A DNA stretch of 64,000 nucleotides. Origin: Pirellula sp. (GTDB taxonomy: Bacteria; Planctomycetota; Planctomycetia; Pirellulales; PNKZ01). Both the position numbers and the translations under genes were made by a program. Below the pieces are notes generated by a model. It searched no databases and was not told where the DNA came from. It worked only from the letters and a program-made list of their open reading frames with translations. This document shows positions 1 through 64,000 of this stretch, in pieces (positions within the stretch are counted from its first letter, which is position 1; each line of letters starts with the position of its first letter). Location of the stretch: assembly GCA_013822735.1 (NCBI GenBank), contig PNKZ01000004.1, positions 248,001 to 312,000 of the forward strand. Direction: 5' to 3'.

Positions 1-510
1 GCGGGCTTGAATCAGCGCCTCGGAAAGGGGTCGGCCGCCGCGATAGTCGCGCACGATGCGATGCAGCTCCGTCGCCAACGGCTCGGGCGTTTCTTGCGCG
101 ACGTTCTCGATGCCCTGGGCCAACGAAAGCCCGGCACGCGTGGCGTTGGCGAGCGCCGTCACGGTGCCGACCAATTGATCGCGCAGCAACTTGCTGCGCC
201 GATGGATCATGAGATGCAAGTAGAGCTTCGGCGCGACGTACACCAGATACACCGCGGCAAAGGCGACGGGCCACATCCCGAGGCCGATCGAAAACAGTAC
301 GAACACCGCGGCCATCGCAATGCCCCACCAGCGCATCAGCTCCGGCATGCGATCGCTTCCGAGGCTCAGCGCATCAAGCATCGGCCGCACCTCGGCGACG
401 TAGCGTACGGCCAAGCGATCCCAAAGCGGCATCACCAGTTGCACGACGTAAAACGCCGTCGCGCCGATGGCGATGCTCGAAGCGAAAAGTAGGATAGGTG
501 CCAAATCCAT
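1..510 (-). CDS. tadB: TadB-like tad pilus inner-membrane platform protein (3' end cut by window edge)
   Basis: The frame is open from ATG at 510 to the window edge, 170 codons with no stop, so the C-terminal part lies outside. The product starts MDLAPILLFASSIAIGATAF and has hydrophobic segments at about residues 5-25 and 60-90. It continues with a T2SSF-like stretch (LLRDQLVGTVTALANATRAG, then SLAQGIENVAQETPEPLATE). Members of this family are polytopic inner-membrane platform proteins on which the CpaF/TadA ATPase acts to assemble or retract Flp pili. It is the last visible gene of a minus-strand tad operon and begins 29 bases after the FHA-CpaF stop. TadB and TadC are hard to separate without the C-terminus; TadB is the better guess because it follows the ATPase directly. 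Confidence 0.85.
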   Translation of the reverse strand, partial: MDLAPILLFASSIAIGATAFYVVQLVMPLWDRLAVRYVAEVRPMLDALSLGSDRMPELMRWWGIAMAAVFVLFSIGLGMWPVAFAAVYLVYVAPKLYLHLMIHRRSKLLRDQLVGTVTALANATRAGLSLAQGIENVAQETPEPLATELHRIVRDYRGGRPLSEALIQAR

Positions 511-539
511 GATGTCGAACGATCGGCGCTCACGCAGAC

Positions 540-2426
540 TTAGAGATAGAACGTGTTCAAGTCCAACAAGCCGGTGCTGATCAGCTTTTCCATAAACGTC
601 GGTAAGCAACCGGTCGGGCGAAGCATCGGCTTGCCGTCGACCGTTTCCAATTGAAACAGATCCTTCAACCGCATCTGTTTGGTGACCTCGTCATACTCCA
701 CGACTTCGGCGATCTGCGTGACGCGGCGCGAGCCGTCGCGGAGTCGCGCTTGCTGAACGATGAGATCCACCGCCGAAGCGATCTGCCGATGGATCGACTC
801 GACCGGCAAGTCGGCCGCCATTTGCACCAACACCTCGAGGCGCAAGATCACGTCTTCAGCGCTATTCGCGTGAATCGTGGTCATCGAGCCGTCGTGTCCG
901 GTGTTCATGGCCTGGAGCATATCGAGCGACTCGCCCGAGCGGCATTCGCCGACGACGACACGGTCGGGCCGCATACGGAGAGCGTTCTTCACGAGATCGC
1001 GAATCGTGTACTCGCCGCGTCCTTCGACGTTGGCCCCTTTCGTTTCGAGCCGCACGACGTGTTCTTTGGCCAGCTGCAATTCGGCCGTGTCTTCGATCGT
1101 AACGATGCGTTCCTTGTCAGGAATGAAGTCGCTCAAGCAATTGAGCAGCGTGGTTTTACCGCTCCCGGTGCCGCCGGCAATGATGATGTTGGCGCGCGAC
1201 AACACGGCTGCCTTGAGAAAGGCCGCTACCGTCGGCGTCAGGCTCCCCTTGGCGATCAGGTCGTCGACTTTCAACCGTCGCGATGGGAACTTGCGAATGG
1301 TGATGCACGGACCGCTAACGGCCAGCGGCGGAATCACGGCGTTGACGCGACTCCCGTCCCACAGCCGGGCATCCACGAGCGGCTGCGACTTGTCGATGCG
1401 CCGCCCCACGCGCGAGACAATCCGTTCGATAATCGCCAACGTTGTTTCGTCCGACGTGAAGCGACGGCCCGAATTCTCCAGCACGCCCGACTTCTCGATG
1501 TAAATATGCTCGCGGTCGACGACCATGATTTCCGACACCGTCGGCACGCGGAGCAAATCTTCGAGCGGACCGTAGCCGAAGACGATGTCTTTGATTTGCT
1601 TCTTGAGGTAGCGAAAGGCCAGGTATTCGCGAAAGTCGCGATGCACGGCATCGGCCTGGGCCGCAAACGCGGGCCAAAACTTGCGTTCGACGGCTTCCAG
1701 ACGTTCCGTAAGAGGCGCCGACGCAGGGATCTCCAACTGCCGGGTCAACCGCAGGTTGGTCTCCTGCATTTCCCGTTCGCGATCGGCTACGATGGAAAGA
1801 ATGCGACTCCAGGGAGCGCCGCCGGCGAGCGAGTTGTCCACGGTCGCGGCCGACGAATTGAGCATATCGTTCAGCATTTCGCTACGAAGCGCATGGCCGG
1901 CGACGTGCAAAATGAGCGCGTCGTTCTCCGCTTTGAGCAATCCGCGTAGCCGAGCGATCTCTTCGATGTTGTGCTCGAGCACGAGGAGGTATTCGTCGGT
2001 CTGACCGCGACTATCGTGGAACTGCGATTTCAAATCCATCCGCTGCAGCAGTTCCAGGTGCACTTCAGAGACAAACTCCGAGAGTTTCCGATCGTGCTCC
2101 CGGCGACGGCCGTCGTCCGTCTGCTTGGCGGCATGCGGGAACTCCAGCAGCAACGTAAAAGGACCGAGCGATAATTCGGCGTCGTCGGAGATGAGCTCCT
2201 TCTCGCCGAGATACATGTCGCGCTCGCCGAGTTGGCAGACGCCGCCGCCGCTGACGACAAGCTCCCAACCTTGCGCCTTCTTCAAAAACTCCAGCGCGCG
2301 ATCCGCAATAAACGGACTGTTGAGCACGATATCGTTGTCGGCGGCGCGCCCGACGCGCAGATAGTTGCCGCGCACGTCGTAAACGCGCGGGCTATTATCC
2401 AGCAGATGGTTGTAGCGAATGCGCAT
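540..2426 (-). CDS. cpaF: FHA domain-CpaF/TadA pilus assembly ATPase fusion
   Basis: The protein has 628 residues from ATG at 2426. The start is fixed by context: the upstream gene stops at 2428, one base before this ATG, and the frame upstream of it is only out-of-frame shadow. Residues 1-100 look like an FHA phosphothreonine-binding domain (GNYLRVGRAADNDIVLNSPF). Residues 110-260 are a linker rich in charged helices. Residues 270-610 are a type II/IV secretion ATPase of the CpaF/TadA group, with Walker A GGTGSGKTT near 418-426, an acidic box ending in TIEDTAEL, and Walker B-like RPDRVVVGE near 487. The family hydrolyses ATP to drive Flp pilus polymerisation on TadB/TadC. The FHA domain suggests control by Ser/Thr kinases. 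A second CpaF without FHA lies at 9228-10349. Confidence 0.95.
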   Translation of the reverse strand: MRIRYNHLLDNSPRVYDVRGNYLRVGRAADNDIVLNSPFIADRALEFLKKAQGWELVVSGGGVCQLGERDMYLGEKELISDDAELSLGPFTLLLEFPHAAKQTDDGRRREHDRKLSEFVSEVHLELLQRMDLKSQFHDSRGQTDEYLLVLEHNIEEIARLRGLLKAENDALILHVAGHALRSEMLNDMLNSSAATVDNSLAGGAPWSRILSIVADREREMQETNLRLTRQLEIPASAPLTERLEAVERKFWPAFAAQADAVHRDFREYLAFRYLKKQIKDIVFGYGPLEDLLRVPTVSEIMVVDREHIYIEKSGVLENSGRRFTSDETTLAIIERIVSRVGRRIDKSQPLVDARLWDGSRVNAVIPPLAVSGPCITIRKFPSRRLKVDDLIAKGSLTPTVAAFLKAAVLSRANIIIAGGTGSGKTTLLNCLSDFIPDKERIVTIEDTAELQLAKEHVVRLETKGANVEGRGEYTIRDLVKNALRMRPDRVVVGECRSGESLDMLQAMNTGHDGSMTTIHANSAEDVILRLEVLVQMAADLPVESIHRQIASAVDLIVQQARLRDGSRRVTQIAEVVEYDEVTKQMRLKDLFQLETVDGKPMLRPTGCLPTFMEKLISTGLLDLNTFYL

Positions 2427-2427
2427 C

Positions 2428-3276
2428 TTAGGGTGCCGGGGCTGGAGGAGTTGCGGTCGCCGACGCCGCTGGAGGAGCGGCGGTCTTGGCGGCCTTCGCA
2501 TCGCGCAGCCGACGGAGCTTGTCGACGTCCTGATAAAGGACCATCGCCACAAACGGTTTGCCGTCGCTTTGCCGAGCGCTTTGGGCGGCAAGCAACTTGC
2601 GCGCAGCCTCGGGCACGGGACGAGCGGAGGTCGGCGTACCTTCGGAAGTCGGCGCCATGCCGGGATCGAGCTTCACCGCCAGCGTCACAAAGTTCGTATT
2701 GCCGCGATCTCGATCTTCCTGTTCCGTCTCACCCGGTTGTTCGAGCGTTCGTCCGCCGACGCTCAGGATACGAAACGGGCCGACCTCTTCGAACTGAGCA
2801 TTCAACTGCACGGGGACATTTGCGGAATCGCTCGCCGAGGTCTTGTTTGCTTGCGGCGCCAGCGGCACGACCAGCCCGATCTGGTTGCCGACCTTCAGCA
2901 GACTCGCTTCGTAGTCGACCCCTTCCAACGAAACGTGCAACGCAATCTCATCGGGTCCGGGAAGAAAATCGGCCGAGAGATAGCGCACGTCCTGCCAGAA
3001 GACAAAGTCGCCGTTGCGAAGGTCGCGGCGAATCGGCAGATCGAGCACCGCGGCCCGTTCTTCCCAAGGTACGAGCGTTTTCTTGAGTGTGTCGAAATCG
3101 GAGCCGACGATTTTAAACGGCGTGAGCTGACTCTCATCGAGCGGCTTATCGACCGGACAATCTTCGTTGACCGTGACGAACTCGCGCCCGAGTTGCGGCT
3201 GCACGGCCATCCAGTTTAAGACGAATGCCAATACACCGAGCCCGAGCGGAATTAGCAGCTTACCGAGGTTCTTCAT
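2428..3276 (-). CDS. cpaB: CpaB-like tad pilus assembly protein
   Basis: The protein has 282 residues, with one N-terminal transmembrane or signal segment (residues 5-22, LLIPLGLGVLAFVLNWMAV) followed by a periplasmic part. Residues 35-110 resemble the SAF/CpaB (RcpC) layout, with a stretch VPWEERAAVLDLPIRRDL that recalls the ethanol-sensitive loop of CpaB proteins. The C-terminal 40 residues are rich in Ala and Pro. It starts inside the stop of the upstream gene (ATGA-type overlap at 3273-3276) and is followed one base later by FHA-cpaF, so it is translationally coupled on both sides. CpaB proteins line the periplasmic channel below the CpaC secretin; no secretin gene is visible here. The call rests on topology, the SAF-like stretch and context rather than on strong motifs. 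Confidence 0.65.
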   Translation of the reverse strand: MKNLGKLLIPLGLGVLAFVLNWMAVQPQLGREFVTVNEDCPVDKPLDESQLTPFKIVGSDFDTLKKTLVPWEERAAVLDLPIRRDLRNGDFVFWQDVRYLSADFLPGPDEIALHVSLEGVDYEASLLKVGNQIGLVVPLAPQANKTSASDSANVPVQLNAQFEEVGPFRILSVGGRTLEQPGETEQEDRDRGNTNFVTLAVKLDPGMAPTSEGTPTSARPVPEAARKLLAAQSARQSDGKPFVAMVLYQDVDKLRRLRDAKAAKTAAPPAASATATPPAPAP

Positions 3277-4196
3277 GGTGCGAACTTCTGAGTGTTATTC
3301 AAAGGCGGAACGTCGGCCGCCGAGGCATCGAGCACTAGTACGGTGGTCACTCCTTGCAAACGGGGCTCCCACATGATCACGCGTAGCAATCGACCGCGGT
3401 GTTCGCAAAATCCTTCACTGAAATCCGAAGCATCGTACGCGGTCTTCAAAGTAACCGGGGAGCCGGCCGTACGCCAGAATTGTAGCAGCGCGGCCATTTT
3501 TTCTTGGCAACGGGAAAACTGGCCGATTACGCGATGTGTCCCATCGCGACGAACGGCCAACAGTTCTAAATGCTCGGGATACGGCAACAGCGATTCCCCT
3601 GCCGGTAGCAAATTTGATTCGTCGGAGCGCGCGGTTTCAATGGTCGACCATTGATCAGGAGCAAGTTGAAAGACCGCTCGCGCCGTGAGCAACCGTTCTT
3701 GCGCATCCCCCGTGGTCGCGGCGATTTCGGCACGCAGCGTCGGCGAGTCGAACCGATAGACGCGACGAGAACCTTGCATCGTGCCGACGAGCTTGAAGTT
3801 ACGCACAAGTTCCATCACGGTACGTTCCCAATCGCCGACGACGACATCGGCAGCGACGGTCGTGGGTAACGGTCGAGAGAAAAACGCGGGAATTGCCGTA
3901 TTCGTCGCGCTGCCGACCGCCAAAGTCCAGCCTGCTTCCACAAACTCCCAACGACCGCTCAACGAAGCAGCCATCAGGGCATCCGCCGTGTCGGTCGGCT
4001 CAGGCTTTGAAGCCGGCGGCGTATCTAAGGCCGCGGCCGCCTCGGGCTCGCGGTCGTGCATCAGGGCGCCGAAGCGGGTGATGGTCCAATAACCCACGGC
4101 GAGCACCGCGGCGGCCAGGGCTATTCGACCAAGGGCGATCAACGCCTGACGGCGACGGTCGACGGGTTGGAGCTCCGGAAGTGAAGTAGACGACAT
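3273..4196 (-). CDS. Membrane-anchored protein of unknown function in the tad operon
   Basis: The protein has 307 residues. A cytoplasmic N-terminus of about 20 residues is followed by one transmembrane helix (about 22-42, LGRIALAAAVLAVGYWTI), an Ala/Pro-rich linker to about residue 75, and a soluble extracytoplasmic domain without cysteines typical of secretins or any catalytic motif I recognise. It ends with a strand-rich region (LLRVIMWEPRLQGVTTVLVL). It sits two bases downstream of a TadE-like gene and overlaps the CpaB-like gene by four bases, so it is part of the tad operon. A bitopic periplasmic assembly factor is the likely role by position only. Confidence 0.8.
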   Translation of the reverse strand: MSSTSLPELQPVDRRRQALIALGRIALAAAVLAVGYWTITRFGALMHDREPEAAAALDTPPASKPEPTDTADALMAASLSGRWEFVEAGWTLAVGSATNTAIPAFFSRPLPTTVAADVVVGDWERTVMELVRNFKLVGTMQGSRRVYRFDSPTLRAEIAATTGDAQERLLTARAVFQLAPDQWSTIETARSDESNLLPAGESLLPYPEHLELLAVRRDGTHRVIGQFSRCQEKMAALLQFWRTAGSPVTLKTAYDASDFSEGFCEHRGRLLRVIMWEPRLQGVTTVLVLDASAADVPPLNNTQKFAP

Positions 4197-4198
4197 GT

Positions 4199-5053
4199 TT
4201 AGAACTTCTCGGAACGTTCCACGAGGTCTCGTTCTTTGCGACGCTGTTCGAGTTCCTTTTCCTTTTGATCGCGTTGGGCCTCCTTGACCTTGATCTGAGC
4301 GTCGATCTCGCCTTGCTTGATTTTCAACTCTTCCGGCTTGTCTTTCAGGTCGATTTCGGCCTGATCCCGGTCTTTGTTGAGTTGCGTGATATCTTGGTTG
4401 AGTTGACGGATTTCTCCTTCGAGGCGAGTGACTTCGCTTTGAAGACGCTTCTTCTCTTCCTCACGCTTCTTCTTCGCTTCTTCTTGCTGGCGTCTGGCGT
4501 CGGCAAGGCCGGGCGGGTCTTCTTGTGTCGCCTGCGAAGCATTGCCCAAGCCTTCCACGGTCGAGGCAACGGAAGAACCGAGACCACGCAACTGATCGAT
4601 TACGGAGGTAAGCTTGCCGGCGCTCCCCGCGAACACGAGCTCGCCGTAGAGTTTCAGTCGATTGCCGTCGTCGAGCGGCAGCTCGGTATAGCTCCACGTA
4701 TTGCGGAGCACGGAGAGTTGCGAACTCGCCGAGATTTGCGACGAAGGAAACACTCGCACGGCCGCATCGGTACGCGAGGCGCTACCGCGAATGATGTCGC
4801 GGGTATAGCGGTCGCTCGTCGCGACGTCTTCCAGGAGAAAGCGATCGAACCCGTCGGCCGACTTGTGCTTCAGCCCCTGATTCATGGCGTTCGTACGGGC
4901 TTCCATCGAGATTTGCGATGTGAGCACCATGCCGTCGGCCGTGAGAATGATCAGGGCGATCATCAGCACGAGAATGGGCATCGACAACGCCATTTCGAGC
5001 GTGGCCAAACCGCGGCGATGAGTGGTACGAATGTTCATGGCGGCGCGATGCAT
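4199..5053 (-). CDS. TadE-like minor pilin with C-terminal coiled coil
   Basis: The protein has 284 residues. Near the N-terminus it has the TadE signature RRGLATLEMALSMPILVLMI (residues 14-33), with a hydrophobic helix preceded by a short basic leader. Glu at the fifth position after the Gly of RRG fits prepilin-peptidase cleavage. Residues 50-165 are an extracytoplasmic region. Residues 185-284 are extremely rich in Lys, Glu and Gln with regular heptads, a long coiled coil. That tail is unusual, since TadE proteins are normally about 150-200 residues. The ATG at 5053 overlaps the upstream stop as TAATG, indicating coupling; an alternative ATG at 5038 is possible. Confidence 0.85.
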   Translation of the reverse strand: MHRAAMNIRTTHRRGLATLEMALSMPILVLMIALIILTADGMVLTSQISMEARTNAMNQGLKHKSADGFDRFLLEDVATSDRYTRDIIRGSASRTDAAVRVFPSSQISASSQLSVLRNTWSYTELPLDDGNRLKLYGELVFAGSAGKLTSVIDQLRGLGSSVASTVEGLGNASQATQEDPPGLADARRQQEEAKKKREEEKKRLQSEVTRLEGEIRQLNQDITQLNKDRDQAEIDLKDKPEELKIKQGEIDAQIKVKEAQRDQKEKELEQRRKERDLVERSEKF

Positions 5054-6996
5054 TAGTGCGTTCGGAAGGTATCTAGGTCCAGCGGAAGTTTGAGCAAAGT
5101 GTTACGCATTCCGTCCGGCATTCGCAGCCCGGCCCGCCAGGCCTCGCTGTAGCGCGTGACCGGCGTAAGCTTGGCTTGCCAGTTGAGCCGCACGTCGGGA
5201 TGCTCAGACGCCTTGGTGAACATGATGAACGGGATCGCCGGCGGTATGATACGCATGTCGGCGTCGTCTCCTTCCAGAAACTCATACGCCCGGGCGCTCG
5301 CAATGGGAGCACGCCAGTTTAAGGTGTCCCAACCGAGTTCCGGCTGGAAGGTGCTGCCGTCGCGCCAGCCTGCGATGTTTTGGCGATTCCCGTTGTAAAA
5401 AATGGCTTGCGAGTAGGCGACCATGCCGTCCTTGGGTGCTGAGCCAAAAATCGCAGTGGCAAGCGGCTGCCGAGCGTCGCGATGCACGAAGGCCAGTTGC
5501 GTGAAGAGCGGTTCGGCCTTCTTGCCGTCGGTGGTCCACGGTTCCTTCCCCTTGCCCGACTTGGGCGCCCCCTGCATGACGAACATCGCCAGCTTCCGCT
5601 GATTCTTCTGACCGCCGTAGGTGCCGATGCGGTATTGATACGCCTTGGCAACCGTGTAGCGATTCGTCCAGCGCGAGTACCAAGTACCTGCACGGGAGAC
5701 CATCAACACGCCGGCAAACCATTCGCGGATCGGCTTGCGCCAGCCGCGAACATAGGGGTAAGTGGCCCGCGTCCATTGCGATTGCTCAATCTTCTTCCAT
5801 TCCTGCGTGCTGAGCTTCGGGAGCGAATCGCGACTGAGGTTGGCGCCGGGGCCGTAGCCGTCTTTGCCGGGGTTGGGGCGAAGCGAGGCGCCGGGATTCT
5901 GCACGCTGCCGTTGGTGCCGAGCGTGTCGTTGGCGTCGTCGAGGAAGCTGGTCGCCGAGCCGAGCACGTCGAATGCTTTCAGCACGCCGTCGGCCGGCGA
6001 TTCGGCGTTACCCGCCCGAGGCTCGCGACCGGTGCCGAGGCCTTGACCTTGCGGGGCCGGTTCCCGTTCGACCGGAAGCTCCACGCGGGCCGGATAAAGC
6101 ACCAGTTCCACGCCGTTGCGTTTGGCAGTTTCTTCGGCCACGCGCGTCGCAATGACGGGAAACTGCTTGGTGCAGACCTCGGCATAGTTCTCCAGGAAGG
6201 GAAGCATCTGAGATTCCACGACGCGCCGCTTGGCGACTTTCGAGAACAGCTTAGCGATCTCTTCGATGCCGTCGATGATGAGCACTTCTTGGAACATCTT
6301 GCCGACAAGCACGCTCAGCGGAATGTTGATCGCCCAATAGAGCACTTCGCCGATGCCGAAAGGAATGAACCGCACGGCAAAGGCGACCAGCCGCCCGATC
6401 AAGACTTCGGTCATGTAGTACTTGAGCGTCAGGCGGGCATCGAAGATCGTGCCGAAGGCGAGATGCTTGCCGCCGCTGTCGTCGTCACTGCCGCCGTCTT
6501 TCTTCATACGATTGACGGTTTGCTCATCGAGCGCGTGCAATTCGTAGCTGCTGCTGAGCGGCAGCAACGTGGTGAGCGACGTATTGAGGAGCGTCGAAGG
6601 AGGGGAACTTTTCCGTTCATCGCCGTTGGCGACATTGTCATCGAGTTCCGTGCCGCCGAGCGCTTCGTGAAGCACCATCAGCGCGGTGAGCTCGCCGAGC
6701 ATGTGGTTCGTCAGCGTGATCGCGTTCATACCGCGAGCGGTCATCGAACTGCTGGTGAGAATCGACGCATCAGCGGCGTTTTGTAGGTCGACCTTCTGCT
6801 TGACGGCGCCGCCGACGTTGAAAACGAGCGTCACCAGCAGGGCCATGAATAGCACGGCCACGCAGGTGATGAAGCTGAGAAAGCCCGATTCGGAACTGTG
6901 CAGCGAAGGGGATGCCTGCAGCGAGCGGGAATCTTGGCGTGGAGTGCCGTCGTCGTTTGCCAGAAGGGCCCAGAGGTTATTTCGCGGCCGGCACAT
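5053..6996 (-). CDS. tadG: TadG-like pilus assembly protein
   Basis: The protein has 647 residues. A cytoplasmic N-terminus of about 38 residues precedes a single transmembrane segment (FLSFITCVAVLFMALLVTLV), then a TadE/G-type continuation (VDLQNAADASILTSSSMTAR), in which the AADAS stretch is the hallmark of TadG N-termini. A second hydrophobic patch at about residues 215-245 may be membrane-associated. The C-terminal half is a large extracytoplasmic domain rich in Trp and Tyr, with no metal-ion-dependent adhesion motif that I can see. The start overlaps the end of the preceding TadE-like gene by 20 bases. TadG proteins are envelope-anchored and needed for pilus assembly or surface attachment in tad systems. 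Confidence 0.88.
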   Translation of the reverse strand: MCRPRNNLWALLANDDGTPRQDSRSLQASPSLHSSESGFLSFITCVAVLFMALLVTLVFNVGGAVKQKVDLQNAADASILTSSSMTARGMNAITLTNHMLGELTALMVLHEALGGTELDDNVANGDERKSSPPSTLLNTSLTTLLPLSSSYELHALDEQTVNRMKKDGGSDDDSGGKHLAFGTIFDARLTLKYYMTEVLIGRLVAFAVRFIPFGIGEVLYWAINIPLSVLVGKMFQEVLIIDGIEEIAKLFSKVAKRRVVESQMLPFLENYAEVCTKQFPVIATRVAEETAKRNGVELVLYPARVELPVEREPAPQGQGLGTGREPRAGNAESPADGVLKAFDVLGSATSFLDDANDTLGTNGSVQNPGASLRPNPGKDGYGPGANLSRDSLPKLSTQEWKKIEQSQWTRATYPYVRGWRKPIREWFAGVLMVSRAGTWYSRWTNRYTVAKAYQYRIGTYGGQKNQRKLAMFVMQGAPKSGKGKEPWTTDGKKAEPLFTQLAFVHRDARQPLATAIFGSAPKDGMVAYSQAIFYNGNRQNIAGWRDGSTFQPELGWDTLNWRAPIASARAYEFLEGDDADMRIIPPAIPFIMFTKASEHPDVRLNWQAKLTPVTRYSEAWRAGLRMPDGMRNTLLKLPLDLDTFRTH

Positions 6997-7756
6997 AACT
7001 AATTCCTAAAGGACGCGACGGAGGATTCTTCTCGTCGCTACGAGGGGCTTGGTTTTCCAATTTCACTACCGTGTGAATGTTCGTCGTATAGAAGCCGAAG
7101 AGGGTGGGAGAGCCGAAGATGCGGCCGATGGCGGGCATGTGAAACGGCGCCTTGTAGTCGAGGGTGACCGTGACGTCTTTCTTGTAGTCGTTGCCGCCGT
7201 CGACCGTGACCTTCGTGGCCCAAGAGGCGTAGAGCCACTTCCAGCCGATGTAGTCGAAGTCGGCCGGATTTTCGGCAAAGCTCTTGTGCGCCGCGTAGTA
7301 GACGAGGCCCGACGGGGGCGGCGTGGTGATCGGACGATGTCGCGCGTTGCTCGACGCAAAGGGCGTCATGGCGTTTTGCGCAGCGGCTTCCACTTTGTCT
7401 TGGGCCGTGCCCGGGGAAACACCGGAGGGAACCCAAACGACGGCGGCTCGGGCCGCGGCGTACGCGGCGTAGACCGTGCCGATCTTTGCGACCAGGATCA
7501 ACGTGAGATCGACCACGAGGCAGATGATCAGTGCGATAAGCGGGATCGTGAGCATATAGCTCAACGAGTACGCGGCTCCGGCCTCGCAGCCATTGAGCCC
7601 GCGCCAGGCGCGACGCTCGGCGGAATTTCGCCGCGCCGCACGGAGCACACCGGTGGCAAGAGCGCCCAGAGCGAGCAGACCGAGCAACCATACGGCCCAA
7701 ACCCATTCGACCGAGCGGAAGAATTCCGGCATCAGGTTGAGCGAAGGGGCATCCAT
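6977..7756 (-). CDS. TadE-like pilus protein with two membrane segments
   Basis: I chose ATG at 7756 (MDAPSLNLMPEFF), giving 259 residues. The frame stays open upstream to 7945, but that stretch is Ser/Arg-rich shadow of the small gene at 7806-7982. A first hydrophobic helix lies at about 18-40 (VWAVWLLGLLALGALATGVL). A second lies at about 68-95, preceded by a TadE-like GCEAGAAYSLSYMLTIPL. After it comes a tract like other TadE proteins (AAYAAARAAVVWVPSG) and a soluble C-terminal domain. It is positioned between a tiny TadE-like gene and tadG in the same operon. The extra N-terminal helix is unusual for TadE. Confidence 0.8.
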   Translation of the reverse strand: MDAPSLNLMPEFFRSVEWVWAVWLLGLLALGALATGVLRAARRNSAERRAWRGLNGCEAGAAYSLSYMLTIPLIALIICLVVDLTLILVAKIGTVYAAYAAARAAVVWVPSGVSPGTAQDKVEAAAQNAMTPFASSNARHRPITTPPPSGLVYYAAHKSFAENPADFDYIGWKWLYASWATKVTVDGGNDYKKDVTVTLDYKAPFHMPAIGRIFGSPTLFGFYTTNIHTVVKLENQAPRSDEKNPPSRPLGISYVPAAK

Positions 7757-7805
7757 GGTCGCACGGTTGAGAGAGTGTGGTGAGCGGGACGAGTAGCGGG
7801 AGCGA

Positions 7806-7982
7806 CTACAGATAAGGCCAAACGACGAGCGACTGAATGATTTGAAACAAGCGACCGCAAGCTTGCTTCGCAACGAAGAACAGAGCGATCGCGAACGGGA
7901 GCATGATGCCGGTGGCCAGAGCGACTTCCATAGTCGAGAGACCACGGCGAAAGCGACGGCGTTGACGGCGGAAGCGATTCAT
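7806..7982 (-). CDS. 58-residue TadE/pilin-like small membrane protein
   Basis: This small frame runs from ATG at 7982 to TAG at 7806. The protein begins with a very basic leader (MNRFRRQRRRFRRG, residues 1-14), then LSTMEVALATGIMLPFAIAL and FFVAKQACGRLFQIIQSLVV. The Gly-Leu-Ser-Thr-Met-Glu junction followed by a hydrophobic helix is what a prepilin peptidase or TadE-type substrate looks like, with Glu at the fifth position after Gly14. It lies between the prepilin-peptidase gene (44 bases upstream) and the TadE-like gene (49 bases downstream). I infer a minor pilin or truncated TadE-like protein. It is short enough to be missed by length-filtered gene calls. Confidence 0.72.
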   Translation of the reverse strand: MNRFRRQRRRFRRGLSTMEVALATGIMLPFAIALFFVAKQACGRLFQIIQSLVVWPYL

Positions 7983-8026
7983 GGTGACGACTCGTGGTTA
8001 CGCGGCGCTGTGGTGCTTCCGCTCGA

Positions 8027-8776
8027 CTAGGCTTGCCACACCGCGTAGACGGCGCCGATGAAGAAGAACGGAGCCAACGGAATCGGCAGGCTCAGCAGCT
8101 TGCGTTCTTCAACATCGGGGGGAAGAATCCAAAGCGGCACGAAGAAGCTGCCGATCTTGCGACCGATGCTGGTGAGAATCATCACCGGGCCGAACTTGAG
8201 CATGGCCCAAGCCAAGGCGAACGCTCCGGCCGCGATATGCGCGGCGACGATAGCCGTGAGGCCCGGCGTAGGTCCGAGTGCGGCACCGACGACGGCGGCG
8301 ATTTTCACATCGCCTCCGCCCCCGCCGGCATTCATGAAGATGAGGAACATCACCACGAAGCAGACGCCGAGCCCGGCGAACTGTTCGGCGATGGGAGGAG
8401 CTCCGAGCAGCATCGTCCAGCGTGTAGCGCCTGCAGAGAGCATGGCGGGGCCGCTCGCATCGTTCGGCAAGGTGCCGAAGGCTTTGAGGCTGACTTGCAG
8501 CAGGCCGAGCGAGAGCAACCAGCCGACGGCCGGGTAGGTGATATAGTTCGGGATTTTGTGGCGAGCCAGGTCGGTGACCGTGGCCGCGATGAGCGTGGAG
8601 GCGAGGATGAAGCCGGTCCACGTTTGCCAGAAGGAGTCGGCCGGAGAAACTTGTTGAGCGTAAGTGGCCCAGAGCAATCCGGCGGCAGGGAGGTAACTAA
8701 AAAGCCGCCAGCTCGACGATCGGGACGCATGTTGCGGGGAGTCGAGCGAGGCGGCATAAGGAAGAGCGGTCGACAT
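8027..8776 (-). CDS. cpaA: Prepilin peptidase (A24, CpaA/TadV type)
   Basis: The protein has 249 residues with about six hydrophobic segments. Both catalytic aspartates of the A24 aspartic prepilin peptidases are visible in typical settings: TDLARHKIPN near residue 67 and GGGGGDVKIAA near residues 150-160. The cytoplasmic zinc-binding N-terminal domain of PilD is absent, as expected for the small CpaA/TadV group. The enzyme cleaves the leader of Flp pilins and TadE/TadF pseudopilins at the inner membrane. Its substrates are probably the neighbouring products at 8884-9060, 7806-7982 and 4199-5053. Confidence 0.93.
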   Translation of the reverse strand: MSTALPYAASLDSPQHASRSSSWRLFSYLPAAGLLWATYAQQVSPADSFWQTWTGFILASTLIAATVTDLARHKIPNYITYPAVGWLLSLGLLQVSLKAFGTLPNDASGPAMLSAGATRWTMLLGAPPIAEQFAGLGVCFVVMFLIFMNAGGGGGDVKIAAVVGAALGPTPGLTAIVAAHIAAGAFALAWAMLKFGPVMILTSIGRKIGSFFVPLWILPPDVEERKLLSLPIPLAPFFFIGAVYAVWQA

Positions 8777-8883
8777 GATACGGCTCGCAAAGCAGAAGGT
8801 TTCGGATACGGTTCGTGTCGAGTTTTCAGGTTGTCCCTCGACGTGCGTCGCTTGGTATTCGACGCACGTCGCCGCTTGGCGAG

Positions 8884-9060
8884 CTAGGCTTTGACGCCGA
8901 AGCCCTTGAGTTCCTTCTTGACCCAGTCCATGACCGGCGTGCGAACCTTGTAGAGCAGAGCGAGCACGATGGCCGCGGCACCGAAGATGATGACCGCTTG
9001 CATGGTTTCCATTCCGTTTTCATCACGATCCAGACGACGGAGAGCATTGCGAATCGACAT
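8884..9060 (-). CDS. flp: Flp-type pilin subunit
   Basis: This is a 58-residue protein from ATG at 9060, with a clear ribosome site (GAGGTG, four bases upstream of the start). The frame continues open to 9132 but that extension lacks a ribosome site. The product has a leader MSIRNALRRLDRDENG, then METMQAVIIFGAAAIVLALL and a short charged tail ending in GFGVKA. This matches the Flp prepilin plan: a basic leader ending in Gly, a hydrophobic helix and a very short mature protein. After the presumed cleavage at Gly, position 5 is Gln and Glu is at position 2, so it departs from the usual Glu5-Tyr6. It is likely the major pilin of this locus. Confidence 0.8.
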   Translation of the reverse strand: MSIRNALRRLDRDENGMETMQAVIIFGAAAIVLALLYKVRTPVMDWVKKELKGFGVKA

Positions 9061-9064
9061 GACA

Positions 9065-9070
9065 CACCTC
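9065..9070 (-). promoter_or_regulatory. Ribosome binding site of the Flp pilin gene
   Basis: GAGGTG on the minus strand, four bases upstream of ATG at 9060. It favours this start over the in-frame upstream ATG at 9132, which would add 24 residues in front of the leader. Confidence 0.6.
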
Positions 9071-9227
9071 ACTTTGGGAAAGAATTTTTTTTGTTCCGGC
9101 TGCCGTAGTTGGCTGATGACCGGCTCTGCCATGCTTGAGCGTGCGGGCGGTCGATTTGTTACGGGACAATTCCTTTCTGTGGGAGGATTTTCACAAAACG
9201 GGCAAAAACACCGCTAAATACCGGAAA

Positions 9228-10349
9228 TTACGAGTCCTTGGTTTCTTGGAACAAGGCGCCGGACAGCCGGACTTGGTCGCCAAAGCCCATGGAATGGGCC
9301 TCGCCGGAGAAGCTCGGAAGCTCGCCCGTCGGTCGCATTTCGCCGAGGATTCGGCCTTCGGCGTCGCGGCCGGAGGGGTAGAAGCGGAATAGATCGCGAA
9401 ACACATACTGATTGTGCTCGTCGAGCCCTAACGCCTCGCTGATGACCTGGACGCGCCGGGAGCCGTCGCCCAGGCGGGCAATATTCACGACGAGGTTGAT
9501 GGCCGAGGCCACCTGCGTGCGTGCGACGTGCACCGGCAGACCGACATCGCTCATCATGCAGAGCGTTTCCAGGCGAATGGCGGCGTCGCGCGGGGTGTTG
9601 GCGTGCACGGTGCTGAGCGACCCGGCGTGGCCGGAGAGCATCGACTGTACCAGATCCAAGGCTTCGCCCCGGCGGACTTCGCCGACGACGATACGGTCGG
9701 GCCGCATGCGGAGCGAGTCGACGAACAGGTCGCGGATGCTGACATGGCCGCGACCGTCGGGCCGGGGAGGCTGGGCTTCCAGGTAAACGGTGTGCGGCTG
9801 ATGCAGCTGAAGCTCCGAGCTGTCTTCAATGACGATGATTCGCTCATGCTCGGGAATCGAGGCCGAAAGGGCGTTGAGCATCGACGTTTTGCCGGTGCCG
9901 GTGCCGCCGGCGATTACCATGTTTTTGTGCAGTAGCACGCACAATTTCAGGAACTCCGCGGCCATCTCGCTCATGCTGCCGCGCTGCACCAGCGAATCGA
10001 GATTGAACGTCGATTTCTGGAACTTGCGGATCGAAATGCAGCAGCCGTTACGTGAACTCGGGGGGATGATTACATGGACGCGCGAGCCGTCGGGGAGCCG
10101 GGCGTCCATGCTGTGATGGTCGGCGTCGATCTGCCGATTGACGTATTCACCGATATTTCGGGCCGCCGCCATGAGCGCCGCGGCATCGGGAAACTTCATC
10201 TCCCCGCGGTGCAGCCGGCCGGCTTTCTCGAAATAGATCGTATCCGGCCCGTTGATCAGGATTTCGGAAACGGCGGGGTCGTCGAGCAGCGGTAGGACCG
10301 GCCCCAAGAAGTGGCGCGTCGTTTCGCGAAAGATATCGATAGTTCGCAA
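9228..10349 (-). CDS. tadA: CpaF/TadA pilus assembly ATPase
   Basis: The protein has 373 residues, about the usual length of the CpaF catalytic part without a long N-terminal extension. It has the N-terminal domain motif SEILINGPDTIYFEKAGRLH, a Walker A GGTGTGKTS at residues 148-156, an acidic Asp box (IVIEDSSELQ), and Walker B-like MRPDRIVVGEVRRGEALD followed by GHAGSLSTVHAN, which contains the His box. It is a hexameric cytoplasmic ATPase powering Flp pilus assembly. It is the first gene of the minus-strand tad operon, with a 183-bp divergent spacer upstream. The locus therefore encodes two CpaF ATPases, this one and the FHA-fused one at 540-2426; they may divide extension and retraction or serve two TadB/C platforms. 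Confidence 0.95.
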   Translation of the reverse strand: MRTIDIFRETTRHFLGPVLPLLDDPAVSEILINGPDTIYFEKAGRLHRGEMKFPDAAALMAAARNIGEYVNRQIDADHHSMDARLPDGSRVHVIIPPSSRNGCCISIRKFQKSTFNLDSLVQRGSMSEMAAEFLKLCVLLHKNMVIAGGTGTGKTSMLNALSASIPEHERIIVIEDSSELQLHQPHTVYLEAQPPRPDGRGHVSIRDLFVDSLRMRPDRIVVGEVRRGEALDLVQSMLSGHAGSLSTVHANTPRDAAIRLETLCMMSDVGLPVHVARTQVASAINLVVNIARLGDGSRRVQVISEALGLDEHNQYVFRDLFRFYPSGRDAEGRILGEMRPTGELPSFSGEAHSMGFGDQVRLSGALFQETKDS

Positions 10350-10520
10350 GCAGGCCTCGACGGGATGGTGTCGGTTCGCGAGGCGCCGATCGAATAAACG
10401 CTCGGAACCGAGCGAAAACGCAGGAAAACGGGCGAAGTGAAAATTTCGGTAACATTCCGGCCGGGCGTGCGCTATCGACTGGTAATAGCCTTACTCGACC
10501 CGAAACCCAAGCTCCGTTGT

Positions 10521-10526
10521 AGGAGA
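10521..10526 (+). promoter_or_regulatory. Ribosome binding site of the secreted small protein gene
   Basis: AGGAGA seven bases upstream of ATG at 10534; a near-consensus site, uncommon in this window, which supports that the small gene is real. Confidence 0.6.
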
Positions 10527-10533
10527 ACTCGCC

Positions 10534-10929
10534 ATGACTCGCAAGTTTTTGACCAGCCGCCCGATGATCACGACCATCTTCAGCCTAGTGATGCTCGCCA
10601 CGAGCAACGCCTCAACACTCAGCGCCGCCTGCCCGCTCCAAGGTGGCCAAGTTTCCAATGGCGGTACCTTCGGGGGAGGCGGAGCGCCTCAAGTACCTCG
10701 GATCGGAAATCTGCCGCCGCTTGCCGCCGGCTCGAACTTCCCCATCGTCGTTGAGGCCGCCGTGGCCAAGCAGACGCAGCCCATCAAGATTCTTTCGACC
10801 GCAACGACCAAAGAGACGCAGGTCGTCAAGATTCCGACGCCGCCGGTGACGCCGCCGGTGACGCCGCCGGTTGTGCCCAGCGACGTTTCTCCCCTTACGT
10901 CTCTGGCCGACGCTCTGGCGCGTCGCTAA
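10534..10929 (+). CDS. Small secreted Pro/Thr-rich protein of unknown function
   Basis: The protein has 131 residues. A signal peptide spans about residues 1-31 (TTIFSLVMLATSNASTLSA) with a likely cleavage after LSA. The mature part has a Gly-rich section (GGTFGGGGAP) and a short proline repeat in which PVTPP is repeated at residues 104-114, and it ends DALARR. A strong ribosome site precedes the start. It is divergently transcribed from the tad operon across a 184-bp spacer, so the two could share a control region. No domain is recognised. The composition suggests a short, disordered, cell-surface or periplasmic protein. Confidence 0.75.
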   Translation: MTRKFLTSRPMITTIFSLVMLATSNASTLSAACPLQGGQVSNGGTFGGGGAPQVPRIGNLPPLAAGSNFPIVVEAAVAKQTQPIKILSTATTKETQVVKIPTPPVTPPVTPPVVPSDVSPLTSLADALARR

Positions 10930-10994
10930 AGGACTGGTCGATCGGCGACCATCGCCGTTGACCGCTTCGACATCGTGAAATGGTTCCAATCTAC

Positions 10995-11024
10995 GCTAGG
11001 AGCGTGTTACGACACGCTCCTAGC
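10995..11024. terminator. Perfect 13-bp inverted repeat with 4-base loop, terminator candidate
   Basis: GCTAGGAGCGTGT (10995-11007), loop TACG, then the exact complement at 11012-11024. It lies 65 bases after the stop of the small secreted protein gene. There is no clear T-run after it (TGCATTTATGG follows), so intrinsic termination is not certain; a mobile palindromic repeat or a stability hairpin are alternatives. Confidence 0.5.
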
Positions 11025-11119
11025 TGCATTTATGGGTGTCAACATGAAACTTCGCGAGTGCCCGATGCGCTCGGGAGCGGTTCGTCTGGCGCGAACGGGA
11101 TTAGCTCATCAATGAAGAA

Positions 11120-11401
11120 ATGAGAGTGAATCTTCGGAACGACGAATTGTTCGGCAGCGAGACAAGTTCGCCGGTCCGGTGTCTCGGCCGGGGCATTACG
11201 GTGATCGACTGTCGCCAGGCAGAGGAAACCATCAGGGAACGATGTGGCTCGATAACGTGGCTCGCCAATTAGGTATTAGATTTCGATGTGGACGAAGTCG
11301 CACAGATGCCGGAAGAGTCCGTGACGACGGCCAATACCCCTGGGGCAGCAAAGGACCTCGCCTTGACAGCCCAAATGCTGGTTGAAACGCGGCGGCAATA
11401 A
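11120..11401 (+). pseudogene. Possible decayed small gene with one in-frame stop
   Basis: From ATG at 11120 a frame runs 50 codons to TAG at 11270-11272 and then stays open for another 42 codons to TAA at 11399. The second part has a protein-like composition (VDEVAQMPEESVTTANTPG, then LALTAQMLVETRRQ). I recognise no family. Open frames of this size also occur by chance at this GC content, so this is a weak candidate only. Confidence 0.2.
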
Positions 11402-11557
11402 CCATGGCGGCACTGGGTACCGCGCTTCCAAAAGCATAATCCCGCCATTTTTGAATTACGCCAATTCGCGCGCCCGCCACAGATCGCAAGCTGACACCGT
11501 CTCTTAGCAAGGGTACGATAAATCGCCTCGCCATTTCACCCAAATAGGTGCGTTACG

Positions 11558-12568
11558 ATGCGAGTGATCCTTCCTCGCTGTTGGAGTTGGGCGACTTTAT
11601 TAGCACTCGCTTTGCTTGGCGGAGCGACAGATTCATCCGCTCAGGAGCGACGCATTGTTCGTTCGCTGCCGCGCGACGATAAAGAAATCGCCGAGGCCTT
11701 TGCCGCTGCCGCCGGAAACGTTTGCCGCGCCGTGCGCGAAGGCCGCTCTTCGGAAGTTCACGATCTTTCGCCGCTCACCGCCGGTGATGCCGGACTGAAA
11801 GTAACGATGACGGTCGGCGGCCGCTCGCTGCCGATTCCCATGGCTCGCAAGACGGTGCTTTCCGTCGGAGTGGCCATTGCGCCTGACGATGTTGCGACGC
11901 TGCCGCTCATTAGCTCGTCGGCCATTCAACAATACCTCAACACGCACTATGTGTGCTTACAGGTGATGATCCGACGCGATTTGGACACCGGCTCGCTTTG
12001 CTTGCACGATACGGCGTCCGCGGCTTGCTTGCCTTGCGAAGGGTCGCTGCTCACCGAAGAATTTGAGCCGCTGGTGCGCGACTCGCTCCAAGATACGCGA
12101 TGCCTTGGTCTGTTTGTCGCGGCGGACGAGACTGACGACGCCGTCACGCCGGGAACGTTAGTGTTTGTCGTGCGCAATCCGTTCTACGACGAAAATGCGC
12201 CCGGCAAAACAAAACCCAGTTACGAGTTGCTCTTCGTGCGCGCGAAAACGAAGCGTTCGACGTTGGGCGACGAAGACTTGGAACTCCACGCATTTATGAC
12301 GGCCGAAGCGAGGAAGACTCTCAAGCGTCTTCCTCCCTATCAGGCGCCGGAATCCAATACTTCATGCGTGCTTTCGGGTACCGTTACCTTCCTAGGATAT
12401 GCTTCCGACGGACTCACGCCGGCGGCGTCGGCATTACGTACGCTGGAGGTGCGATCCACGACGGAAATGAAGGAAGAGCAGCTAAACGCTCTGGCCGCAA
12501 CGAAGAGCGGCAAACACCACTGGCTCGAACGACCAAGCGCCGTGCTTGATGCGATCATCGCAAAATAG
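11558..12568 (+). CDS. Secreted protein of unknown function
   Basis: The protein has 336 residues with a signal peptide at residues 1-28 (WATLLALALLGGATDSSAQ, cleavage around SSA-QE). The mature part contains five Cys in the middle section (TGSLCLHDTASAACLPCEGS and nearby), enough for disulfides or a metal site, but no known catalytic motif. A short convergent gap of 18 bases separates it from the acyltransferase gene at 12587, so the two belong to different transcripts. I do not recognise a family; the codon pattern and length leave little doubt that it is coding. Confidence 0.75.
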   Translation: MRVILPRCWSWATLLALALLGGATDSSAQERRIVRSLPRDDKEIAEAFAAAAGNVCRAVREGRSSEVHDLSPLTAGDAGLKVTMTVGGRSLPIPMARKTVLSVGVAIAPDDVATLPLISSSAIQQYLNTHYVCLQVMIRRDLDTGSLCLHDTASAACLPCEGSLLTEEFEPLVRDSLQDTRCLGLFVAADETDDAVTPGTLVFVVRNPFYDENAPGKTKPSYELLFVRAKTKRSTLGDEDLELHAFMTAEARKTLKRLPPYQAPESNTSCVLSGTVTFLGYASDGLTPAASALRTLEVRSTTEMKEEQLNALAATKSGKHHWLERPSAVLDAIIAK

Positions 12569-12586
12569 GCATGCGGGTCCGAAATT

Positions 12587-13984
12587 CTATTCGGCCCCCC
12601 GGCGTAATGCGTCGGCGAACAATTGCAGGATTCGTTGCACGTCAGAGTCGCTGTAGAGAGCCGGATCGCACTTGGCGTTGATGACGATTCTTCCGGCATA
12701 CGTGCCGATGCCGAAGCCGACGCGCGTGAGCGGCCTAATAGGCGGACTTCCGGTAATGCTTTCCAAAACGACATTACCGATGACGCAACGCCCGTTTTGA
12801 CGCGGAAAGCGATGGGCGAAGCGTCGCGTCGGATCGCCCATGTTCGTCAATACGGCAGTCGCCATGCAGCGCCGCTTGCGCAATAGCCAAGGAAGCCAGG
12901 CGGAGCGTTCCAACATTTTCAACACGTGAAGAAAATCGAGTCCCGCGCCGGTGCGGCGAACGAATTGCGTTTCATCGCGAACCCCCTCAAGCAATCGCGC
13001 CGGATCGCGCAGTTCAGCTGCGCGCCGGGTGATGAAACCAAAAGTCATCCGATTGGCCGCCGGTAAGAGTTCGTCTCCGCGCAGTCGTAAGTCGATGGGC
13101 ATCAAGACGCGGAGCCGACCACGGCCGCCGCGTCCTTGCTCCGCGTTCCACGCGTTGACGGCCTGCAGCACGGCGACGATCGCGGCATCGTTCAACGTGC
13201 CGGACTTGTCGGAGGCCGCCGTGCGAATGGCCGTCGACTCTTCAAGCGAAAAGAAGCGGCTGAACACCCCTGGGAAAGAACAATCTTCTCGAGAGTCTTC
13301 GGAATTCTTGCGTTCCACCAGCGGGCGAGGAGCCAGGCAATGGAACTTGAGCGCGTCGAATACTTGGTGCCGCACCGACCGCGGATGCCGGGCCGCGAGT
13401 TGGATCTGCCCGGCGTAGTCGCCCCGAGTTTTTAGGCGCGCCAGTTCGACGGGCCGTACATCCGGCAACGCGGCGTCTTGCGAGGTCGCCGCCGCATATT
13501 GGGTCAGCACGTCTTCGATGAAACGCATTGCCCCCTGACCATCGCAGCAGGCATGATGAAACTGCCAAACCAAATACGACGCGGCGGAGCCGCTACGAAC
13601 CCAAATTCGAACGCCCGGCCGTTTGGTAACGTCTAACTTCGTTTCATCATCGGCTCTTATCGACGTGTCGAAACAACCCCAATCGGGCAGCAACCGAAAA
13701 TCTTCGACCGGCAACCAACGCAGCGTACCCTCATCGTCCGCGTCGACGCGCGCGCGTAACAGCGGATGATATCGCAATGACGCATGGAGCGCCTCTTCGA
13801 ACTCCTTGCGTCGCAACTCGCCGGTAAAGCGCAGCTCTCCGTAGAACGCCATGGGGAAGCCGGGGCGATCGTCCAGCACCATGAACCGTTCAAACGGCGT
13901 CAGCGGCAGCGGCCATAGGCTCGCTTCGTCAAAGCCGCAGGCCGTCGGATTTAGGTCGGATTCCACAATCGATCGAGACATCAC
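12587..13984 (-). CDS. HHxxxDG acyltransferase (condensation / WS-DGAT / PapA superfamily)
   Basis: The protein has 465 residues of the CoA-dependent acyltransferase fold. The catalytic motif HHACCDG is at residues 143-149 with both His, Asp and Gly in place. The second structural region has a sequence typical of alcohol O-acetyltransferase and NRPS condensation-like proteins (RLRVLMPIDLRLRGDELLPA; NRMTFGFI). It ends without a carrier domain. Such enzymes move an acyl group from a thioester onto a hydroxyl or amine. It lies 24 bases downstream of the FabL-like gene and is last in the lipid cluster, so esterification of the alcohol or acyl product made by the upstream synthase and reductase is the likely job. 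The acceptor cannot be read from the sequence. Confidence 0.82.
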   Translation of the reverse strand: MMSRSIVESDLNPTACGFDEASLWPLPLTPFERFMVLDDRPGFPMAFYGELRFTGELRRKEFEEALHASLRYHPLLRARVDADDEGTLRWLPVEDFRLLPDWGCFDTSIRADDETKLDVTKRPGVRIWVRSGSAASYLVWQFHHACCDGQGAMRFIEDVLTQYAAATSQDAALPDVRPVELARLKTRGDYAGQIQLAARHPRSVRHQVFDALKFHCLAPRPLVERKNSEDSREDCSFPGVFSRFFSLEESTAIRTAASDKSGTLNDAAIVAVLQAVNAWNAEQGRGGRGRLRVLMPIDLRLRGDELLPAANRMTFGFITRRAAELRDPARLLEGVRDETQFVRRTGAGLDFLHVLKMLERSAWLPWLLRKRRCMATAVLTNMGDPTRRFAHRFPRQNGRCVIGNVVLESITGSPPIRPLTRVGFGIGTYAGRIVINAKCDPALYSDSDVQRILQLFADALRRGAE

Positions 13985-14008
13985 GCTATTCTCCGCAATA
14001 CCATCGCA

Positions 14009-14779
14009 TTACGGATGAATCCCTTCGCCGCCGTCCACCACGAGCGTTTGGCCCTGAACCAGATCGCTTAACGAACTTGAGAGGTATAACACGGCGTCCG
14101 CCACGTCGGCGGCCGTGAGCCGTCGCTCTCCCACCATGAGTTTGGCTTGGGCATGTTGAAACACGGCCTCGGCGTTCGGAACATTACGGGTCGAATCCGT
14201 ATCAACCAATCCGGCACGTACGACGTTGACGTTGATTCCCTGCTGACCATACTCCAGCGCCAGGTGTCGAACCAAACTCTCCAACGCCGCCTTCGACGCG
14301 CCGATCAGTCCGTAATGTGGCAGGGCAAACGTGGCCCCGTGGCTCGACAAAGCCGTGACCTTGGCGCGGCCTTCGGTGCGTCGCAAGAGCGGCGCCGCCT
14401 CCTGCATCAATGTCACTAGCGCTCGCACGTTGGCATTCATCGTCGCGGCAAAGTGATTGGGAGTACTTTTCTCCAGAGATCGAAAGCCGCCGGTGGCCGC
14501 ATTACTGACGAGCACGTCCAATTGTCGAAATTGCTTGCCGACGAAATCGAGCATCAGCCGCACATCGTCCGGTTCGCTGACATCGGCTTTGACGATCGCC
14601 GACATCCGTCCAAGCGCACGGATTTGCTCCGCGACGTCGGTCGCCGCTTTCTCCGACGTCACAAAATTGACGATCACGTCGGCTCCGGCCTCGGCCAAGC
14701 GTAAAGCGCAGGCGCGTCCGATGCCCCGCGATCCGCCGGTAACCAGTGCGACCTTTCCGGCCAACGAAATCATGGACAC
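14009..14779 (-). CDS. fabL: FabL-like enoyl-ACP reductase (SDR family)
   Basis: This 256-residue short-chain dehydrogenase has the NADP-binding motif TGGSRGIG (residues 14-21) and SNAA near residue 92. The active-site Tyr and Lys are spaced as Tyr156-x6-Lys163, the spacing of enoyl-ACP reductases, rather than the YxxxK of ketoreductases. The sequence after the lysine (SKAALESLVRHLALEYGQQG, then GLVDTDSTRNVPNAE) and the ending VQGQTLVVDGG closely follow Bacillus-type FabL. The expected reaction is NADPH-dependent reduction of trans-2-enoyl-ACP. The adjacent megasynthase has KR and DH but no ER domain, so this stand-alone enzyme would supply the missing step. A generic SDR remains the fallback call. 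Confidence 0.8.
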   Translation of the reverse strand: MSMISLAGKVALVTGGSRGIGRACALRLAEAGADVIVNFVTSEKAATDVAEQIRALGRMSAIVKADVSEPDDVRLMLDFVGKQFRQLDVLVSNAATGGFRSLEKSTPNHFAATMNANVRALVTLMQEAAPLLRRTEGRAKVTALSSHGATFALPHYGLIGASKAALESLVRHLALEYGQQGINVNVVRAGLVDTDSTRNVPNAEAVFQHAQAKLMVGERRLTAADVADAVLYLSSSLSDLVQGQTLVVDGGEGIHP

Positions 14780-14944
14780 GCTCTAAAGAAAGTAACTATC
14801 GATCCCTGCGGGCACGAATCGGCGAGGCATTGGTCGCCCCGGTTTGCCGTCGATGCTCACCTGATTCCAGCATGCCTACCTACGGCGCGGCTTGCAAGCG
14901 GCGAGCCGGAGTCGTGCGAATCGGAGCGAAAAGTACGCTGCGAG

Positions 14945-17900
14945 CTACGCGCCGAGCCACACCACGCGATAGCCCTCGACATCGATCAAAATGTCGCCGT
15001 CGTCGCCGTAAAGCACAAAGTCGAACACGGCTTCCGTCGCGGTTTTCTCCCTACACTCGGCCCGCACCAAGCACGATTCCGCGGTGCGCGGAAGACGCCC
15101 CAACCGCACTGTCGCAAAGCTCTTCGGCAAGGCCGTGCCGGGACGAATGTTCTCCCATGCCCAAAGCCCTACGGCATAGAGGCAAGCGTCCAACACCGCC
15201 GACGGCACAATCCACTTCGCCCCTCGCTCCGCTCCGGCCAATACCTCGAGCGGCGGCGCGACGACTCGACCCCACGCGGCTTCGGAAGTCGACCAAAACA
15301 TCTGAAGACTTCGCAACGACGGACCAAGATAGAACCTTGCGGGTCGTTCGAGGTATTCGACGGGCCGACCTTCGCTCGCGGGCGGCACGGCAATGGTCGC
15401 ATCACGGCCCAAGGTCAATGTGCTTGCCTCCACGACGCCGCGCAAATACGTACGTCCGGCTTCCACAAGCTTTCCGTCACGCGTGCGCACATCGCTCTGT
15501 AAGGCGTACAGCGGCGGCTCGCCGTGATTCGATATCCGCTTCACGCAGGCCGCGCGCGAGCGATCATCGGCGAATTTCAAGCCCTGCAGCGCTTCCACAT
15601 TACGAAACACCGTCGGACGTACGCCTGAAATGGAGCGCGCGCCTTCCGCCAGAAGTTCCAGTCCGACGACAACCGGCAGCAGCGGGTGATCGTCGAGTCG
15701 ATGATCGAGCAGAAAGCGATCTTTCGTCGGATCGAGCGACGCTCGGAATTCGCCGTCGACCTCGCTCAAGTCGTGGTCGAGTCGATGATGTGCATCATCC
15801 GGCTGAAATTGGTTCCGATACGCGTCGGTCGTGATCATCACTTCCGCGTCAGGAAGTCCCGCTTCAAGTTCGTTGAGCAGATGTTCGACCCCTTCACGCG
15901 CGGGCATGAACACCATGTTTACCATTTCCAGAGCCAGCCGAGTTTCCGGCTTCGTCGCCATACCGACGTCGTCCCAAGCGTGCCAGTGGAAGGTGGCACT
16001 GCGGCAGTCCGGCCGGGCCTTGCGAAACCAGTCGATTTGCTTGGCCAGCATGTCGTTCGCGGCCGAATAGTCGGTATGACCGTTTGCACCGAAGCGCCCG
16101 CTAATGGAACCAAATCCGATAAAGTGCCGAAGCGGATCTTCGCGCGTCAGGTCCATCAGATGGGCCGCGCCGTCGTTCTTCGCCCGAAAACACTTTTCGA
16201 CGTTCGACATTTCCTTACGATCAAACCGCGAGTCTTTGCCGAAGCCTGCGCCATGCAGCACGCCTTCGATCGGTACGCCCCGGGCGCGGATCGCACAAAG
16301 CACTTCATGAAGGGATGCGCGATCGGCAACGTCGCAACTGTGGTACTCCGCGGCAATTCCTTCGGCGGCGAACTTTCGCAGCGTCTGCTCGATCTCGATC
16401 GCCTTCTCCACATCTTGCCACGTCTTTAAAGTCGGTTTGCCGGCCGCTTGCGCGTCGCGCATGACGCCGTTTCGCAATGCTTTGAGACCTGCTTCGGAGA
16501 GTTCGAGCCAGCCGGGATCGATGTTCGGTACCGGCGCGGTGCCGAGCAAATGCAAGCGAACGCCGTACTCCCGCGCCAATGTGCGCGCGACCAGTGCGGT
16601 AATCCCTCGAGCGCCGCCGGTGCAAACCCAAGCCGATCCCCGGCGCACGGCGTTTCTTTCGGTCGCTCTTGGCAACGGAGCACGGCGCGTACGCGCCACG
16701 CGGCGCAGGTCTCCCGTCCAACCAATCTCCATGTGGATGCTGGTTTCGGTCAGTTCACGCCGGAGCGCCGCGACCGCCTCGGTCGGCGTCGTCGATGCAG
16801 CAAGATCGAGTAAGCGAATCGTCGTTCGGCGTCGACCTTGCACCCAGTTCTCGATGCAAAGCGCCTTCAGCAATCCGGCGAGCGCCCCCCCTTCGACGGA
16901 GCCGACGTCGCCGGTGACGCCGAATTCGCCGCCTAGCTTCGTGAAGGCCACGACGACGGCGTCGTCCCACAATTGGGCATCGGTGACGTGCTTGGCCCAA
17001 CTTTGACACACTTGATACGGCACTTGCACGCCGCGGCGACGCCGGTCCGCATAATGCGCTGCGTCGAACGAAGTAGCCGCGTCTTCATCGCATGCGGTTG
17101 TTAAGAATAGGTACGGCGCCGGACCGCTCTTCCAAGCCGCGTCGATGCGCGCGAGAGTCGCCGTTATGTCGTTGTCGGCGAGTATCTCCACAACGGCGCC
17201 TGCAGACTCCAAGTACGACCGCAACGCTTCCGCAAACGCGTTGTGGCCTAGAATCAAAGCCCGCCCCGCGAACACGCGCTCAGGAGAACCTGCGCCCAGC
17301 AGCGGTCTCTCGACCATTTGCAGAACGTAGCGCGACGTCACGGACTTCTCGTTTCGATGCATGGAAGGCGCCGGCGAAGGCGTCGGCTCTTCCGCTCGAT
17401 CTGTGTGCGCTATGCTCGGGCTCACACCCGTCGCGGGAGCCGCAAATCGCTCACGCGGCAGGTGGACTACGGCGTGTAACGCAAGGCTCGCCGGGCTCAT
17501 CACCATGCCGACCTGATTGTCTACACGATATACCGTGTTCATCGTCGGATGCGACGTGGCCATTTGACGAGCGGCGTCGTAGCGATCTCGCAGAATCCGC
17601 TCGGCAACTTCGACATCGATCGGCCGCGTTTCCGCAGCGAGCATTTGGGTCAGCCGCGACAAGCGATGTTTGGAATGTTCCGGTACTTCGGGGCCGGGCG
17701 CGGCGATGAGGCTGTGATTCGCGGACGCGACGCGCGGCATCCCTTGGCGGACTTCCAACAATTCGCCGTCGTATTCGACGTAGGCCAACCGATCGGCGCC
17801 CCGGTGACCGAGGCACATGCTCCACGATCCCATCCGCGGAAACTCGCGAATGATCGACAGCGCTTCATTCAGGTCGCCGGCCCGCGCCAGCACATGTTTT

Positions 17901-20900
17901 ACGAGCGTCGAATGCGTGTGCGTCGGCGTTTTACCCAAAATGTCGCCGGAAATGCGAAGGGGGCGCTCCAAAAGCTTCGTACTGGTTACGGACAAACCGG
18001 CGGAGTTGAGGCCGTTGATGCCGGCTGTTTGGCCGACGACAGTAAATGTCGCGAACTCACGACCTTCTCCTGCGCGTCGGATTTGCACGATACCGCGCAG
18101 GCAATCGCGCATGGTGAGCGTCCAAGGCGAGTCTTCGTTGGCGGCGTGAATGAGCGTGCCGTTCTCTTCGGCGGTCATCGCAAATTGAACGCAACCGGCA
18201 CCGCTGTCGAACGTCAGGGCGAGATTATGGGCCAACAGATTCGCGACGGCGACGCCCGCTCCGTCGGCGACCCCCTCCAACTCTTCCATTTCTTCCGCGC
18301 TATAAAACTGGCGCAGGCGATCGGGTCGCAGCAAGTCACGCGGCAATGGAATCTCGGGACCGCTGAGATCGACGTGGCGCCGGAGAATCTTGCGAATCTC
18401 GGTGCCGTGCCGGATGCCGTGTTCCCGCCCCATTTCGTAGGGCGTACCGGAAAGCAGCAACAGGGCCGCACCTCGGCAGTTCGCGCGAATTTGCGATTCC
18501 CAGACGTCGCTGCCCGAAGTCGTTGCCGCCGGTATTGCTGCGGCGACGGCCGGACCACGTGCATCGCCGGCTTCGGAGACGGCGCTCATCACCGGCACGG
18601 TCGCGACGTTCACCGGCGTGGGCGCGGCGTTCACTTCGGCAAAGCGATTCAGGATGTGTCGCAGCGTCGGAAAGTCGATCGGCTTGAACGATGCGGCATC
18701 GGACGATGAGAAGTGCTCTCGCAATTCGCCGAGGATCTGCGCCTTCTTAATGCTGTCGATTCCGAGATCGGCTTCCAGATCCGCATCGAGATCGACGACC
18801 TCGATCGGATAACCGGTCTGCTCAACGACGAAGTTCACAAGAAAGCGTTGCAGCTTCTCGTACGTTTCATTCTGCGGTGTATCGAGCGACGCGGGAATCG
18901 TCGCAGTCCCGCTATCGGTCGTTGCCGATTCGTTAGTCGCGGGGCTCAACCATTCGTTCTTCCCCTGTCCGCGACTCAGCAGGCGCTCGACATGCCGAAG
19001 CGTCGGGAACTCACTGAGACGCAACTCTTCGCGCGGCGGCAACTCAAAGAATTCGCGCAACTCGCCGAACAGTTGGGCCTTCTTGATGCTATCGATTCCC
19101 AAATCGGCTTCGAGATCAGCGTCTAAGTCGACGATCTCCGGCGGATATCCCGTTTGTTCGACGACGAACGAAACGAGAAACGCCGCTAAATTCGGCTGCG
19201 AGCGGCGAGCGCCGGAATCTCTAGTCTCCTCCGGCTCGACGGTTGCGGGCACGACGGCATCCGGGGAAGCGTTCGGCTGCCGCGATTCATTCCGTGCCGC
19301 AATCGGCTCGGCGAGTTTGGAAGTCGCGGCGTCACGCGCACGCCGGCGACGGTCGGCCGTCGCGTCGAACGCGACCACGGGCGCCGCTTCCGCAGTTAGA
19401 GCAGGCCGGCCGGCGGCAAGGCCCGGACGAGGCACGGACGTGACGGCATTAATAATGACCGATTCGGCGGAACTTGTACCGCGCATCTGCCGATGGAGTT
19501 CTGCCGCTCGATCAAGCTGCGCCGTCGACGATTGCGATCGATCGTCGCAAGCAATCGACTCCACGGGTAATCCCGTAAGGATCTGTCTGTGCAGATTCGT
19601 CAAAACCGAATTCGGGCCAACTTCGATGATGAGTCGGGCCCCTTCGCGCTGGAGACGCTGTACAAGTTCGACGTAGCGAAGCGGCTGTGTCAGCTGTCGC
19701 GCGAGGTTTTCCCGGATCTCGTCCGGCTCGGTAACAAATCGATTGGTAACCCCGCTTAACACGGGCACCACGGGGGGACGAATCGGGGCGTTTTGCAACG
19801 CCTTTTTGAATGCGGACGCGGCCCCCTTCAGCATCGGCGAATGAAACGGCCGCGGCACGTCGATCGTGCGACAATCGTATCCGCTATTCTTAAGTACTTC
19901 GGCAAATTGCTGAACCGTCCGTTGCTCGCCGGCGAGTACCGTTTGCTGCGGCGCGTTGTGGTGCGTGAAATACAATTCGACGCGTTGGCTCGCAATCAAC
20001 GGCTGCAGTTCCATCGGCGACGCCGATACCGCCAACATGGCGCTCGCCGGACAGTGGCAATCGAGCACCGCCTCGCTGCGCCGCAACGTTAACTCGATCG
20101 CCTGCTTGAGCGTCCAGCAACCGGCCGCAGTCAGGGCGGCAATTTCGCCGTAGCTATGTCCGGCCGCCCAATCGTAACGAACGCCGCGTGCCGTTAAGGC
20201 GCGATCGTACGCCAAGTCCGCAATGAGCATTGCCAATTGCGTGAGCCGCACATCGGTGCCCAGACCCGTTGCGTCGCCCCAGGCGAATTGCCCGAACGAG
20301 GGGAGCCCGAAGCACGCCAGATTTTCGTCGGCCTCCTTCAAAAACGCGCCGACCACCGGATCTGCCGACGCCAGGGCCTTGACCATTCCGGGGTATTGAG
20401 CGGCTTGGCCGGCAAAAACACCGACGACTCGTCCGCCCACGGCGGGCAACGTGCGAACGTGCGAAACGACGGGCGACGGCGAAGGAACGCGCGTCGGTAC
20501 TTCCGCAATCGCCGCGGGTTGCTTCGGAATGGGACGCGGATTTTCCATTACGAAATGATAACTTAAACCAACACAGGTTGCTGAAGTTAACGCCGCGGCA
20601 TCGGGAACGTTTTCTTCGGCATTAACACTTGACTGCTCAAACTCGAATGTCGTTTGAACGAGGTCAACTAGCCCGTGGGCCGCTTGGGTATGACCGATAA
20701 GTTCAACGGGGGACGGCAATTGCAGCGTTCGCGCGTGGGGATATGCGCCGTCGAGGCCTGCGTTGAGCGCGCCGTCCAACTTCGCAAGACCGTAGGCGAC
20801 CGGACGCAGCGTCGCATCAAACGGGCTTTTCGCCGCACGCCGCGCGGCACTTGCAACGGCCGCTCGAGGATTGTTTTCCGCGAACGACACCCCGGCTTCG

Positions 20901-23230
20901 CGCAAAATTCCAAACACCCGGTTGCCGTCGCGTTGCGCGTCGCTCAAGCGTTTGAGAAACAACACGACGGTTCCTTCGCCGGGCACATGGCCTTCGCCGC
21001 GACGGGAGCCCGGAGCGGCAAGTCGGCCGGCAAGCGTCAATGTTTCGTAGGCCGGCAAGCCCATCGCCCGTTGCGCGCCGGCACAAAGCACGGCGTCGTT
21101 CTTACCGGTGAGCAATAGTTCGACGGCCAACGCTAGCGCAGCCGCGCCGGAACATTCTCCGGCATCGACGGCCAGCGCACCTCCCATAAGATCGAACGTC
21201 TTCGTCAACCGCGACGCCAGCGTACTGCTGGTGAAGCTGCCGGTTTCGTCGATGAGGGCCGGCATGTCGATGAGCAACCGCTCTTCGAATTCCGCGAAGA
21301 ACTCCCGAGTCGCGGCGGGCGAAACGCCGCATTGCGCAGCGGCCCTCTCTACGGCGCGGCGAATCTCAGGCAAGCGGAGCCCGACTTGCAACTGATTGCT
21401 GAAGTCGCCTCCGAAAATTGTGCCGATCACCACTCCCGTACGACTCCCGTCTGCCGGCGCCGCGGACTCGCGCGCTTCGTCCAAGGCTTGATCGGCCGCA
21501 TCGAGCAGCAGGAACTGCAACAGGTTCGCCGTTTCTAATTGCTTGGGCGGGATCTTGTGTCGGCGCCAATCGTACCGATATTCTCGCAAGAAGCCCCCGA
21601 GCGCATTGAGAATGCGCGGGCGACCGAAGTGATCGGCATCGAGTGCGAGGCGTGCGTTCCAGCGACTCCGAGGAGCCTCGGAACGAGCGTCGCGCTGCGA
21701 CCGACACAGCTCGCGAAATGCCTGAAGCGTGAACGCTCCGGGTAATACTGCGCCACGACCGACGATTGCCACGGCTTCGCCGCCGCCGCGTCGCACGCGC
21801 TGCGGCGCGGCGTACGCTCCCACGGCGTCGAACTCTTCCAACACGACATGCACGTTCAAGCCGCCGATTCCGAAGGCATTAACGGCGGCGCGACGCGGAA
21901 CTCCGGCGCGAGGCTCCGGCCACGACGTCGCGTTTCTCACGACTTCGAGTCGGGTGTTTGCCCAATCGACGTTGCGGTTCAGCTCGCCGACGTGGATGGA
22001 CGCGGGAATGACTCGATGCTTCATCGCGAGCACCGTCTTGAGCAGCCCGGCCAATCCGGCGGTCTCAAGCGTGTGGCCGATATTCGATTTCACGCTGCCG
22101 ATCGGAATGGGGCCTTTCGGCGGTCGATCCGCAAAGAACGCCGCCAGCGCGGAGATTTCCGTCGCATCGCCGACCTGAGTGCTCGTGGCGTGCATCTCCA
22201 CGTATTGAATCGTCGTCGGATCGACGGCGGCGTCGTAGGCTCTACGAACCGCTTCCAACTGCCCTTCTTTCCGCGGCGCCCAAAGACTTCGCCCGCGACC
22301 GTCGGAGGAGACGCCGATGCCGCGGATCACGGCGTGGATCGTATCACCGTCGGCTCGCGCTCGCGCCAAAGTCTTGACGGCCAGAACCACGTACCCCTCG
22401 GAGCCGATCAAGCCGTCGGCCGTGGCATCGAACGGACGCGAACCGGTCGCGCTACATGACTGCGCGTGCGAGAATAATACGAGACTATCGCTTTTGTTGT
22501 ACGAAGCGCCGCAGACGAGCGCGGCGTCGATTCGGTCATTTTCCAGTGCCGCGGACGCCGCCTGGAGTGCCACGAGCGATGAGGCGCACGCCGCGTCGAT
22601 GACGTACTGCGGACCATCGAGCCCGAAGGCTCGAGCAAGCAGCGACGCCGCGGCGTTGGCTTGCAAGCTCAGCCCGCCGTCGGCACGAACGGAACGCGAT
22701 GCAAGGAGGTCGCGAATCGATTCTTCGCGCACTTGCTCGCGCTGCGCGGCGGTCAATTCACCGAAGGCCTTGGTGTTATCGAGGCGACCGACGATGTCGG
22801 CGACCATCGATCCCATGGAAGCTTCGCCTCCGGCGGAACTGCCGCCGGAATGCCCGACGTACACACCGATGTTCCGCGTCGCGAGCGATTTCGGGTCGTA
22901 GCCGGCATGCGCTATGGCACGCGCCGCGGTCTCGCATAAAATCAGATGACACGGATCGGCGGCCTCGCGCATTTCGGCCGGCAAGCTTCGCACGAACTCG
23001 TCGAGCGGCCGATCGGCGATCATCCCGCCGAGCGTCGAGTAAGTCTTGCCGCGTCGGCCGCGTGTCGACGAATAATACAGCTCACGGTCCAAACGATCGG
23101 CGGGGAATTCGCCGACCGCGTCGCCGCCAGAGCGAAGCAGCGACCAGAAATCGTCGAGACCGTCGCCGCCCGGTAGGCGACAGGCCATTCCTATGATCGC
23201 CAGCGGCGTGTGGCCGGAGGTCGTCGACAC
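14945..23230 (-). CDS. PUFA-synthase-like type I polyketide / secondary lipid megasynthase with embedded C45 domain
   Basis: The protein has 2761 residues with a GTG start that overlaps the upstream stop (TAGTG). Domain order by residue: KS 8-470 (Cys215 in DAACASS, His347, His386 in NIGH); CLF-like KS 485-900 (Cys replaced by Glu692 in DAGECSG, first His lost); AT 935-1225 (GHSYGE, Ser1026; His1130); ACP1 1345-1420 and ACP2 1458-1530, each with LGIDSIKK (Ser1381, Ser1493); a C45 / penicillin acyltransferase-like Ntn hydrolase 1590-1930 (Cys1680 in GAGCVQF, then NEDSP); pseudo-KR 1965-2185; KR 2198-2475 (CTGGARGI, Ser2375, Tyr2388, Asn2392); double hot-dog DH 2485-2761 (His2510, Asp2681). It builds an acyl chain iteratively in the cytoplasm. 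There is no ER and no ordinary thioesterase. The C45 domain may release, or split, the synthase. Confidence 0.93.
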   Translation of the reverse strand: MSTTSGHTPLAIIGMACRLPGGDGLDDFWSLLRSGGDAVGEFPADRLDRELYYSSTRGRRGKTYSTLGGMIADRPLDEFVRSLPAEMREAADPCHLILCETAARAIAHAGYDPKSLATRNIGVYVGHSGGSSAGGEASMGSMVADIVGRLDNTKAFGELTAAQREQVREESIRDLLASRSVRADGGLSLQANAAASLLARAFGLDGPQYVIDAACASSLVALQAASAALENDRIDAALVCGASYNKSDSLVLFSHAQSCSATGSRPFDATADGLIGSEGYVVLAVKTLARARADGDTIHAVIRGIGVSSDGRGRSLWAPRKEGQLEAVRRAYDAAVDPTTIQYVEMHATSTQVGDATEISALAAFFADRPPKGPIPIGSVKSNIGHTLETAGLAGLLKTVLAMKHRVIPASIHVGELNRNVDWANTRLEVVRNATSWPEPRAGVPRRAAVNAFGIGGLNVHVVLEEFDAVGAYAAPQRVRRGGGEAVAIVGRGAVLPGAFTLQAFRELCRSQRDARSEAPRSRWNARLALDADHFGRPRILNALGGFLREYRYDWRRHKIPPKQLETANLLQFLLLDAADQALDEARESAAPADGSRTGVVIGTIFGGDFSNQLQVGLRLPEIRRAVERAAAQCGVSPAATREFFAEFEERLLIDMPALIDETGSFTSSTLASRLTKTFDLMGGALAVDAGECSGAAALALAVELLLTGKNDAVLCAGAQRAMGLPAYETLTLAGRLAAPGSRRGEGHVPGEGTVVLFLKRLSDAQRDGNRVFGILREAGVSFAENNPRAAVASAARRAAKSPFDATLRPVAYGLAKLDGALNAGLDGAYPHARTLQLPSPVELIGHTQAAHGLVDLVQTTFEFEQSSVNAEENVPDAAALTSATCVGLSYHFVMENPRPIPKQPAAIAEVPTRVPSPSPVVSHVRTLPAVGGRVVGVFAGQAAQYPGMVKALASADPVVGAFLKEADENLACFGLPSFGQFAWGDATGLGTDVRLTQLAMLIADLAYDRALTARGVRYDWAAGHSYGEIAALTAAGCWTLKQAIELTLRRSEAVLDCHCPASAMLAVSASPMELQPLIASQRVELYFTHHNAPQQTVLAGEQRTVQQFAEVLKNSGYDCRTIDVPRPFHSPMLKGAASAFKKALQNAPIRPPVVPVLSGVTNRFVTEPDEIRENLARQLTQPLRYVELVQRLQREGARLIIEVGPNSVLTNLHRQILTGLPVESIACDDRSQSSTAQLDRAAELHRQMRGTSSAESVIINAVTSVPRPGLAAGRPALTAEAAPVVAFDATADRRRRARDAATSKLAEPIAARNESRQPNASPDAVVPATVEPEETRDSGARRSQPNLAAFLVSFVVEQTGYPPEIVDLDADLEADLGIDSIKKAQLFGELREFFELPPREELRLSEFPTLRHVERLLSRGQGKNEWLSPATNESATTDSGTATIPASLDTPQNETYEKLQRFLVNFVVEQTGYPIEVVDLDADLEADLGIDSIKKAQILGELREHFSSSDAASFKPIDFPTLRHILNRFAEVNAAPTPVNVATVPVMSAVSEAGDARGPAVAAAIPAATTSGSDVWESQIRANCRGAALLLLSGTPYEMGREHGIRHGTEIRKILRRHVDLSGPEIPLPRDLLRPDRLRQFYSAEEMEELEGVADGAGVAVANLLAHNLALTFDSGAGCVQFAMTAEENGTLIHAANEDSPWTLTMRDCLRGIVQIRRAGEGREFATFTVVGQTAGINGLNSAGLSVTSTKLLERPLRISGDILGKTPTHTHSTLVKHVLARAGDLNEALSIIREFPRMGSWSMCLGHRGADRLAYVEYDGELLEVRQGMPRVASANHSLIAAPGPEVPEHSKHRLSRLTQMLAAETRPIDVEVAERILRDRYDAARQMATSHPTMNTVYRVDNQVGMVMSPASLALHAVVHLPRERFAAPATGVSPSIAHTDRAEEPTPSPAPSMHRNEKSVTSRYVLQMVERPLLGAGSPERVFAGRALILGHNAFAEALRSYLESAGAVVEILADNDITATLARIDAAWKSGPAPYLFLTTACDEDAATSFDAAHYADRRRRGVQVPYQVCQSWAKHVTDAQLWDDAVVVAFTKLGGEFGVTGDVGSVEGGALAGLLKALCIENWVQGRRRTTIRLLDLAASTTPTEAVAALRRELTETSIHMEIGWTGDLRRVARTRRAPLPRATERNAVRRGSAWVCTGGARGITALVARTLAREYGVRLHLLGTAPVPNIDPGWLELSEAGLKALRNGVMRDAQAAGKPTLKTWQDVEKAIEIEQTLRKFAAEGIAAEYHSCDVADRASLHEVLCAIRARGVPIEGVLHGAGFGKDSRFDRKEMSNVEKCFRAKNDGAAHLMDLTREDPLRHFIGFGSISGRFGANGHTDYSAANDMLAKQIDWFRKARPDCRSATFHWHAWDDVGMATKPETRLALEMVNMVFMPAREGVEHLLNELEAGLPDAEVMITTDAYRNQFQPDDAHHRLDHDLSEVDGEFRASLDPTKDRFLLDHRLDDHPLLPVVVGLELLAEGARSISGVRPTVFRNVEALQGLKFADDRSRAACVKRISNHGEPPLYALQSDVRTRDGKLVEAGRTYLRGVVEASTLTLGRDATIAVPPASEGRPVEYLERPARFYLGPSLRSLQMFWSTSEAAWGRVVAPPLEVLAGAERGAKWIVPSAVLDACLYAVGLWAWENIRPGTALPKSFATVRLGRLPRTAESCLVRAECREKTATEAVFDFVLYGDDGDILIDVEGYRVVWLGA

Positions 23231-24813
23231 TAGCGCGCCTCCGCGGAAGCGAAGGGCACAACGTTCCGACCGTGCACTCTCGTAGATTCCGTGACGAGCA
23301 TCTCGGATTCAAAGAGCGGCGCAATCCATCCGAAGAGTTTCGTTTCTTCGTCGACGGACTTCGGAGCCGCACGACCCTCCCACAGGAGTCTTCCCGCGTA
23401 CATGACTTCGGAAAGTGTTCGTGTGCTGGCAATCAGATCGGCGAGCGTTTGCGTGCTTACGCGGCATAGTACATCGACCTTTGCGTCGAGCCCGGACACC
23501 ACACTACACACACGGTTATCGCGGATCGCGAACGTCCATGTTCCGCCGCCGGAGCCCGTGACGCACAGCCCCAGAAGAAGTTCGCCGGGCGCGGAATCGG
23601 TAGCCCGCTGCGAGAGCGCTCGTTCGGTGAATTTCGACCGCACGAGCTGATCCACGTCAAGTTGCGGCGCCGTGATGCGCGGCTTCGGCAGCCCGAAGCG
23701 ATTTTCGATCGCCCACTTGGCCAACTTCACCATCACGGCTCGATCGACTACGGGGCAAGGCATGGTCGGAGCGGCTTCCAACACATTTCGACAATCAAAT
23801 TTCGGATCATCGCGAAGATAGTTGCGATACGTCGCCATCTGGTCTTGGAACCAAAGCTCTTCTTCACTGCTGCGTGAGGTTGTGTTCTGCGATTCTCGGT
23901 CGCCAACACCGGCCCTACCAACATTCGACACGGAGGCGGATGAGGAGATTGCTTCCGTGAGCGCGGCCTCGATGTCCGCCGTCGACGTCGGCACGGGATT
24001 TGTGAGGTGATAGGTGCGCCCATGCCATTTGGGTTGCGAAATAATGTGCGCCATCACAGACGACACCCAATCGACGGGAACGAAGTTCTTACCTTCGTTT
24101 CCATCGAGACCCAGTTGCCCGAGAAACGGAACCCCGACGGTAGAGCGAAACTGGCGACGAGACGCGAGAGCGTAGCCCGCTTGCAGCGGCGTATAAAACC
24201 CCTGAAACGTCGACGTGTAGGCGGAGCGTGAATCACCGACGATGATCGAGGGTCGGTAAATCGTCGTCGTCATGAACCCGGTCGCGCTTCGCACCTCGCT
24301 CTCGGACGCAAATTTGCTTCGCTCGTAGTCGTTGCCAAATTCTTGACCTGCGTTTAACTCCGACTCCAAAATTGCGCCGCTACGTTTTCCGCACACATAC
24401 GCCGTAGATACATGGTGGAAGTGCTTAATACCAACTTGCCGAGCGAAATTAATGAGTTGCCGAACGGAATCAACATTCGTGCGATATGGCTCCCCGGTCG
24501 TGGTGTTCTTATAGAACTCAAGGCTAGCGGCACAGTGAATTACGCCCGAGCAATGCTCGGCGATCCACGTTCGTGCCGCATCATTGATACCCAAATTAGC
24601 AACGTTAAGGTCCCCTTCGATCACCACGGGACGCGGCAAAGAGAAGCCTCGCGACGCCTCAAATCGCCGCAATAACTGATCGACGCGGTGTTGCGAATTA
24701 CGATTGGCCGAACGCCGAACCAAGCACGCCACGGGTGTGCCGTGGTCGAGGAGGTCGCTAAGCAGATAGCCGCCAAGCAATCCTGTCGCGCCGGTAAGCA
24801 AAAAGTGGCTCAT
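23230..24813 (-). CDS. Thioester reductase (SDR-e / male-sterility type) fused to an SCP2 lipid-binding domain
   Basis: The protein has 527 residues. Residues 1-385 are an extended SDR of the thioester reductase / fatty acyl reductase group: TGATGLLGGYLL at 7-18, VSTAYVCG near 135-142 and catalytic Tyr163-x3-Lys167 (YERSK). Residues about 408-505 resemble an SCP2 sterol-carrier domain (GTWTFAIRDNRVC, then GLDAKVDVLCRVSTQTLADL). The family reduces carrier- or CoA-bound acyl chains to aldehyde or alcohol with NADPH; the SCP2 part may hold the acyl chain. Its TAG stop overlaps the GTG start of the megasynthase, so the two are made together. The pairing is reminiscent of heterocyst glycolipid HglE plus HglB, in which an acyl chain is released as a fatty alcohol. 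Confidence 0.85.
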   Translation of the reverse strand: MSHFLLTGATGLLGGYLLSDLLDHGTPVACLVRRSANRNSQHRVDQLLRRFEASRGFSLPRPVVIEGDLNVANLGINDAARTWIAEHCSGVIHCAASLEFYKNTTTGEPYRTNVDSVRQLINFARQVGIKHFHHVSTAYVCGKRSGAILESELNAGQEFGNDYERSKFASESEVRSATGFMTTTIYRPSIIVGDSRSAYTSTFQGFYTPLQAGYALASRRQFRSTVGVPFLGQLGLDGNEGKNFVPVDWVSSVMAHIISQPKWHGRTYHLTNPVPTSTADIEAALTEAISSSASVSNVGRAGVGDRESQNTTSRSSEEELWFQDQMATYRNYLRDDPKFDCRNVLEAAPTMPCPVVDRAVMVKLAKWAIENRFGLPKPRITAPQLDVDQLVRSKFTERALSQRATDSAPGELLLGLCVTGSGGGTWTFAIRDNRVCSVVSGLDAKVDVLCRVSTQTLADLIASTRTLSEVMYAGRLLWEGRAAPKSVDEETKLFGWIAPLFESEMLVTESTRVHGRNVVPFASAEAR

Positions 24814-24970
24814 TCGAGAGTCAGAATCTCATTTAAGGAATCCGAGAAAGTCGCAACGTCAACTTAACTCAGACTCTCCGCTGGATGCGACAACCAACGA
24901 CTACTCCGCGAATTCTTTTCAGCGGGGCAATTTCGATGCCACACATTTCGTCGTTCAGTGCCACGGATGT

Positions 24971-26590
24971 GTGATTCTAAGCATAATACCCAGAAAGCAT
25001 CCTAATTTACTTGTAAATCAATATCCGTCCCCTGCCGGAGTTCAATGCACACCAAACCGGCATCCCCGCGTTAGTGAAATCTTCGCAAATATTTCGATGC
25101 GAGGCAGGGCACTTAACGCAGCGCCCGTACTCCGGGTCCCACTTGCGAACGGTCCTCCTGTCCAGAATACTCCAAAGCAGACTTTCGGCGCGGTTCACCT
25201 TCAACGAGCGATGCGGGCAATGGTTTGGTCGTTATTCGTATTACCATTGGCCGGATTTCTCTATTGGCGATGGAAGGTCGCCGGCCCCTCAATTGCGATC
25301 GGCGAATCGATACTCTGGAGCCTGCTGGTACCGTCATGGATCACTCTTCCCATCGCCGGCCTACCGTTTGACGTAACCTCGACCGTCGCATGCCTCGGCC
25401 TAATCCTCTATTGCTTCCATCCGGCTGCATTGTTCCGCACTACGCTTTGCCTTACGGACGGTGCGGTGTTTGCGATGTTCTGCGTTCACATCCTTTCCGA
25501 TTCGCTCAACGAAGGCTTTCACATCGGAATTCCGTGCCGAGCCTACGGTGAATGGATTGTCCCCTATTTGGCCGGACGCATATCGGTTCGCGACGCCGCG
25601 GACGTTCGCACGCTTCGATCGACGGCCTGCGTAGTCGCGATCATCCTGGGAATCTGGTCGGCGACGGAAGCAATTTGGGGACACAACCCAGTTAACATGG
25701 TGGCGGGAGTACGACCGATCGACGACATGCCGCTCAATCAATTGCGCTGGAACTTCAAGCGGGCCGAGGGACCCACGACGCATCCGATTTGGCTAGGCAT
25801 GGTTCAAGCGCTATTGTTGCCTTGGACATTGTCGGCGGCGATTTCCGCAATGACTTTCAAGTCCAAGCGCTGGCGACTGTCGGCTCCAATTTGCAATCTA
25901 GCGGGCGTGTTTTTTAGCCTCTCGCGCGGACCTTGGTGCCTCGTGTTGCTAACGCTCTACGGAACCGCCGTTTGCCGACTTACTCGATTTCGCAAATTGC
26001 TAATTTTTCTCGGAGCAACCGCCTGCCTTGGCGCCGCGATATCTCCGGCGTCAGTCGTCGAGGTTCTTCAATCGCTAACTTCGCACGATCGGCCCGACAC
26101 CAACACGGTCACAGTCGACAAACAACGGGTCAAATTGGACGAGACAACCTATCGCATCGTCCTCTTTGACGTGTATCGCGAAGCGATGCTACGAGCGGGC
26201 CTACTCGGATTCGGCACGGACCGCACAACCGGCTTTCCGGTACGGGTACCTATGGGCGTTCTCGACGTCGATGCCATGAAGAAAGTTCAGTCGATCGACA
26301 ACGCGTATATTCTAATGCAATTACGCTTTGGTTTGCTGGGCGTCATTTCATTGTTAGTAATTCTTAGCTCGGCCGCGCTAATATCGTTGCGACGAGGAGC
26401 CCAAGAAAGGTCTCGGCTGGGTGTATTTCACGCGCTAACCGGATCGACATTGCTTTCGCTAATCGTCGTTTTGGCGGCGGAATACATTCCCCGCGACTAC
26501 GGATTTCTACTTTTTTGGACGATCGGCATCACCGCAGGCTTTGATGCTTATCACTCTAAGCCGGTCCCTGCAACCACCGGTCGATTTTAG
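24971..26590 (+). CDS. O-antigen ligase / polymerase-like membrane protein
   Basis: The frame has 539 codons from a GTG at 24971, but the first 80 residues are basic and poorly ordered. The real start may be ATG at 25097 or 25211, the latter just before the first membrane helix (MVWSLFVLPLAGFLYW). About ten hydrophobic segments follow. A large loop contains EGPTTHPIWLG and SLSRGPW, the loop style of the Wzy/WaaL (O-antigen ligase domain) family. It joins or polymerises undecaprenol-linked glycans on the outer face of the inner membrane. It opens the exopolysaccharide locus and diverges from the lipid cluster across a 157-bp spacer. A second polymerase-like gene lies at 35959. Confidence 0.78.
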   Translation: MILSIIPRKHPNLLVNQYPSPAGVQCTPNRHPRVSEIFANISMRGRALNAAPVLRVPLANGPPVQNTPKQTFGAVHLQRAMRAMVWSLFVLPLAGFLYWRWKVAGPSIAIGESILWSLLVPSWITLPIAGLPFDVTSTVACLGLILYCFHPAALFRTTLCLTDGAVFAMFCVHILSDSLNEGFHIGIPCRAYGEWIVPYLAGRISVRDAADVRTLRSTACVVAIILGIWSATEAIWGHNPVNMVAGVRPIDDMPLNQLRWNFKRAEGPTTHPIWLGMVQALLLPWTLSAAISAMTFKSKRWRLSAPICNLAGVFFSLSRGPWCLVLLTLYGTAVCRLTRFRKLLIFLGATACLGAAISPASVVEVLQSLTSHDRPDTNTVTVDKQRVKLDETTYRIVLFDVYREAMLRAGLLGFGTDRTTGFPVRVPMGVLDVDAMKKVQSIDNAYILMQLRFGLLGVISLLVILSSAALISLRRGAQERSRLGVFHALTGSTLLSLIVVLAAEYIPRDYGFLLFWTIGITAGFDAYHSKPVPATTGRF

Positions 26591-27221
26591 TTCATTTCGT
26601 CCCGAGCACCTTGACGGGGAATATCCCCATAGTCAAATGCGATGCGGAAGTGATGAATTGGCTGCGCCCGAGCCGCAGGAATTGGAATACCGAAACCGCA
26701 GGCTGCGACCTAAAGCCGATTAGGATGCGATTTGAAAGAGCTACCTAACGGCAGTCGCCCTTTCGACCCCCTGGCGTAATCGCGAATATTTCAGGCTTTT
26801 TCGCGAAGCAGGCCTACGGTCATCTGCGATCTAGCGAATCGAGTCGCCCGTTCGGCAAGTCAATGACAAATCAGTTTCGCCGCCGCGTTCTTAATGGCGA
26901 CGTGGCGTTCTTCGAACGAACGGCTTACGGATATCGAACACGTTTTTTCCGTTCGCGTAAGCGCCATTGTTAAAAAACAATAAATCCACCTTAATTCGTC
27001 TATTTGTATCCACTGCACTGCCTTTATTGGTGGCAGTGGATGCGATACATCACCGCATTTCCGAGCAAAATTGGCACTTTAACTCAAGTCCCGTTGACTG
27101 GTCCGGTTTTTGCATCGGGAACGAACCAGTTGTTTCTTTCGTCGCGCCGATTAGATTCTGTTCGTACGCTTCTCACAATTAACGCCCGCTATCCTCTCGC
27201 ATATCCCAAGGCACAGTGACA
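26591..27221. other. 631-base spacer upstream of the BY-kinase gene
   Basis: No supported gene. The stretch at about 26,890-26,975 is rich in partial inverted repeats: AATGGCG near 26,893 pairs with CGCCATT near 26,963, and GGCTTACG pairs with CGTAAGC between them. It ends in TTGTTAAAAAACAA. This could be a long leader or a promoter region for the polysaccharide genes. Confidence 0.4.
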
Positions 27222-29669
27222 ATGAGCACCCCTGCCAAACGCGCTCCCGGAACTGATTCCCAAGCATCGGCGAAATCAGCGCACAGTTCGATAATGCCGG
27301 CGGACGGCGCGCAGGTATTTGTGATGCTCCGACGTCGCTGGGCGAGTATTGTGATCGGTCTTCTGATCGGTTGGGGCCTAGGGGCGACATATTTTTTCTT
27401 AGCCCCGATGAAGTATGAATCGGCGGCTCAGATTTTGGTCATGCAAAAGGACCAGAGCTTGGCGAGCACCGGCGACTCGCCGGATCAGAGGCAAACGGAA
27501 GTTAACGAAGACGTACTTTCGACTCACATGCAGATTTTGCAAAGTCGTGAAATCGTCGGAGCGGCGCTCAAGAGCAGCCGCCTCGGCGAGTTGCCTTCCA
27601 TCGTAGATAAACTGGGGAAAGACGAGTCGCCGACGACGTTTATTATCGATCGCATGACCGTGACGCGCGGCGGCACGGGCCAAGCGCGGCTCGCACACGT
27701 TTTGAACGTCTCGTTGAAGCATTCGTCGGAAGAAGAAGCGAAGATCATTCTGGAAGCAATCATCGCCAGCTACAAAAAGTTTCTGAATGACAAGTTTCAG
27801 GACGTCAGCCAAGAAGCCGCATCGTTGATCGCCCAGGCCAAAGTGAGTCTCTCGGAAGACTTGAAGATTGCCGAGGCCAATTACAGAGATTTTCGTGAGA
27901 GTTCACCGCTGCTTTGGAAGGGTGGACAGAACACGATGGAAAGCGCAAACGTCTTTCGTGTCCAATACGAAGAATTGAACGCGGCACTTTCACTTTCGCG
28001 AATGGCGTCTTCCAAGGCGAAGGCGCGACTCGCCGTCGTCGAACAGGCGATCCTCAATCAGGAAGAACGCGGCGCATCGGAATTTGAGCGTCTCGCACTG
28101 TTGGATCAAAGCGACTTTCAACGACTTGAGATGCTAATCGGCGTCGGCAAGGGGGACGCGAATAGTGCGGAGTTTCAAGCGTCGCAACCTCAACGCCTTG
28201 AGATGGCGCGCGCCGAACATCAATCGCTGTTGGAAATGTTGCTGGAACGCGAGTCGCACGTAGCCGATCTTGGACCCGACCATCCGGTTATGCAGCAACT
28301 GGAAACTCAGATCGCAGCTGCGCAGAAATATCTCAAATCCCAATCCGCGCAACTGGGCGAAGTGGAAAAGAAGGCAAAAGTCACCCCCACCACGATCGTG
28401 AACGCGTACAGGGAGCTTCTTCGTCAGGATGTCGCGACTTTGGAGCGGCAACAGGAGGAACTCACGAAAGCGGCCAATGCGGCACAAGAATCCGCGAAGT
28501 CTCTCGTCGTGTTTGAATTGAAGGGTGAAGCACTTCGCAAGGAAATCGAACGTCAGCAAGCCCTTTATGACACAGTAATTGAACGCCTTCGCGAGATTAA
28601 CCTCGTCAAGGATTACGGCGGTTTCGTAACGGAGGTAATCGCCCCGGCGGAAATCGGCGAGAAGGTTTCTCCTAACGGTCTTATGGCGTTACTCGGCGGA
28701 TCGTTTTTTGGCTTGGTGATCGGCGGTGCCATGGCGATTGCCGCGGAGACTCGCGATCGGTCGTTCCACGACGTCCATTCGCTCAAGAACGCCACGGGAT
28801 TGCCCGTCCTGTCGGCGATCCCGCTGCTTTCGCTTGAGGACTTGGATGAAGACGTCCAAGAACGTGTCGTCGAATCGCAGCGGTCGTTTTGCCTTACTTC
28901 CTATTTCCGTCCGAAGTCGCGCGAATCCGAAATGTTTCGTGGACTACGAACGACGTTGTTCTTTGCACGCAGCGGCGCTTCCAGCCAAATTGTGGCATGC
29001 AGCAGTCCGACCGCCGGCGACGGAAAGTCGACCGTTATCTCCAATCTTGCGATCAGCATCGCGCAAGCCGGGAGACGCGTACTACTCGTCGATTGCGATT
29101 TGCGTCGTCCGCGAATTCACGAGATTTTTAACCTTTCGAACCAAACGGGACTTTCTTCCGTCATTGGCGACTCTTTAGATCCGCCGGACGCAATTCAGGC
29201 GATGGACGTTGAGAACCTGTTCATCATGCCTTCAGGTCCCATCCCGCCGAACCCTGCGGAGCTCTTATCGTCGGAAGCTTTTACGAATCTCCTCTCATAC
29301 TCGCGCGAACAGTACGACTACATCTTGCTGGATTGTCCGCCCGTCTTGGCGGTGACCGATCCTCGAATCGTGGCGCCGAAAGCGGACTCCGTCGTGATGG
29401 TGGTGCGGCTTGAGAATAATAGCCGGCCGCAGGTGGTCCGAGCGGTTGAAATGATTCAAGAATGCTCCGACAAGGTCTTGGGCATCGTGCTGAACGGAAT
29501 CTCCGACGGCACCCCCGGCGGCTACGACAGTTATGGATACGGGTACGGATACGGATATGGTTACGGCGGATACGCTGCCGATCGCAACGCGAGCTACTAC
29601 GAAGACACTACGGCTACCGCGACCAGAAAGCGAACTCGCAGCAGCGCTCGGCCGAGTGCCGAACGCTAA
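27222..29669 (+). CDS. wzc: Polysaccharide co-polymerase / bacterial tyrosine kinase (Wzc, BY-kinase)
   Basis: The protein has 815 residues from ATG at 27222 (a GTG two codons earlier is equally possible). A Wzz domain with a first membrane helix sits at about residues 43-65. A long coiled-coil periplasmic section (about 180-440) follows, then a second membrane helix near 490-510 (LMALLGGSFFGLVIGGAMAI). The cytoplasmic kinase has Walker A in SSPTAGDGKST (Lys602), Walker A' VLLVDCDLRRP and Walker B YDYILLDCPPV. The tail is a tyrosine cluster with alternating Tyr and Gly followed by more Tyr, the autophosphorylation region. The family controls chain length and export together with a Wza-type channel, here the product of 43742-45079. 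Confidence 0.95.
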   Translation: MSTPAKRAPGTDSQASAKSAHSSIMPADGAQVFVMLRRRWASIVIGLLIGWGLGATYFFLAPMKYESAAQILVMQKDQSLASTGDSPDQRQTEVNEDVLSTHMQILQSREIVGAALKSSRLGELPSIVDKLGKDESPTTFIIDRMTVTRGGTGQARLAHVLNVSLKHSSEEEAKIILEAIIASYKKFLNDKFQDVSQEAASLIAQAKVSLSEDLKIAEANYRDFRESSPLLWKGGQNTMESANVFRVQYEELNAALSLSRMASSKAKARLAVVEQAILNQEERGASEFERLALLDQSDFQRLEMLIGVGKGDANSAEFQASQPQRLEMARAEHQSLLEMLLERESHVADLGPDHPVMQQLETQIAAAQKYLKSQSAQLGEVEKKAKVTPTTIVNAYRELLRQDVATLERQQEELTKAANAAQESAKSLVVFELKGEALRKEIERQQALYDTVIERLREINLVKDYGGFVTEVIAPAEIGEKVSPNGLMALLGGSFFGLVIGGAMAIAAETRDRSFHDVHSLKNATGLPVLSAIPLLSLEDLDEDVQERVVESQRSFCLTSYFRPKSRESEMFRGLRTTLFFARSGASSQIVACSSPTAGDGKSTVISNLAISIAQAGRRVLLVDCDLRRPRIHEIFNLSNQTGLSSVIGDSLDPPDAIQAMDVENLFIMPSGPIPPNPAELLSSEAFTNLLSYSREQYDYILLDCPPVLAVTDPRIVAPKADSVVMVVRLENNSRPQVVRAVEMIQECSDKVLGIVLNGISDGTPGGYDSYGYGYGYGYGYGGYAADRNASYYEDTTATATRKRTRSSARPSAER

Positions 29670-29809
29670 TTCGGCGCCCCGGGGTGTTGTCGTTATTGGC
29701 TCATTCGCGTGATTCAATAACCTCGCATCGCCGAGCCCCATGCAAGACTGTGTACGTTGCTTGGCAAACAGCGGCACAGCGTTAGTTCGAAAGTGAGGAT
29801 TCTCCCGAA

Positions 29810-31354
29810 ATGTCGTCAACAACACGTGAACATCGAATTCGGCCGCGTGACGGACTTCTACGTTCGGCAATGCATCTTACCGATGCTGCCGACATCAACG
29901 TGGATGACGTCTTCAGCGGTCAGCAATTTCACCCGCCTCGTGATTTTGCGTATTTGCGCCAGTTCTTTGCAAGTTCGGCTCCGCTCTGGCTCGCAGATCA
30001 ATTCGCAATTGCCGCCGCATTTTCCAGCGCGTCGTTTGTTGCGCATCAACTTTTTCCCGGTAGTGAGCTTCACTGGAGCTCGCTTCTTGCAATTCTCAGT
30101 GTCTCGAGCACTTTTATTTTCTGGCTTTGCGGGCTGTATCCTGCCGTCGGTATCACGGCGGACCGCGAACTCCGGATGACTTCGACGGCAACGTTCCTGT
30201 TGTTTAGTGTGGCGCTGATCCATGTATTGATTAACTACTTTAGTTACTTAACGACGATCGTCCTCGTCCTGACCGCCGGTGCATCGTTTGTCCTCACGCC
30301 GTTTTTCCGGCGTACCGTACGGAACGCTATGGCGCCGTTTCATTGGTGGTCGCAACCTATTCTTATTATTGGTGGCGGTTCGTCGGGAAGGGCGGTATGG
30401 CAAGCGCTTGGCTCGATGCCCGAATGCGGGCTTCGACCGATCGGCATCGTTGACGAATTGTCACGCCATTGGAGCGGGTCCGAGATCGACTCCGATGCCT
30501 ATCTGGGACCCTGTTCGGAAGCGCCCGAGCTGGTCAAAAGCCGGAACGTCTTTAGAGGCGTGGTACCCTTGGAAGACTCCGGTGAGCGCGATTTCGCCGC
30601 CAGAGTAAGCCAGGTGGCGGGATTGCTTCCCCACGTCGCGATTACATTCGCCGATTGGCCGCATTTGGCTAGGAATACGGCCGGTGATCGGCCGCTTGTG
30701 GGGATACCCGCAATTCAGATCGACGAAAAGCTGTTGATCCCGCTACAACGCGCGGCAAAAGCGGTGCTCGATCTGATAATGCTCGTGGTCGTCGGCGCCA
30801 TTGCGTTTCCACTTGTCGCCGTGCTGGCGATCCTGGTTTACGTCACATCGCCGGGCCCGATATTTTTCTCGCAGGGCCGTGTGGGGAAGAACGGCCGAAT
30901 CTTTCGCATGTGGAAGTTGCGGACGATGGTGGTCAACGCGGACGAAGTGCTGAAACAGCACTTGGCAAGCGACCCGAAGCTGCGCGAAGAATGGTTGAAG
31001 TATGACAAACTTCGCTGTGATCCGCGTATCACGCCGTTCGGAAAGTTTCTACGAAAAACAAGTCTGGATGAGCTTCCTCAGATATTTAACATTCTCATCG
31101 GCGACATGAGCTTTATCGGGCCTCGTCCCTATCCGGACTATAAGCGTCCGGAGCTCTATCGCTTCGCCCCAATTGTAATGCGAGTTAAGCCGGGCATAAC
31201 CGGCCTATGGCAGATCTCCGGCCGTAGTCGATCGACCTTTGAAGAACGGTTGAAGATCGATTCCGGCTATATCCGCGATTGGTCTCCTTGGCTCGACCTC
31301 TATATTTTATCGCGTACCGCACGTGTGGTGTTATCAGGCGACGGTGCCTGCTAA
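29810..31354 (+). CDS. wbaP: Undecaprenyl-phosphate sugar phosphotransferase (WbaP / WcaJ family)
   Basis: The protein has 514 residues. About four N-terminal membrane helices (residues 55-165) precede a Rossmann-like CoA-binding-type domain (PILIIGGGSSGRAVWQAL, about 180-290). A further hydrophobic segment (LDLIMLVVVGAIAFPLVAVL) leads into the catalytic bacterial sugar transferase domain, with FRMWKLRTM, the acidic TSLDELPQ and IGPRPYPDY motifs, and KPGITGLWQISGRS. The family transfers hexose-1-phosphate from UDP- or GDP-sugar to undecaprenyl phosphate, the first step of repeat-unit synthesis at the inner membrane. Full length and all key motifs are present. The sugar cannot be told from sequence alone. 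Confidence 0.95.
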   Translation: MSSTTREHRIRPRDGLLRSAMHLTDAADINVDDVFSGQQFHPPRDFAYLRQFFASSAPLWLADQFAIAAAFSSASFVAHQLFPGSELHWSSLLAILSVSSTFIFWLCGLYPAVGITADRELRMTSTATFLLFSVALIHVLINYFSYLTTIVLVLTAGASFVLTPFFRRTVRNAMAPFHWWSQPILIIGGGSSGRAVWQALGSMPECGLRPIGIVDELSRHWSGSEIDSDAYLGPCSEAPELVKSRNVFRGVVPLEDSGERDFAARVSQVAGLLPHVAITFADWPHLARNTAGDRPLVGIPAIQIDEKLLIPLQRAAKAVLDLIMLVVVGAIAFPLVAVLAILVYVTSPGPIFFSQGRVGKNGRIFRMWKLRTMVVNADEVLKQHLASDPKLREEWLKYDKLRCDPRITPFGKFLRKTSLDELPQIFNILIGDMSFIGPRPYPDYKRPELYRFAPIVMRVKPGITGLWQISGRSRSTFEERLKIDSGYIRDWSPWLDLYILSRTARVVLSGDGAC

Positions 31355-31484
31355 CTCCGAAGGAATCAAACCCGGCACTCGTGTTGGAATGCGTACCGCG
31401 GCTTGCAACGTAGCACGTCGTGAGGCGTGTGCGTCGGCATCGTGGTTCCTTGTTAGTAATTTGCTCTGAGCTAAGGGTTGTTGC

Positions 31485-32828
31485 ATGCGCATCAGCGTTT
31501 TTGGATTGGGATATGTCGGTTGCGTCACTTCGGGATGCCTGGCGCGTGACGGACACACGGTATACGCCGTAGACATTCAAAAGTCGAAAGTCGAGCGAAT
31601 CGCGAGCGGCCTTCCCACAGTTGTCGAAAACGGCTTGGATCCGTTAATTGCGACCGGAGTTGCCGAAGGGCGAATCATCGCCTGCTCGGACGCCGAGACG
31701 GCGGTTCATAATTCCGATGTTTCGATTATCTGCGTCGGCACCCCGAACGCTAACGACGGGTCGCTTGACCTATCCGCAATTCAGTCAACATGCCGAAGCT
31801 TGGGTCTCGCGTTGAGGCGAAAATCCGGGCGGCACATCGTGATCAATCGTAGCACGGTGCCTCCGGGTACTGCGGCCGACGTCGTGCTCCCGCTGTTGGT
31901 CGAGGCAAGCAACAAGCCGGAAAACGAAATCGGCGTTCTCGTGGTTCCGGAGTTCCTGCGCGAAGGCTGCGCGATCGCCGATTACGATGATCCGCCGTTT
32001 GTGATCGTGGGTTCGATCGATGAGGATTACTCCGTAGATGCGCCGCACATTGAAGAAATGTTCTCGCGCTTCCGCGACCGGATCCGCTGGCTCCCTTCTC
32101 GGGAAGCGGAAATGCTCAAGGGTCTGTGCAACGTGTTCCACGCCATGAAAGTGTCGTTCGCCAACGAAATCGGTTCGCTGTGCTCGGCGATATCAGTGGA
32201 CGGGCGTCGCGTCATGCACGAACTCGTCCAAGACACGAAGCTGAACATTTCACCGGCGTACTTGCGTCCGGGCCTGCCCTTCGGCGGCTCGTGCCTGCCC
32301 AAAGATTTGCGGATGATGATCTCCATGGCACAATCGGAGAACGTCGATCTCCCGTTGCTTCGCGGCATCTTGGCCAGTAACGACGCACATCTACAACGGG
32401 CCATGAAGGCGATCACCGCGTCGGGGCGGCGCCGAATCGGCATCGACGGATTGTCGTTCAAGGCAGGCACTGATGATTTGCGAGAGAGCCCCATCGTGCT
32501 GATGGCCGAGTACCTGATCGGCAAGGGCTTCGACGTCTTGATTTATGATCCCGACGTTCAAGTATCGTTCTTGAGCGGGGCCAATCAGAAGTACGTACAA
32601 GATCGGCTCCCCCACTTGTCTTGTCGGATGGCCAAGTCTCCCGAGGATCTTTTGGAACATTCCGAGTTGGTCGTCTTCACCCGAGACAAGTCGACGATTC
32701 GCACGATCGTTGCGAATTCGATTTCTCCCATCGACTCTCTGGACCTTAATTCTTTGAGCGCCGTTTACGATGCGGTGCACCCCAAACACGACATTGGCGC
32801 TACATCGCCCGTCCTCGCGGCCGGCTGA
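31485..32828 (+). CDS. algD: GDP-mannose / UDP-glucose 6-dehydrogenase (AlgD-like)
   Basis: The protein has 447 residues. The N-terminal NAD-binding motif is VFGLGYVG (residues 5-12), followed by VGTP near 85-88 and INRSTVPPGT near 120. The catalytic Cys270 is in FGGSCLPKD, preceded by SPAYLRPGLPFGGS, a form closer to GDP-mannose dehydrogenase AlgD than to UDP-glucose dehydrogenase. The C-terminal substrate domain has FKAGTDDLRESP. The enzyme oxidises the sugar-nucleotide C6 in two NAD-dependent steps to a uronic acid, supplying an acidic sugar for the polymer. The AlgD-versus-Ugd choice is probable, not certain. Confidence 0.88.
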   Translation: MRISVFGLGYVGCVTSGCLARDGHTVYAVDIQKSKVERIASGLPTVVENGLDPLIATGVAEGRIIACSDAETAVHNSDVSIICVGTPNANDGSLDLSAIQSTCRSLGLALRRKSGRHIVINRSTVPPGTAADVVLPLLVEASNKPENEIGVLVVPEFLREGCAIADYDDPPFVIVGSIDEDYSVDAPHIEEMFSRFRDRIRWLPSREAEMLKGLCNVFHAMKVSFANEIGSLCSAISVDGRRVMHELVQDTKLNISPAYLRPGLPFGGSCLPKDLRMMISMAQSENVDLPLLRGILASNDAHLQRAMKAITASGRRRIGIDGLSFKAGTDDLRESPIVLMAEYLIGKGFDVLIYDPDVQVSFLSGANQKYVQDRLPHLSCRMAKSPEDLLEHSELVVFTRDKSTIRTIVANSISPIDSLDLNSLSAVYDAVHPKHDIGATSPVLAAG

Positions 32829-32953
32829 TGGGCAACAACTCCGTCGGTACCGTTCTCGATTTACGAGTTCGATGCGTACCGAGGCAAAGCGAGATCCGGT
32901 CTGCTCCGCGCACCGGTTCGAACGTTCGGCGAATGAATAGTTAGGAAGTTGCC

Positions 32954-34300
32954 ATGCTCAAGAAAAGTCAGACTGCCGACATCAAACTGCTGATCGTACC
33001 CGACAAGGTCAAACCCGATCTTTGCGGCGGTGCTGCAATCTACACGGATCTCTGCTTCGGTTTGGCGGAGCGGGGATTCGACGTAACCGTCCGATGCCCC
33101 TATCCGTATTACCCGGAATGGACGGACAAGAGCGGACAGAACGGTTGGCGTATTCAAAGATACGAAGAGAACGGCGCGAAAATAGAGCGATTTGGACTGT
33201 TCATTCCGCGAAACCCTAAGTCGATCGTTCAGAGATTGCTGCTCGACCTATCGTTCTTCTTGTCGTTGGCTCGCTCGCTATTTCAGCGCGGCCGATTCGA
33301 TGCCGTGATGGTCTTTTGTCCGCTATCCGGAGGCGTGGCCTTTGCTTCCGTTTATCGCCGCTTGTTCGGCGGTTATCTGTGGTTAAACGTGCAAGACCTA
33401 CCGGCAGATGCTGCGTCTGCAGGGCACATCACGAGTAATAAGTTCATCGCAAAGACATTTGAATGGATCCAAGGGGTATTGTTTAACAATGCCGACGTGT
33501 GGAGCTCTATTTCGCCCGTGATGATCTCACGACTTAAGGAGATCCGCACGCGTAAGCAGCCGATTGTTTTGACGCCGAACTGGATTCATTCCTCCATGAT
33601 GGATCACATTCGCAAACTCCCGAATAAAGTCGGGCGCGCGGTCGGAGAACCGATTCGCTTGCTTTACGCGGGGAACATCGGCTGCAAACAAGGCCTGCTC
33701 GACTTTTGCAAAATCGCGCATGGTTCCGCGGCCAATTTCCAATTCCGAATTCACGGCGACGGCGCCGAGGCCAAAGGAATTCGGGAGTGGATTGAAGCGA
33801 CGAAAGATCCGCGTTTTTCCTTCGGCGAGCTTTTCGATGAAGGCGGATTTGTTCAAGCGATTCATGATTCCGATCTCTTTGTAATTACGGAGCGTCCAGG
33901 CAGCGGTGCGTCCTTTTTCCCGAGCAAGGTCGCTCCGTGCATCGCCACGGGAACTCCCATTCTTGCAATTTCCGACGCGGAGAGCCCGCTAGGGAAAGAG
34001 ATCCGCGAGTTCCACTTCGGTCCGTGGTTGCCATGGGAACAAGCGGAACAGTTTGACCAAATCTTGCACAGCGTGGCTGAAGGAACTCCCGACTTCGCCA
34101 TGTGGCAACGCAACGCGCTCGATCGCAGCCGGTTTTTTGATCGCGACGTCTGTATCGACGACGTGGCACAATCGCTGATCGAGATCGTCTCCGAGGGCAA
34201 GCTGCCGGAACAGCATGCCGGCTCCGACGTCGCGACGGAACGGCAAAGCGACCTTTGCGCCGCCGGATCGACGACGCTGACGACAAGCGGGAATGCGTAA
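32954..34300 (+). CDS. Glycosyltransferase family 4 (WcaI-like)
   Basis: The protein has 448 residues with a ribosome site AGGAAG ahead of the ATG. It is GT-B fold. The N-terminal domain has the acceptor-side motif YYPEWTDKSGQNGWRIQRYE, seen in WcaI-type transferases (Y-P-x-x-Y/W), and NVQDLPADAASAGHI. The C-terminal donor domain has RLLYAGNIGCKQGLLDF and GSGASFFPSKVAPCIATGTP. The last 35 residues are low-complexity. It adds a sugar to the growing lipid-linked repeat unit on the cytoplasmic face. It overlaps wzx by eight bases, so the two are co-translated. Confidence 0.88.
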   Translation: MLKKSQTADIKLLIVPDKVKPDLCGGAAIYTDLCFGLAERGFDVTVRCPYPYYPEWTDKSGQNGWRIQRYEENGAKIERFGLFIPRNPKSIVQRLLLDLSFFLSLARSLFQRGRFDAVMVFCPLSGGVAFASVYRRLFGGYLWLNVQDLPADAASAGHITSNKFIAKTFEWIQGVLFNNADVWSSISPVMISRLKEIRTRKQPIVLTPNWIHSSMMDHIRKLPNKVGRAVGEPIRLLYAGNIGCKQGLLDFCKIAHGSAANFQFRIHGDGAEAKGIREWIEATKDPRFSFGELFDEGGFVQAIHDSDLFVITERPGSGASFFPSKVAPCIATGTPILAISDAESPLGKEIREFHFGPWLPWEQAEQFDQILHSVAEGTPDFAMWQRNALDRSRFFDRDVCIDDVAQSLIEIVSEGKLPEQHAGSDVATERQSDLCAAGSTTLTTSGNA

Positions 34301-35798
34301 CCATGAGCGATTGTTTCATCACGGTGACTCCCGTGAAGAGCCCGCGATGCACGTAAATCAAGGCGACGGCCCCGCGACGGACATGCCGGCCGTCGAAAAC
34401 GGCGAAGCGATTCAGAGTCGTCTGTTACGCGGCGGACTTTGGGTCATCTTAGGGCGAACAAGCTCGGTCGGCGTCCTCTTCATTGTGCGACTGCTGTTTG
34501 CGAGAACTCTGACTCCCGCCTCCTTCGGCGACTTGATGGAGATCATCGCGCTGATCTCCGCTCTCGCGATCATCGCGCGCGGCGGGTTGAATCAGTTACT
34601 CATACGTCTGCTGGCCGAGAACGGGATTCGAAGCCATCGAGCATCGGCGCTCGCGATCGTGAATTCTGCGTTATCCGCGTTGGCGAAACTCTCGCTCTTT
34701 GTCTCCGTTGCGGTCGCACTGCTATGGTTTTTTCTCGTCGACACCTTCTTTCCGGGAAGCGACGTCACCACACTGCCGATTGCAATCCTAATCGGAGCAA
34801 ACGTCGGCTTACTCGCTTGGCATCAAGTCTGCGGCGAAGGACTGCGCGGTCTTCATGAAATGCGGTGGGCGACCGCGTTCGCCGGACCGTCGGGCGGACC
34901 GCTATTGAACTTTGTGCTCGTGGTCCTCCTTTGCCTTGCACTAACGTTCGGCATATCGGTGTCGCTAAGCGGCGTGTTCTTCGTTCAGACGTTTGCGCTG
35001 GCGATTCTCCTTCCGATCGGAGTGGTCGTATTTCAAAGCACCGCCCGTGACCAAGACAAGAATCGAGCAACGGACTTCGCGATGCCGGCGGCTCGGCCTT
35101 TCAAAGGCTGGATGATCGCGTCGCTGCCGATCCTCGCACCGGAGCTCCTGGGCCAACTGCAACTGGCCGTTGATTTATGGCTGGCGGGGTTTCTGCTGAG
35201 CCCGAACGAGGTTGGTGTTTACGCAGCCGGGCGGCAAGTTTCACAGATCGCCACGATACCCATCAATCTTTCCGCCTTGATCCTCGTGTCATCCATCCCG
35301 GAGCTACTCGCACAAGGCAAGCAACGGCAGCTCTCGCAGCTCTTGCAACGAGTCGCGGTTGTTACGGGCGCGCTAGCCGGAGCAGTCCTGATCGCACTGT
35401 TGTGCGCCGGCCCCTGGGCAATGAGCCTCCTGTTTGGTCCGTCTTATGCCGACGGCTATGGCGCGGCCGTGGCCCTTTGTGCGGGGCAACTCATGGTGGC
35501 GCTCGCAGGCCCGGGAACAACCGCCTTGATGGTTTCCGGGCACGAAAAGTTCGCCCTAAAATCTATCGTCGCTTCGATCGCACTACAGTTGTTGCTGACG
35601 CCGATTGCCGCTTCCGCGGGCGGAATTGTCGGAATCGCCGCAGTGTCGTCGTTGGTGGTTACCATAAGAGCATTGGCGAGCAATCTCTACCTTCGCTACG
35701 TCCTGGGTGTTTTCTGCTCCGCAACGATATCCGAACTGAGAACGATCGTTAGATCGATCACATATGTCATAGCAGGCTATCCCGTACGAAGCGTTTAG
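34293..35798 (+). CDS. wzx: Wzx-type polysaccharide flippase (MATE-like MVF / RfbX family)
   Basis: The frame has 501 codons. The first 18 residues overlap the end of the transferase gene; ATG at 34347 is an alternative start. Twelve or more hydrophobic helices begin at about residue 47 (LLRGGLWVILGRTSSVGVLF). The pattern LLFARTLTPASFGDLMEIIA is typical of polysaccharide flippases. Wzx moves undecaprenol-linked repeat units across the inner membrane for polymerisation by Wzy. Its position between transferase and polymerase genes agrees. Confidence 0.9.
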   Translation: MRNHERLFHHGDSREEPAMHVNQGDGPATDMPAVENGEAIQSRLLRGGLWVILGRTSSVGVLFIVRLLFARTLTPASFGDLMEIIALISALAIIARGGLNQLLIRLLAENGIRSHRASALAIVNSALSALAKLSLFVSVAVALLWFFLVDTFFPGSDVTTLPIAILIGANVGLLAWHQVCGEGLRGLHEMRWATAFAGPSGGPLLNFVLVVLLCLALTFGISVSLSGVFFVQTFALAILLPIGVVVFQSTARDQDKNRATDFAMPAARPFKGWMIASLPILAPELLGQLQLAVDLWLAGFLLSPNEVGVYAAGRQVSQIATIPINLSALILVSSIPELLAQGKQRQLSQLLQRVAVVTGALAGAVLIALLCAGPWAMSLLFGPSYADGYGAAVALCAGQLMVALAGPGTTALMVSGHEKFALKSIVASIALQLLLTPIAASAGGIVGIAAVSSLVVTIRALASNLYLRYVLGVFCSATISELRTIVRSITYVIAGYPVRSV

Positions 35799-35958
35799 CC
35801 GTTCCGGCAGCATTCACTTAATTACCTCCCGTATCTTGTGACCCTTTGTAATCGAATCTGTCATCCACGCCCGAGACACCCACTCTAGGTCCAGCATGCC
35901 CGCTCGCCGTCACGTTTTACGTTCCGGCGCCGTGTCCTAGCGAACAGTTGCAAATCTT

Positions 35959-37368
35959 ATGATTGGAATCCTTCAAGTTATCGCGATCATCTCCATGATG
36001 ATCTTTGTTCGATGCGTCATGCGCGCCAGGGTGACGGGAACGCTCTCCGTCATCGATTTCTTCGCGGCTTTGATGCTCTTTATGTATGGACCGCTCGGTC
36101 TGTTTGACCTCATCGAACTGCCGTTGTCCGGCAATATCTCGACCGCGTCCAATCAACGGTTTCTAATCGGAATCATTGCGACGTATATCTCCCTATCCGC
36201 GGGCATATACGTCGCAAGCCAGTTCCAGGGTCCGATTCTCAGTACTGACCTCTTTTTCGATGAATCGGCGATAGAATCCGACCCGATGTCGGGAATCGGG
36301 TTTTCCTGGATGCTCGTGTTTGCCGCAGTGCTCTACGTCGTCCCGTTCTTGGTATTTCCCGGTGCGATCGGCACCATCGTCGAGAACGGACGATACGCCC
36401 TTAATAACTCGCGATATACGTATACAGAAATCCGGCGGATCCTTGCTGCCGAGTCCCCCTTTACACAGCTCACGAGTCGCACGCGATACACTTCGTCTGC
36501 GATTATCATTGCAGCGCTCGCTAATACAATCTTTTTAACCAAGCGCGCACCGTTTCTTCGTATCGCATCCGCGTTTGCGGCGATGCTTATCTTCATCGTC
36601 TGCATCGCTCAACTCAACAAATTAGCGACAATTTGCACGTTCGCCGTCATCGTCCTTTCGTATCAATACTATCAGCTCTATTCCCAATCCATAAAATTCG
36701 ACAAGGCGCTCGCGTGGCGTTTCTTCGCCTTCGGAATCGCATGTATCGCGATGTTAATGGGCTTGTATAGCCTGCAATATCGCGAACAAATACAAGCGGG
36801 CCATCGATCACTCGAGGTGATGAATGAAAGCGCCTGGTACCGAGTCGTGGCAAACCATGTTGACGGCTTGCGCCTTTGGTTTGACTTGTTTCCCAACGAG
36901 ATCGATTTCGTCGGCTTGGACAATGTTCCACTATTCAACGCTCTTACCGGAAGCGAACACATTTGCCCGCCGACCTTAGTTGCCGATGCTTACATCGGGA
37001 AATTCACGTCGTTGCAATCGGGATTTATCGGCACCGGCTACGCAACTTTCGGGTTTCCCGGCGTCATCGTAATCAGCGTCGCGGTGGGCTACCTCGTCCG
37101 TTGGCTTACGTTGTTTCAGGCAAGGCTTTGTTTGCCCGGACAGAGATGCATTTTCTCTTCCGTGATGAGCATGAATATGTATTGGTTAAGCACTTTGGAG
37201 TTCCAAACAGGACTCTTGTCCGGCGGCGCTTTGTCCGTGCCGCTCATGTTTATCGCGGGCTCCTGGTGCGGATGGGTACCTATTCGTTGGAATCTTCGAG
37301 CTTCTAACGAGTACAGCCCTGCATCGTTTCGTGTCTTGGATCCAACGCCGCTGCACGAAGGGGAATAG
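35959..37368 (+). CDS. wzy: Wzy-like oligosaccharide repeat-unit polymerase
   Basis: This 469-residue polytopic protein has about ten membrane helices and a large periplasmic loop in the second half (about residues 275-345, containing LEVMNESAWYRVVANHVDGL and VPLFNALTGSEHICPPTL). That arrangement, a big loop between late helices, is characteristic of Wzy polymerases, which are otherwise poorly conserved. It joins flipped repeat units at the outer face of the inner membrane. It follows wzx by 160 bases. The call rests on topology and locus rather than motif; the ligase-like gene at 24971 could instead be the polymerase. Confidence 0.72.
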   Translation: MIGILQVIAIISMMIFVRCVMRARVTGTLSVIDFFAALMLFMYGPLGLFDLIELPLSGNISTASNQRFLIGIIATYISLSAGIYVASQFQGPILSTDLFFDESAIESDPMSGIGFSWMLVFAAVLYVVPFLVFPGAIGTIVENGRYALNNSRYTYTEIRRILAAESPFTQLTSRTRYTSSAIIIAALANTIFLTKRAPFLRIASAFAAMLIFIVCIAQLNKLATICTFAVIVLSYQYYQLYSQSIKFDKALAWRFFAFGIACIAMLMGLYSLQYREQIQAGHRSLEVMNESAWYRVVANHVDGLRLWFDLFPNEIDFVGLDNVPLFNALTGSEHICPPTLVADAYIGKFTSLQSGFIGTGYATFGFPGVIVISVAVGYLVRWLTLFQARLCLPGQRCIFSSVMSMNMYWLSTLEFQTGLLSGGALSVPLMFIAGSWCGWVPIRWNLRASNEYSPASFRVLDPTPLHEGE

Positions 37369-37455
37369 CCTCCGGGACTTTCCTAAACCGCTTAAACGCC
37401 CCGCCGTGATCGAACAATTACGCACACATCTCATTCCACAAATCCGCAATACTAT

Positions 37456-38553
37456 ATGAAAGCAAACGGAAACGGCGCGGACATTGTGTTGGTCCAAACG
37501 GTAGTCCCTGACTATCGTCAGCCGGTAATCGACGCACTCGTAGCGGAATGGGGCGATACGTTTCACGTCTATTGCGGTGAAGAATACTTTCAACAGGACG
37601 CCAAGTCTGCAGTCAAGGCAGATGGACATGTAACGTTCGTTAACAACTTGTTCCTGCTAAACAGACGAGCGCTGTTTCAAATTGGACCAATCTTTCCGGC
37701 ATTTCGCGCTCGTTGTGCAATCGTGGAGTTCAATCCGCGCATCTTGAACACGTGGATCGTTACGGCAATGCGACGGATGTTCGGCAGGAAGACGGTGCTG
37801 TGGGGACACGCGCTCGGCAGAGGGGGAGACGACAAACTTGTGCGTCGACTCCTGCGGAAGCTTGCGCAGGTCGTTCTCGTCTATACCGAGGAAGAACGCC
37901 GCATCCTGACGACTCGTAAAACTCGATCACAAACGATCTTATCCGCTCCCAATTCCTTGTTCCGCCAAGCCGATATGATTGTCCGCGGCGATTCGCATAC
38001 CCGCAATTCGTTTATCTATGTCGGCCGAATGATCGCGAATAAGAAGCCTGCCGTGCTTTTGAAGGCCTTTGCGGTCGCACTGCCCGATCTGCCGGACGAC
38101 TGTCGGCTCTACATGATCGGCAAAGGCCCCTTACTCGATGAATTGCGCGCCCTAAGCACATCGCTCAAGATTGCAGATCGCGTCGATCTACCGGGCTATG
38201 TGTCCGATGAAGACTGCCTCGCTTATTACGAGAAGTCCATCGCAAGCGTCTCACCAGGTTATGTCGGTCTGAGCGTCACGCAAAGCCTAGGCTACGGCAT
38301 CCCGATGATTATCTCGCGTGATGAGCCGCACGCCCCGGAAATCGAAGCGATGCGAGAAGACTGGAATAGCGTTTTCTTTGCCACAGACGACGTGAACTCC
38401 CTGGCCGCCGCCATGGTGAACATGTGTAGAGACAAGGCGAGTTGGATCGCGCGCAGCAGCGAGATTTCCAACGATTGCCGATCACGATATAGCATTGAAA
38501 CGATGGTTCAAGGATTCTTTCGAGCGGCCGACATCTGCTTAGGGAGCAACTGA
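37456..38553 (+). CDS. Glycosyltransferase family 4
   Basis: This 365-residue GT-B protein has an N-terminal acceptor domain starting IVLVQTVVPDYRQPVIDAL, an opening typical of transferases in polysaccharide loci. The C-terminal donor domain has FIYVGRMIANKKPAVLLKAF, MIGKGPLLDEL, DLPGYVSDEDCLAYY and SVTQSLGYGIPMI. The usual EAMACG-type Glu is replaced by SVTQSLGYG, with Gln in the nucleotide-sugar contact region, which is a mild oddity. It probably adds one sugar of the repeat unit. The acceptor and donor are unknown. Confidence 0.87.
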   Translation: MKANGNGADIVLVQTVVPDYRQPVIDALVAEWGDTFHVYCGEEYFQQDAKSAVKADGHVTFVNNLFLLNRRALFQIGPIFPAFRARCAIVEFNPRILNTWIVTAMRRMFGRKTVLWGHALGRGGDDKLVRRLLRKLAQVVLVYTEEERRILTTRKTRSQTILSAPNSLFRQADMIVRGDSHTRNSFIYVGRMIANKKPAVLLKAFAVALPDLPDDCRLYMIGKGPLLDELRALSTSLKIADRVDLPGYVSDEDCLAYYEKSIASVSPGYVGLSVTQSLGYGIPMIISRDEPHAPEIEAMREDWNSVFFATDDVNSLAAAMVNMCRDKASWIARSSEISNDCRSRYSIETMVQGFFRAADICLGSN

Positions 38554-38648
38554 GGTTACTATTTATTAGTAATGCTTACGTGCCGTAATGATATCTGCAT
38601 TGCATCACAATTGACTTCCAAGACGTACTTGTCTTTCCGTTTTGCGCC

Positions 38649-39926
38649 ATGACTCCGGGCCCGATTATGGCACTCACTGAAGAGAAACTCGCCGAACATG
38701 ACCCCACGGTCATTGCAGCGCCTACGTCTAGCCCGGATGCGGCCATCCCTTTGCGTCGCATTTCGACGCCGTCGACTCAACCCGTTCCAGGCAAGAGCGG
38801 GTTCCGGATGAGGGAGTTGGACTTTCTGCGCGGAGTAGCGATTCTGCTGGTCCTCGGACACCACGCAATCCCTATGGACTGCGGCACTTTGGCCCCCGCG
38901 GCTTGGTTCTGGCATCGCATAGGCTGGACCGGAGTGGACTTATTCTTCGTGCTCAGCGGACTACTCGTGGGCGGTTTGCTGCTGGATGAGGTGCGGACTC
39001 ATGGCAACATTCAATTGAAGCGGTTTTATGTCCGGCGGCTCTTCAAGATATGGCCTCTATACTACATCTATCTAGTGGCGGCGACGTTGTCGAAGGTTAA
39101 TCGCGTCGACCCGCTCTCAACGACTCTTTCCACCGTCACACCGAATTATCTCCATGTACAGAATTATCTAGGCACACCGTTCAAACATACTTGGAGCTTG
39201 GCGGTGGAAGAGCACTTTTATCTGGTGCTGCCGCTTTTCCTGATCTTAATTGCCTCTCTCAATAGCAATCCAAAACACAGACTAAAAGGGCTCGTGGTGT
39301 CGATTGCATGTATCGCACTCGCTTGCTTCGCTTCGCGCCTTGTCGCGGTATGGACGGGTCCCGACTATCAAGCCTGCCACTTGTTAACTCACAACAGAGC
39401 AGACAGCTTGGCGTTAGGAGTGCTGTTGGCATACCTGCTGAGATATCACGACGGCACGCTTCGACTGTCGACAAGGTCTTCATGGAAGTGGGGCCTGACG
39501 GCGGTGCTATGCCTTTCGTGCGCGTTGTTTTTCGAACGTCGTTCGGCGATCGTAAGTTCGGGCGGATATTTGGCGATAGCAGCGGGCTATGCGATCGTCT
39601 GTCTGTTGGCGATTAAGCATCGAGACATTTACGGCAAATTGGAACGTCTCAGAATCGGGACGCCGCTGAAGTACATCGCCCTCATCGGTGCGTTGAGCTA
39701 TCCGATCTATTTGTTCCATTTCGGGCTGGGACAAATCCCCGCGAAGTGGCTTTTGAAACGAATTAACGGGCATGTTTCGCCCGAGATTGAATGGATCTTG
39801 GTGACGTCGATTTATCTAGTGTTCCTCACGTTCATTGGATTATTCTTGGCAAAGGTCACCGAGCGGCCGGTGCTCGCAATCAGAGATCGATTATTTCCGT
39901 CGCGTGGGCACATATCCGCAAAGTGA
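38649..39926 (+). CDS. Acyltransferase family 3 membrane protein (OafA/YrhL-like)
   Basis: The protein has 425 residues. The first 50 are a low-complexity cytoplasmic tail; homology starts at about residue 54 with MRELDFLRGVAILLVLGHHA, the family's N-terminal helix and conserved His. About ten helices follow, with FFVLSGLLVG, RRLFKIWPLYY and HTWSLAVEEHFYLVLPLFL, all standard for this family. These enzymes acetylate or acylate sugar hydroxyls at the inner membrane using cytoplasmic acyl donors. Here it likely decorates the exopolysaccharide. ATG at 38808 is an alternative start. Confidence 0.92.
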   Translation: MTPGPIMALTEEKLAEHDPTVIAAPTSSPDAAIPLRRISTPSTQPVPGKSGFRMRELDFLRGVAILLVLGHHAIPMDCGTLAPAAWFWHRIGWTGVDLFFVLSGLLVGGLLLDEVRTHGNIQLKRFYVRRLFKIWPLYYIYLVAATLSKVNRVDPLSTTLSTVTPNYLHVQNYLGTPFKHTWSLAVEEHFYLVLPLFLILIASLNSNPKHRLKGLVVSIACIALACFASRLVAVWTGPDYQACHLLTHNRADSLALGVLLAYLLRYHDGTLRLSTRSSWKWGLTAVLCLSCALFFERRSAIVSSGGYLAIAAGYAIVCLLAIKHRDIYGKLERLRIGTPLKYIALIGALSYPIYLFHFGLGQIPAKWLLKRINGHVSPEIEWILVTSIYLVFLTFIGLFLAKVTERPVLAIRDRLFPSRGHISAK

Positions 39927-39971
39927 CTTCCGCGGCATGGTTAGGGCAAGCAGGTATTTCTGCCGTGCCGT

Positions 39972-40730
39972 ATGAGTTTGGATGTAGAGGACTTTTTGAT
40001 GCTCGGTCTCTGTAAAAAACTTCTCGATTGCGGGCAGGTCCTCGGGCTCGAAGGCGGGCCGGCGTCGCTGATGTCGTGGAAGCCTCGATCGCTGGCGTCG
40101 TTTAAGGTTCTCACTTCGCTTAAAAGAGAGCCGATAAAGTTCAACACCATTCTCGACGGAGGCGCAAACGTCGGGCAATTTGCCCGCGCGGCACGATGGG
40201 CATATCCGGACGCTACGATTCATTGCTTTGAACCTCAGGCGGACATCGCCGATAAGTTAACCGACAATCTTCGCGATCTAAAGAATATCGAAGTGCATCG
40301 TACGGCTTTGGGCGCCAACGACGGCTCGATCGAATTTCATCGGGCCGAACAATCGCAGGAATCGTCAATCCTTCGTCGCGCACGAAATGAGTCGAACGGC
40401 GACGGCGCAACCCGCGCAGTCAACGTTCCGATCACTCGTCTCGATACATGGGCCTCTACGCGAACGCTCGTTGCGCCGATACTGCTGAAACTAGACCTGC
40501 AAGGCTACGAATTGACCGCCCTGCAAGGAGCTGAGGAACTCCTCTCCCGCACGAGCTACGTATTGAGCGAAGCTATTTTCGAGAATGAATATGAAGGGGA
40601 ACCGCCGTTCGACGAACTGTGGAGATTTCTAAGCGCGAGGAACTTCCGCTTCTTGCGTCCCGTCGCGGCCCTCCAAGATCTCTCGAAGGGCGTCGTTCAA
40701 TTCGACGCCCTGTTTAAGCGCAATGAATAA
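39972..40730 (+). CDS. FkbM-family methyltransferase
   Basis: The protein has 252 residues. SAM-binding motif I is ILDGGANVGQFARAARWAYP (about residues 59-78), followed by IHCFEPQ. The FkbM hallmark LLKLDLQGYELTALQGAEEL lies near 178-195. FkbM enzymes O-methylate sugars or polyketides. It starts 45 bases after the acyltransferase gene and is followed by a second FkbM gene, so methylation of two sugar positions in the polymer is plausible. Length and motifs are complete. Confidence 0.92.
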   Translation: MSLDVEDFLMLGLCKKLLDCGQVLGLEGGPASLMSWKPRSLASFKVLTSLKREPIKFNTILDGGANVGQFARAARWAYPDATIHCFEPQADIADKLTDNLRDLKNIEVHRTALGANDGSIEFHRAEQSQESSILRRARNESNGDGATRAVNVPITRLDTWASTRTLVAPILLKLDLQGYELTALQGAEELLSRTSYVLSEAIFENEYEGEPPFDELWRFLSARNFRFLRPVAALQDLSKGVVQFDALFKRNE

Positions 40731-40861
40731 CTCGGCGCCGTCCTCCACCCCGCGAGTGCCGGCGATCGAATAGCCGTATTCGAGTCGGCAAGCAGCCCCA
40801 ACCACGCCCGCAACGTATGCGAGCAAAATGCATAGAGCGACCTCCGAAAGCGAACCCGATT

Positions 40862-41590
40862 ATGAAACTCAAACAGATACCAGGAAAAGTTGCTAAACGG
40901 ATTTCGGCGTACGGATTCGGACTATTTGGAATTGATTCCATCACACGCGCAAAAATTACCCCGCGAAGAGACCTTCAAGAATTTGGGACTTCGTACGGCG
41001 GCTGGGTGATTCCGACCAGCATCTTCAATTCAAACTCGGTTTGCTACTGCGTCGGCTGCGGCGAAGACATCACTTTCGACCTCGGAATGATCGAGCACTT
41101 CCAGTGCGATATTCACGGGTTCGATCCTACACCGCGGGCAATTAAGCACGTAACGCGGGTTGCGGGCAATAATCCTAAGTACCACCTCCACGAGGTCGGA
41201 CTGTGGGACAAAGAGGATACCTTACAATTCTTCGTTCCCAAGAATCCCGAACATGTCTCCCACTCTCTCCTGAACCTGCAGAAGACGGAGGACTGCATCT
41301 CCGTCAAGGTGAAGAGGCTCTCGCGCTTGATGGAGGAGTTGGGCCATCAGCGGCTCGATTTGCTCAAGATTGATATCGAGGGAGCAGAGTACAAGGTGAT
41401 CGAAACGATCGTCGAAGACCGCTTGGATATCAAAGTGATATGCGTCGAATTCGACGAATGCTATCACGCGTTGGACCGGAATTACAAAAACAGAATTCAA
41501 GCGTCGGTGAATAGCCTGCTCGAAAACGGGTATTCCATGGCATGCGCGCAGGGCGACGGCAACTACACGTTCGTCAAGAACGGTAACTGA
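40862..41590 (+). CDS. FkbM-family methyltransferase (second copy, divergent)
   Basis: From ATG at 40862 the protein has 242 residues; an upstream ATG at 40817 adds 15 residues that overlap no ribosome site. SAM-binding motif I is degenerate (VCYCVGCGEDITFDLGMIEH), but IHGFDPTPRAIKHV and the family signature RLDLLKIDIEGAEYKVIETI are clear. Its sequence differs strongly from the neighbour at 39972, so the pair did not arise by recent duplication. A sugar O-methyltransferase role is inferred from context. Confidence 0.85.
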   Translation: MKLKQIPGKVAKRISAYGFGLFGIDSITRAKITPRRDLQEFGTSYGGWVIPTSIFNSNSVCYCVGCGEDITFDLGMIEHFQCDIHGFDPTPRAIKHVTRVAGNNPKYHLHEVGLWDKEDTLQFFVPKNPEHVSHSLLNLQKTEDCISVKVKRLSRLMEELGHQRLDLLKIDIEGAEYKVIETIVEDRLDIKVICVEFDECYHALDRNYKNRIQASVNSLLENGYSMACAQGDGNYTFVKNGN

Positions 41591-41726
41591 CGTCTCGCGA
41601 TTGTTCTCCGGGCCTTACATGGATTGCGGATTTCCTCCGCCGGGAGATCGCGGCTTGATTCGATTTACTCCAGTGAACCACAAGACTCACGGGAATCCGG
41701 GCGGATTTCGGACGTCGAGCGATGAA

Positions 41727-42869
41727 ATGAAACCGACAACGAAATCGTCCGCCACCGTATTCGCAAGTTGCGAAGGAATTATCAACGGTCAACTCGCGGT
41801 TACGCAGCGTGTCGTCGCCGAGCTAAAAAAACATTGCACGGTACGCATCTTGGGGTTTCGCAATTCCACCGGCGCGACCGGTACGGCCGGCATCCTGTGG
41901 AACCGGCTACTCAAAGCCTGCTCCGTAATCCAGTGCGTGACGCGGCTAGCGTTCACGCGCAAAGCGAGCAAGACGCTTTACGTACCGTTAGACGGCGGGA
42001 AGGGGCTCGGGCTCAATCTCCTCGCCGTGGCGGTCGCCAAGCTCCGCGGTTATTCGGTCGTGTTGCATCATCATAGCTATCGCTATGTCGAGGAGCGGTG
42101 CAAATACATGGCGGCGTTAGCTCGTTTGTCGGGGCCGTCCGACTACCACGTCGTGCCGTGCTGTTCGTTCGGCAGAGAGCTAAGCGAACAATACCGCAAG
42201 AAGCTGAATTGTATCGTTGTCCCGGCGAGCGTCGCTTCTATCGGCGAGGCCGTGAGCGCCGGCTCAAAGCTCGCGGGCGGCGTTCGGAAACCGCTCACGA
42301 TCGGGCACATGTCGAATCTTTCGCTCGAAAAGGGCCTCGGTCGCGTCGTCGAGACCTTCGAACTCATGTTGCAGCAGTCGATAGCCGCTCGGTTGGTGAT
42401 TGCCGGCCCCTATTGCACCGACCGGGAGCGCGAGCTGGTCGAGGGATGCGTGAATCGACATTCGGAGTACGTCGACTACCGCGGTCGAGTGTCGGGCCCA
42501 GACAAAGCGAAGTTCTTTCAAGACATCGACATCTTTCTTTTTCCCAGCAAATACAAGGATGAGTGCTGGGGCATCGTCCTCAACGAGGCGCTGGCCTACG
42601 GCTGCCCGGTCATCGCCTATGATCGCGCGTGCATTGCCCACGTCATCGGCAAAGGCGCCGGGTCGGCGATCCCCGCGAGCGAAGACTTCCCCCGGTCGGC
42701 CACGGCTCTGATCCAAAGCTGGCTCGGCGATCCGACGAGCTACGCCGCATCACGAAATGCCGCGATCAAGCGTTCCGAAGAACTAATGCGCGAATCGGAA
42801 CTATCGCTAAGTTCTCTGGTATCCGTCCTGCAAACGCCCGCCGCGCCGCCGATTTCCTTGACGCGGTAA
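41727..42869 (+). CDS. Glycosyltransferase family 4
   Basis: I chose ATG at 41727 (MKPTTKSSATVFASCEGIIN), 380 residues. The frame is open from 41601, but the added 42 residues are Pro/Gly-rich and unlike any transferase N-terminus. The N-terminal domain contains LYVPLDGGKGLGLNLLAVAV and VVLHHHSYRYVEERC. The donor domain contains HMSNLSLEKGLGRVVETFEL, LVIAGPYC, YRGRVSGPDKAKFFQDIDIF, LFPSKYKDECWGIVLNEALA and YGCPVIAY, which carries the Glu of the ExG-type donor site. It is the third transferase of the locus and the last plus-strand gene before the convergent lipoprotein gene. Confidence 0.88.
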   Translation: MKPTTKSSATVFASCEGIINGQLAVTQRVVAELKKHCTVRILGFRNSTGATGTAGILWNRLLKACSVIQCVTRLAFTRKASKTLYVPLDGGKGLGLNLLAVAVAKLRGYSVVLHHHSYRYVEERCKYMAALARLSGPSDYHVVPCCSFGRELSEQYRKKLNCIVVPASVASIGEAVSAGSKLAGGVRKPLTIGHMSNLSLEKGLGRVVETFELMLQQSIAARLVIAGPYCTDRERELVEGCVNRHSEYVDYRGRVSGPDKAKFFQDIDIFLFPSKYKDECWGIVLNEALAYGCPVIAYDRACIAHVIGKGAGSAIPASEDFPRSATALIQSWLGDPTSYAASRNAAIKRSEELMRESELSLSSLVSVLQTPAAPPISLTR

Positions 42870-42955
42870 GGACCGAAACAAGCCGCACGCCCGCCTCACC
42901 GAGGCTCGATCACTTTGGGGCTGATGCGTTGCGCACGAAAATCGGACCGTCGATA

Positions 42956-43684
42956 CTATTCGGCGGGAGGACTCGTGAAAATCGGGGCCGACGACGGCTC
43001 GTCCGATGACGTTTGCGGGGGGGCCTCAAACATCGGCTTCGCCGAGGTCGGCTTTACCGGCGTCGGTTTTGCCGGGGTCGGTTTCGAAGGCGTCGGTTTC
43101 GAAGGCGTCGGTTTTACAGGCGTCGGTGTCGCACGGGTCGGCTTTACGGGCTCAACGGGCACTACAGGCGCCACGGGCACCGGCACGGGCTCGACCGGAA
43201 CGGCTTCGTTTTGCGGGACAAGCGACGGGCTAGGTTCCGATATCGGCTGTTGAACCGTCGATGGATACGACGTGAACGTCTCGCCCATCGAATCCGTTCG
43301 CACTCCCGGGGGCAGGCAATCCGAACGCGGTCGGATTTCATGCCAACAGTTGCCGCAACGCTTCTCTGCTTCGATCATCCCCTTCTGATAGCCCGCGTAC
43401 CACTCGGAGATCGCTTTTTGTCCTTCGCAGCCCTCGTAGCACGACGACCAATACTTTTTCGGCGGCAACGTCGGGGGCTTGCAACGACGACCGGTCGAGT
43501 AGTCGAAGTAACCCTCCCGCCAACCGTCTTTGTAGTGGCAGTTCAGCATGGGCGCGTTGCCCGTGGAGATGCTTTTCCAGTACGCATCACACTTGTGGGA
43601 CTGCCTGTAGCAAAAGTCTTGCGTCGAGGCGCAGCCCACAAAGGGGAGAGCAATGGCCGACAGTAGGAAGATGCGAGTAATCAT
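42956..43684 (-). CDS. Cys-rich lipoprotein with C-terminal Lys-Pro-Thr-Pro repeats
   Basis: This 242-residue protein has a lipoprotein signal (IFLLSAIALPFVGCAS, Cys18). Residues 19-130 carry ten or so Cys and many aromatic residues (YRQSHKCDAYWKS; CYEGCEGQKAISEWYAGYQK, then GMIEAEKRCGNC). The second half is a proline-rich spacer, ending in tandem KPTP-type units at about 183-220, a stalk-like segment. It sits 57 bases downstream of the Wza-like gene on the same strand, so an outer-membrane or periplasmic role in polysaccharide export or anchoring is possible. I recognise the general style from planctomycete genomes but no characterised family. Confidence 0.78.
   Translation of the reverse strand: MITRIFLLSAIALPFVGCASTQDFCYRQSHKCDAYWKSISTGNAPMLNCHYKDGWREGYFDYSTGRRCKPPTLPPKKYWSSCYEGCEGQKAISEWYAGYQKGMIEAEKRCGNCWHEIRPRSDCLPPGVRTDSMGETFTSYPSTVQQPISEPSPSLVPQNEAVPVEPVPVPVAPVVPVEPVKPTRATPTPVKPTPSKPTPSKPTPAKPTPVKPTSAKPMFEAPPQTSSDEPSSAPIFTSPPAE
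43034..43147 (-). repeat. Tandem 15-base coding repeat
   Basis: Units of 15 bases that encode KPTPx (such as KPTPS, KPTPA, KPTPV) repeat about seven times within the lipoprotein gene. On the plus strand they read as GGCGTCGGTTT variants. Slippage here could change stalk length. Confidence 0.7.
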
Positions 43685-43741
43685 ATGTTCACAAGAGCGG
43701 CTGGAAATGATCAGTTGGTCGCGGCAATGAACTAACTAGCC

Positions 43742-45079
43742 TTAGCCGCCGCCGAGATCGGTAACCCCGGTAATGCTGAAGTTGATAAGGTTCAACAGCG
43801 TGTTGCCGACGACTTCATGCGGTTTGTAGTTCAGCATGACAACGTCTCCCGGCAGAATCCGAATCCGCTCTTTCGGATTATTCATGGCGACGTTGATGTC
43901 GACGCGAATCTTGATTTGCTCACCGTCGGGCAGCGTTCGCAAGATGAGAACGCGGGTCGGCGGAATGATGTTGCCGGGGCCGCTGCGGAACTGCAGCCCG
44001 TTGGCGCCGTTAAATCCATGCGGGCCGGCGACCGAGCCGTTGGCGAGCGCGATGGCGCCGATCACATCTAAGTCGTAATCGCGCGGCAACGGGATTTGTC
44101 CGCCGGGGAGCAATCCGCCGGTATAGAAAAACTCCGTTTGTCGGGTCTCGATGTAGACGATGTCGCCGGTTTGAAGAACGACATCGTCCGGCGTGAACGG
44201 CAAAGGTTCGCCCGGAGCCGCGCGGAGCGGTACGCGCACCACATGCCGCGTCGCTCCATACCGTTTCATGACATTGGCCGGTGCGTCACCGTTCTTGACC
44301 GCCTGTTCCGTAATTTCGAAATCATCAGCCGATCCGTGAATGATCCAGATGTCGCTGTACGCGTCGACGCCGGGAAGGCCCCCGGTGGCGAGCAGTGCAT
44401 TGAGCACGTCATTCTGGAAAGCAGGAAGGTCCACTGCATTCGCGGTACCGCGACGTGCAAGCAGCGCTTCCTGTCGTTGAATCGTGCGAGCCGATTCTCC
44501 CCCCGCAATGTCGTCACGAAGTACCATCACGCGAGAGACGCGTGGACGGAGCAAAGACAGTAGCACCTGCTCGCGACCGGCGACGAGTACTTTTTTATCT
44601 ACGGTGTAGGCTTTTCGTACCGCATCGGCAGCTTCCTGCAACGTTGCCCCGGCGAGCGGAATGGGATTGGCCAGCGGCAGTTGCAGCGAACCGTCGCCTT
44701 GGATCGTCATCGGGATGCCGACCGACGGCGTATTGTTGAGACCGTTAGCCGGGAAGTAGACGGAGTTGGGTAGGAATGTTCCTTGCAACAGCGGCAGCGT
44801 ATCCGGCGTGGGCGGCAGGATGTCTTGCACGTAAATTGCCAGCACATCGCCGGGGCCCAAGCGGTACGCCTCCGGCGGCTTCTGACGAAGCAGGCTGAAG
44901 TCGATCGGCACCTTTGCGGAGCGCGATTCGCCGAGAAGCTCACACGGCATGCGATTCGCCGGGACTGCATCACAGGCAAATTGTGAGCAGCATCCGCTGA
45001 GTAGCGAACAGAGGGCGAGTGCAATCGCCGACCATGGGCCGATGCGCCTACCGGCCGCGCAAGCGGTACGCTTTATCAT
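43742..45079 (-). CDS. wza: Wza-like polysaccharide export lipoprotein
   Basis: From ATG at 45079 the protein has 445 residues with a lipoprotein signal ending LALCSLLSGCCS. The frame is open to 45142, but a GGGGGG ribosome-like site nine bases before 45079 and the signal peptide fix this start. A Poly_export domain begins at YRLGPGDVLAIYVQDILPPT, followed by SLBB-like soluble ligand-binding segments (GDIVYIETRQTEFFYTGGLL, then GAIALANGS), and it ends in IRILPGDVVMLNYKPHEVVG. Members form the outer-membrane export channel that pairs with a Wzc kinase (27222-29669). It is transcribed away from the radical SAM gene. Confidence 0.92.
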   Translation of the reverse strand: MIKRTACAAGRRIGPWSAIALALCSLLSGCCSQFACDAVPANRMPCELLGESRSAKVPIDFSLLRQKPPEAYRLGPGDVLAIYVQDILPPTPDTLPLLQGTFLPNSVYFPANGLNNTPSVGIPMTIQGDGSLQLPLANPIPLAGATLQEAADAVRKAYTVDKKVLVAGREQVLLSLLRPRVSRVMVLRDDIAGGESARTIQRQEALLARRGTANAVDLPAFQNDVLNALLATGGLPGVDAYSDIWIIHGSADDFEITEQAVKNGDAPANVMKRYGATRHVVRVPLRAAPGEPLPFTPDDVVLQTGDIVYIETRQTEFFYTGGLLPGGQIPLPRDYDLDVIGAIALANGSVAGPHGFNGANGLQFRSGPGNIIPPTRVLILRTLPDGEQIKIRVDINVAMNNPKERIRILPGDVVMLNYKPHEVVGNTLLNLINFSITGVTDLGGG

Positions 45080-45551
45080 CCGTGAATTCCCCCCAACGTG
45101 CTTTCGCCGCCAAACGAAAAGCCAATTGGTCAAATAGGTCAAGCATCACCGAGGGATGGTCCAGTCCGTGGATTTATCCCGTTGATGCCGCAGAAGGCTA
45201 ATCGTCCTCCGACTAACCACGTTGAAAGAAATCCAACGCCGTGTGCATATCTGACACAGCCCGCATGAAAGTTCGAACCGGACAGTCCGATACCATCGTC
45301 AATTTCATCACTACCCGACCGGGGGGCCGCGTATTCCGGAATAGACGCGGACATTCCGAGCGCCCATCAGACTAGGCCGACCGCCGGCGTGACTTAACGC
45401 GGCGATCGATCAAACGACGGTAGATGCCTGAGGGTTTATGGCGATAGCAGGACGAACTGGTTCGTCGATGATCACCGGAATCGGCTGCTTCTTAAGGGAA
45501 TTACCCAACTAAACATCTAGACATTGTTACATACCGCTATCGCTCCGTTCT
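45080..45551. other. 472-base divergent spacer between wza and the radical SAM gene
   Basis: No gene seen. Both genes must be driven from here. A palindrome ATTCCGGAAT lies near 45,335 inside CGCGT and ACGCG flanks, and TGTTACATA occurs at 45525-45533, a word that recurs in the next two spacers downstream. Confidence 0.45.
45089..45094 (-). promoter_or_regulatory. Ribosome binding site deciding the wza start
   Basis: A run of six G on the minus strand, nine bases before ATG at 45079; no comparable site precedes the in-frame ATG at 45142. Confidence 0.4.
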
Positions 45552-47264
45552 ATGATGAACCCACGACCGATCACGGACGCCCTGCAGAAAAACAGAATGT
45601 CGGTTGATCTGACTCTAAGATTTCCGCAACTCAAGACTATGGTATCCACCGTTCCAGAACGCTCGTTCGATCGCCCTCAGGCTACGCGGTGCCTGCTGGT
45701 GTATCCGGAGTTTACGCTTGCCTCGTTCTGGAACTTTCGGGCCGCCTGTGAACTCCGCGGCGCGAAGTACCCGAGCATCCCGCTTGGGCTTCTCACCGTC
45801 GCCGGCATGCTACCGGCGAGTTGGAATCTTCGACTCGTGGACTGCAATGTCGAGACGCTAGCAGACGACGACATTGCTTGGGCCGACCTCGTGTTCGTCG
45901 GCGGTATGCTTCCGCAACAGCCCGCCGCGCTGGAAATAATCGAGCGTGCGCATCGGCTCGGCAAGCGTGTCGTCGTCGGAGGTCCTGACGCGACATCGAG
46001 TCCGCATGTCTATGACACGGCCGACTATCAAGTGCTCGGTGAAGCCGAGATTACGCTTCCCCGATGGCTCAACGATTTTCAACTCGGCAGCCCCTGCCAC
46101 CGCTACGAACAGGGGGAGGCAAAGGCCGATGTCAGTCGCACGCCGCCGCCGCGCTTTGATTTGATCCGCCTCGACCGCTACCTCTACCCCGCGGTGCAGT
46201 TCGGACGCGGCTGTCCATTTCTTTGCGAGTTTTGCGACATTATCGAACTCTTCGGTCGCATACCGCGTTTGAAGCAGCCGGAGCAGATGCTTAAAGAGCT
46301 TGATGTGCTGTATGCGATGGGACACCGAGGACATGTTGATTTTGTCGACGACAATTTCGTCGGTAATAAGCGCGACGTAAAGAAGTTTTTGCCGCAGCTC
46401 ATTCAATGGCAGCGCGATCACAATTGGCCGTTCGAGTTTTCAACGGAGGCCTCGATCAATTTGGCCGACGACGAAGAGCTGCTGAAACTAATGCAAACGG
46501 CGGGCTTCGCGATGATCTTCGTCGGGATCGAATCGCCGGATGAGGAAACGCTACGCTTGATGCAGAAGCGACAGAACACCAAGCGCAGCATCGTGGAAAG
46601 TCTCGAAAAGATCTACGACCACGGAATGGTCGTAAACACCGGCTACATCATCGGCTTCGACAATGAACGAGGGAGCGTCGCCCAAGGCATCCTCGACTTA
46701 ATCAACGCCGGTTCCACGCCGGTCAATATGGTCGGTCTGCTATTCGCGCTACCCGGCACGCAGCTCACACGACGTCTCGCCCGCGAGGGGCGATTGCACG
46801 AAGGATTCGAGCGAGTTGTGGCAGCCGCGGAGAGCGGCGACCAATGTTCGTTTGGAATCAATTTCGATTCGACCCGGCCGCGCGTCGACATCCTACGCGA
46901 CTTGCGCGAAGTTGTGGCCGAATCCTACTCGGCGGAAAACTATTTTGATCGGGTCCGGCGCGTTTGCGAGCGGCTGAACTGCTCGCAAAAGCAATTGAAT
47001 CAACGTTGGCGCGACACCGTGCGCGACCTGACCGGATTTTGGAAACTGAATTGGATCCAGGGGATCGCCAAACCATATCGGCGACACTACTGGAGAATGT
47101 TGACATCGGTGGCGCGTCGCAACCCGAAGGCAATACGCTATGCAGTGGGTTTGGCCGCGCTTTATCTGCACTTTGCGGAATTTAGTCCGTTCGTGATCAG
47201 AAAGCTTGATCAAGAGATTCGACGATGTGAAAAAGAGCGACAATTGCAGCCGGCTACCGCTTAA
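45552..47264 (+). CDS. Cobalamin-binding radical SAM protein (HpnP-like, DUF4070 type)
   Basis: The protein has 570 residues. A B12-binding Rossmann domain spans about 45-170 (LVYPEFTLASFWNF, VFVGGMLPQQ, VVVGGPDATSSP). The radical SAM core has the 4Fe-4S motif CPFLCEFC (Cys221, Cys225, Cys228) and FVDDNFVGNKRDVKKFL. A C-terminal DUF4070-like region starts near 395 (MVGLLFALPGTQLTRRLARE). This architecture is shared with hopanoid C2 methylase HpnP and related class B methylases. The reaction is probably a radical methylation or rearrangement on an unactivated carbon of a lipid or sugar. Near wza and a methyltransferase, the substrate is unclear. The first 40 residues may be an over-long start. 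Confidence 0.87.
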   Translation: MMNPRPITDALQKNRMSVDLTLRFPQLKTMVSTVPERSFDRPQATRCLLVYPEFTLASFWNFRAACELRGAKYPSIPLGLLTVAGMLPASWNLRLVDCNVETLADDDIAWADLVFVGGMLPQQPAALEIIERAHRLGKRVVVGGPDATSSPHVYDTADYQVLGEAEITLPRWLNDFQLGSPCHRYEQGEAKADVSRTPPPRFDLIRLDRYLYPAVQFGRGCPFLCEFCDIIELFGRIPRLKQPEQMLKELDVLYAMGHRGHVDFVDDNFVGNKRDVKKFLPQLIQWQRDHNWPFEFSTEASINLADDEELLKLMQTAGFAMIFVGIESPDEETLRLMQKRQNTKRSIVESLEKIYDHGMVVNTGYIIGFDNERGSVAQGILDLINAGSTPVNMVGLLFALPGTQLTRRLAREGRLHEGFERVVAAAESGDQCSFGINFDSTRPRVDILRDLREVVAESYSAENYFDRVRRVCERLNCSQKQLNQRWRDTVRDLTGFWKLNWIQGIAKPYRRHYWRMLTSVARRNPKAIRYAVGLAALYLHFAEFSPFVIRKLDQEIRRCEKERQLQPATA

Positions 47265-47615
47265 CGACTTAACGAGGCGGAGTCTATTTGTGCCGGCGCG
47301 GCATTCGGTAGTAACCTGAATTGCAGGGCGACTTTCTCGGCTTTCATCTGCTGTTACATAACGCGGGCCGGGGCCTGCAGGGCACTCCGCCTTTGGGAGT
47401 GATCTGATGCGTTGTTACATCAATTCCAAGAATTCATACAGAACTCCTTACATCGTCTCGCTTTGACGATGCGATCGGCCGTGGCTTTGTGCTTGCGTCA
47501 CGGTCTGAGCGTGAAGACAATTGATGGAAATGCAAGGCAACGGGCAATTAAAACGACCTGAATCGCCATTGCCCGCCTCAACGAGCGACCAGTTCACATA
47601 TTGGGATAAGTAGCG
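47265..47615. other. 351-base spacer with two TGTTACAT words
   Basis: No gene supported. TGTTACATA occurs at 47352-47360 and TGTTACATC at 47413-47421, matching the word upstream of the radical SAM gene. The spacer probably holds the promoter of the methyltransferase gene. Confidence 0.4.
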
Positions 47616-48443
47616 ATGGATGAGCGAATCAATCAGATCGCGTCGCTTGCGAACATTAGCGCTTACGACGCCGAAGGCACTCGCAACTACATCGATGGTG
47701 CGCCGCACATCAAGCACGCGTCGCTCCGACAACTCTACGGTCAATTGGTCGTGAATGTCTTCGACCGCGCCAAGAAGTACGTCGATAAGCCGGTCGTGCT
47801 CGACCTTGGCGCCGGTGAAGGATCCGTCACGTTGCCGTTTCTTGAGTTGGGCGCCAAGGTTGTCGCAATTGATATTTCGGAGACGCAGCTGGAAGCGCTC
47901 TCCAAGCGATGCGAACGCTTCGGCGATAATCTAGAGGTGCGTTGCGAAGACATTAACGACGCACTCAAGGACAAAGGGGCCAAGTACGACATCATCGTCG
48001 TAAACTCCTTCTTGCATCACGTGCCGGATTTCTTGGGCATGATTCAGGAGTGTGCGGCGCTTCTTAATCCGCACGGGCAATTCTTTTCCTTCCAAGACCC
48101 GCTCCGCTACGACACGTTAAGCAAATCGACGAACGCCTTCTGTCGATTGTCTTATCTCTCGTGGCGGTTGATGAAAGGAGACGTCGTGGGAGGACTAAAG
48201 CGCCGATGGAGACGGGCCCGAGGAGTCTTCCTTCCCGACTCGGCTCACGACAACACAGAATATCACGTCGTACGAAACGGAGTCGACCAGATTGCCATTT
48301 GCGACTTGCTGCGACGCGAGCAATTCGACTGCGAACTTGTCAGCTATTTCAGCACACAGAGCAGTTTGTTTCAGCCGATCGGGTCGGCGCTCGGCATGAA
48401 AAACACCTTTGGATTGATTGCCCAAAAGCAATCGCCGAACTAG
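47616..48443 (+). CDS. Class I SAM-dependent methyltransferase
   Basis: The protein has 275 residues. SAM-binding motif I is VLDLGAGEGSVTLPFLELGA (about residues 66-85), followed by VVAIDISETQLEAL, a motif IV/V stretch YDIIVVNSFLHHVPDF and LLNPHGQFFSFQDP. This is the Methyltransf_11/25 layout of small-molecule methyltransferases. The N-terminal extension (SLANISAYDAEGTRNYIDGA) is also seen in methyltransferases next to glycan genes. It follows the radical SAM gene on the same strand. The substrate is unknown; a sugar or lipid precursor is plausible. Confidence 0.88.
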   Translation: MDERINQIASLANISAYDAEGTRNYIDGAPHIKHASLRQLYGQLVVNVFDRAKKYVDKPVVLDLGAGEGSVTLPFLELGAKVVAIDISETQLEALSKRCERFGDNLEVRCEDINDALKDKGAKYDIIVVNSFLHHVPDFLGMIQECAALLNPHGQFFSFQDPLRYDTLSKSTNAFCRLSYLSWRLMKGDVVGGLKRRWRRARGVFLPDSAHDNTEYHVVRNGVDQIAICDLLRREQFDCELVSYFSTQSSLFQPIGSALGMKNTFGLIAQKQSPN

Positions 48444-48481
48444 GGTCGGCAGGGGCCTCGCCCGAAGTGTTCAAGGGCTGA

Positions 48482-48502
48482 TCGCCGCTCGAAAAGCGGC
48501 GG
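48482..48502 (+). terminator. Weak hairpin after the methyltransferase gene
   Basis: GCCGCT, loop CGAAA, AGCGGC, extended by one C-G pair, 40 bases after the stop. No T-run follows, so the terminator role is only possible. Confidence 0.3.
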
Positions 48503-48668
48503 CGGTCACCCGTGGAACTCAAAGCGCAAGCGCCCTTGCATACATCGACGCACTTCCGGCAACGCGCGCCCGAACAAGTTGACCATGCCGTCGACGGACC
48601 CGATATTCAAGGGCTCCGACGCCGCTCGACGTCGACGACCGTTCGCCCCTCCCTTGCGCGAGATTTGT

Positions 48669-50090
48669 ATGCCGTCCAACCTCGTTTCGATTCGGACCTT
48701 CATCGGCCTGACGCTGTCGTTCCTCGGGCTCACGCTTAGTTCGACGACTGCCCAAGCCGACGAACTGTCGAAGTCGTCGTCAAAGCCGAATCTTCTCATC
48801 TTCCTCGCCGACGACCTCGGCTCGGCCGACGTCCCTTGGCGCGGGGGCAACTATGCGATGCCGGTGCTCGATGCGTTGGCGAAAGAAAGCGCTCGGCTGG
48901 AATCGCACTATGTTCATCCGATGTGCAGCCCGACCCGTGCGGCACTGTTGAGCGGTCGCTACGCCAGTCGCTTCGGCTGCACCGGCGCTCAAAACGAACT
49001 CGTGTATCCCGTCGGCACGGTCACGTTGGCCTCGGCATTGCAAAGCGTCGGCTATCGCACGGCGCTCACCGGCAAATGGCACCTCGGCTCCAAACCGGAG
49101 TGGGGCCCCAATCATTACGGCTTCGACGAAAGCTACGGCTCGTTAGCCGGCGGCGTCGGCCCCTACGTGCATCAGTATAAAACCGGGCCATTTGAGAAGA
49201 CGTGGCACCGCAATGAGAAGCTGCTCTCCGAAGAGGGTCACGTTACCGACCTGATCGCGCGCGAAGCTGTGCGATTCGTCGAGGCTCAGTCCGCCGCGAA
49301 GCCGTTTTTTCTTTATGTACCCTTCACCGCAGTGCACGTGCCGATTTCCGAGCCGCAAGAATGGCTCGACCGCAACAGCCACATTGCCGACGCCGGCACA
49401 CGGCTTCAGGCCGCCTGTGCCTCGCACATGGACGACGCAATCGGCCGCGTGCTCGCCGCGCTCGACAATCGCGGCTTTCGCGACAACACCATCGTCGTTT
49501 TCTTCAGCGACAACGGCGGCCACGACGCGAGCTCGAACGTCAGCCAAGCGTACGCCGGCGATTATCCGAACGTGAAGATCGCAGGCCACAACACCCCGCT
49601 GCGCGGCTTCAAATCACAACTCTACGACGGCGGGATTCGCTCCGCCACAATCATTCGCTGGCCCGGCAGAATCGCCCCCGGTCTACAAATCGATCAACCG
49701 ACGCACACGGTCGACTTCTTTCCGACCTTTGCGAAGTTTGCCGGTTACGAACCGCCGCAAGACTTGCGTTGGGACGGCCACGACCTCGGCTCGCTCCTGC
49801 TATCTCCCGGCAATAAGCTGACGCCGGCCCTCGCCGATCGTACCGTCTATTGTTCCGGTGTCGGCTATCGCGGCAGCGCCCTGCGACAAGGGCGTTGGAA
49901 ATTGATCGTCGACCGTAAGAACGGCACGGAACTTTACGACCTCGTAGCCGACCCGGGCGAATCGCGCAACTTGGCGAGCGCCGAACCGGAGCGGGCAGCG
50001 AAACTCAAAGCGTTAATGCAAGCGGCGGCCGCCGCCGATCGCGACAGCGTGACCGAAGAGACTCGCAAAAAGCCTGCGAAGGGGGACTAG
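48669..50090 (+). CDS. Secreted type I sulfatase
   Basis: I chose ATG at 48669, giving 473 residues that begin with a good signal peptide (FIGLTLSFLGLTLSSTTAQA, cleavage near residue 30). The frame runs open from 48579, but that extension is Arg-rich and lacks a signal. Metal ligands appear in LIFLADDLG (Asp48, Asp49) and FFSDNGGH. The formylglycine motif is Cys86-Ser-Pro-Thr-Arg90 followed by AALLSGRY, and TGKWHLG is present. The enzyme hydrolyses sulfate esters, typically of sulfated polysaccharides, outside the cytoplasm after Cys86 is converted to formylglycine. No maturase gene is in the window. Family members abound in marine planctomycetes. Confidence 0.95.
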   Translation: MPSNLVSIRTFIGLTLSFLGLTLSSTTAQADELSKSSSKPNLLIFLADDLGSADVPWRGGNYAMPVLDALAKESARLESHYVHPMCSPTRAALLSGRYASRFGCTGAQNELVYPVGTVTLASALQSVGYRTALTGKWHLGSKPEWGPNHYGFDESYGSLAGGVGPYVHQYKTGPFEKTWHRNEKLLSEEGHVTDLIAREAVRFVEAQSAAKPFFLYVPFTAVHVPISEPQEWLDRNSHIADAGTRLQAACASHMDDAIGRVLAALDNRGFRDNTIVVFFSDNGGHDASSNVSQAYAGDYPNVKIAGHNTPLRGFKSQLYDGGIRSATIIRWPGRIAPGLQIDQPTHTVDFFPTFAKFAGYEPPQDLRWDGHDLGSLLLSPGNKLTPALADRTVYCSGVGYRGSALRQGRWKLIVDRKNGTELYDLVADPGESRNLASAEPERAAKLKALMQAAAAADRDSVTEETRKKPAKGD

Positions 50091-50097
50091 TCGGCGA

Positions 50098-51987
50098 CTA
50101 CTGATAGCCGATGACGAGCCAACCGTCGTCGCACTCGACTTGCCCCAGCGTGATTTGGCCGAGCGGCCCGAAGCCTTCGCCGCGCGGCAGAATTAAGCTG
50201 CTGAATCGCCCCTGTTCTTGAAACATCGCGTTGCATTTCGTCTGGACGAACGGCACGAGTTGCGACGCCTCTTCCGCGGTCCACGGGCGTCCGTCGGCCG
50301 CCGTCACGGTCACTTCGCCGACGCGGGTAAACAGCATTCCCAGTCGAGAGTTTTCCACGCGGTAAACGAAATTGATATCGATGGCTCGCGTATACTGCTT
50401 ACCGTCCAGCGTCCATTGCAACGTATGAATCGTGACGTCCGCTTTGCCGTCGTCGAATTTCATCGTATTCGGCCGTTCCAAATCGATCATCAACGACCAC
50501 GGCTTGCTATTGGAGAATACGCGGAGCTCCTGCGGAACGCTCATCGTGACGATCTGGCAATAGCGTTCGATACGCTCGTCCGTCATCATCGGGTCGGCAA
50601 AAAATGCTCGGGCCGAGGCATTGTTGAAGAGCGATTGGTGCAGCGCCGCACCGACCTTGGTCGACTCCGTGAACGTCGGAGGGCCTCCATCCGCCGCGAC
50701 TTGCGAGTGCGACATCTGCCGCAGTCCCACCTCGAAGTAGTCGGCCGTACTGCGCGACACGACCGCAGGCACTTCGTCGAAGCGGGTCGGGCGCACGACC
50801 ATGTAGTCGCGGAAGTAATCCTGCGCCGTACGCAACGGCTCGGCGATCTCCGCTTCAAATCGCTGCTGAATCCGTTGGCTCGTCAGCCGTTCGACCTCTT
50901 GGGTCACCGCGGCTTGGCTTTCGCCGGCCTTGTTCCAGGCCGCTCGCTCTACGACCGGTTGCAGCACGTTCGGCAACATCCGCATCTCGACATCAATTCG
51001 CTTGATGCCGATCGAAGCGTTCGTTCTGACGCTCGCCGGCCGATCCGAGACGCCCGACAGCGGATGAATGAAGAGGCTCTTGCTTCCCTGAAACTGCGAG
51101 CGCGAGGAACTGTAGATCACCGCCGGGCCGTTGCGTCCGACGTTGCCTGCGGAAAGGGTGGAGCCCCCCATGCGCAATTCAAACTGCGCGGCATGATCAT
51201 TCGGCACCGTAATGAGTTCGAGCCGCCCCTTGGTCGATGCGGGGCCCCGCGTTTGCGTGCCGAGAATCGTCGCTTGCTGCATGCGGTAGTCGGACACGTC
51301 GCGCGCAATATATTGTGCAACGAATTCCGTGTTCACATGCACCACCGCATTGGGATAGGCCCACCGCGCGCGAGCCGTCTCCACGAGATCGAGATCTTGC
51401 TCGGCTTGCTCGAGGATGCCGATGGCGATGCCGAGCTTATCGGCGGTGTCGGGATCGACGATCGTCACGTCTTTCAACGCCGCGCGAACGTAGTTGGCCG
51501 CGTCGCGCACACGCTGCTCGCCGCCGGGCGCCGCCAACTTCAGCTGTTCGCGATAGCGGGCCGCAGCCGCGCGAAACTCTACCGCCTCCGGTTCTTCCAG
51601 GCCCACGATATCGGTGCGCATTCGCAACCGTAGGTCGTCAATGGCCCGCAGCCGCGCGGCCGTATCGCCGTCGAGCGCCGCTTCAAACTCATCGAGATGC
51701 AGGTAGGCAAGCCAGCCCGCCTCGGAATCCGCCCCTTGTCGGGCCAAGAGTGACCGGAACGACGCGAGCGTCCGCGCCAAGTCGGCTCTTGCTGCAATCA
51801 CGCGGTCGGCCTGAGCGACGGCAAACGACGTAGGCGCGTTCAACTGCTGCGATTCGGCGATGGCGCTCGGCGACTTCACCGCGTCAATGACGCGCTCCAC
51901 GCCCGGCGCCGACGCACCGAGTGCCAGCAAGCAAAGTGCCGGCAACGTGGCGACGATACCCCGCCGAATGAGGCAGAAACCATCCAT
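50098..51987 (-). CDS. Large secreted protein of unknown function
   Basis: The protein has 629 residues with a signal peptide (GIVATLPALCLLALGASAPG). The N-terminal 200 residues are helical and Ala/Arg-rich (VIAARADLARTLASFRSLLA). The middle and C-terminal parts are strand-rich, with regularly patterned stretches (RRIDVEMRML-like, ELITVPNDHAAQFELRMGG; DVTIHTLQWTLDGKQYTRAI). I see no catalytic motif and do not recognise a characterised family; it looks like a large envelope or outer-membrane-associated protein. It is convergent with the sulfatase gene, the stops being seven bases apart. Confidence 0.8.
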   Translation of the reverse strand: MDGFCLIRRGIVATLPALCLLALGASAPGVERVIDAVKSPSAIAESQQLNAPTSFAVAQADRVIAARADLARTLASFRSLLARQGADSEAGWLAYLHLDEFEAALDGDTAARLRAIDDLRLRMRTDIVGLEEPEAVEFRAAAARYREQLKLAAPGGEQRVRDAANYVRAALKDVTIVDPDTADKLGIAIGILEQAEQDLDLVETARARWAYPNAVVHVNTEFVAQYIARDVSDYRMQQATILGTQTRGPASTKGRLELITVPNDHAAQFELRMGGSTLSAGNVGRNGPAVIYSSSRSQFQGSKSLFIHPLSGVSDRPASVRTNASIGIKRIDVEMRMLPNVLQPVVERAAWNKAGESQAAVTQEVERLTSQRIQQRFEAEIAEPLRTAQDYFRDYMVVRPTRFDEVPAVVSRSTADYFEVGLRQMSHSQVAADGGPPTFTESTKVGAALHQSLFNNASARAFFADPMMTDERIERYCQIVTMSVPQELRVFSNSKPWSLMIDLERPNTMKFDDGKADVTIHTLQWTLDGKQYTRAIDINFVYRVENSRLGMLFTRVGEVTVTAADGRPWTAEEASQLVPFVQTKCNAMFQEQGRFSSLILPRGEGFGPLGQITLGQVECDDGWLVIGYQ

Positions 51988-52228
51988 GTTCGTGGGCTCT
52001 AGGCGCTTAAAAGGAAGATGCCGAACCGGTACGGCTCGTCCCTTTGTTCGATTGTTTCACTTCCGTGGGTGACCTTTCTACCGGGAATTCGCATCGTTCC
52101 GAATCGCGAGGCCGGCGAAGCGGCGTCAACCTTGACGATTATCGGGGTTTGGATGGATTTGCACGCACTGCGACGTCGAAATTTAAATCCGTACGGACTG
52201 CTTCCGCGTTCCCTAGGTCGATAGCACG

Positions 52229-54196
52229 ATGCCCAACAACTACTTACTCATTTCCAAGGTCATGCGACCCCTGACTTCGCTCGCTTGCTGCTTGGTAACC
52301 GTAACGATCGCAAGCGCCGCTGCCGCGGCCGCTCCCGAATTGTCGACGCCGTCGTCCGTGCAGTCGCTGATCTCCACCGCGCCCGAGCCGGTCTTGGTCG
52401 ATCGCTGGGGTGTCGAACATCTTTGGTCGACCGAGCTCACCACATTTGCCGAAGGGCGCGCTCGCGCCTACGTCGTCGTCTTTCTCGACGTCAACTGCCC
52501 GATTGTCACGCGCCAAGCGCTGACGCTCCGAGACCTGGCGAAGCGCTACGAGAAATCCCAAGTTCAATTCCTGGGCATCTATTCCAACGCCGGGCTCGCA
52601 CGCATGGATATGGCGGCGCATAAGCAGAAGCTCGATCTGCCGTTCCCCGTCTTCCTCGACGCGGGCGGACATCTCGCGCGCCTGCTCAAGGCTCGGGCCA
52701 CGCCGGAAGCGTATCTGCTCGACGAGAACCTCGCCGTAAAATACCACGGCATGATTGACGACTCCGGCTGGAAGAAAGTACCCGGCGCTAAAACCCGCGA
52801 CTACTTAGTCGAAGCGGTTGATGCGCTGCTCGCCGGCAAGCCGATGGTGGCTGCGACGCGCGCTCAAGGATGCGAACTCCAATTGCCGCCGCTCGAGAAA
52901 AAGCTCCCGGCCAAACTGCTCACCTACCACGACGACGTCGCTCCGATTATCTACAAGCGTTGCGTCAGTTGCCACTTCCCCGGGGGCATCGGCCCTTTTG
53001 CCCTCGATACGTTCGAGAGCATTCGTGACGAAGCGGCGACGATTCGTCGCGAAGTCGAGTATCAGCGGATGCCGCCCTGGCACGCCGACACGAAACGGGG
53101 CCACGCGATTGAAAACATCAAGGCCCTGACGACGGAAGAACGTCGCACTTTCATCGAATGGCTCGACCAAGGTTTGGCGCGCCAGAAGCAAGGAGAACCG
53201 GACTGGCTGGTCGCGGGAACGCCGCCGAAGGAGCCCCTGCCGCTGCCGCATGTGGCCGGTCCGGGCGAGTTTACCATCGGCGACGGTCGGCCCGACTACG
53301 TCGCTCGCATGCCGAAACCGTTTCTGGTGAAGGCTTCGCAGGTCGTCGAATACCAGTACTTCTGGGTTCCCAACGATGCGACGGAAGATCGCTACGTGCA
53401 AGCTATCGAACTGTTGCCGGGCAATCGCCGCGTCGTGCATCACATGCAGGCCTTTATGATTGATAAGCGACAGCGCCCCGCGGACCTTTCGAAGCAACTT
53501 TCCGGCCCGATGATGATGGCCAAGCTCAACGGTTACGGCGGCAAAGATAGCTGGCGCATCGGCAGCTACACGCCGGGCGACCACTACGCCGCACGCACCT
53601 ACGCGCCGGACGAAGGGGTGTATTTCCCGGCCGGTTACGATCTGGTATTCGAGCTGCACTACTCGCCGATTGACGAAGATGCATACGACCAATCGTCGGT
53701 GGGGATCGTGTGGCGCAAAGACCCGAACCCGCCGGCGAAGATCATCGCCGATCAGTTGTTCGTCGGCACGCGCAGCATCGAGGTCGCGCCGCACGATCCG
53801 CATCAGCCGGTCGAGTGCCTGCCGTACTTCAAACAGAACGTGCTGTTGATCGACATTCGTCCGCACATGCACTTGCGCGGCGGCGACACGGAAGTATATG
53901 CCGTCTTCCCGGACGGTCGCCAAGAGTTGCTCGTGGCGACTCCGGCCTTCGACTTCAATTGGCAGCGTCGATACGTGTTTCAAGAGCCGGTTCGATTGCC
54001 CGCCGGTTCGACATTACGCTTCGTCGGACATTGGGACAATTCCCGGCTCAACCCGAACAATCCGGATGCGAGCCGAATCGTCTTGTTCGGCGAAGAGAGC
54101 TTTGACGAAATGGCCAACCTCGGAGTGACGTACCGCATTGACGAAGAAGCGGAACGCACGGCGACGCGACGCGTATCGGCGCCGGTACCGAAATAA
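52229..54196 (+). CDS. Redoxin-cytochrome c-copper monooxygenase (PHM-like) fusion protein
   Basis: The protein has 655 residues with a signal peptide (SLACCLVTVTIASAAAAAA). ATG at 52262, preceded by AAGG, is an alternative start. Residues about 60-205 are a thioredoxin-like AhpC/redoxin domain with a single Cys in DVNCPIVTR. A heme c attachment motif CVSCH is at 245-249 (RCVSCHFPGGIGPF). Residues about 340-640 resemble copper type II ascorbate-dependent monooxygenases, with metal-type His in VVHHMQAF (His404, His405), ELHYSP, and RPHMHLRG (His546, His548). The three parts suggest a periplasmic redox enzyme that oxidises a substrate at copper. The substrate and electron path are not known from the sequence. 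Confidence 0.85.
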   Translation: MPNNYLLISKVMRPLTSLACCLVTVTIASAAAAAAPELSTPSSVQSLISTAPEPVLVDRWGVEHLWSTELTTFAEGRARAYVVVFLDVNCPIVTRQALTLRDLAKRYEKSQVQFLGIYSNAGLARMDMAAHKQKLDLPFPVFLDAGGHLARLLKARATPEAYLLDENLAVKYHGMIDDSGWKKVPGAKTRDYLVEAVDALLAGKPMVAATRAQGCELQLPPLEKKLPAKLLTYHDDVAPIIYKRCVSCHFPGGIGPFALDTFESIRDEAATIRREVEYQRMPPWHADTKRGHAIENIKALTTEERRTFIEWLDQGLARQKQGEPDWLVAGTPPKEPLPLPHVAGPGEFTIGDGRPDYVARMPKPFLVKASQVVEYQYFWVPNDATEDRYVQAIELLPGNRRVVHHMQAFMIDKRQRPADLSKQLSGPMMMAKLNGYGGKDSWRIGSYTPGDHYAARTYAPDEGVYFPAGYDLVFELHYSPIDEDAYDQSSVGIVWRKDPNPPAKIIADQLFVGTRSIEVAPHDPHQPVECLPYFKQNVLLIDIRPHMHLRGGDTEVYAVFPDGRQELLVATPAFDFNWQRRYVFQEPVRLPAGSTLRFVGHWDNSRLNPNNPDASRIVLFGEESFDEMANLGVTYRIDEEAERTATRRVSAPVPK

Positions 54197-54223
54197 CACG
54201 GACGATCGGTTCGTCAACTTCAG

Positions 54224-54241
54224 TTTTTGGCCGGCCAAAAA
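54224..54241. repeat. Perfect 18-base palindrome TTTTTGGCC/GGCCAAAAA
   Basis: Located 27 bases after the stop of the fusion protein gene. Transcripts of both strands can form a seven-pair stem, but no T-run follows, so it is only a possible bidirectional terminator. Confidence 0.5.
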
Positions 54242-54298
54242 TCGCCTGGAGATCGACTTCTCACGTTGCTAATGTGACGAGTTGATCTTTGGCAAATT

Positions 54299-54401
54299 GT
54301 AGTCCGCCACTCCGTGGCGGAAGAGGATGTAGCGCCGTTGTGCGCAATGGCCTTCGGCATCCATTGTGTGCGCTCATTTCCGCCGCAGAGCGGCGGACTA
54401 C
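54299..54401. repeat. Palindromic intergenic repeat, GTAGTCCGCC type
   Basis: The ends are GTAGTCCGCC (54299) and GGCGGACTAC (54392-54401), exact complements. Each arm contains a smaller hairpin (CCGCCACTCCGTGGCGG on the left, CCGCCGCAGAGCGGCGG on the right). The centre also has inverted GCGCAATGG and CCATTG. It resembles non-autonomous palindromic elements (MITE or REP-like); no transposase is present. Confidence 0.7.
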
Positions 54402-54456
54402 TTGGACGTAAGTCGCCGTTCGATTTCCGCACTTACGTTAACGGTCGTACTCGGCC

Positions 54457-54484
54457 TGCGCAGATAGCTTGAGTTATCTACGCA
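54457..54484. repeat. Palindromic repeat, imperfect copy A
   Basis: The 28-base unit TGCGCAGATA...TATCTACGCA has a few mismatches and matches the perfect palindrome 50 bases downstream. Confidence 0.6.
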
Positions 54485-54506
54485 CAACCCCAAAACCCAC
54501 AAGGGG

Positions 54507-54534
54507 TGCGCAGATAACTCGAGTTATCTGCGCA
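54507..54534. repeat. Palindromic repeat, perfect copy B (28 bases)
   Basis: TGCGCAGATAACTC followed by its exact complement GAGTTATCTGCGCA; a perfect, loopless 28-base palindrome. Copy A lies exactly 50 bases upstream. Confidence 0.75.
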
Positions 54535-54598
54535 GCGCCAAAACGAGAATTGACGTAAGTCGCGCAAGCGAATCGACACTTACGTCGATTCGTCGAGT

Positions 54599-54672
54599 CT
54601 GTAGGGAACGCCCTCTGTGGCGTTCCGTGACTTGCGTTGTGCTCCGAACGCCACAAAGGGCGTTCCCTACAG
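54599..54672. repeat. Inverted repeat element, CTGTAGGGAACGCC type (27-base arms)
   Basis: The left arm 54599-54625 starts CTGTAGGGAACGCCCTCTGT; the right arm 54646-54672 is its reverse complement with one mismatch and 20 bases between them. It ends inside, or at the stop of, the OYE-family gene at 54673. The hairpin could terminate transcription of that gene, or be a small MITE. Confidence 0.75.
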
Positions 54673-56124
54673 TTACTCCGTTTTAAGACCTTCCTTCACG
54701 CGACGCACTTCCGCCGCCTCGGGCATTTGCTTGTAGAACGGATCCAGCGGATAGCAGCCGGAGACGATGCCGTTGCGAGGCGCGGTCGTGCAATCGCTGA
54801 ACGTGCGGCAGACTTTCTTCCGCGCGAGTTCGCCGCTCGCCAGACAATCGGCCGGCATGTCGGGATACGAGAGCACCATGCGTCCGAGCCCGACGCTGTC
54901 GATCCAGCCTTGGCGGACCACGGCCTGCGCCGCGTGCGGCAGGTAGTCCTGGAGATACGAGTAGCCGGTACCGACCAGCGGCAGGGACGGAACTGCTTCC
55001 TTGCAGAGCTTTGCGACATGAATCTGTCGGGCGACGCCGACCAGCGGATCTTCCGGCGGTTGATAGCCGTCGCTCGGCGGAAAGATCGCAGGTCGTTGGA
55101 TGTGCGGATTGTAGTAGGGGCTGCCGCACGAAATGTTGACGGTCGCCACGCCCGCGGCTTGCAGCATTCGTAACAACTCGAACGTTTCCGCGAGATCGTA
55201 AGCAAGCGGATTATCGGCCGCGGAACCGAAGCCGTACTGATACGGCAGGTCCCGCGAGAAATCCATTGGTTGGCCGATTTCACGACTCGTTTGATACGGC
55301 ACGAAATCGAACGCACTCAGCCGCACGCCGATGAGCAACTTCGGACACTCCGCGCGAATGCGACCGATGACCGTTCGCAAGACGAGGGACCGGCCGTCGA
55401 GATCGCCGCCGAACTTACCGGGTCGCACGCGGGCACTGAGAAACTCGTGCAGGAGATAGCCGTGACAAGCCTTCACATCGACGAACTGATAGCCGACGTC
55501 GTACGCCAGCTTGGCTGCCGCGACGTAATGGTCGATCAAACGTTCCAAGTCGGAATCGGTCCAGACGAGCGACTGATCGTCGGGAGCGATTCCAAATTTC
55601 TTGTCGAGCAGCGGATGGTGATAGGCAATGCGCGGTTCCAACGCTTTGGTATTCGGGCGCGAGAAGCGGCCGGAGTGCGTGAGTTGCAAACCGAGCAACA
55701 GGTCGTCGGTCGTGCCGAATGTGGAACGGTGGGCAGTCAGGAGCTCGTCGCGAAGGGCCGCGATGCCGGATTTGTTTGACGAGGTCGCGAGCGTCTGGCG
55801 CGGGTTGGCTCGGCCGTCGGGTTGGACTGCGGCCGCCTCGCCGCCCCAAATAAGTTTCGCGCCGCTCAACCCGAAATGCTTCCACCGCCGCAACGTCAGC
55901 GGCGACGGCGACCCGTCGCGTTCGGCGTCCCAACCTTCCATCGGATGGATGCACCAACGATTGCCGACGCGAAAGCCGGCAACGTCGAGCGGCGCAGCCA
56001 GCGGCGAACCTTGGTCGGCCGTGAGGATTTCATCGTCGAGAGGAATATCGAGGGAGAGGTCGGCGAGGCGCTCGCGGAGCGCGGCAACCGTTTTCAATTG
56101 AGCGATCTTGGTGTAACTGGACAC
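54673..56124 (-). CDS. NADH:flavin oxidoreductase (old yellow enzyme family)
   Basis: I place the start at GTG 56124 (VSSYTKIAQLKTVAALRERL), giving 483 residues. The frame is open to 56256, but that would overlap the divergent SRAP gene and its leader. It is a TIM-barrel FMN enzyme: the N-terminal FMN phosphate site region (PLAAPLDVAGFRVGNRWCIH), QLTHSGRFSRP, the family signature FVDVKACHGYLLHEFLSAR near the barrel centre, and VGTGYSYLQDYLPHAAQAVV at the C-terminal FMN site. The C-terminal tail carries extra Cys (CLASGELARKKVCRTFSDC), which recalls the iron-sulfur-binding OYE subgroup. It reduces enones or related substrates with NAD(P)H; the physiological substrate is unknown. Confidence 0.88.
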   Translation of the reverse strand: MSSYTKIAQLKTVAALRERLADLSLDIPLDDEILTADQGSPLAAPLDVAGFRVGNRWCIHPMEGWDAERDGSPSPLTLRRWKHFGLSGAKLIWGGEAAAVQPDGRANPRQTLATSSNKSGIAALRDELLTAHRSTFGTTDDLLLGLQLTHSGRFSRPNTKALEPRIAYHHPLLDKKFGIAPDDQSLVWTDSDLERLIDHYVAAAKLAYDVGYQFVDVKACHGYLLHEFLSARVRPGKFGGDLDGRSLVLRTVIGRIRAECPKLLIGVRLSAFDFVPYQTSREIGQPMDFSRDLPYQYGFGSAADNPLAYDLAETFELLRMLQAAGVATVNISCGSPYYNPHIQRPAIFPPSDGYQPPEDPLVGVARQIHVAKLCKEAVPSLPLVGTGYSYLQDYLPHAAQAVVRQGWIDSVGLGRMVLSYPDMPADCLASGELARKKVCRTFSDCTTAPRNGIVSGCYPLDPFYKQMPEAAEVRRVKEGLKTE

Positions 56125-56254
56125 GGCGGAATGGGCTCTGCGAGGAGACGGTGGTATGCGAATCGAGATATTGTAGCGAACGAAAAGCCTCTCTGCGCGG
56201 AGCTGATATAATGGAAACAAGCCGGAAAACGGCCGATTATAGGGGAGTGAGTTC

Positions 56255-56965
56255 ATGTGCGGTCGCTATACATTGCGCACCGCGCCGCAGGAGGTCGCGG
56301 CGCAGTTGGATCTATTCGTGCCGCCGCCGATCGGGCCGCGATACAACATCGCCCCTTCGCAGCAGATTGGCGCGGTGACGGCGCAACTCGATACAGATGG
56401 CCGAGCCGTGCGGCATTGGCGTGAGTTTTCTTGGGGCTTGCTGCCGGGTTGGGCGGAAAGTTCCGCGGGGACACAACGCCCCATCAACGCACGGAGCGAG
56501 ACGGCCGCGAGCAAGCCGACATTTCGCGAAGCCTTTCGTCGGCGGCGCTGCTTGATTCCGGCCGACGGATACTACGAATGGCAAGCGACGGGGCGCGAAA
56601 AGCAACCGTACTTCTTCTCGCTTCGCGACCAGCCCCTCTTCGCGTTCGCGGGCTTGTATGAGCATTGGGAAGGACCGCAGGGGAGAGACGCCGGCGAGGT
56701 GATCGACTCATGCACGATTCTGACGACGGAAGCGAACGAGATGATGCGAGAGTTTCACGACCGGATGCCGGTGATCTTGGAACCGCGCGATTATGGGGCT
56801 TGGCTTGACCCGACGTGCGAAGATGCCGACGCCGTGTCGCCTTTGTGCCGGTCGCTCCCGAGCGAGCGAATGCAGCATTGGGCCGTATCTCAGCGGGTAA
56901 ACAGCCCGAAACGGGACGATGCCGAATGCTTACGGCGTTCGGAAGTGCGGCGACTGTTCGACTGA
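56255..56965 (+). CDS. yedK: SRAP / SOS response-associated peptidase family protein (YedK / HMCES)
   Basis: The protein has 236 residues starting Met-Cys2-Gly-Arg-Tyr. Cys2 becomes N-terminal after Met removal and forms a covalent thiazolidine bond with abasic sites in single-stranded DNA. Other active-site residues are visible: Asn31 in PRYNIAPSQ, Asn78 in INARSET, Glu108 in GYYEW and His168 in FHDRMPVIL. Length is normal for the family. The protein shields abasic sites during replication. It is divergently transcribed from the OYE gene across about 130 bases. Confidence 0.95.
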   Translation: MCGRYTLRTAPQEVAAQLDLFVPPPIGPRYNIAPSQQIGAVTAQLDTDGRAVRHWREFSWGLLPGWAESSAGTQRPINARSETAASKPTFREAFRRRRCLIPADGYYEWQATGREKQPYFFSLRDQPLFAFAGLYEHWEGPQGRDAGEVIDSCTILTTEANEMMREFHDRMPVILEPRDYGAWLDPTCEDADAVSPLCRSLPSERMQHWAVSQRVNSPKRDDAECLRRSEVRRLFD

Positions 56966-57073
56966 CCGCTTCGGTGACGTCGCCGGCCTTGCCGGCAGTT
57001 GGCGTGCGTCGACTTGTCGCCTTGAGCGGCATCCGATACTCTTCGCGGCCCCGAGATTCCTTTCGAGTGCGCC

Positions 57074-58120
57074 ATGCGACGCCTGACAACTACCACTGTG
57101 CTGCTCGTCACGGCTTGGTCGGCGATGTGCGCCGCTCCGGGCTGTTCGCGGCAACGGCCGTATTCGCTCGGCGCGGCGTCGCAATATCATACATCGCCGA
57201 AGCTCGTGGCGATGACGACGCCGCAGATCGAACGAGGCAAACCCAGACCAGTGCTCGACTCGGTCGGCTGGGTGATCGGCATTCCGGGCAAGATCGTGCT
57301 CTGGGATCGGCGGATCGACAACCATCGCGTATCGCCGGCGACGGAGACGGCCGTCGCGGAATACTTGGCGGCGAACGAACTCAGCGGCGTGAAGGTCCGC
57401 GTGAATCAGTACGCGCCGATGGAGGAATGGCGACGGCTACGGGCGAATCAGTCCGTCGGCTGGGGCTGGCGCTACACGTTCGGCACGTTCTCATGGCTCG
57501 GCTACACGATTTTTCCCGGCCGCATTTGGGGCGGCGACAACTACAATCCGTACACGAACACGCTCAGTCTCTTTAGCGACGTGCCCGCCGTGGCGCTTCA
57601 CGAAGGAGGACACGCCAAAGATTTTTCGCGGCGAACGTATCCGGGCACCTATGCAGCGATCTATGCGTTGCCGGTCGTCCCTCTTTGGCACGAAGGGGTG
57701 GCCACACGCGACGCGCTCGGCTACTTACGCGAATTTGGCTCCGCTGAAGAGGAACGGGAAGCGTACACGCTGCTCTATCCGGCGTACGGAACGTATGTGG
57801 GAGGAGCCGTAGGCGATGTGATACCGGGAGTCGGCTTGGCGGCTTATTGCGCCGCGGTGGCCGGCGGACATGTGGCGGGGCGTGTGAAGGCGTCACGCAT
57901 TGAGCCGCGCGAACGGATGTCGCCCCGGAGCGATTGGACCGGCCTGTCGACCATGCTGCCGCCGAGGACCGTGCCGCCGGATGCAGAATACGCGGCGCAA
58001 GAGTCGGCGCGTGCCGGTCGGTCGCTCTTGAACGAGGAGCCATTTTCCGAAGGCGCCGGCCCTACACCTTTTCCCGCCGAAGAGCTTCAGGCAAGCGGAC
58101 CGACGGCGGCCGCGCCCTAG
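57074..58120 (+). CDS. Putative lipoprotein with HEGGH metalloprotease-like motif
   Basis: The protein has 348 residues with a lipoprotein-type signal (LLVTAWSAMCAAPGCSRQ, Cys24). A conserved core around residues 95-230 contains ALHEGGHAKDF, with His176, Glu177 and His180 in HExxH spacing, followed by REAYTLLYP about 53 residues later, which could supply a third ligand. Before it lies GYTIFPGRIWGGDNYNPYTN. The C-terminal 70 residues are disordered. The HExxH motif and extracytoplasmic location suggest a zinc peptidase, but I do not recognise an established peptidase family and the motif alone is not proof. Confidence 0.7.
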   Translation: MRRLTTTTVLLVTAWSAMCAAPGCSRQRPYSLGAASQYHTSPKLVAMTTPQIERGKPRPVLDSVGWVIGIPGKIVLWDRRIDNHRVSPATETAVAEYLAANELSGVKVRVNQYAPMEEWRRLRANQSVGWGWRYTFGTFSWLGYTIFPGRIWGGDNYNPYTNTLSLFSDVPAVALHEGGHAKDFSRRTYPGTYAAIYALPVVPLWHEGVATRDALGYLREFGSAEEEREAYTLLYPAYGTYVGGAVGDVIPGVGLAAYCAAVAGGHVAGRVKASRIEPRERMSPRSDWTGLSTMLPPRTVPPDAEYAAQESARAGRSLLNEEPFSEGAGPTPFPAEELQASGPTAAAP

Positions 58121-58313
58121 CTTCGGCAACGCGCTCGGTGCGGCGAAATGCCGCGTTTCATGCTGAATGCGCCCCTGATAGAAATTTCTCAGGAAAAAGT
58201 TTCGGCGCTAGAACCAAACGGCTAGAATCCGCGTCGATGACGGCGGCGGTTAAACATTCCGCAAGGATTCGCCGTAGATTCCGTTTGCAAGCACCTGTGG
58301 AAACGCTGCACTA

Positions 58314-60137
58314 ATGTTTGGCTCATGTCGCACGATGCGCTTCCGAGTCGTCCATCAACGCGGCCCAGGTCGCACGGCATTTACGCTGCTGGAAGTGCTG
58401 ATCGCATTGACGATCACGCTGATTTTGCTGGGGACGGCGGCAGAACTCTTCAAACGCGTCACCGAAGGAATCACGAATAGTCGTTCCGTCATGGAGTTGC
58501 ACGATCAACTCCGACACGCCAAGCATCGCTTAATACTCGACCTACGCGGTACCACGGCGCCGACCGTGCCGCCGTTGTCGCCGGAGATGCATCTCGGTTA
58601 CTTCGAGTATGTCGAAGGGCCGCGGGTCGCGTATTCGCAGATTGCGACGAACAGCGTCGGCGGAGACATCGGCGAGAACCTTTCGGGCGGCACGTCGAAC
58701 CAGGTCGTCAATTCGATCATGGGAGACGTCGACGACATACTCATGTTTACGACGACAAGCTACGACGACAAGTTCAACGGACGAGCCGGCGTACGAAACG
58801 GCGTAAATTACGCCATCAAATCACGTCACGCCGAAGTGGCTTGGTTTCTGCGCCGCACCACGGGAGTTACTTCCGTTCGCAACGACGGCCGGGCGGAGTA
58901 CTACACGCTCTATCGTCGACAATTCGTAGTACTGCCCAACGCGGTTGTCTTCGGCAGCCTCGACTATGCCGGCACGGACCTATCGCTGAAACCGGAAGGT
59001 GGCAACTACGACAACCGAGCGCTGCCGAAAAACTTGGCGACCAATCGGAATGCGCTTGACCCTCGCAACCGCAGTAATAGTCTTGGCGACCTCACGAAAC
59101 GAGAGAACCGCTCGTTGCATCAGCCGGTACTTTGGCCTTATGAAATGGTTTATGTGGCCCCCGCGTTTACGGGGAGCGCCATCTATAATCCGGCGTTAGC
59201 TCGCGGCTCGCCCACCGAACTTTCGCTGCCGACACTAGCCGACCAAACACACGCGGACTTCCCGTTGCCGACGCAAGAAAAGGCCTCCGGTACGGGTGTT
59301 TACGTGCCCAAGACGATTTTCACGCCGACGCCGCCGCCGGGCTACGCCATTCAAGGAATCGGCACTCGCAGCAGCGGGTTTGCAGGCGGATCGCGCCAAG
59401 GGAGCGACATCATTCTTACCAACGTGGTGAGCTTCGACGTGAAGGCTTGGGATCCGGGTGCGCCGGTCTTTCGCGCTACCCCGCCTCCCTCTAATACCGC
59501 AGGCGCCGGCGTGGTCGTGCCGGGAGACGCGGGATTTGTACGAGCCCTGGACCGATTCAACGGCGCGCCGACGACCGCGGAGTTGCAACCGGTGGCATTT
59601 GGCGCATTCGCCGACCTCGCCTATATGGCGACGGAATCACCGAACTTCGACACCCTTACGGGCACGTCTGTCGTCAGCCGCTATCGCACATACATGGATC
59701 CGCTCAATCCGGCAACTGTTTCTGCACTTCAAAGGCTGGAGCGTGGCGCGGTGTTTAATAGTAAATGCCGAATGCCGCGCGCGCACTTCGGCTGTCCGAG
59801 CGAAGGGCCGCTTTCTAAAAACCCGTATGCGAACACACGACAACTCGCACCCAACGTTTGGGACACTTGGTCGACTCATTACGAGTACGACGGTATCGAC
59901 AATGACCGCGACGGCGCCATCGATGAGTTCACGAACGGCGCCGACGACAACGGGAACGGCCTAGTCGACGAACCCAACATCCCGACCTCATACGGCGCAC
60001 TCAGCACAGGCGAACAAGAGGCGCCACCGCCGTATCGCTGGCCGCTACGTGGAATCAAGATCACGCTGCGCGTCGTCGAACACGACAGCAAACAGGTGCG
60101 CGAAGTCACCGTCGTGCATGAGTTCGTGCCGCTTTAA
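58314..60137 (+). CDS. Large type II/IV pseudopilin-like protein with calcium-loop-like tail
   Basis: The protein has 607 residues, with ATG at 58335 as an alternative. The N-terminus is a type IV prepilin signature: RTAFTLLEVLIALTITLILL, with Phe and Glu5 after the cleavage point. The body is a long extracytoplasmic domain far larger than the usual 150-200 residues. Near the C-terminus an Asp/Asn-rich stretch (YDGIDNDRDGAIDEF, then DDNGNGLVDEP) resembles calcium-binding DxDxDG loops. It ends with a strand-rich region (ITLRVVEHDSKQVREVTVVH). It probably inserts in the inner membrane as a GspJ-like minor pseudopilin. No other T2SS gene is nearby, so the machine lies elsewhere. Confidence 0.85.
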   Translation: MFGSCRTMRFRVVHQRGPGRTAFTLLEVLIALTITLILLGTAAELFKRVTEGITNSRSVMELHDQLRHAKHRLILDLRGTTAPTVPPLSPEMHLGYFEYVEGPRVAYSQIATNSVGGDIGENLSGGTSNQVVNSIMGDVDDILMFTTTSYDDKFNGRAGVRNGVNYAIKSRHAEVAWFLRRTTGVTSVRNDGRAEYYTLYRRQFVVLPNAVVFGSLDYAGTDLSLKPEGGNYDNRALPKNLATNRNALDPRNRSNSLGDLTKRENRSLHQPVLWPYEMVYVAPAFTGSAIYNPALARGSPTELSLPTLADQTHADFPLPTQEKASGTGVYVPKTIFTPTPPPGYAIQGIGTRSSGFAGGSRQGSDIILTNVVSFDVKAWDPGAPVFRATPPPSNTAGAGVVVPGDAGFVRALDRFNGAPTTAELQPVAFGAFADLAYMATESPNFDTLTGTSVVSRYRTYMDPLNPATVSALQRLERGAVFNSKCRMPRAHFGCPSEGPLSKNPYANTRQLAPNVWDTWSTHYEYDGIDNDRDGAIDEFTNGADDNGNGLVDEPNIPTSYGALSTGEQEAPPPYRWPLRGIKITLRVVEHDSKQVREVTVVHEFVPL

Positions 60138-60178
60138 CGCAAGTGATGTGGCTTTCAGGTCGCTTGCGATCTCCAAAG

Positions 60179-60265
60179 CGGATGGGGTGGGATTCGAACC
60201 CACGTTACGATTGCTCGTAAAACGGTTTTCAAGACCGTCGCGATCGTCCACTCCGCCACCCATCC
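60179..60265 (-). tRNA. tRNA-Ser (anticodon UGA)
   Basis: On the minus strand the RNA starts GGATGGGTGGCGGAGTGG and pairs with a 3' CCCATCC acceptor end with discriminator G. The anticodon loop is CTTGAAA, giving anticodon TGA. The long variable arm TTACGA-GCAA-TCGTAA marks a class II serine tRNA. The T-arm GGGTTCGAATCCC is standard. CCA is not encoded. It lies 41 bases after the pseudopilin gene, on the opposite strand. Confidence 0.95.
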
Positions 60266-60444
60266 GGCTGCTCGAGCCCGCTTGGCCGCGGTGCACAATT
60301 GAGCTTCGGCACAATGCGGCAGGTCGAGACTTTCAACAATAACGGGACCTGCGGCGCTCTGTCAATTCGATCGTAGCGAAGGGTTGAGGCGACGGTTACC
60401 ATATCCGTCACGGGACTTGCCCACGTTCGGCCGAGATTTGCCTC

Positions 60445-60450
60445 AGGAGA
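60445..60450 (+). promoter_or_regulatory. Ribosome binding site of the Gfo/Idh/MocA gene
   Basis: AGGAGA six bases upstream of ATG at 60457, fixing that start just before the Tat-type signal. Confidence 0.6.
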
Positions 60451-60456
60451 ATCGCC

Positions 60457-61572
60457 ATGCGGCGACGCGCGTTCTTAAAGTCGAACCTAGGGCACCTTGT
60501 GGCCTGCGCCTCGATCACGGCCGGACCGCGGTCGTTATTTACGGCAGGCCCGGCTCGCGGCGACGATAGACCTGCCGCAACAAGCAAGATCAAGATCGGG
60601 CAAATCGGCACCGGTCACGCACATGCCGGAGGCAAATTTGCGGCGGTGCGAGGGCTCAACGAGCTTTACGACTTAGTGGGAATCGTCGAAGCCGACGACG
60701 ACCTGCGCGCTAGGGCCGAGAAGAGTTCGACCTACGCCGATGCTGCATGGCTGACCGAAGAACAACTCCTCGCGACGCCGGAACTCGCGGCCGTCGTGGT
60801 CGAAACGCCTATGACCGATTCCGCCGCGGCCGCAAGCCGCGCCATTGCGGCGGGAAAACATGTTCATCTCGACAAGCCCGGAGCGTTGCGACACGAAGAC
60901 TTCCGCACCATGCGCAACGAAGCGGAACGCCACGGCCTGACCGTGCAGATGGGCTACATGTTGCGCTACAATCCGGCGTTCATGCTGCTCTTCCGCGCGG
61001 CTCGGGAAGGCTGGTTTGGCGACGTGCTCGAAATCGACTGCTCCATGGGAAAGCTCGCCTCGGCGGAAATGCGACGCGAACTCGCGACGCTGCCTGGCTC
61101 CGGCATGTTTGAATTGGCCTGCCATATTATCGACGCGACGGTGACCGTGCTGGGCAAGCCCGAGCATACGCACGCCTTCGGCAAGCGCTCGCAATCCGAG
61201 GCCGGAGCGCTCGTCGATAATCAGTTGGCGGTACTCGAGTTCCCTCGGGCCACGGCGACGATCCGCTGCAATCACGCGGATCCGTACGGCGGTCCGCATC
61301 GGCGATTTCAACTGGTCGGTACGCGCGGCGGCATGGAGATTTCGCCGCTGGAGTCAAACAAGTTCCGACTTTGGCTCAGCGAGCCGCATGAGGAATACAA
61401 GAAGGGAGAACAGACCATCTCGCTGCCGGCGCCGCCGGGACGGTATGACTGGGAATTCGTCGACTTGGCGAAAGTCATCCGCAAAGAGAGGCCGTTGGCC
61501 TGGAACGCGGCGCACGACATCGCCGTGCATGAAACGGTGCTGCGTGCCGCAGGAATCTGGGACGACGCATAG
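60457..61572 (+). CDS. Tat-exported Gfo/Idh/MocA-family oxidoreductase
   Basis: The protein has 371 residues with a twin-arginine-type signal (MRRRAFLKSNLGHLVACASI) ending around GPARG, which suggests export with NAD(P) bound. The Rossmann domain follows with IGQIGTGHAHAGG (residues about 47-60). The conserved EKP motif is modified to HLDKPGALR. GYMLRYNPAF is family-typical, and the C-terminal GFO_IDH_MocA_C domain contains MFELACHIIDATVTVLG. Members oxidise or reduce sugars, inositols and related alcohols; planctomycetes have many Tat-secreted versions. The substrate is unknown. The gene converges on the MmgE/PrpD gene with 27 bases between stops. Confidence 0.9.
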   Translation: MRRRAFLKSNLGHLVACASITAGPRSLFTAGPARGDDRPAATSKIKIGQIGTGHAHAGGKFAAVRGLNELYDLVGIVEADDDLRARAEKSSTYADAAWLTEEQLLATPELAAVVVETPMTDSAAAASRAIAAGKHVHLDKPGALRHEDFRTMRNEAERHGLTVQMGYMLRYNPAFMLLFRAAREGWFGDVLEIDCSMGKLASAEMRRELATLPGSGMFELACHIIDATVTVLGKPEHTHAFGKRSQSEAGALVDNQLAVLEFPRATATIRCNHADPYGGPHRRFQLVGTRGGMEISPLESNKFRLWLSEPHEEYKKGEQTISLPAPPGRYDWEFVDLAKVIRKERPLAWNAAHDIAVHETVLRAAGIWDDA

Positions 61573-61599
61573 TCGTCGATAACAGACGTGCCCGGCAAG

Positions 61600-63120
61600 C
61601 TAGGTGACGCCGCGTATTTGAAAGTCGTACAGCGAGCGAACTTCCTCGGCGGACTTGCCTCGCATATTCGTGAAGCGAGTTTCCAGGGCAGCGACGTCGT
61701 CGACTCCCAACGCTGCCAGCTTGCGAAACTTGTACTGCAACAAGCTCGTTAAATTACCGCTCGCGTTGCGTGCATGCCCTTCCGGGTACATGACCAAATC
61801 GCTCGTAAGCGTACCCAGGATCGCATGCTCAATTTCGAGCGAAGTCGGAATTCCGTCGGGATAGAGCGCGTCGTATTCGGCACCACCGTGGCGAAAGTCA
61901 ATCTTCTCGATGAGCCTGCGCGTCAGCGGATGACGTAACGCGGCATCGTCGTAGTCCGCCGGCAGCAGCATCAATTCGCGCCAGCCGGCCTGGTGTTGTT
62001 CCAGGGCTTTTCGCAACAGCGTGGCGATGATGTAAACCATCGAATGGTCGGCGCTTTGTCGTGTTTGCGGATCCCGTTTGGCCGGGTCGCCGATGATGTC
62101 CAGCGCAGGCTGATAGATCGTGATGCGAACACGCCGGAGGTGTCGTTCATCGGCGAGCAATTCGGGGTGCGCGGTGAGCAACTCCATGAGCCCATGAATA
62201 GCTCCCGCCGACTGGTGCTCATAAAGGCCGAGCTTAAAGTGCATGCCGAGTACGGAGAACTCGTCGCCCGACGTCCCCAGCGACAATTCGAAGGGGCTCT
62301 CGCCACGACGGGCCGGTTTCTCGAACAAGCAGAAGATCGCTTCGGCGTTACGAAAGATATCGGCCGGGCCGACAAAGCCTGCAAGTGCGCGTTGGGCGCT
62401 CAACACGGCCGCTTCGGAACTTATGGCAGCCGACGCCCCTTTGGAATCGGAAAGCTGTTTGCCGTGGCGGATTGCCCGAAACGGGATGTAATGGGCCACG
62501 GTAAGCCCGACGGCCGATTCGAGTTGATCGACGGTGCCGCCGAGAGCCGCGCCAAAGACCAATGCCGAAGCAATCGCACCATGGACGACGTGATCGACCT
62601 TGTACGACTTTAGCGAGAAGACTTCCGCCAGTCGGCCGCGGATTTCGTCGAGCAGCAACATGGCTTTCAGGGTCCGGCGACCGTCGTAACCGGCGATCTG
62701 CGCCGCGGCAACAGCGACCGGATAGAAATCGTTGTGACCAAATTCACCCGCCGTATTGCCCCGTTGCGGGTCGTAGCCGAAGTTGGTGCCGTTGGAGTCC
62801 CATTCGCGCACGGCAGAGGAATTCGCGACGACCGCCTTCTCCGGCTTCACCAGCGTGCGACTACCGAACAACGGCACGCCGTATCGCTCTGTGTCGTTCG
62901 CGAGGTAACTAAGCGCCTCGCGTCGCAACAAGTTCGGAGCGTTTGTCCCGCAAGCCAGCGCCGAAACTCCGCACGCGATGCTGTCGAGATGAAACTGCTC
63001 GACGCGACCATAGGCGGCATCGCTCGGCTCGGGAAACCGATCGGCCAAGAAATCAATAGCGTATTGGGCGAGGCCGCGTACTTGGTTGGTATCGCGCGGG
63101 AGAGTTAGGCGTTGATCCAT
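61600..63120 (-). CDS. MmgE/PrpD-family protein (2-methylcitrate dehydratase-like)
   Basis: I chose ATG at 63120 (MDQRLTLPRD), giving 506 residues. The frame is open to 63432, but that extension is Arg-rich and overlaps recQ. The sequence fits the MmgE/PrpD fold: LAQYAIDFLADRFPEPSDAA, ANSSAVREWDSNGTNFGYDP with conserved DxNG, AGEFGHNDFYPVAVAAAQIA, GYDGRRTLKAMLL and HAIHGLMELL-type stretches. Family members dehydrate 2-methylcitrate or related hydroxyacids, or decarboxylate cis-aconitate. No prpB or prpC is next to it, so the substrate is open. It diverges from recQ across a 176-base spacer. Confidence 0.88.
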   Translation of the reverse strand: MDQRLTLPRDTNQVRGLAQYAIDFLADRFPEPSDAAYGRVEQFHLDSIACGVSALACGTNAPNLLRREALSYLANDTERYGVPLFGSRTLVKPEKAVVANSSAVREWDSNGTNFGYDPQRGNTAGEFGHNDFYPVAVAAAQIAGYDGRRTLKAMLLLDEIRGRLAEVFSLKSYKVDHVVHGAIASALVFGAALGGTVDQLESAVGLTVAHYIPFRAIRHGKQLSDSKGASAAISSEAAVLSAQRALAGFVGPADIFRNAEAIFCLFEKPARRGESPFELSLGTSGDEFSVLGMHFKLGLYEHQSAGAIHGLMELLTAHPELLADERHLRRVRITIYQPALDIIGDPAKRDPQTRQSADHSMVYIIATLLRKALEQHQAGWRELMLLPADYDDAALRHPLTRRLIEKIDFRHGGAEYDALYPDGIPTSLEIEHAILGTLTSDLVMYPEGHARNASGNLTSLLQYKFRKLAALGVDDVAALETRFTNMRGKSAEEVRSLYDFQIRGVT

Positions 63121-63283
63121 GTTAGTGCGAAGAAAAGTACGGACCGGCGGCGATGAAGAGCGCCCATTGTAACGACGACACGGAGAATCCAAACGCCCCG
63201 GCAATGGACAATCCGCAGAGAACCCGCGACAATCAAGCGTTATACGGAATTGCCGAGAAATGCCCCGAGCCGAGGGTATAGCG

Positions 63284-63289
63284 AAGGAG
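63284..63289 (+). promoter_or_regulatory. Ribosome binding site deciding the TTG start of recQ
   Basis: AAGGAG ends seven bases before TTG at 63297. The only upstream ATG, at 63260, is out of frame with the helicase. Confidence 0.65.
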
Positions 63290-63296
63290 CGACGGG

Positions 63297-64000
63297 TTGG
63301 AAGCGCTGCAGGAAATAGTTCGCAAGGTTTGGGGCTACGACGAGTTTCGCCCGCTGCAAAGCGACGCCATCGAAGCCGTGCTAGCCGGCCGTGATTCGGT
63401 CGTCGTGCTGCCGACCGGCGGCGGCAAGTCACTTTGCTTTCAAGCTCCTGCGCTGGCGATGCCCGGCACCGCAGTGGTCGTTTCGCCGCTGATCGCTTTG
63501 ATGCACGATCAAGTGGATGCCCTCGTCGAGGCGGGCGTCGCCGCGGCCTACGTCAACAGCACGCTCTCGCCGGACGAGCGACGACGCACGGCCGACGACG
63601 TTCGCGCCGGTCGGATCAAGTTGCTGTATCTTTCTCCCGAGCGACTCACCACCGAGCGAACGCTCGATTTCCTTGAGACCATAGGGCCGTCGTTCTTTGC
63701 GATCGACGAAGCGCACTGCATCAGCGAATGGGGACACGACTTCCGACCGGAATACCGGATGCTCAGCCTTTTGAAGGAGAGATTTCCCGACACGGCCGTG
63801 CATGCCTACACGGCCACCGCCACGGAGCGCGTTCGTCGCGACATTGCCCGCGAACTGCACTTGGTGAACCCCGTCGTGCATGTCGGATCGTTCGATCGCC
63901 CCAATCTCGTCTATCGCGTCGAACGCCGTACCGATCGCATGGCGCAAATTCGCGCCGTCGTCGATCGACATCCCGACGAGTCGGGCGTGATTTATTGCAT
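63297..64000 (+). CDS. recQ: RecQ-like ATP-dependent DNA helicase (3' end cut by window edge)
   Basis: The frame is open from TTG at 63297 to the window edge, 234 codons, with a strong ribosome site in front. The protein starts LEALQEIVRKVWGYDEFRPL, the motif 0 region of RecQ (FRPLQ), followed by motif I in VVLPTGGGKSLCFQAPAL, motif Ia VSPLIALMHDQV, motif II FFAIDEAHCISEWGHDFRPE with DEAH and the aromatic loop, and motif III AYTATATERVR. The later helicase motifs, RQC zinc-binding and HRDC domains are outside the window. RecQ unwinds DNA 3' to 5' in recombination and replication repair. The product can be trusted; only full length and C-terminal domains are unseen. Confidence 0.95.
   Translation, partial: MEALQEIVRKVWGYDEFRPLQSDAIEAVLAGRDSVVVLPTGGGKSLCFQAPALAMPGTAVVVSPLIALMHDQVDALVEAGVAAAYVNSTLSPDERRRTADDVRAGRIKLLYLSPERLTTERTLDFLETIGPSFFAIDEAHCISEWGHDFRPEYRMLSLLKERFPDTAVHAYTATATERVRRDIARELHLVNPVVHVGSFDRPNLVYRVERRTDRMAQIRAVVDRHPDESGVIYC

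Follow-up and report, generated by a model that had tools for sequence, protein, structure and literature searches.

A predicted C45/AAT-type Ntn-hydrolase domain in mid-chain of a PUFA-synthase-like megasynthase of planctomycetes

Background

The acyltransferase AAT (IAT) of Penicillium chrysogenum (PDB 2x1c, 2x1d and 2x1e; peptidase family C45) is a separate enzyme that uses CoA thioesters. It is reported to be made as a 40-kDa precursor and to process itself at Gly102-Cys103 (PMC2692852). In its fold, its Gly-Cys junction and a conserved Asp and Asn it resembles a domain analyzed here from a 64,000-nucleotide stretch of a Pirellula sp. contig (hereafter the window). However, the window domain is embedded in the middle of a synthase chain, beside acyl carrier proteins (ACPs), and shares 16–19% identity with AAT in structural alignments. 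Acid ceramidase and NAAA, animal lipid amidases that are Ntn cysteine hydrolases with fatty-acyl substrates, are likewise similar in fold and in a superposed nucleophile, and we know of no link between either enzyme and carrier proteins.

Cis-acting thioesterase (TE) or release domains of fatty acid and polyketide synthases resemble the window domain in their position after the ACPs and in its proposed role in chain release. However, they are of other folds, being alpha/beta or hotdog hydrolases, whereas C45 is an Ntn hydrolase. PfaA-type PUFA and secondary lipid synthases (Shulse and Allen 2011, PMC3098273) are iterative lipid synthases that share with the window synthase the ketosynthase (KS), chain-length factor (CLF), acyltransferase (AT), tandem ACPs, ketoreductase (KR) and dehydratase (DH); the words ‘peptidase’, ‘C45’ and ‘penicillin’ are absent from that text. 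No description of a synthase with a built-in C45 domain was found in searches of an open-licence library of papers. With regard to the stieleriacines, to which a link was sought, the gene in the knock-out study is called an N-acyl amino acid synthase (NasY1), and neither ‘polyketide’ nor ‘C45’ occurs in that text.

Results and discussion

The synthase and its neighbours

By Pfam and local profiles the synthase has the order KS-CLF-AT-ACP-ACP-C45-KR-DH (Table 1), so that C45 sits between the tandem ACPs and KR, as the first-pass annotation of this DNA had placed it. Tandem ACPs between AT and KR are a criterion of the PfaA type, and two are found here. TIGR02813, the model for PfaA-type PUFA synthases, gave 684.8 bits against a cut-off of 1010.1, and for that reason the protein is termed only PUFA-synthase-like. 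The DH region scored 24.4 bits with PF21089, under the cut-off of 27. No thioesterase family of Pfam matched the protein at E 0.001.

Table 1. Features of the synthase locus in the window
Feature	Coordinates	Strand	Remarks
Condensation / WS-DGAT-like acyltransferase	12587..13984	-	465 aa; PF00668 31.5 bits, cut-off 30.6
FabL-like enoyl-ACP-reductase-type SDR	14009..14779	-	256 aa; PF13561 190.6 bits; Tyr-x6-Lys stretch
Megasynthase ORF	14945..23230	-	2761 aa; iterative type I, PUFA-synthase-like
Dehydratase (DH)	14957..15820	-	PF14765 35.9 bits, cut-off 23.7
Catalytic ketoreductase (KR)	15911..16645	-	PF08659 101 bits, residues 2201-2420
Structural KR half (KRs)	16661..17260	-	adjoins catalytic half in most complete synthases compared; boundaries set by us, name an interpretation
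C45 / AAT-type Ntn-hydrolase domain	17483..18451	-	residues 1594-1916; NF040521 133.1 bits, whole protein
Cys1680 codon TGC, predicted nucleophile	18191-18193	-	directly after GGT; predicted cleavage Gly1679/Cys1680
ACP 2	18611..18880	-	second PF00550 stretch; DLGIDSI at residue 1488; boundaries set by us
ACP 1	18980..19177	-	PF00550, residues 1352-1417
Acyltransferase (AT)	19535..20434	-	PF00698 105.4 bits
Second KS-like region, chain-length-factor-like (CLF)	20471..21775	-	second of two ketoacyl-synt stretches; boundaries set by us, name an interpretation
Ketosynthase (KS)	21821..23215	-	PF00109/PF02801
Thioester-reductase-type SDR (NAD_binding_4)	23230..24813	-	527 aa; PF07993 163.5 bits

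The stop codon of the thioester-reductase gene overlaps the start of the synthase by one base (TAGTG). Scores under the cut-off were obtained for this reductase with TIGR01746 (127.4 bits, cut-off 213.35), for the FabL-like SDR with the FabL model NF005975 (255.4 bits, cut-off 328) and for the WS-DGAT-like acyltransferase with TIGR02946 (33 bits, cut-off 309.95). A homologue of the last enzyme also adjoins the synthase in G003.

Family, fold and active site of the C45 domain

The first-pass annotation had assigned the domain to the C45/AAT family and proposed a comparison with PF03417. The excised domain exceeds the cut-offs of both NF040521, the NCBIfam model of the autoproteolytic C45 family (134.7 bits, cut-off 85, E 4.4e-39), and Pfam PF03417 (36.0 bits, cut-off 23.2), and it is the only PF03417 match in the whole genome at E ≤ 0.001. 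The motifs that had been read from the translation (YEMGREHG, GAGCVQFAM, NEDSP, GLNSAGLSVTS and ANHSL) are all present. The span originally given, 17411-18445, translates to residues 1596-1940; the NCBIfam match in the whole protein covers residues 1594-1916.

An AlphaFold2 model of the domain (pLDDT 86.6, pTM 0.88) aligned with the Penicillium AAT precursor (2x1c_B) at Z 34.0 and rmsd 2.6 Å over 310 residues, and with acid ceramidase and NAAA at Z 32.0 and 31.1. A profile built from 24 embedded or derived C45 domains found AAT in the PDB at 3.8e-17, and the resulting alignment matched the Gly-Cys pair, the Asp of QNWD and the Asn of TNH. As judged by these family models and the predicted fold, the synthase carries a complete C45/AAT-type Ntn-hydrolase domain in mid-chain. 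Phmmer searches of the PDB with the single domain returned designed PPR proteins (E 2e-7 to 7e-7 from summed weak repeats) and a weak SDR match (0.99), which were discarded as repeat and low-score artefacts, respectively.

Cys1680, which had been proposed as the catalytic residue under that same number, is residue 105 of the model, where it coincides with the nucleophile that stands at the N terminus of Ntn hydrolases after maturation; many mature chains begin at this position in the structural alignments. By alignment, Gly1679-Cys1680, Asp1700 and Asn1838 correspond to the Gly-Cys junction and the conserved Asp and Asn of AAT. All eight signature residues are intact in the window domain. The annotation had staked its assignment on retention of the cysteine in close homologues; the same-genus locus L022 (49% domain identity) keeps it together with the seven other signature residues, whereas further away it is lost in 28 of 76 tabulated loci. 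If it behaves like its family, the domain would be expected to mature into alpha and beta chains by autoproteolysis, a step that the first-pass annotation did not mention.

Occurrence among planctomycetes and loss of the nucleophile

C45-bearing synthases occur in the order to which the window belongs and in a family of a different order within the class, as well as on four contigs that are labelled otherwise or unplaced; the arrangement is thus a lineage-wide feature and no one-off, a point not raised in the first-pass annotation. A first contig scan with a single protein gave 42 pattern matches, none of which was confirmed as a relative. Some genome surveys scored only about 4–5 candidates per genome, by which C45 domains may have been missed. 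The C45 call in the synthase of L141 rests on our own profile, the Pfam AAT model falling short of E 0.01.

The nucleophile was tabulated for 76 loci, chosen by us from those fetched and thus no random sample: 44 have the Cys, 28 lack it and 4 have no readable residue. Duplicates (L133, L140, L142, L150, L153, L155), stand-alone, split or other-fusion loci (L101-L112, L148, L180) and short stretches (L001-L021, L029-L058, L113-L132, L157-L175) are excluded, and near-copies (L073/L076/L087 and L184/L185, for example) each enter the count as loci of their own. All eight signature residues are found in 42 of the 44 Cys-bearing loci, a completeness that is partly circular because the residues were picked from alignments sharing members of the table; the exceptions are L087, which is truncated where its contig stops, and L183, with one R to Q change. 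Gly precedes the Cys in 42 of the 44 as well. The 28 loci without nucleophile still keep the synthase, an observation that runs counter to the catalytic reading favoured below.

The nucleophile was lost in at least three events. The C45 tree is a quick one, in which long eroded rows are of unsure placement. With gaps scored as differences, conservation of the alpha and beta parts is about equal in Cys-bearing loci (31.1 and 34.8%). For 16 of the 28 lost loci, selected from the main lost clade, it is 50.5 and 26.1%: the catalytic beta half has drifted while the front, alpha half is conserved. The front motif GTPYEMGxxHG persists in many Cys-less loci. Five Cys-to-Gly loci retain the rest of the signature, and the four that were compared remain alike in the two parts (53.3 and 49.6%), so drift is not immediate after every loss. 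Usually 10 residues separate the HN motif from the Cys. In 13 of the 44 Cys-bearing loci, all of one family (f17), this spacing is 23–48 residues, and in lost loci it is at most 12; a proenzyme could accommodate a spacer at this site. In G168, G339, G347 and G387 an eroded C45 remnant on a KS protein is accompanied by a C45 gene that stands apart and has its motifs intact, and C45 genes with intact motifs are also found outside any synthase (L104, L110-L112, L180).

Exit enzymes

The synthase core pairs with one of three exit enzymes: thioester reductase, as in the window, GH3 ligase or alpha-oxoamine synthase. None of these was found at the Cys-bearing loci L146, L154 and L183, which have full flanks. 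A single example of each enzyme served as the query for its neighbours, at E 1e-6; absences are therefore soft, and weak matches may be other reductases. The reductase matches at L075 (2.5e-37), L077 (1.9e-29) and L100 (2e-12) lie in frames cut by the locus edge.

GH3 ligases adjoin eight synthase loci, of which L135, L137 and L139, like L147, lack the upstream flank; the Cys is intact in all seven with a readable position. These ligases are distantly related to the planctomycete OlsH, to which one of them is nearest. OlsH, itself a GH3 enzyme, is reported to act on free fatty acid and ATP (PMC12493201), and a GH3 partner thus implies a hydrolytic exit from the synthase. In L141 and L184, both synthases of the GH3 type, no match to a thioesterase family was obtained, nor was there one among six annotated neighbours of L184. 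In Stieleria relatives an alpha-oxoamine synthase lies between two ACPs, and at L146 a class III aminotransferase stands beside the synthase.

Where presence or absence could be judged (reductase found, or both flanks of at least 3 kb), the reductase is present at 22 of 23 lost loci, the exception being L182, versus 14 of 26 Cys-bearing loci (Fisher p 0.001 on raw loci). If both flanks of at least 3 kb are required, the Cys-bearing figure is 9 of 21 and p is 0.0002. The independent pairs amount to 2 on the C45 tree and 3–4 on a KS+AT tree. With so few, dependence of Cys loss on the reductase is statistically unsupported and we do not claim it.

Function of the domain

The reading we favour, at slightly better than an even chance, is that of a working, self-activating cis cysteine hydrolase/acyltransferase whose active site is intact by alignment and model, and which would offload or clear acyl-ACP. 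If it matures like its family, the folded chain would be cut by C45 at the peptide bond Gly1679-Cys1680, giving KS-CLF-AT-ACP-ACP-alpha (estimated at ~180 kDa) and beta-KR-DH (estimated at ~118 kDa), and both pieces would stay joined via the Ntn sandwich. The freed N-terminal Cys1680, by alignment the counterpart of AAT Cys103, would accept the acyl chain in thioester linkage from an ACP nearby, assisted by Asp1700 and Asn1838, which align with the conserved Asp and Asn of AAT. The acyl-enzyme would then be resolved by water or, with lower probability, by an amine, whereby chains may be offloaded or stalled ones cleared. The first-pass annotation had suggested that the domain could release the finished chain instead of a thioesterase. 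In the window cluster the adjacent thioester reductase would provide a second, reductive exit, so hydrolytic release is not required there, and the trans enoyl reductase would complete the cycle.

Resolution by an amine (amino acid, polyamine or sphingoid-type) would make the domain an amide-forming acyltransferase that yields N-acyl lipids as AAT does. AAT being the nearest fold, followed by acid ceramidase, which forms an amide in reverse, and NAAA, is consistent with this, as are the amino-lipid-type genes near several synthases (GH3, the alpha-oxoamine synthase of Stieleria relatives and the aminotransferase of L146). Nevertheless we consider it unlikely: GH3 would itself make the amide from free acid, leaving a second amide-former superfluous in those clusters, and no amino-lipid gene was seen adjoining the window synthase. 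A somewhat slimmer chance is given to an editing domain, which would do in cis what type II thioesterases do and remove aberrant or stalled acyl groups while the thioester reductase releases the product. In the window the product would most obviously leave by way of that reductase, which has relatives at 14 Cys-bearing loci, and lineages possessing it could afford the loss. Editing would leave the GH3 operons unexplained, however, as no other hydrolase was recognised in two of their synthases and the neighbours of one locus.

Because AAT processes itself, the domain might also be chiefly a self-cleaving maturation device, which would nick the synthase to let it assemble and take no part in acyl chemistry. 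Conservation of the alpha half in the main lost clade agrees with such a device, and part of the domain is therefore probably structural or involved in docking. Yet residues common to acyl-processing enzymes are kept, for example Asn1838, and nicking would be pointless for the intact C45 genes outside synthases, which makes this reading improbable. Because the active site is complete, we rank last, and hold highly improbable, that the window domain is a vestigial scaffold, a folded and inactive spacer as it apparently is in Cys-less lineages. The 28 loci that retain the domain or its remains without nucleophile, many with the front motif, would fit a scaffold; full signatures in the window and its congener and the drifted beta half of the main lost clade do not.

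For the lineage as a whole, the working hydrolase/acyltransferase may be extended to a scenario that we put at somewhat under an even chance. In this lineage of planctomycete megasynthases the giant chain would cut itself within C45, the new N-terminal Cys would offload free acid or amide to interchangeable partners, and the active site would have been lost repeatedly in places where release had passed to a thioester reductase.

Conclusions

C45 domains occur naturally in intact, Cys-to-Gly, eroded and re-separated versions, and with this series the role of the domain can be tested directly. Related clusters tie PUFA-like synthases to amino-lipid-type genes, namely GH3 ligases and alpha-oxoamine synthases. 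If the domain is active, the megasynthase would be expected to split itself for activation, and an Ntn release or editing domain would be added to the toolbox of fatty acid and polyketide synthases.

Fold and active site of the embedded domain

The domain lying mid-chain in the window synthase, which the first-pass annotation had proposed to be a C45/AAT-type Ntn hydrolase, was aligned with 23 relatives from named records and modelled with AlphaFold2 (mean pLDDT 86.6, pTM 0.88). The top Foldseek match of the model was AAT of Penicillium chrysogenum (E 2.7e-18), followed by acid ceramidase and NAAA. With VIA-align 2 the model aligned to the AAT precursor 2x1c_B over 310 residues (Z 34.0, rmsd 2.6), to acid ceramidase 5u81 with Z 32.0 and to NAAA 6dxw with Z 31.1. 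In these alignments model residue 105, which is Cys1680, pairs with the first residue of several mature chains, NAAA, acid ceramidase and penicillin V acylase among them, where the aligned range starts. A profile built from the model's alignment matched AAT at 3.8e-17 and, with residues counted by hand, pairs Gly1679-Cys1680 with the Gly-Cys of AAT, Asp1700 with the Asp of QNWD and Asn1838 with the Asn of TNH. An excerpt of PMC2692852 places self-cleavage of AAT at Gly102-Cys103.

Gene context in the window

Pfam searches, with the order confirmed separately, gave the window synthase a KS, a second KS-like stretch, an AT, two ACPs, AAT (PF03417), a KR and a DH. The AAT part scored 134.7 bits (cut-off 85) with NCBIfam NF040521 ('C45 family autoproteolytic acyltransferase/hydrolase'), covering model positions 3-311 of 313. 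A thioester-reductase-type gene lies upstream of the synthase with a 1-base overlap (junction TAGTG), and on the 3' side are a FabL-like SDR and a condensation/WS-DGAT-like acyltransferase. The SDR sequence contains Tyr-x6-Lys, the spacing known from enoyl-ACP reductases. Homologues of all four cluster genes and of a divergent gene recur together in a genome of the same genus (G003), where the divergent gene holds the same divergent place next to the cluster (2e-72); it has no Pfam match. The adjoining exopolysaccharide-type cluster encodes a Wzy-like protein (below cut-off), Wzz/tyrosine kinase, sugar transferase, UDP-sugar dehydrogenase, a flippase-like protein, glycosyltransferases, acyltransferase 3 and FkbM methyltransferase.

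Coordinates of features in the window and at fetched loci (L numbers)
Feature	Location	Strand	Remark
Synthase gene	14945-23230	-	2761 residues
Codon TGC of nucleophile Cys1680	18191-18193		directly after a Gly codon
Divergent gene	11558-12568	+	336 aa
Exopolysaccharide-type cluster	24971-40730	+	
ACP - alpha-oxoamine synthase - ACP partner beside C45 synthase	L151:2-3946; L074:17049-19979		Stieleria relatives
Class III aminotransferase gene adjoining C45 synthase	L146:16039-17496		contig label Acidobacteria
Split cluster	L104:5749-6813 and L104:11500-15411		separate C45 gene; KS-CLF protein with remnant
ACP-like + C45 stand-alone protein	L180:9330-10820		

Distribution

The domain was matched in 23 of 57 genomes, its own included, and in eight of those 23, again counting the window's genome, it lies inside an open frame of 2787-3956 aa. 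Order-wide and class-wide surveys gave matches in 166 of 396 genomes (many being stand-alone proteins) and 270 of 397 (mostly stand-alone); both added synthases, which belong to several families within the window's order and to f22, a family of the same class outside the order. In a phylum-wide draw, 18 of 392 genomes matched at E 1e-30; ten of the 18 lie outside the class, and these had open frames of 374-804 aa only. When named genomes were scanned, 24 loci came up. They belong to Planctomycetaceae and Planctomyces MAGs, to one MAG each of Blastopirellula and Thermoguttaceae, to Stieleria and Rhodopirellula strains and strain TBK1r, and to contigs whose label reads Acidobacteria (L146), Deltaproteobacteria (L154) or simply 'bacterium' (L135, L144, L149). 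The domain is within an open frame of at least 1412 aa in 23 of these, and L148 (522 aa) is stand-alone. The 1718-aa frame of L135 equals that of class genome G428, with which L135 is probably identical; four contigs would therefore be outside the class or unplaced, and their MAG labels may be wrong.

Retention and loss of the nucleophile

Across 76 tabulated synthase loci, the nucleophile position holds Cys in 44 and another residue in 28, and it is unreadable in four. The full eight-residue signature (Cys, Asn, Asp, Asn, Ser, Arg, Arg, Asp) is present in 42 of the 44, the exceptions being L087, which runs off its contig, and L183, with one Arg changed to Gln. Since the signature was picked from alignments overlapping this table, the contrast with the lost loci is the informative part: Cys to Gly is the sole signature loss in five (L145, L176-L179), and in the remaining 23 the signature is further broken or not alignable.

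In a quick tree of 62 rows built from KS and AT columns, C45 columns excluded, the Cys state changes at least four times; well-supported branches force three of these changes. Drawn from the midpoint, the root not being inferred, its deepest splits contain intact domains only, which favours an active ancestor. In the C45 tree a branch with SH-aLRT 99 sets apart 19 rows, of which 18 are stand-alone C45 proteins and one is L101 (981 aa). The embedded domains fall on its other side, along with a small number of derived copies that stand alone, a split compatible with a single fusion.

The halves before (alpha) and from (beta) the nucleophile were compared by mean pairwise identity, gaps scored as differences. 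They are similarly conserved in Cys-retaining loci (31.1% and 34.8%), and reach 84.7% and 83.4% in five Stieleria-group loci. In 16 chosen loci of the main lost clade alpha is 50.5% and beta falls to 26.1% (75.1% and 43.5% in nine of these, from f15), whereas four Cys-to-Gly loci are without such a gap (53.3% and 49.6%). Because beta drifts in the main lost clade and not in the Cys-to-Gly loci, this half seems to be maintained by catalysis and to drift after older losses, and alpha probably has a further role, structural or docking. The residue before Cys is Gly in 42 of the 44 retaining loci. The pre-Cys stretch, usually 10 residues, has 23-48 in 13 of the 44, all of family f17, and at most 12 in lost loci. 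Such inserts may be what a cleaved proenzyme tolerates; a surface loop would fit too.

Four genomes (G168, G339, G347, G387) carry a separate C45 gene of 347-394 aa with intact motifs, together with an eroded C45 remnant C-terminal in a KS-CLF protein; in G347 (L104) the two are about 5 kb apart, with a 4HBT thioesterase-like gene and an FkbM methyltransferase nearby. In G419 the synthase (L179) has Cys changed to Gly, and a 497-aa stand-alone protein has an ACP-like stretch (E 8e-7) followed by C45 with intact motifs; DGC in place of DSI alters the carrier serine position. A GH3 gene lies near this protein, beside arginine-biosynthesis-type genes. Together these cases suggest a need for the chemistry itself; their placement in the tree is partly weak.

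Partner enzymes

The synthase core is conserved and has differing exit enzymes alongside. Among loci that could be judged, a relative of the window thioester reductase is found at 14 of 26 Cys-retaining loci (window counted) and at 22 of 23 lost loci, the exception being L182; the link between reductase and Cys loss is suggestive only, with two to four independent pairs. The 12 Cys-retaining loci without it have an alpha-oxoamine synthase (five), a GH3 ligase (four) or neither (L146, L154, L183).

A GH3 gene lies downstream of the C45 synthase at eight loci (L134, L135, L137, L139, L141, L147, L184, L185); those with a known genome belong to planctomycete family f22. Seven have a readable, intact Cys, whereas the L147 sequence stops short of it. 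None of the eight showed a reductase alongside, but four of them have no upstream flank. The one GH3 protein searched against NCBIfam, from L184, matched solely OlsH, at 116.7 bits, far under the cut-off of 620. According to excerpts of PMC12493201, planctomycete OlsH converts free fatty acid and ATP to N-acyl-ornithine; as OlsH uses a free fatty acid, a GH3 partner implies a hydrolytic step. The GH3 genes tie these synthases to amino-lipid formation. No thioesterase family match was found in the GH3-type synthases L141 and L184, in the alpha-oxoamine-type synthase L156, or in six annotated L184 neighbours, which include a DJ-1/PfpI family member.

Stieleria and relatives have a partner protein in which an alpha-oxoamine synthase is flanked by two ACPs, its nearest models being bioF and serine palmitoyltransferase, both below cut-offs; this partner suggests a sphingoid-like amino-ketone lipid. 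In many Cys-retaining synthases (L069, L070, L073-L078, L083, L084, L088-L094, L096 and others) the stretch from AT to C45 gave no detectable ACP, and ACP-like domains occur on separate proteins at L069, L070, L073, L074, L075, L076, L077 and L091; AT therefore directly precedes C45 there.

Proposed activity

Both the synthase half and the C45 half are of known kinds. Our searches of an open-licence library turned up no description of their fusion, and 'peptidase', 'C45' and 'penicillin' are absent from the text of the secondary lipid synthase paper (PMC3098273) and of the hybrid lipid cluster paper.

The observations here are the homology, the modelled fold, the residues kept intact, the gene neighbours and the way the domain has been retained or lost; beyond them, a course of catalysis can be proposed. 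The domain would cleave itself at Gly1679/Cys1680, an acyl chain would pass from ACP onto Cys1680, and water, or less probably an amine, would resolve the acyl-Cys. Because a reductase is present in the window cluster, we give less credence to the domain as the main exit there than to the general reading, towards which we lean slightly: that it is a working hydrolase/acyltransferase with a role in release or clearing.
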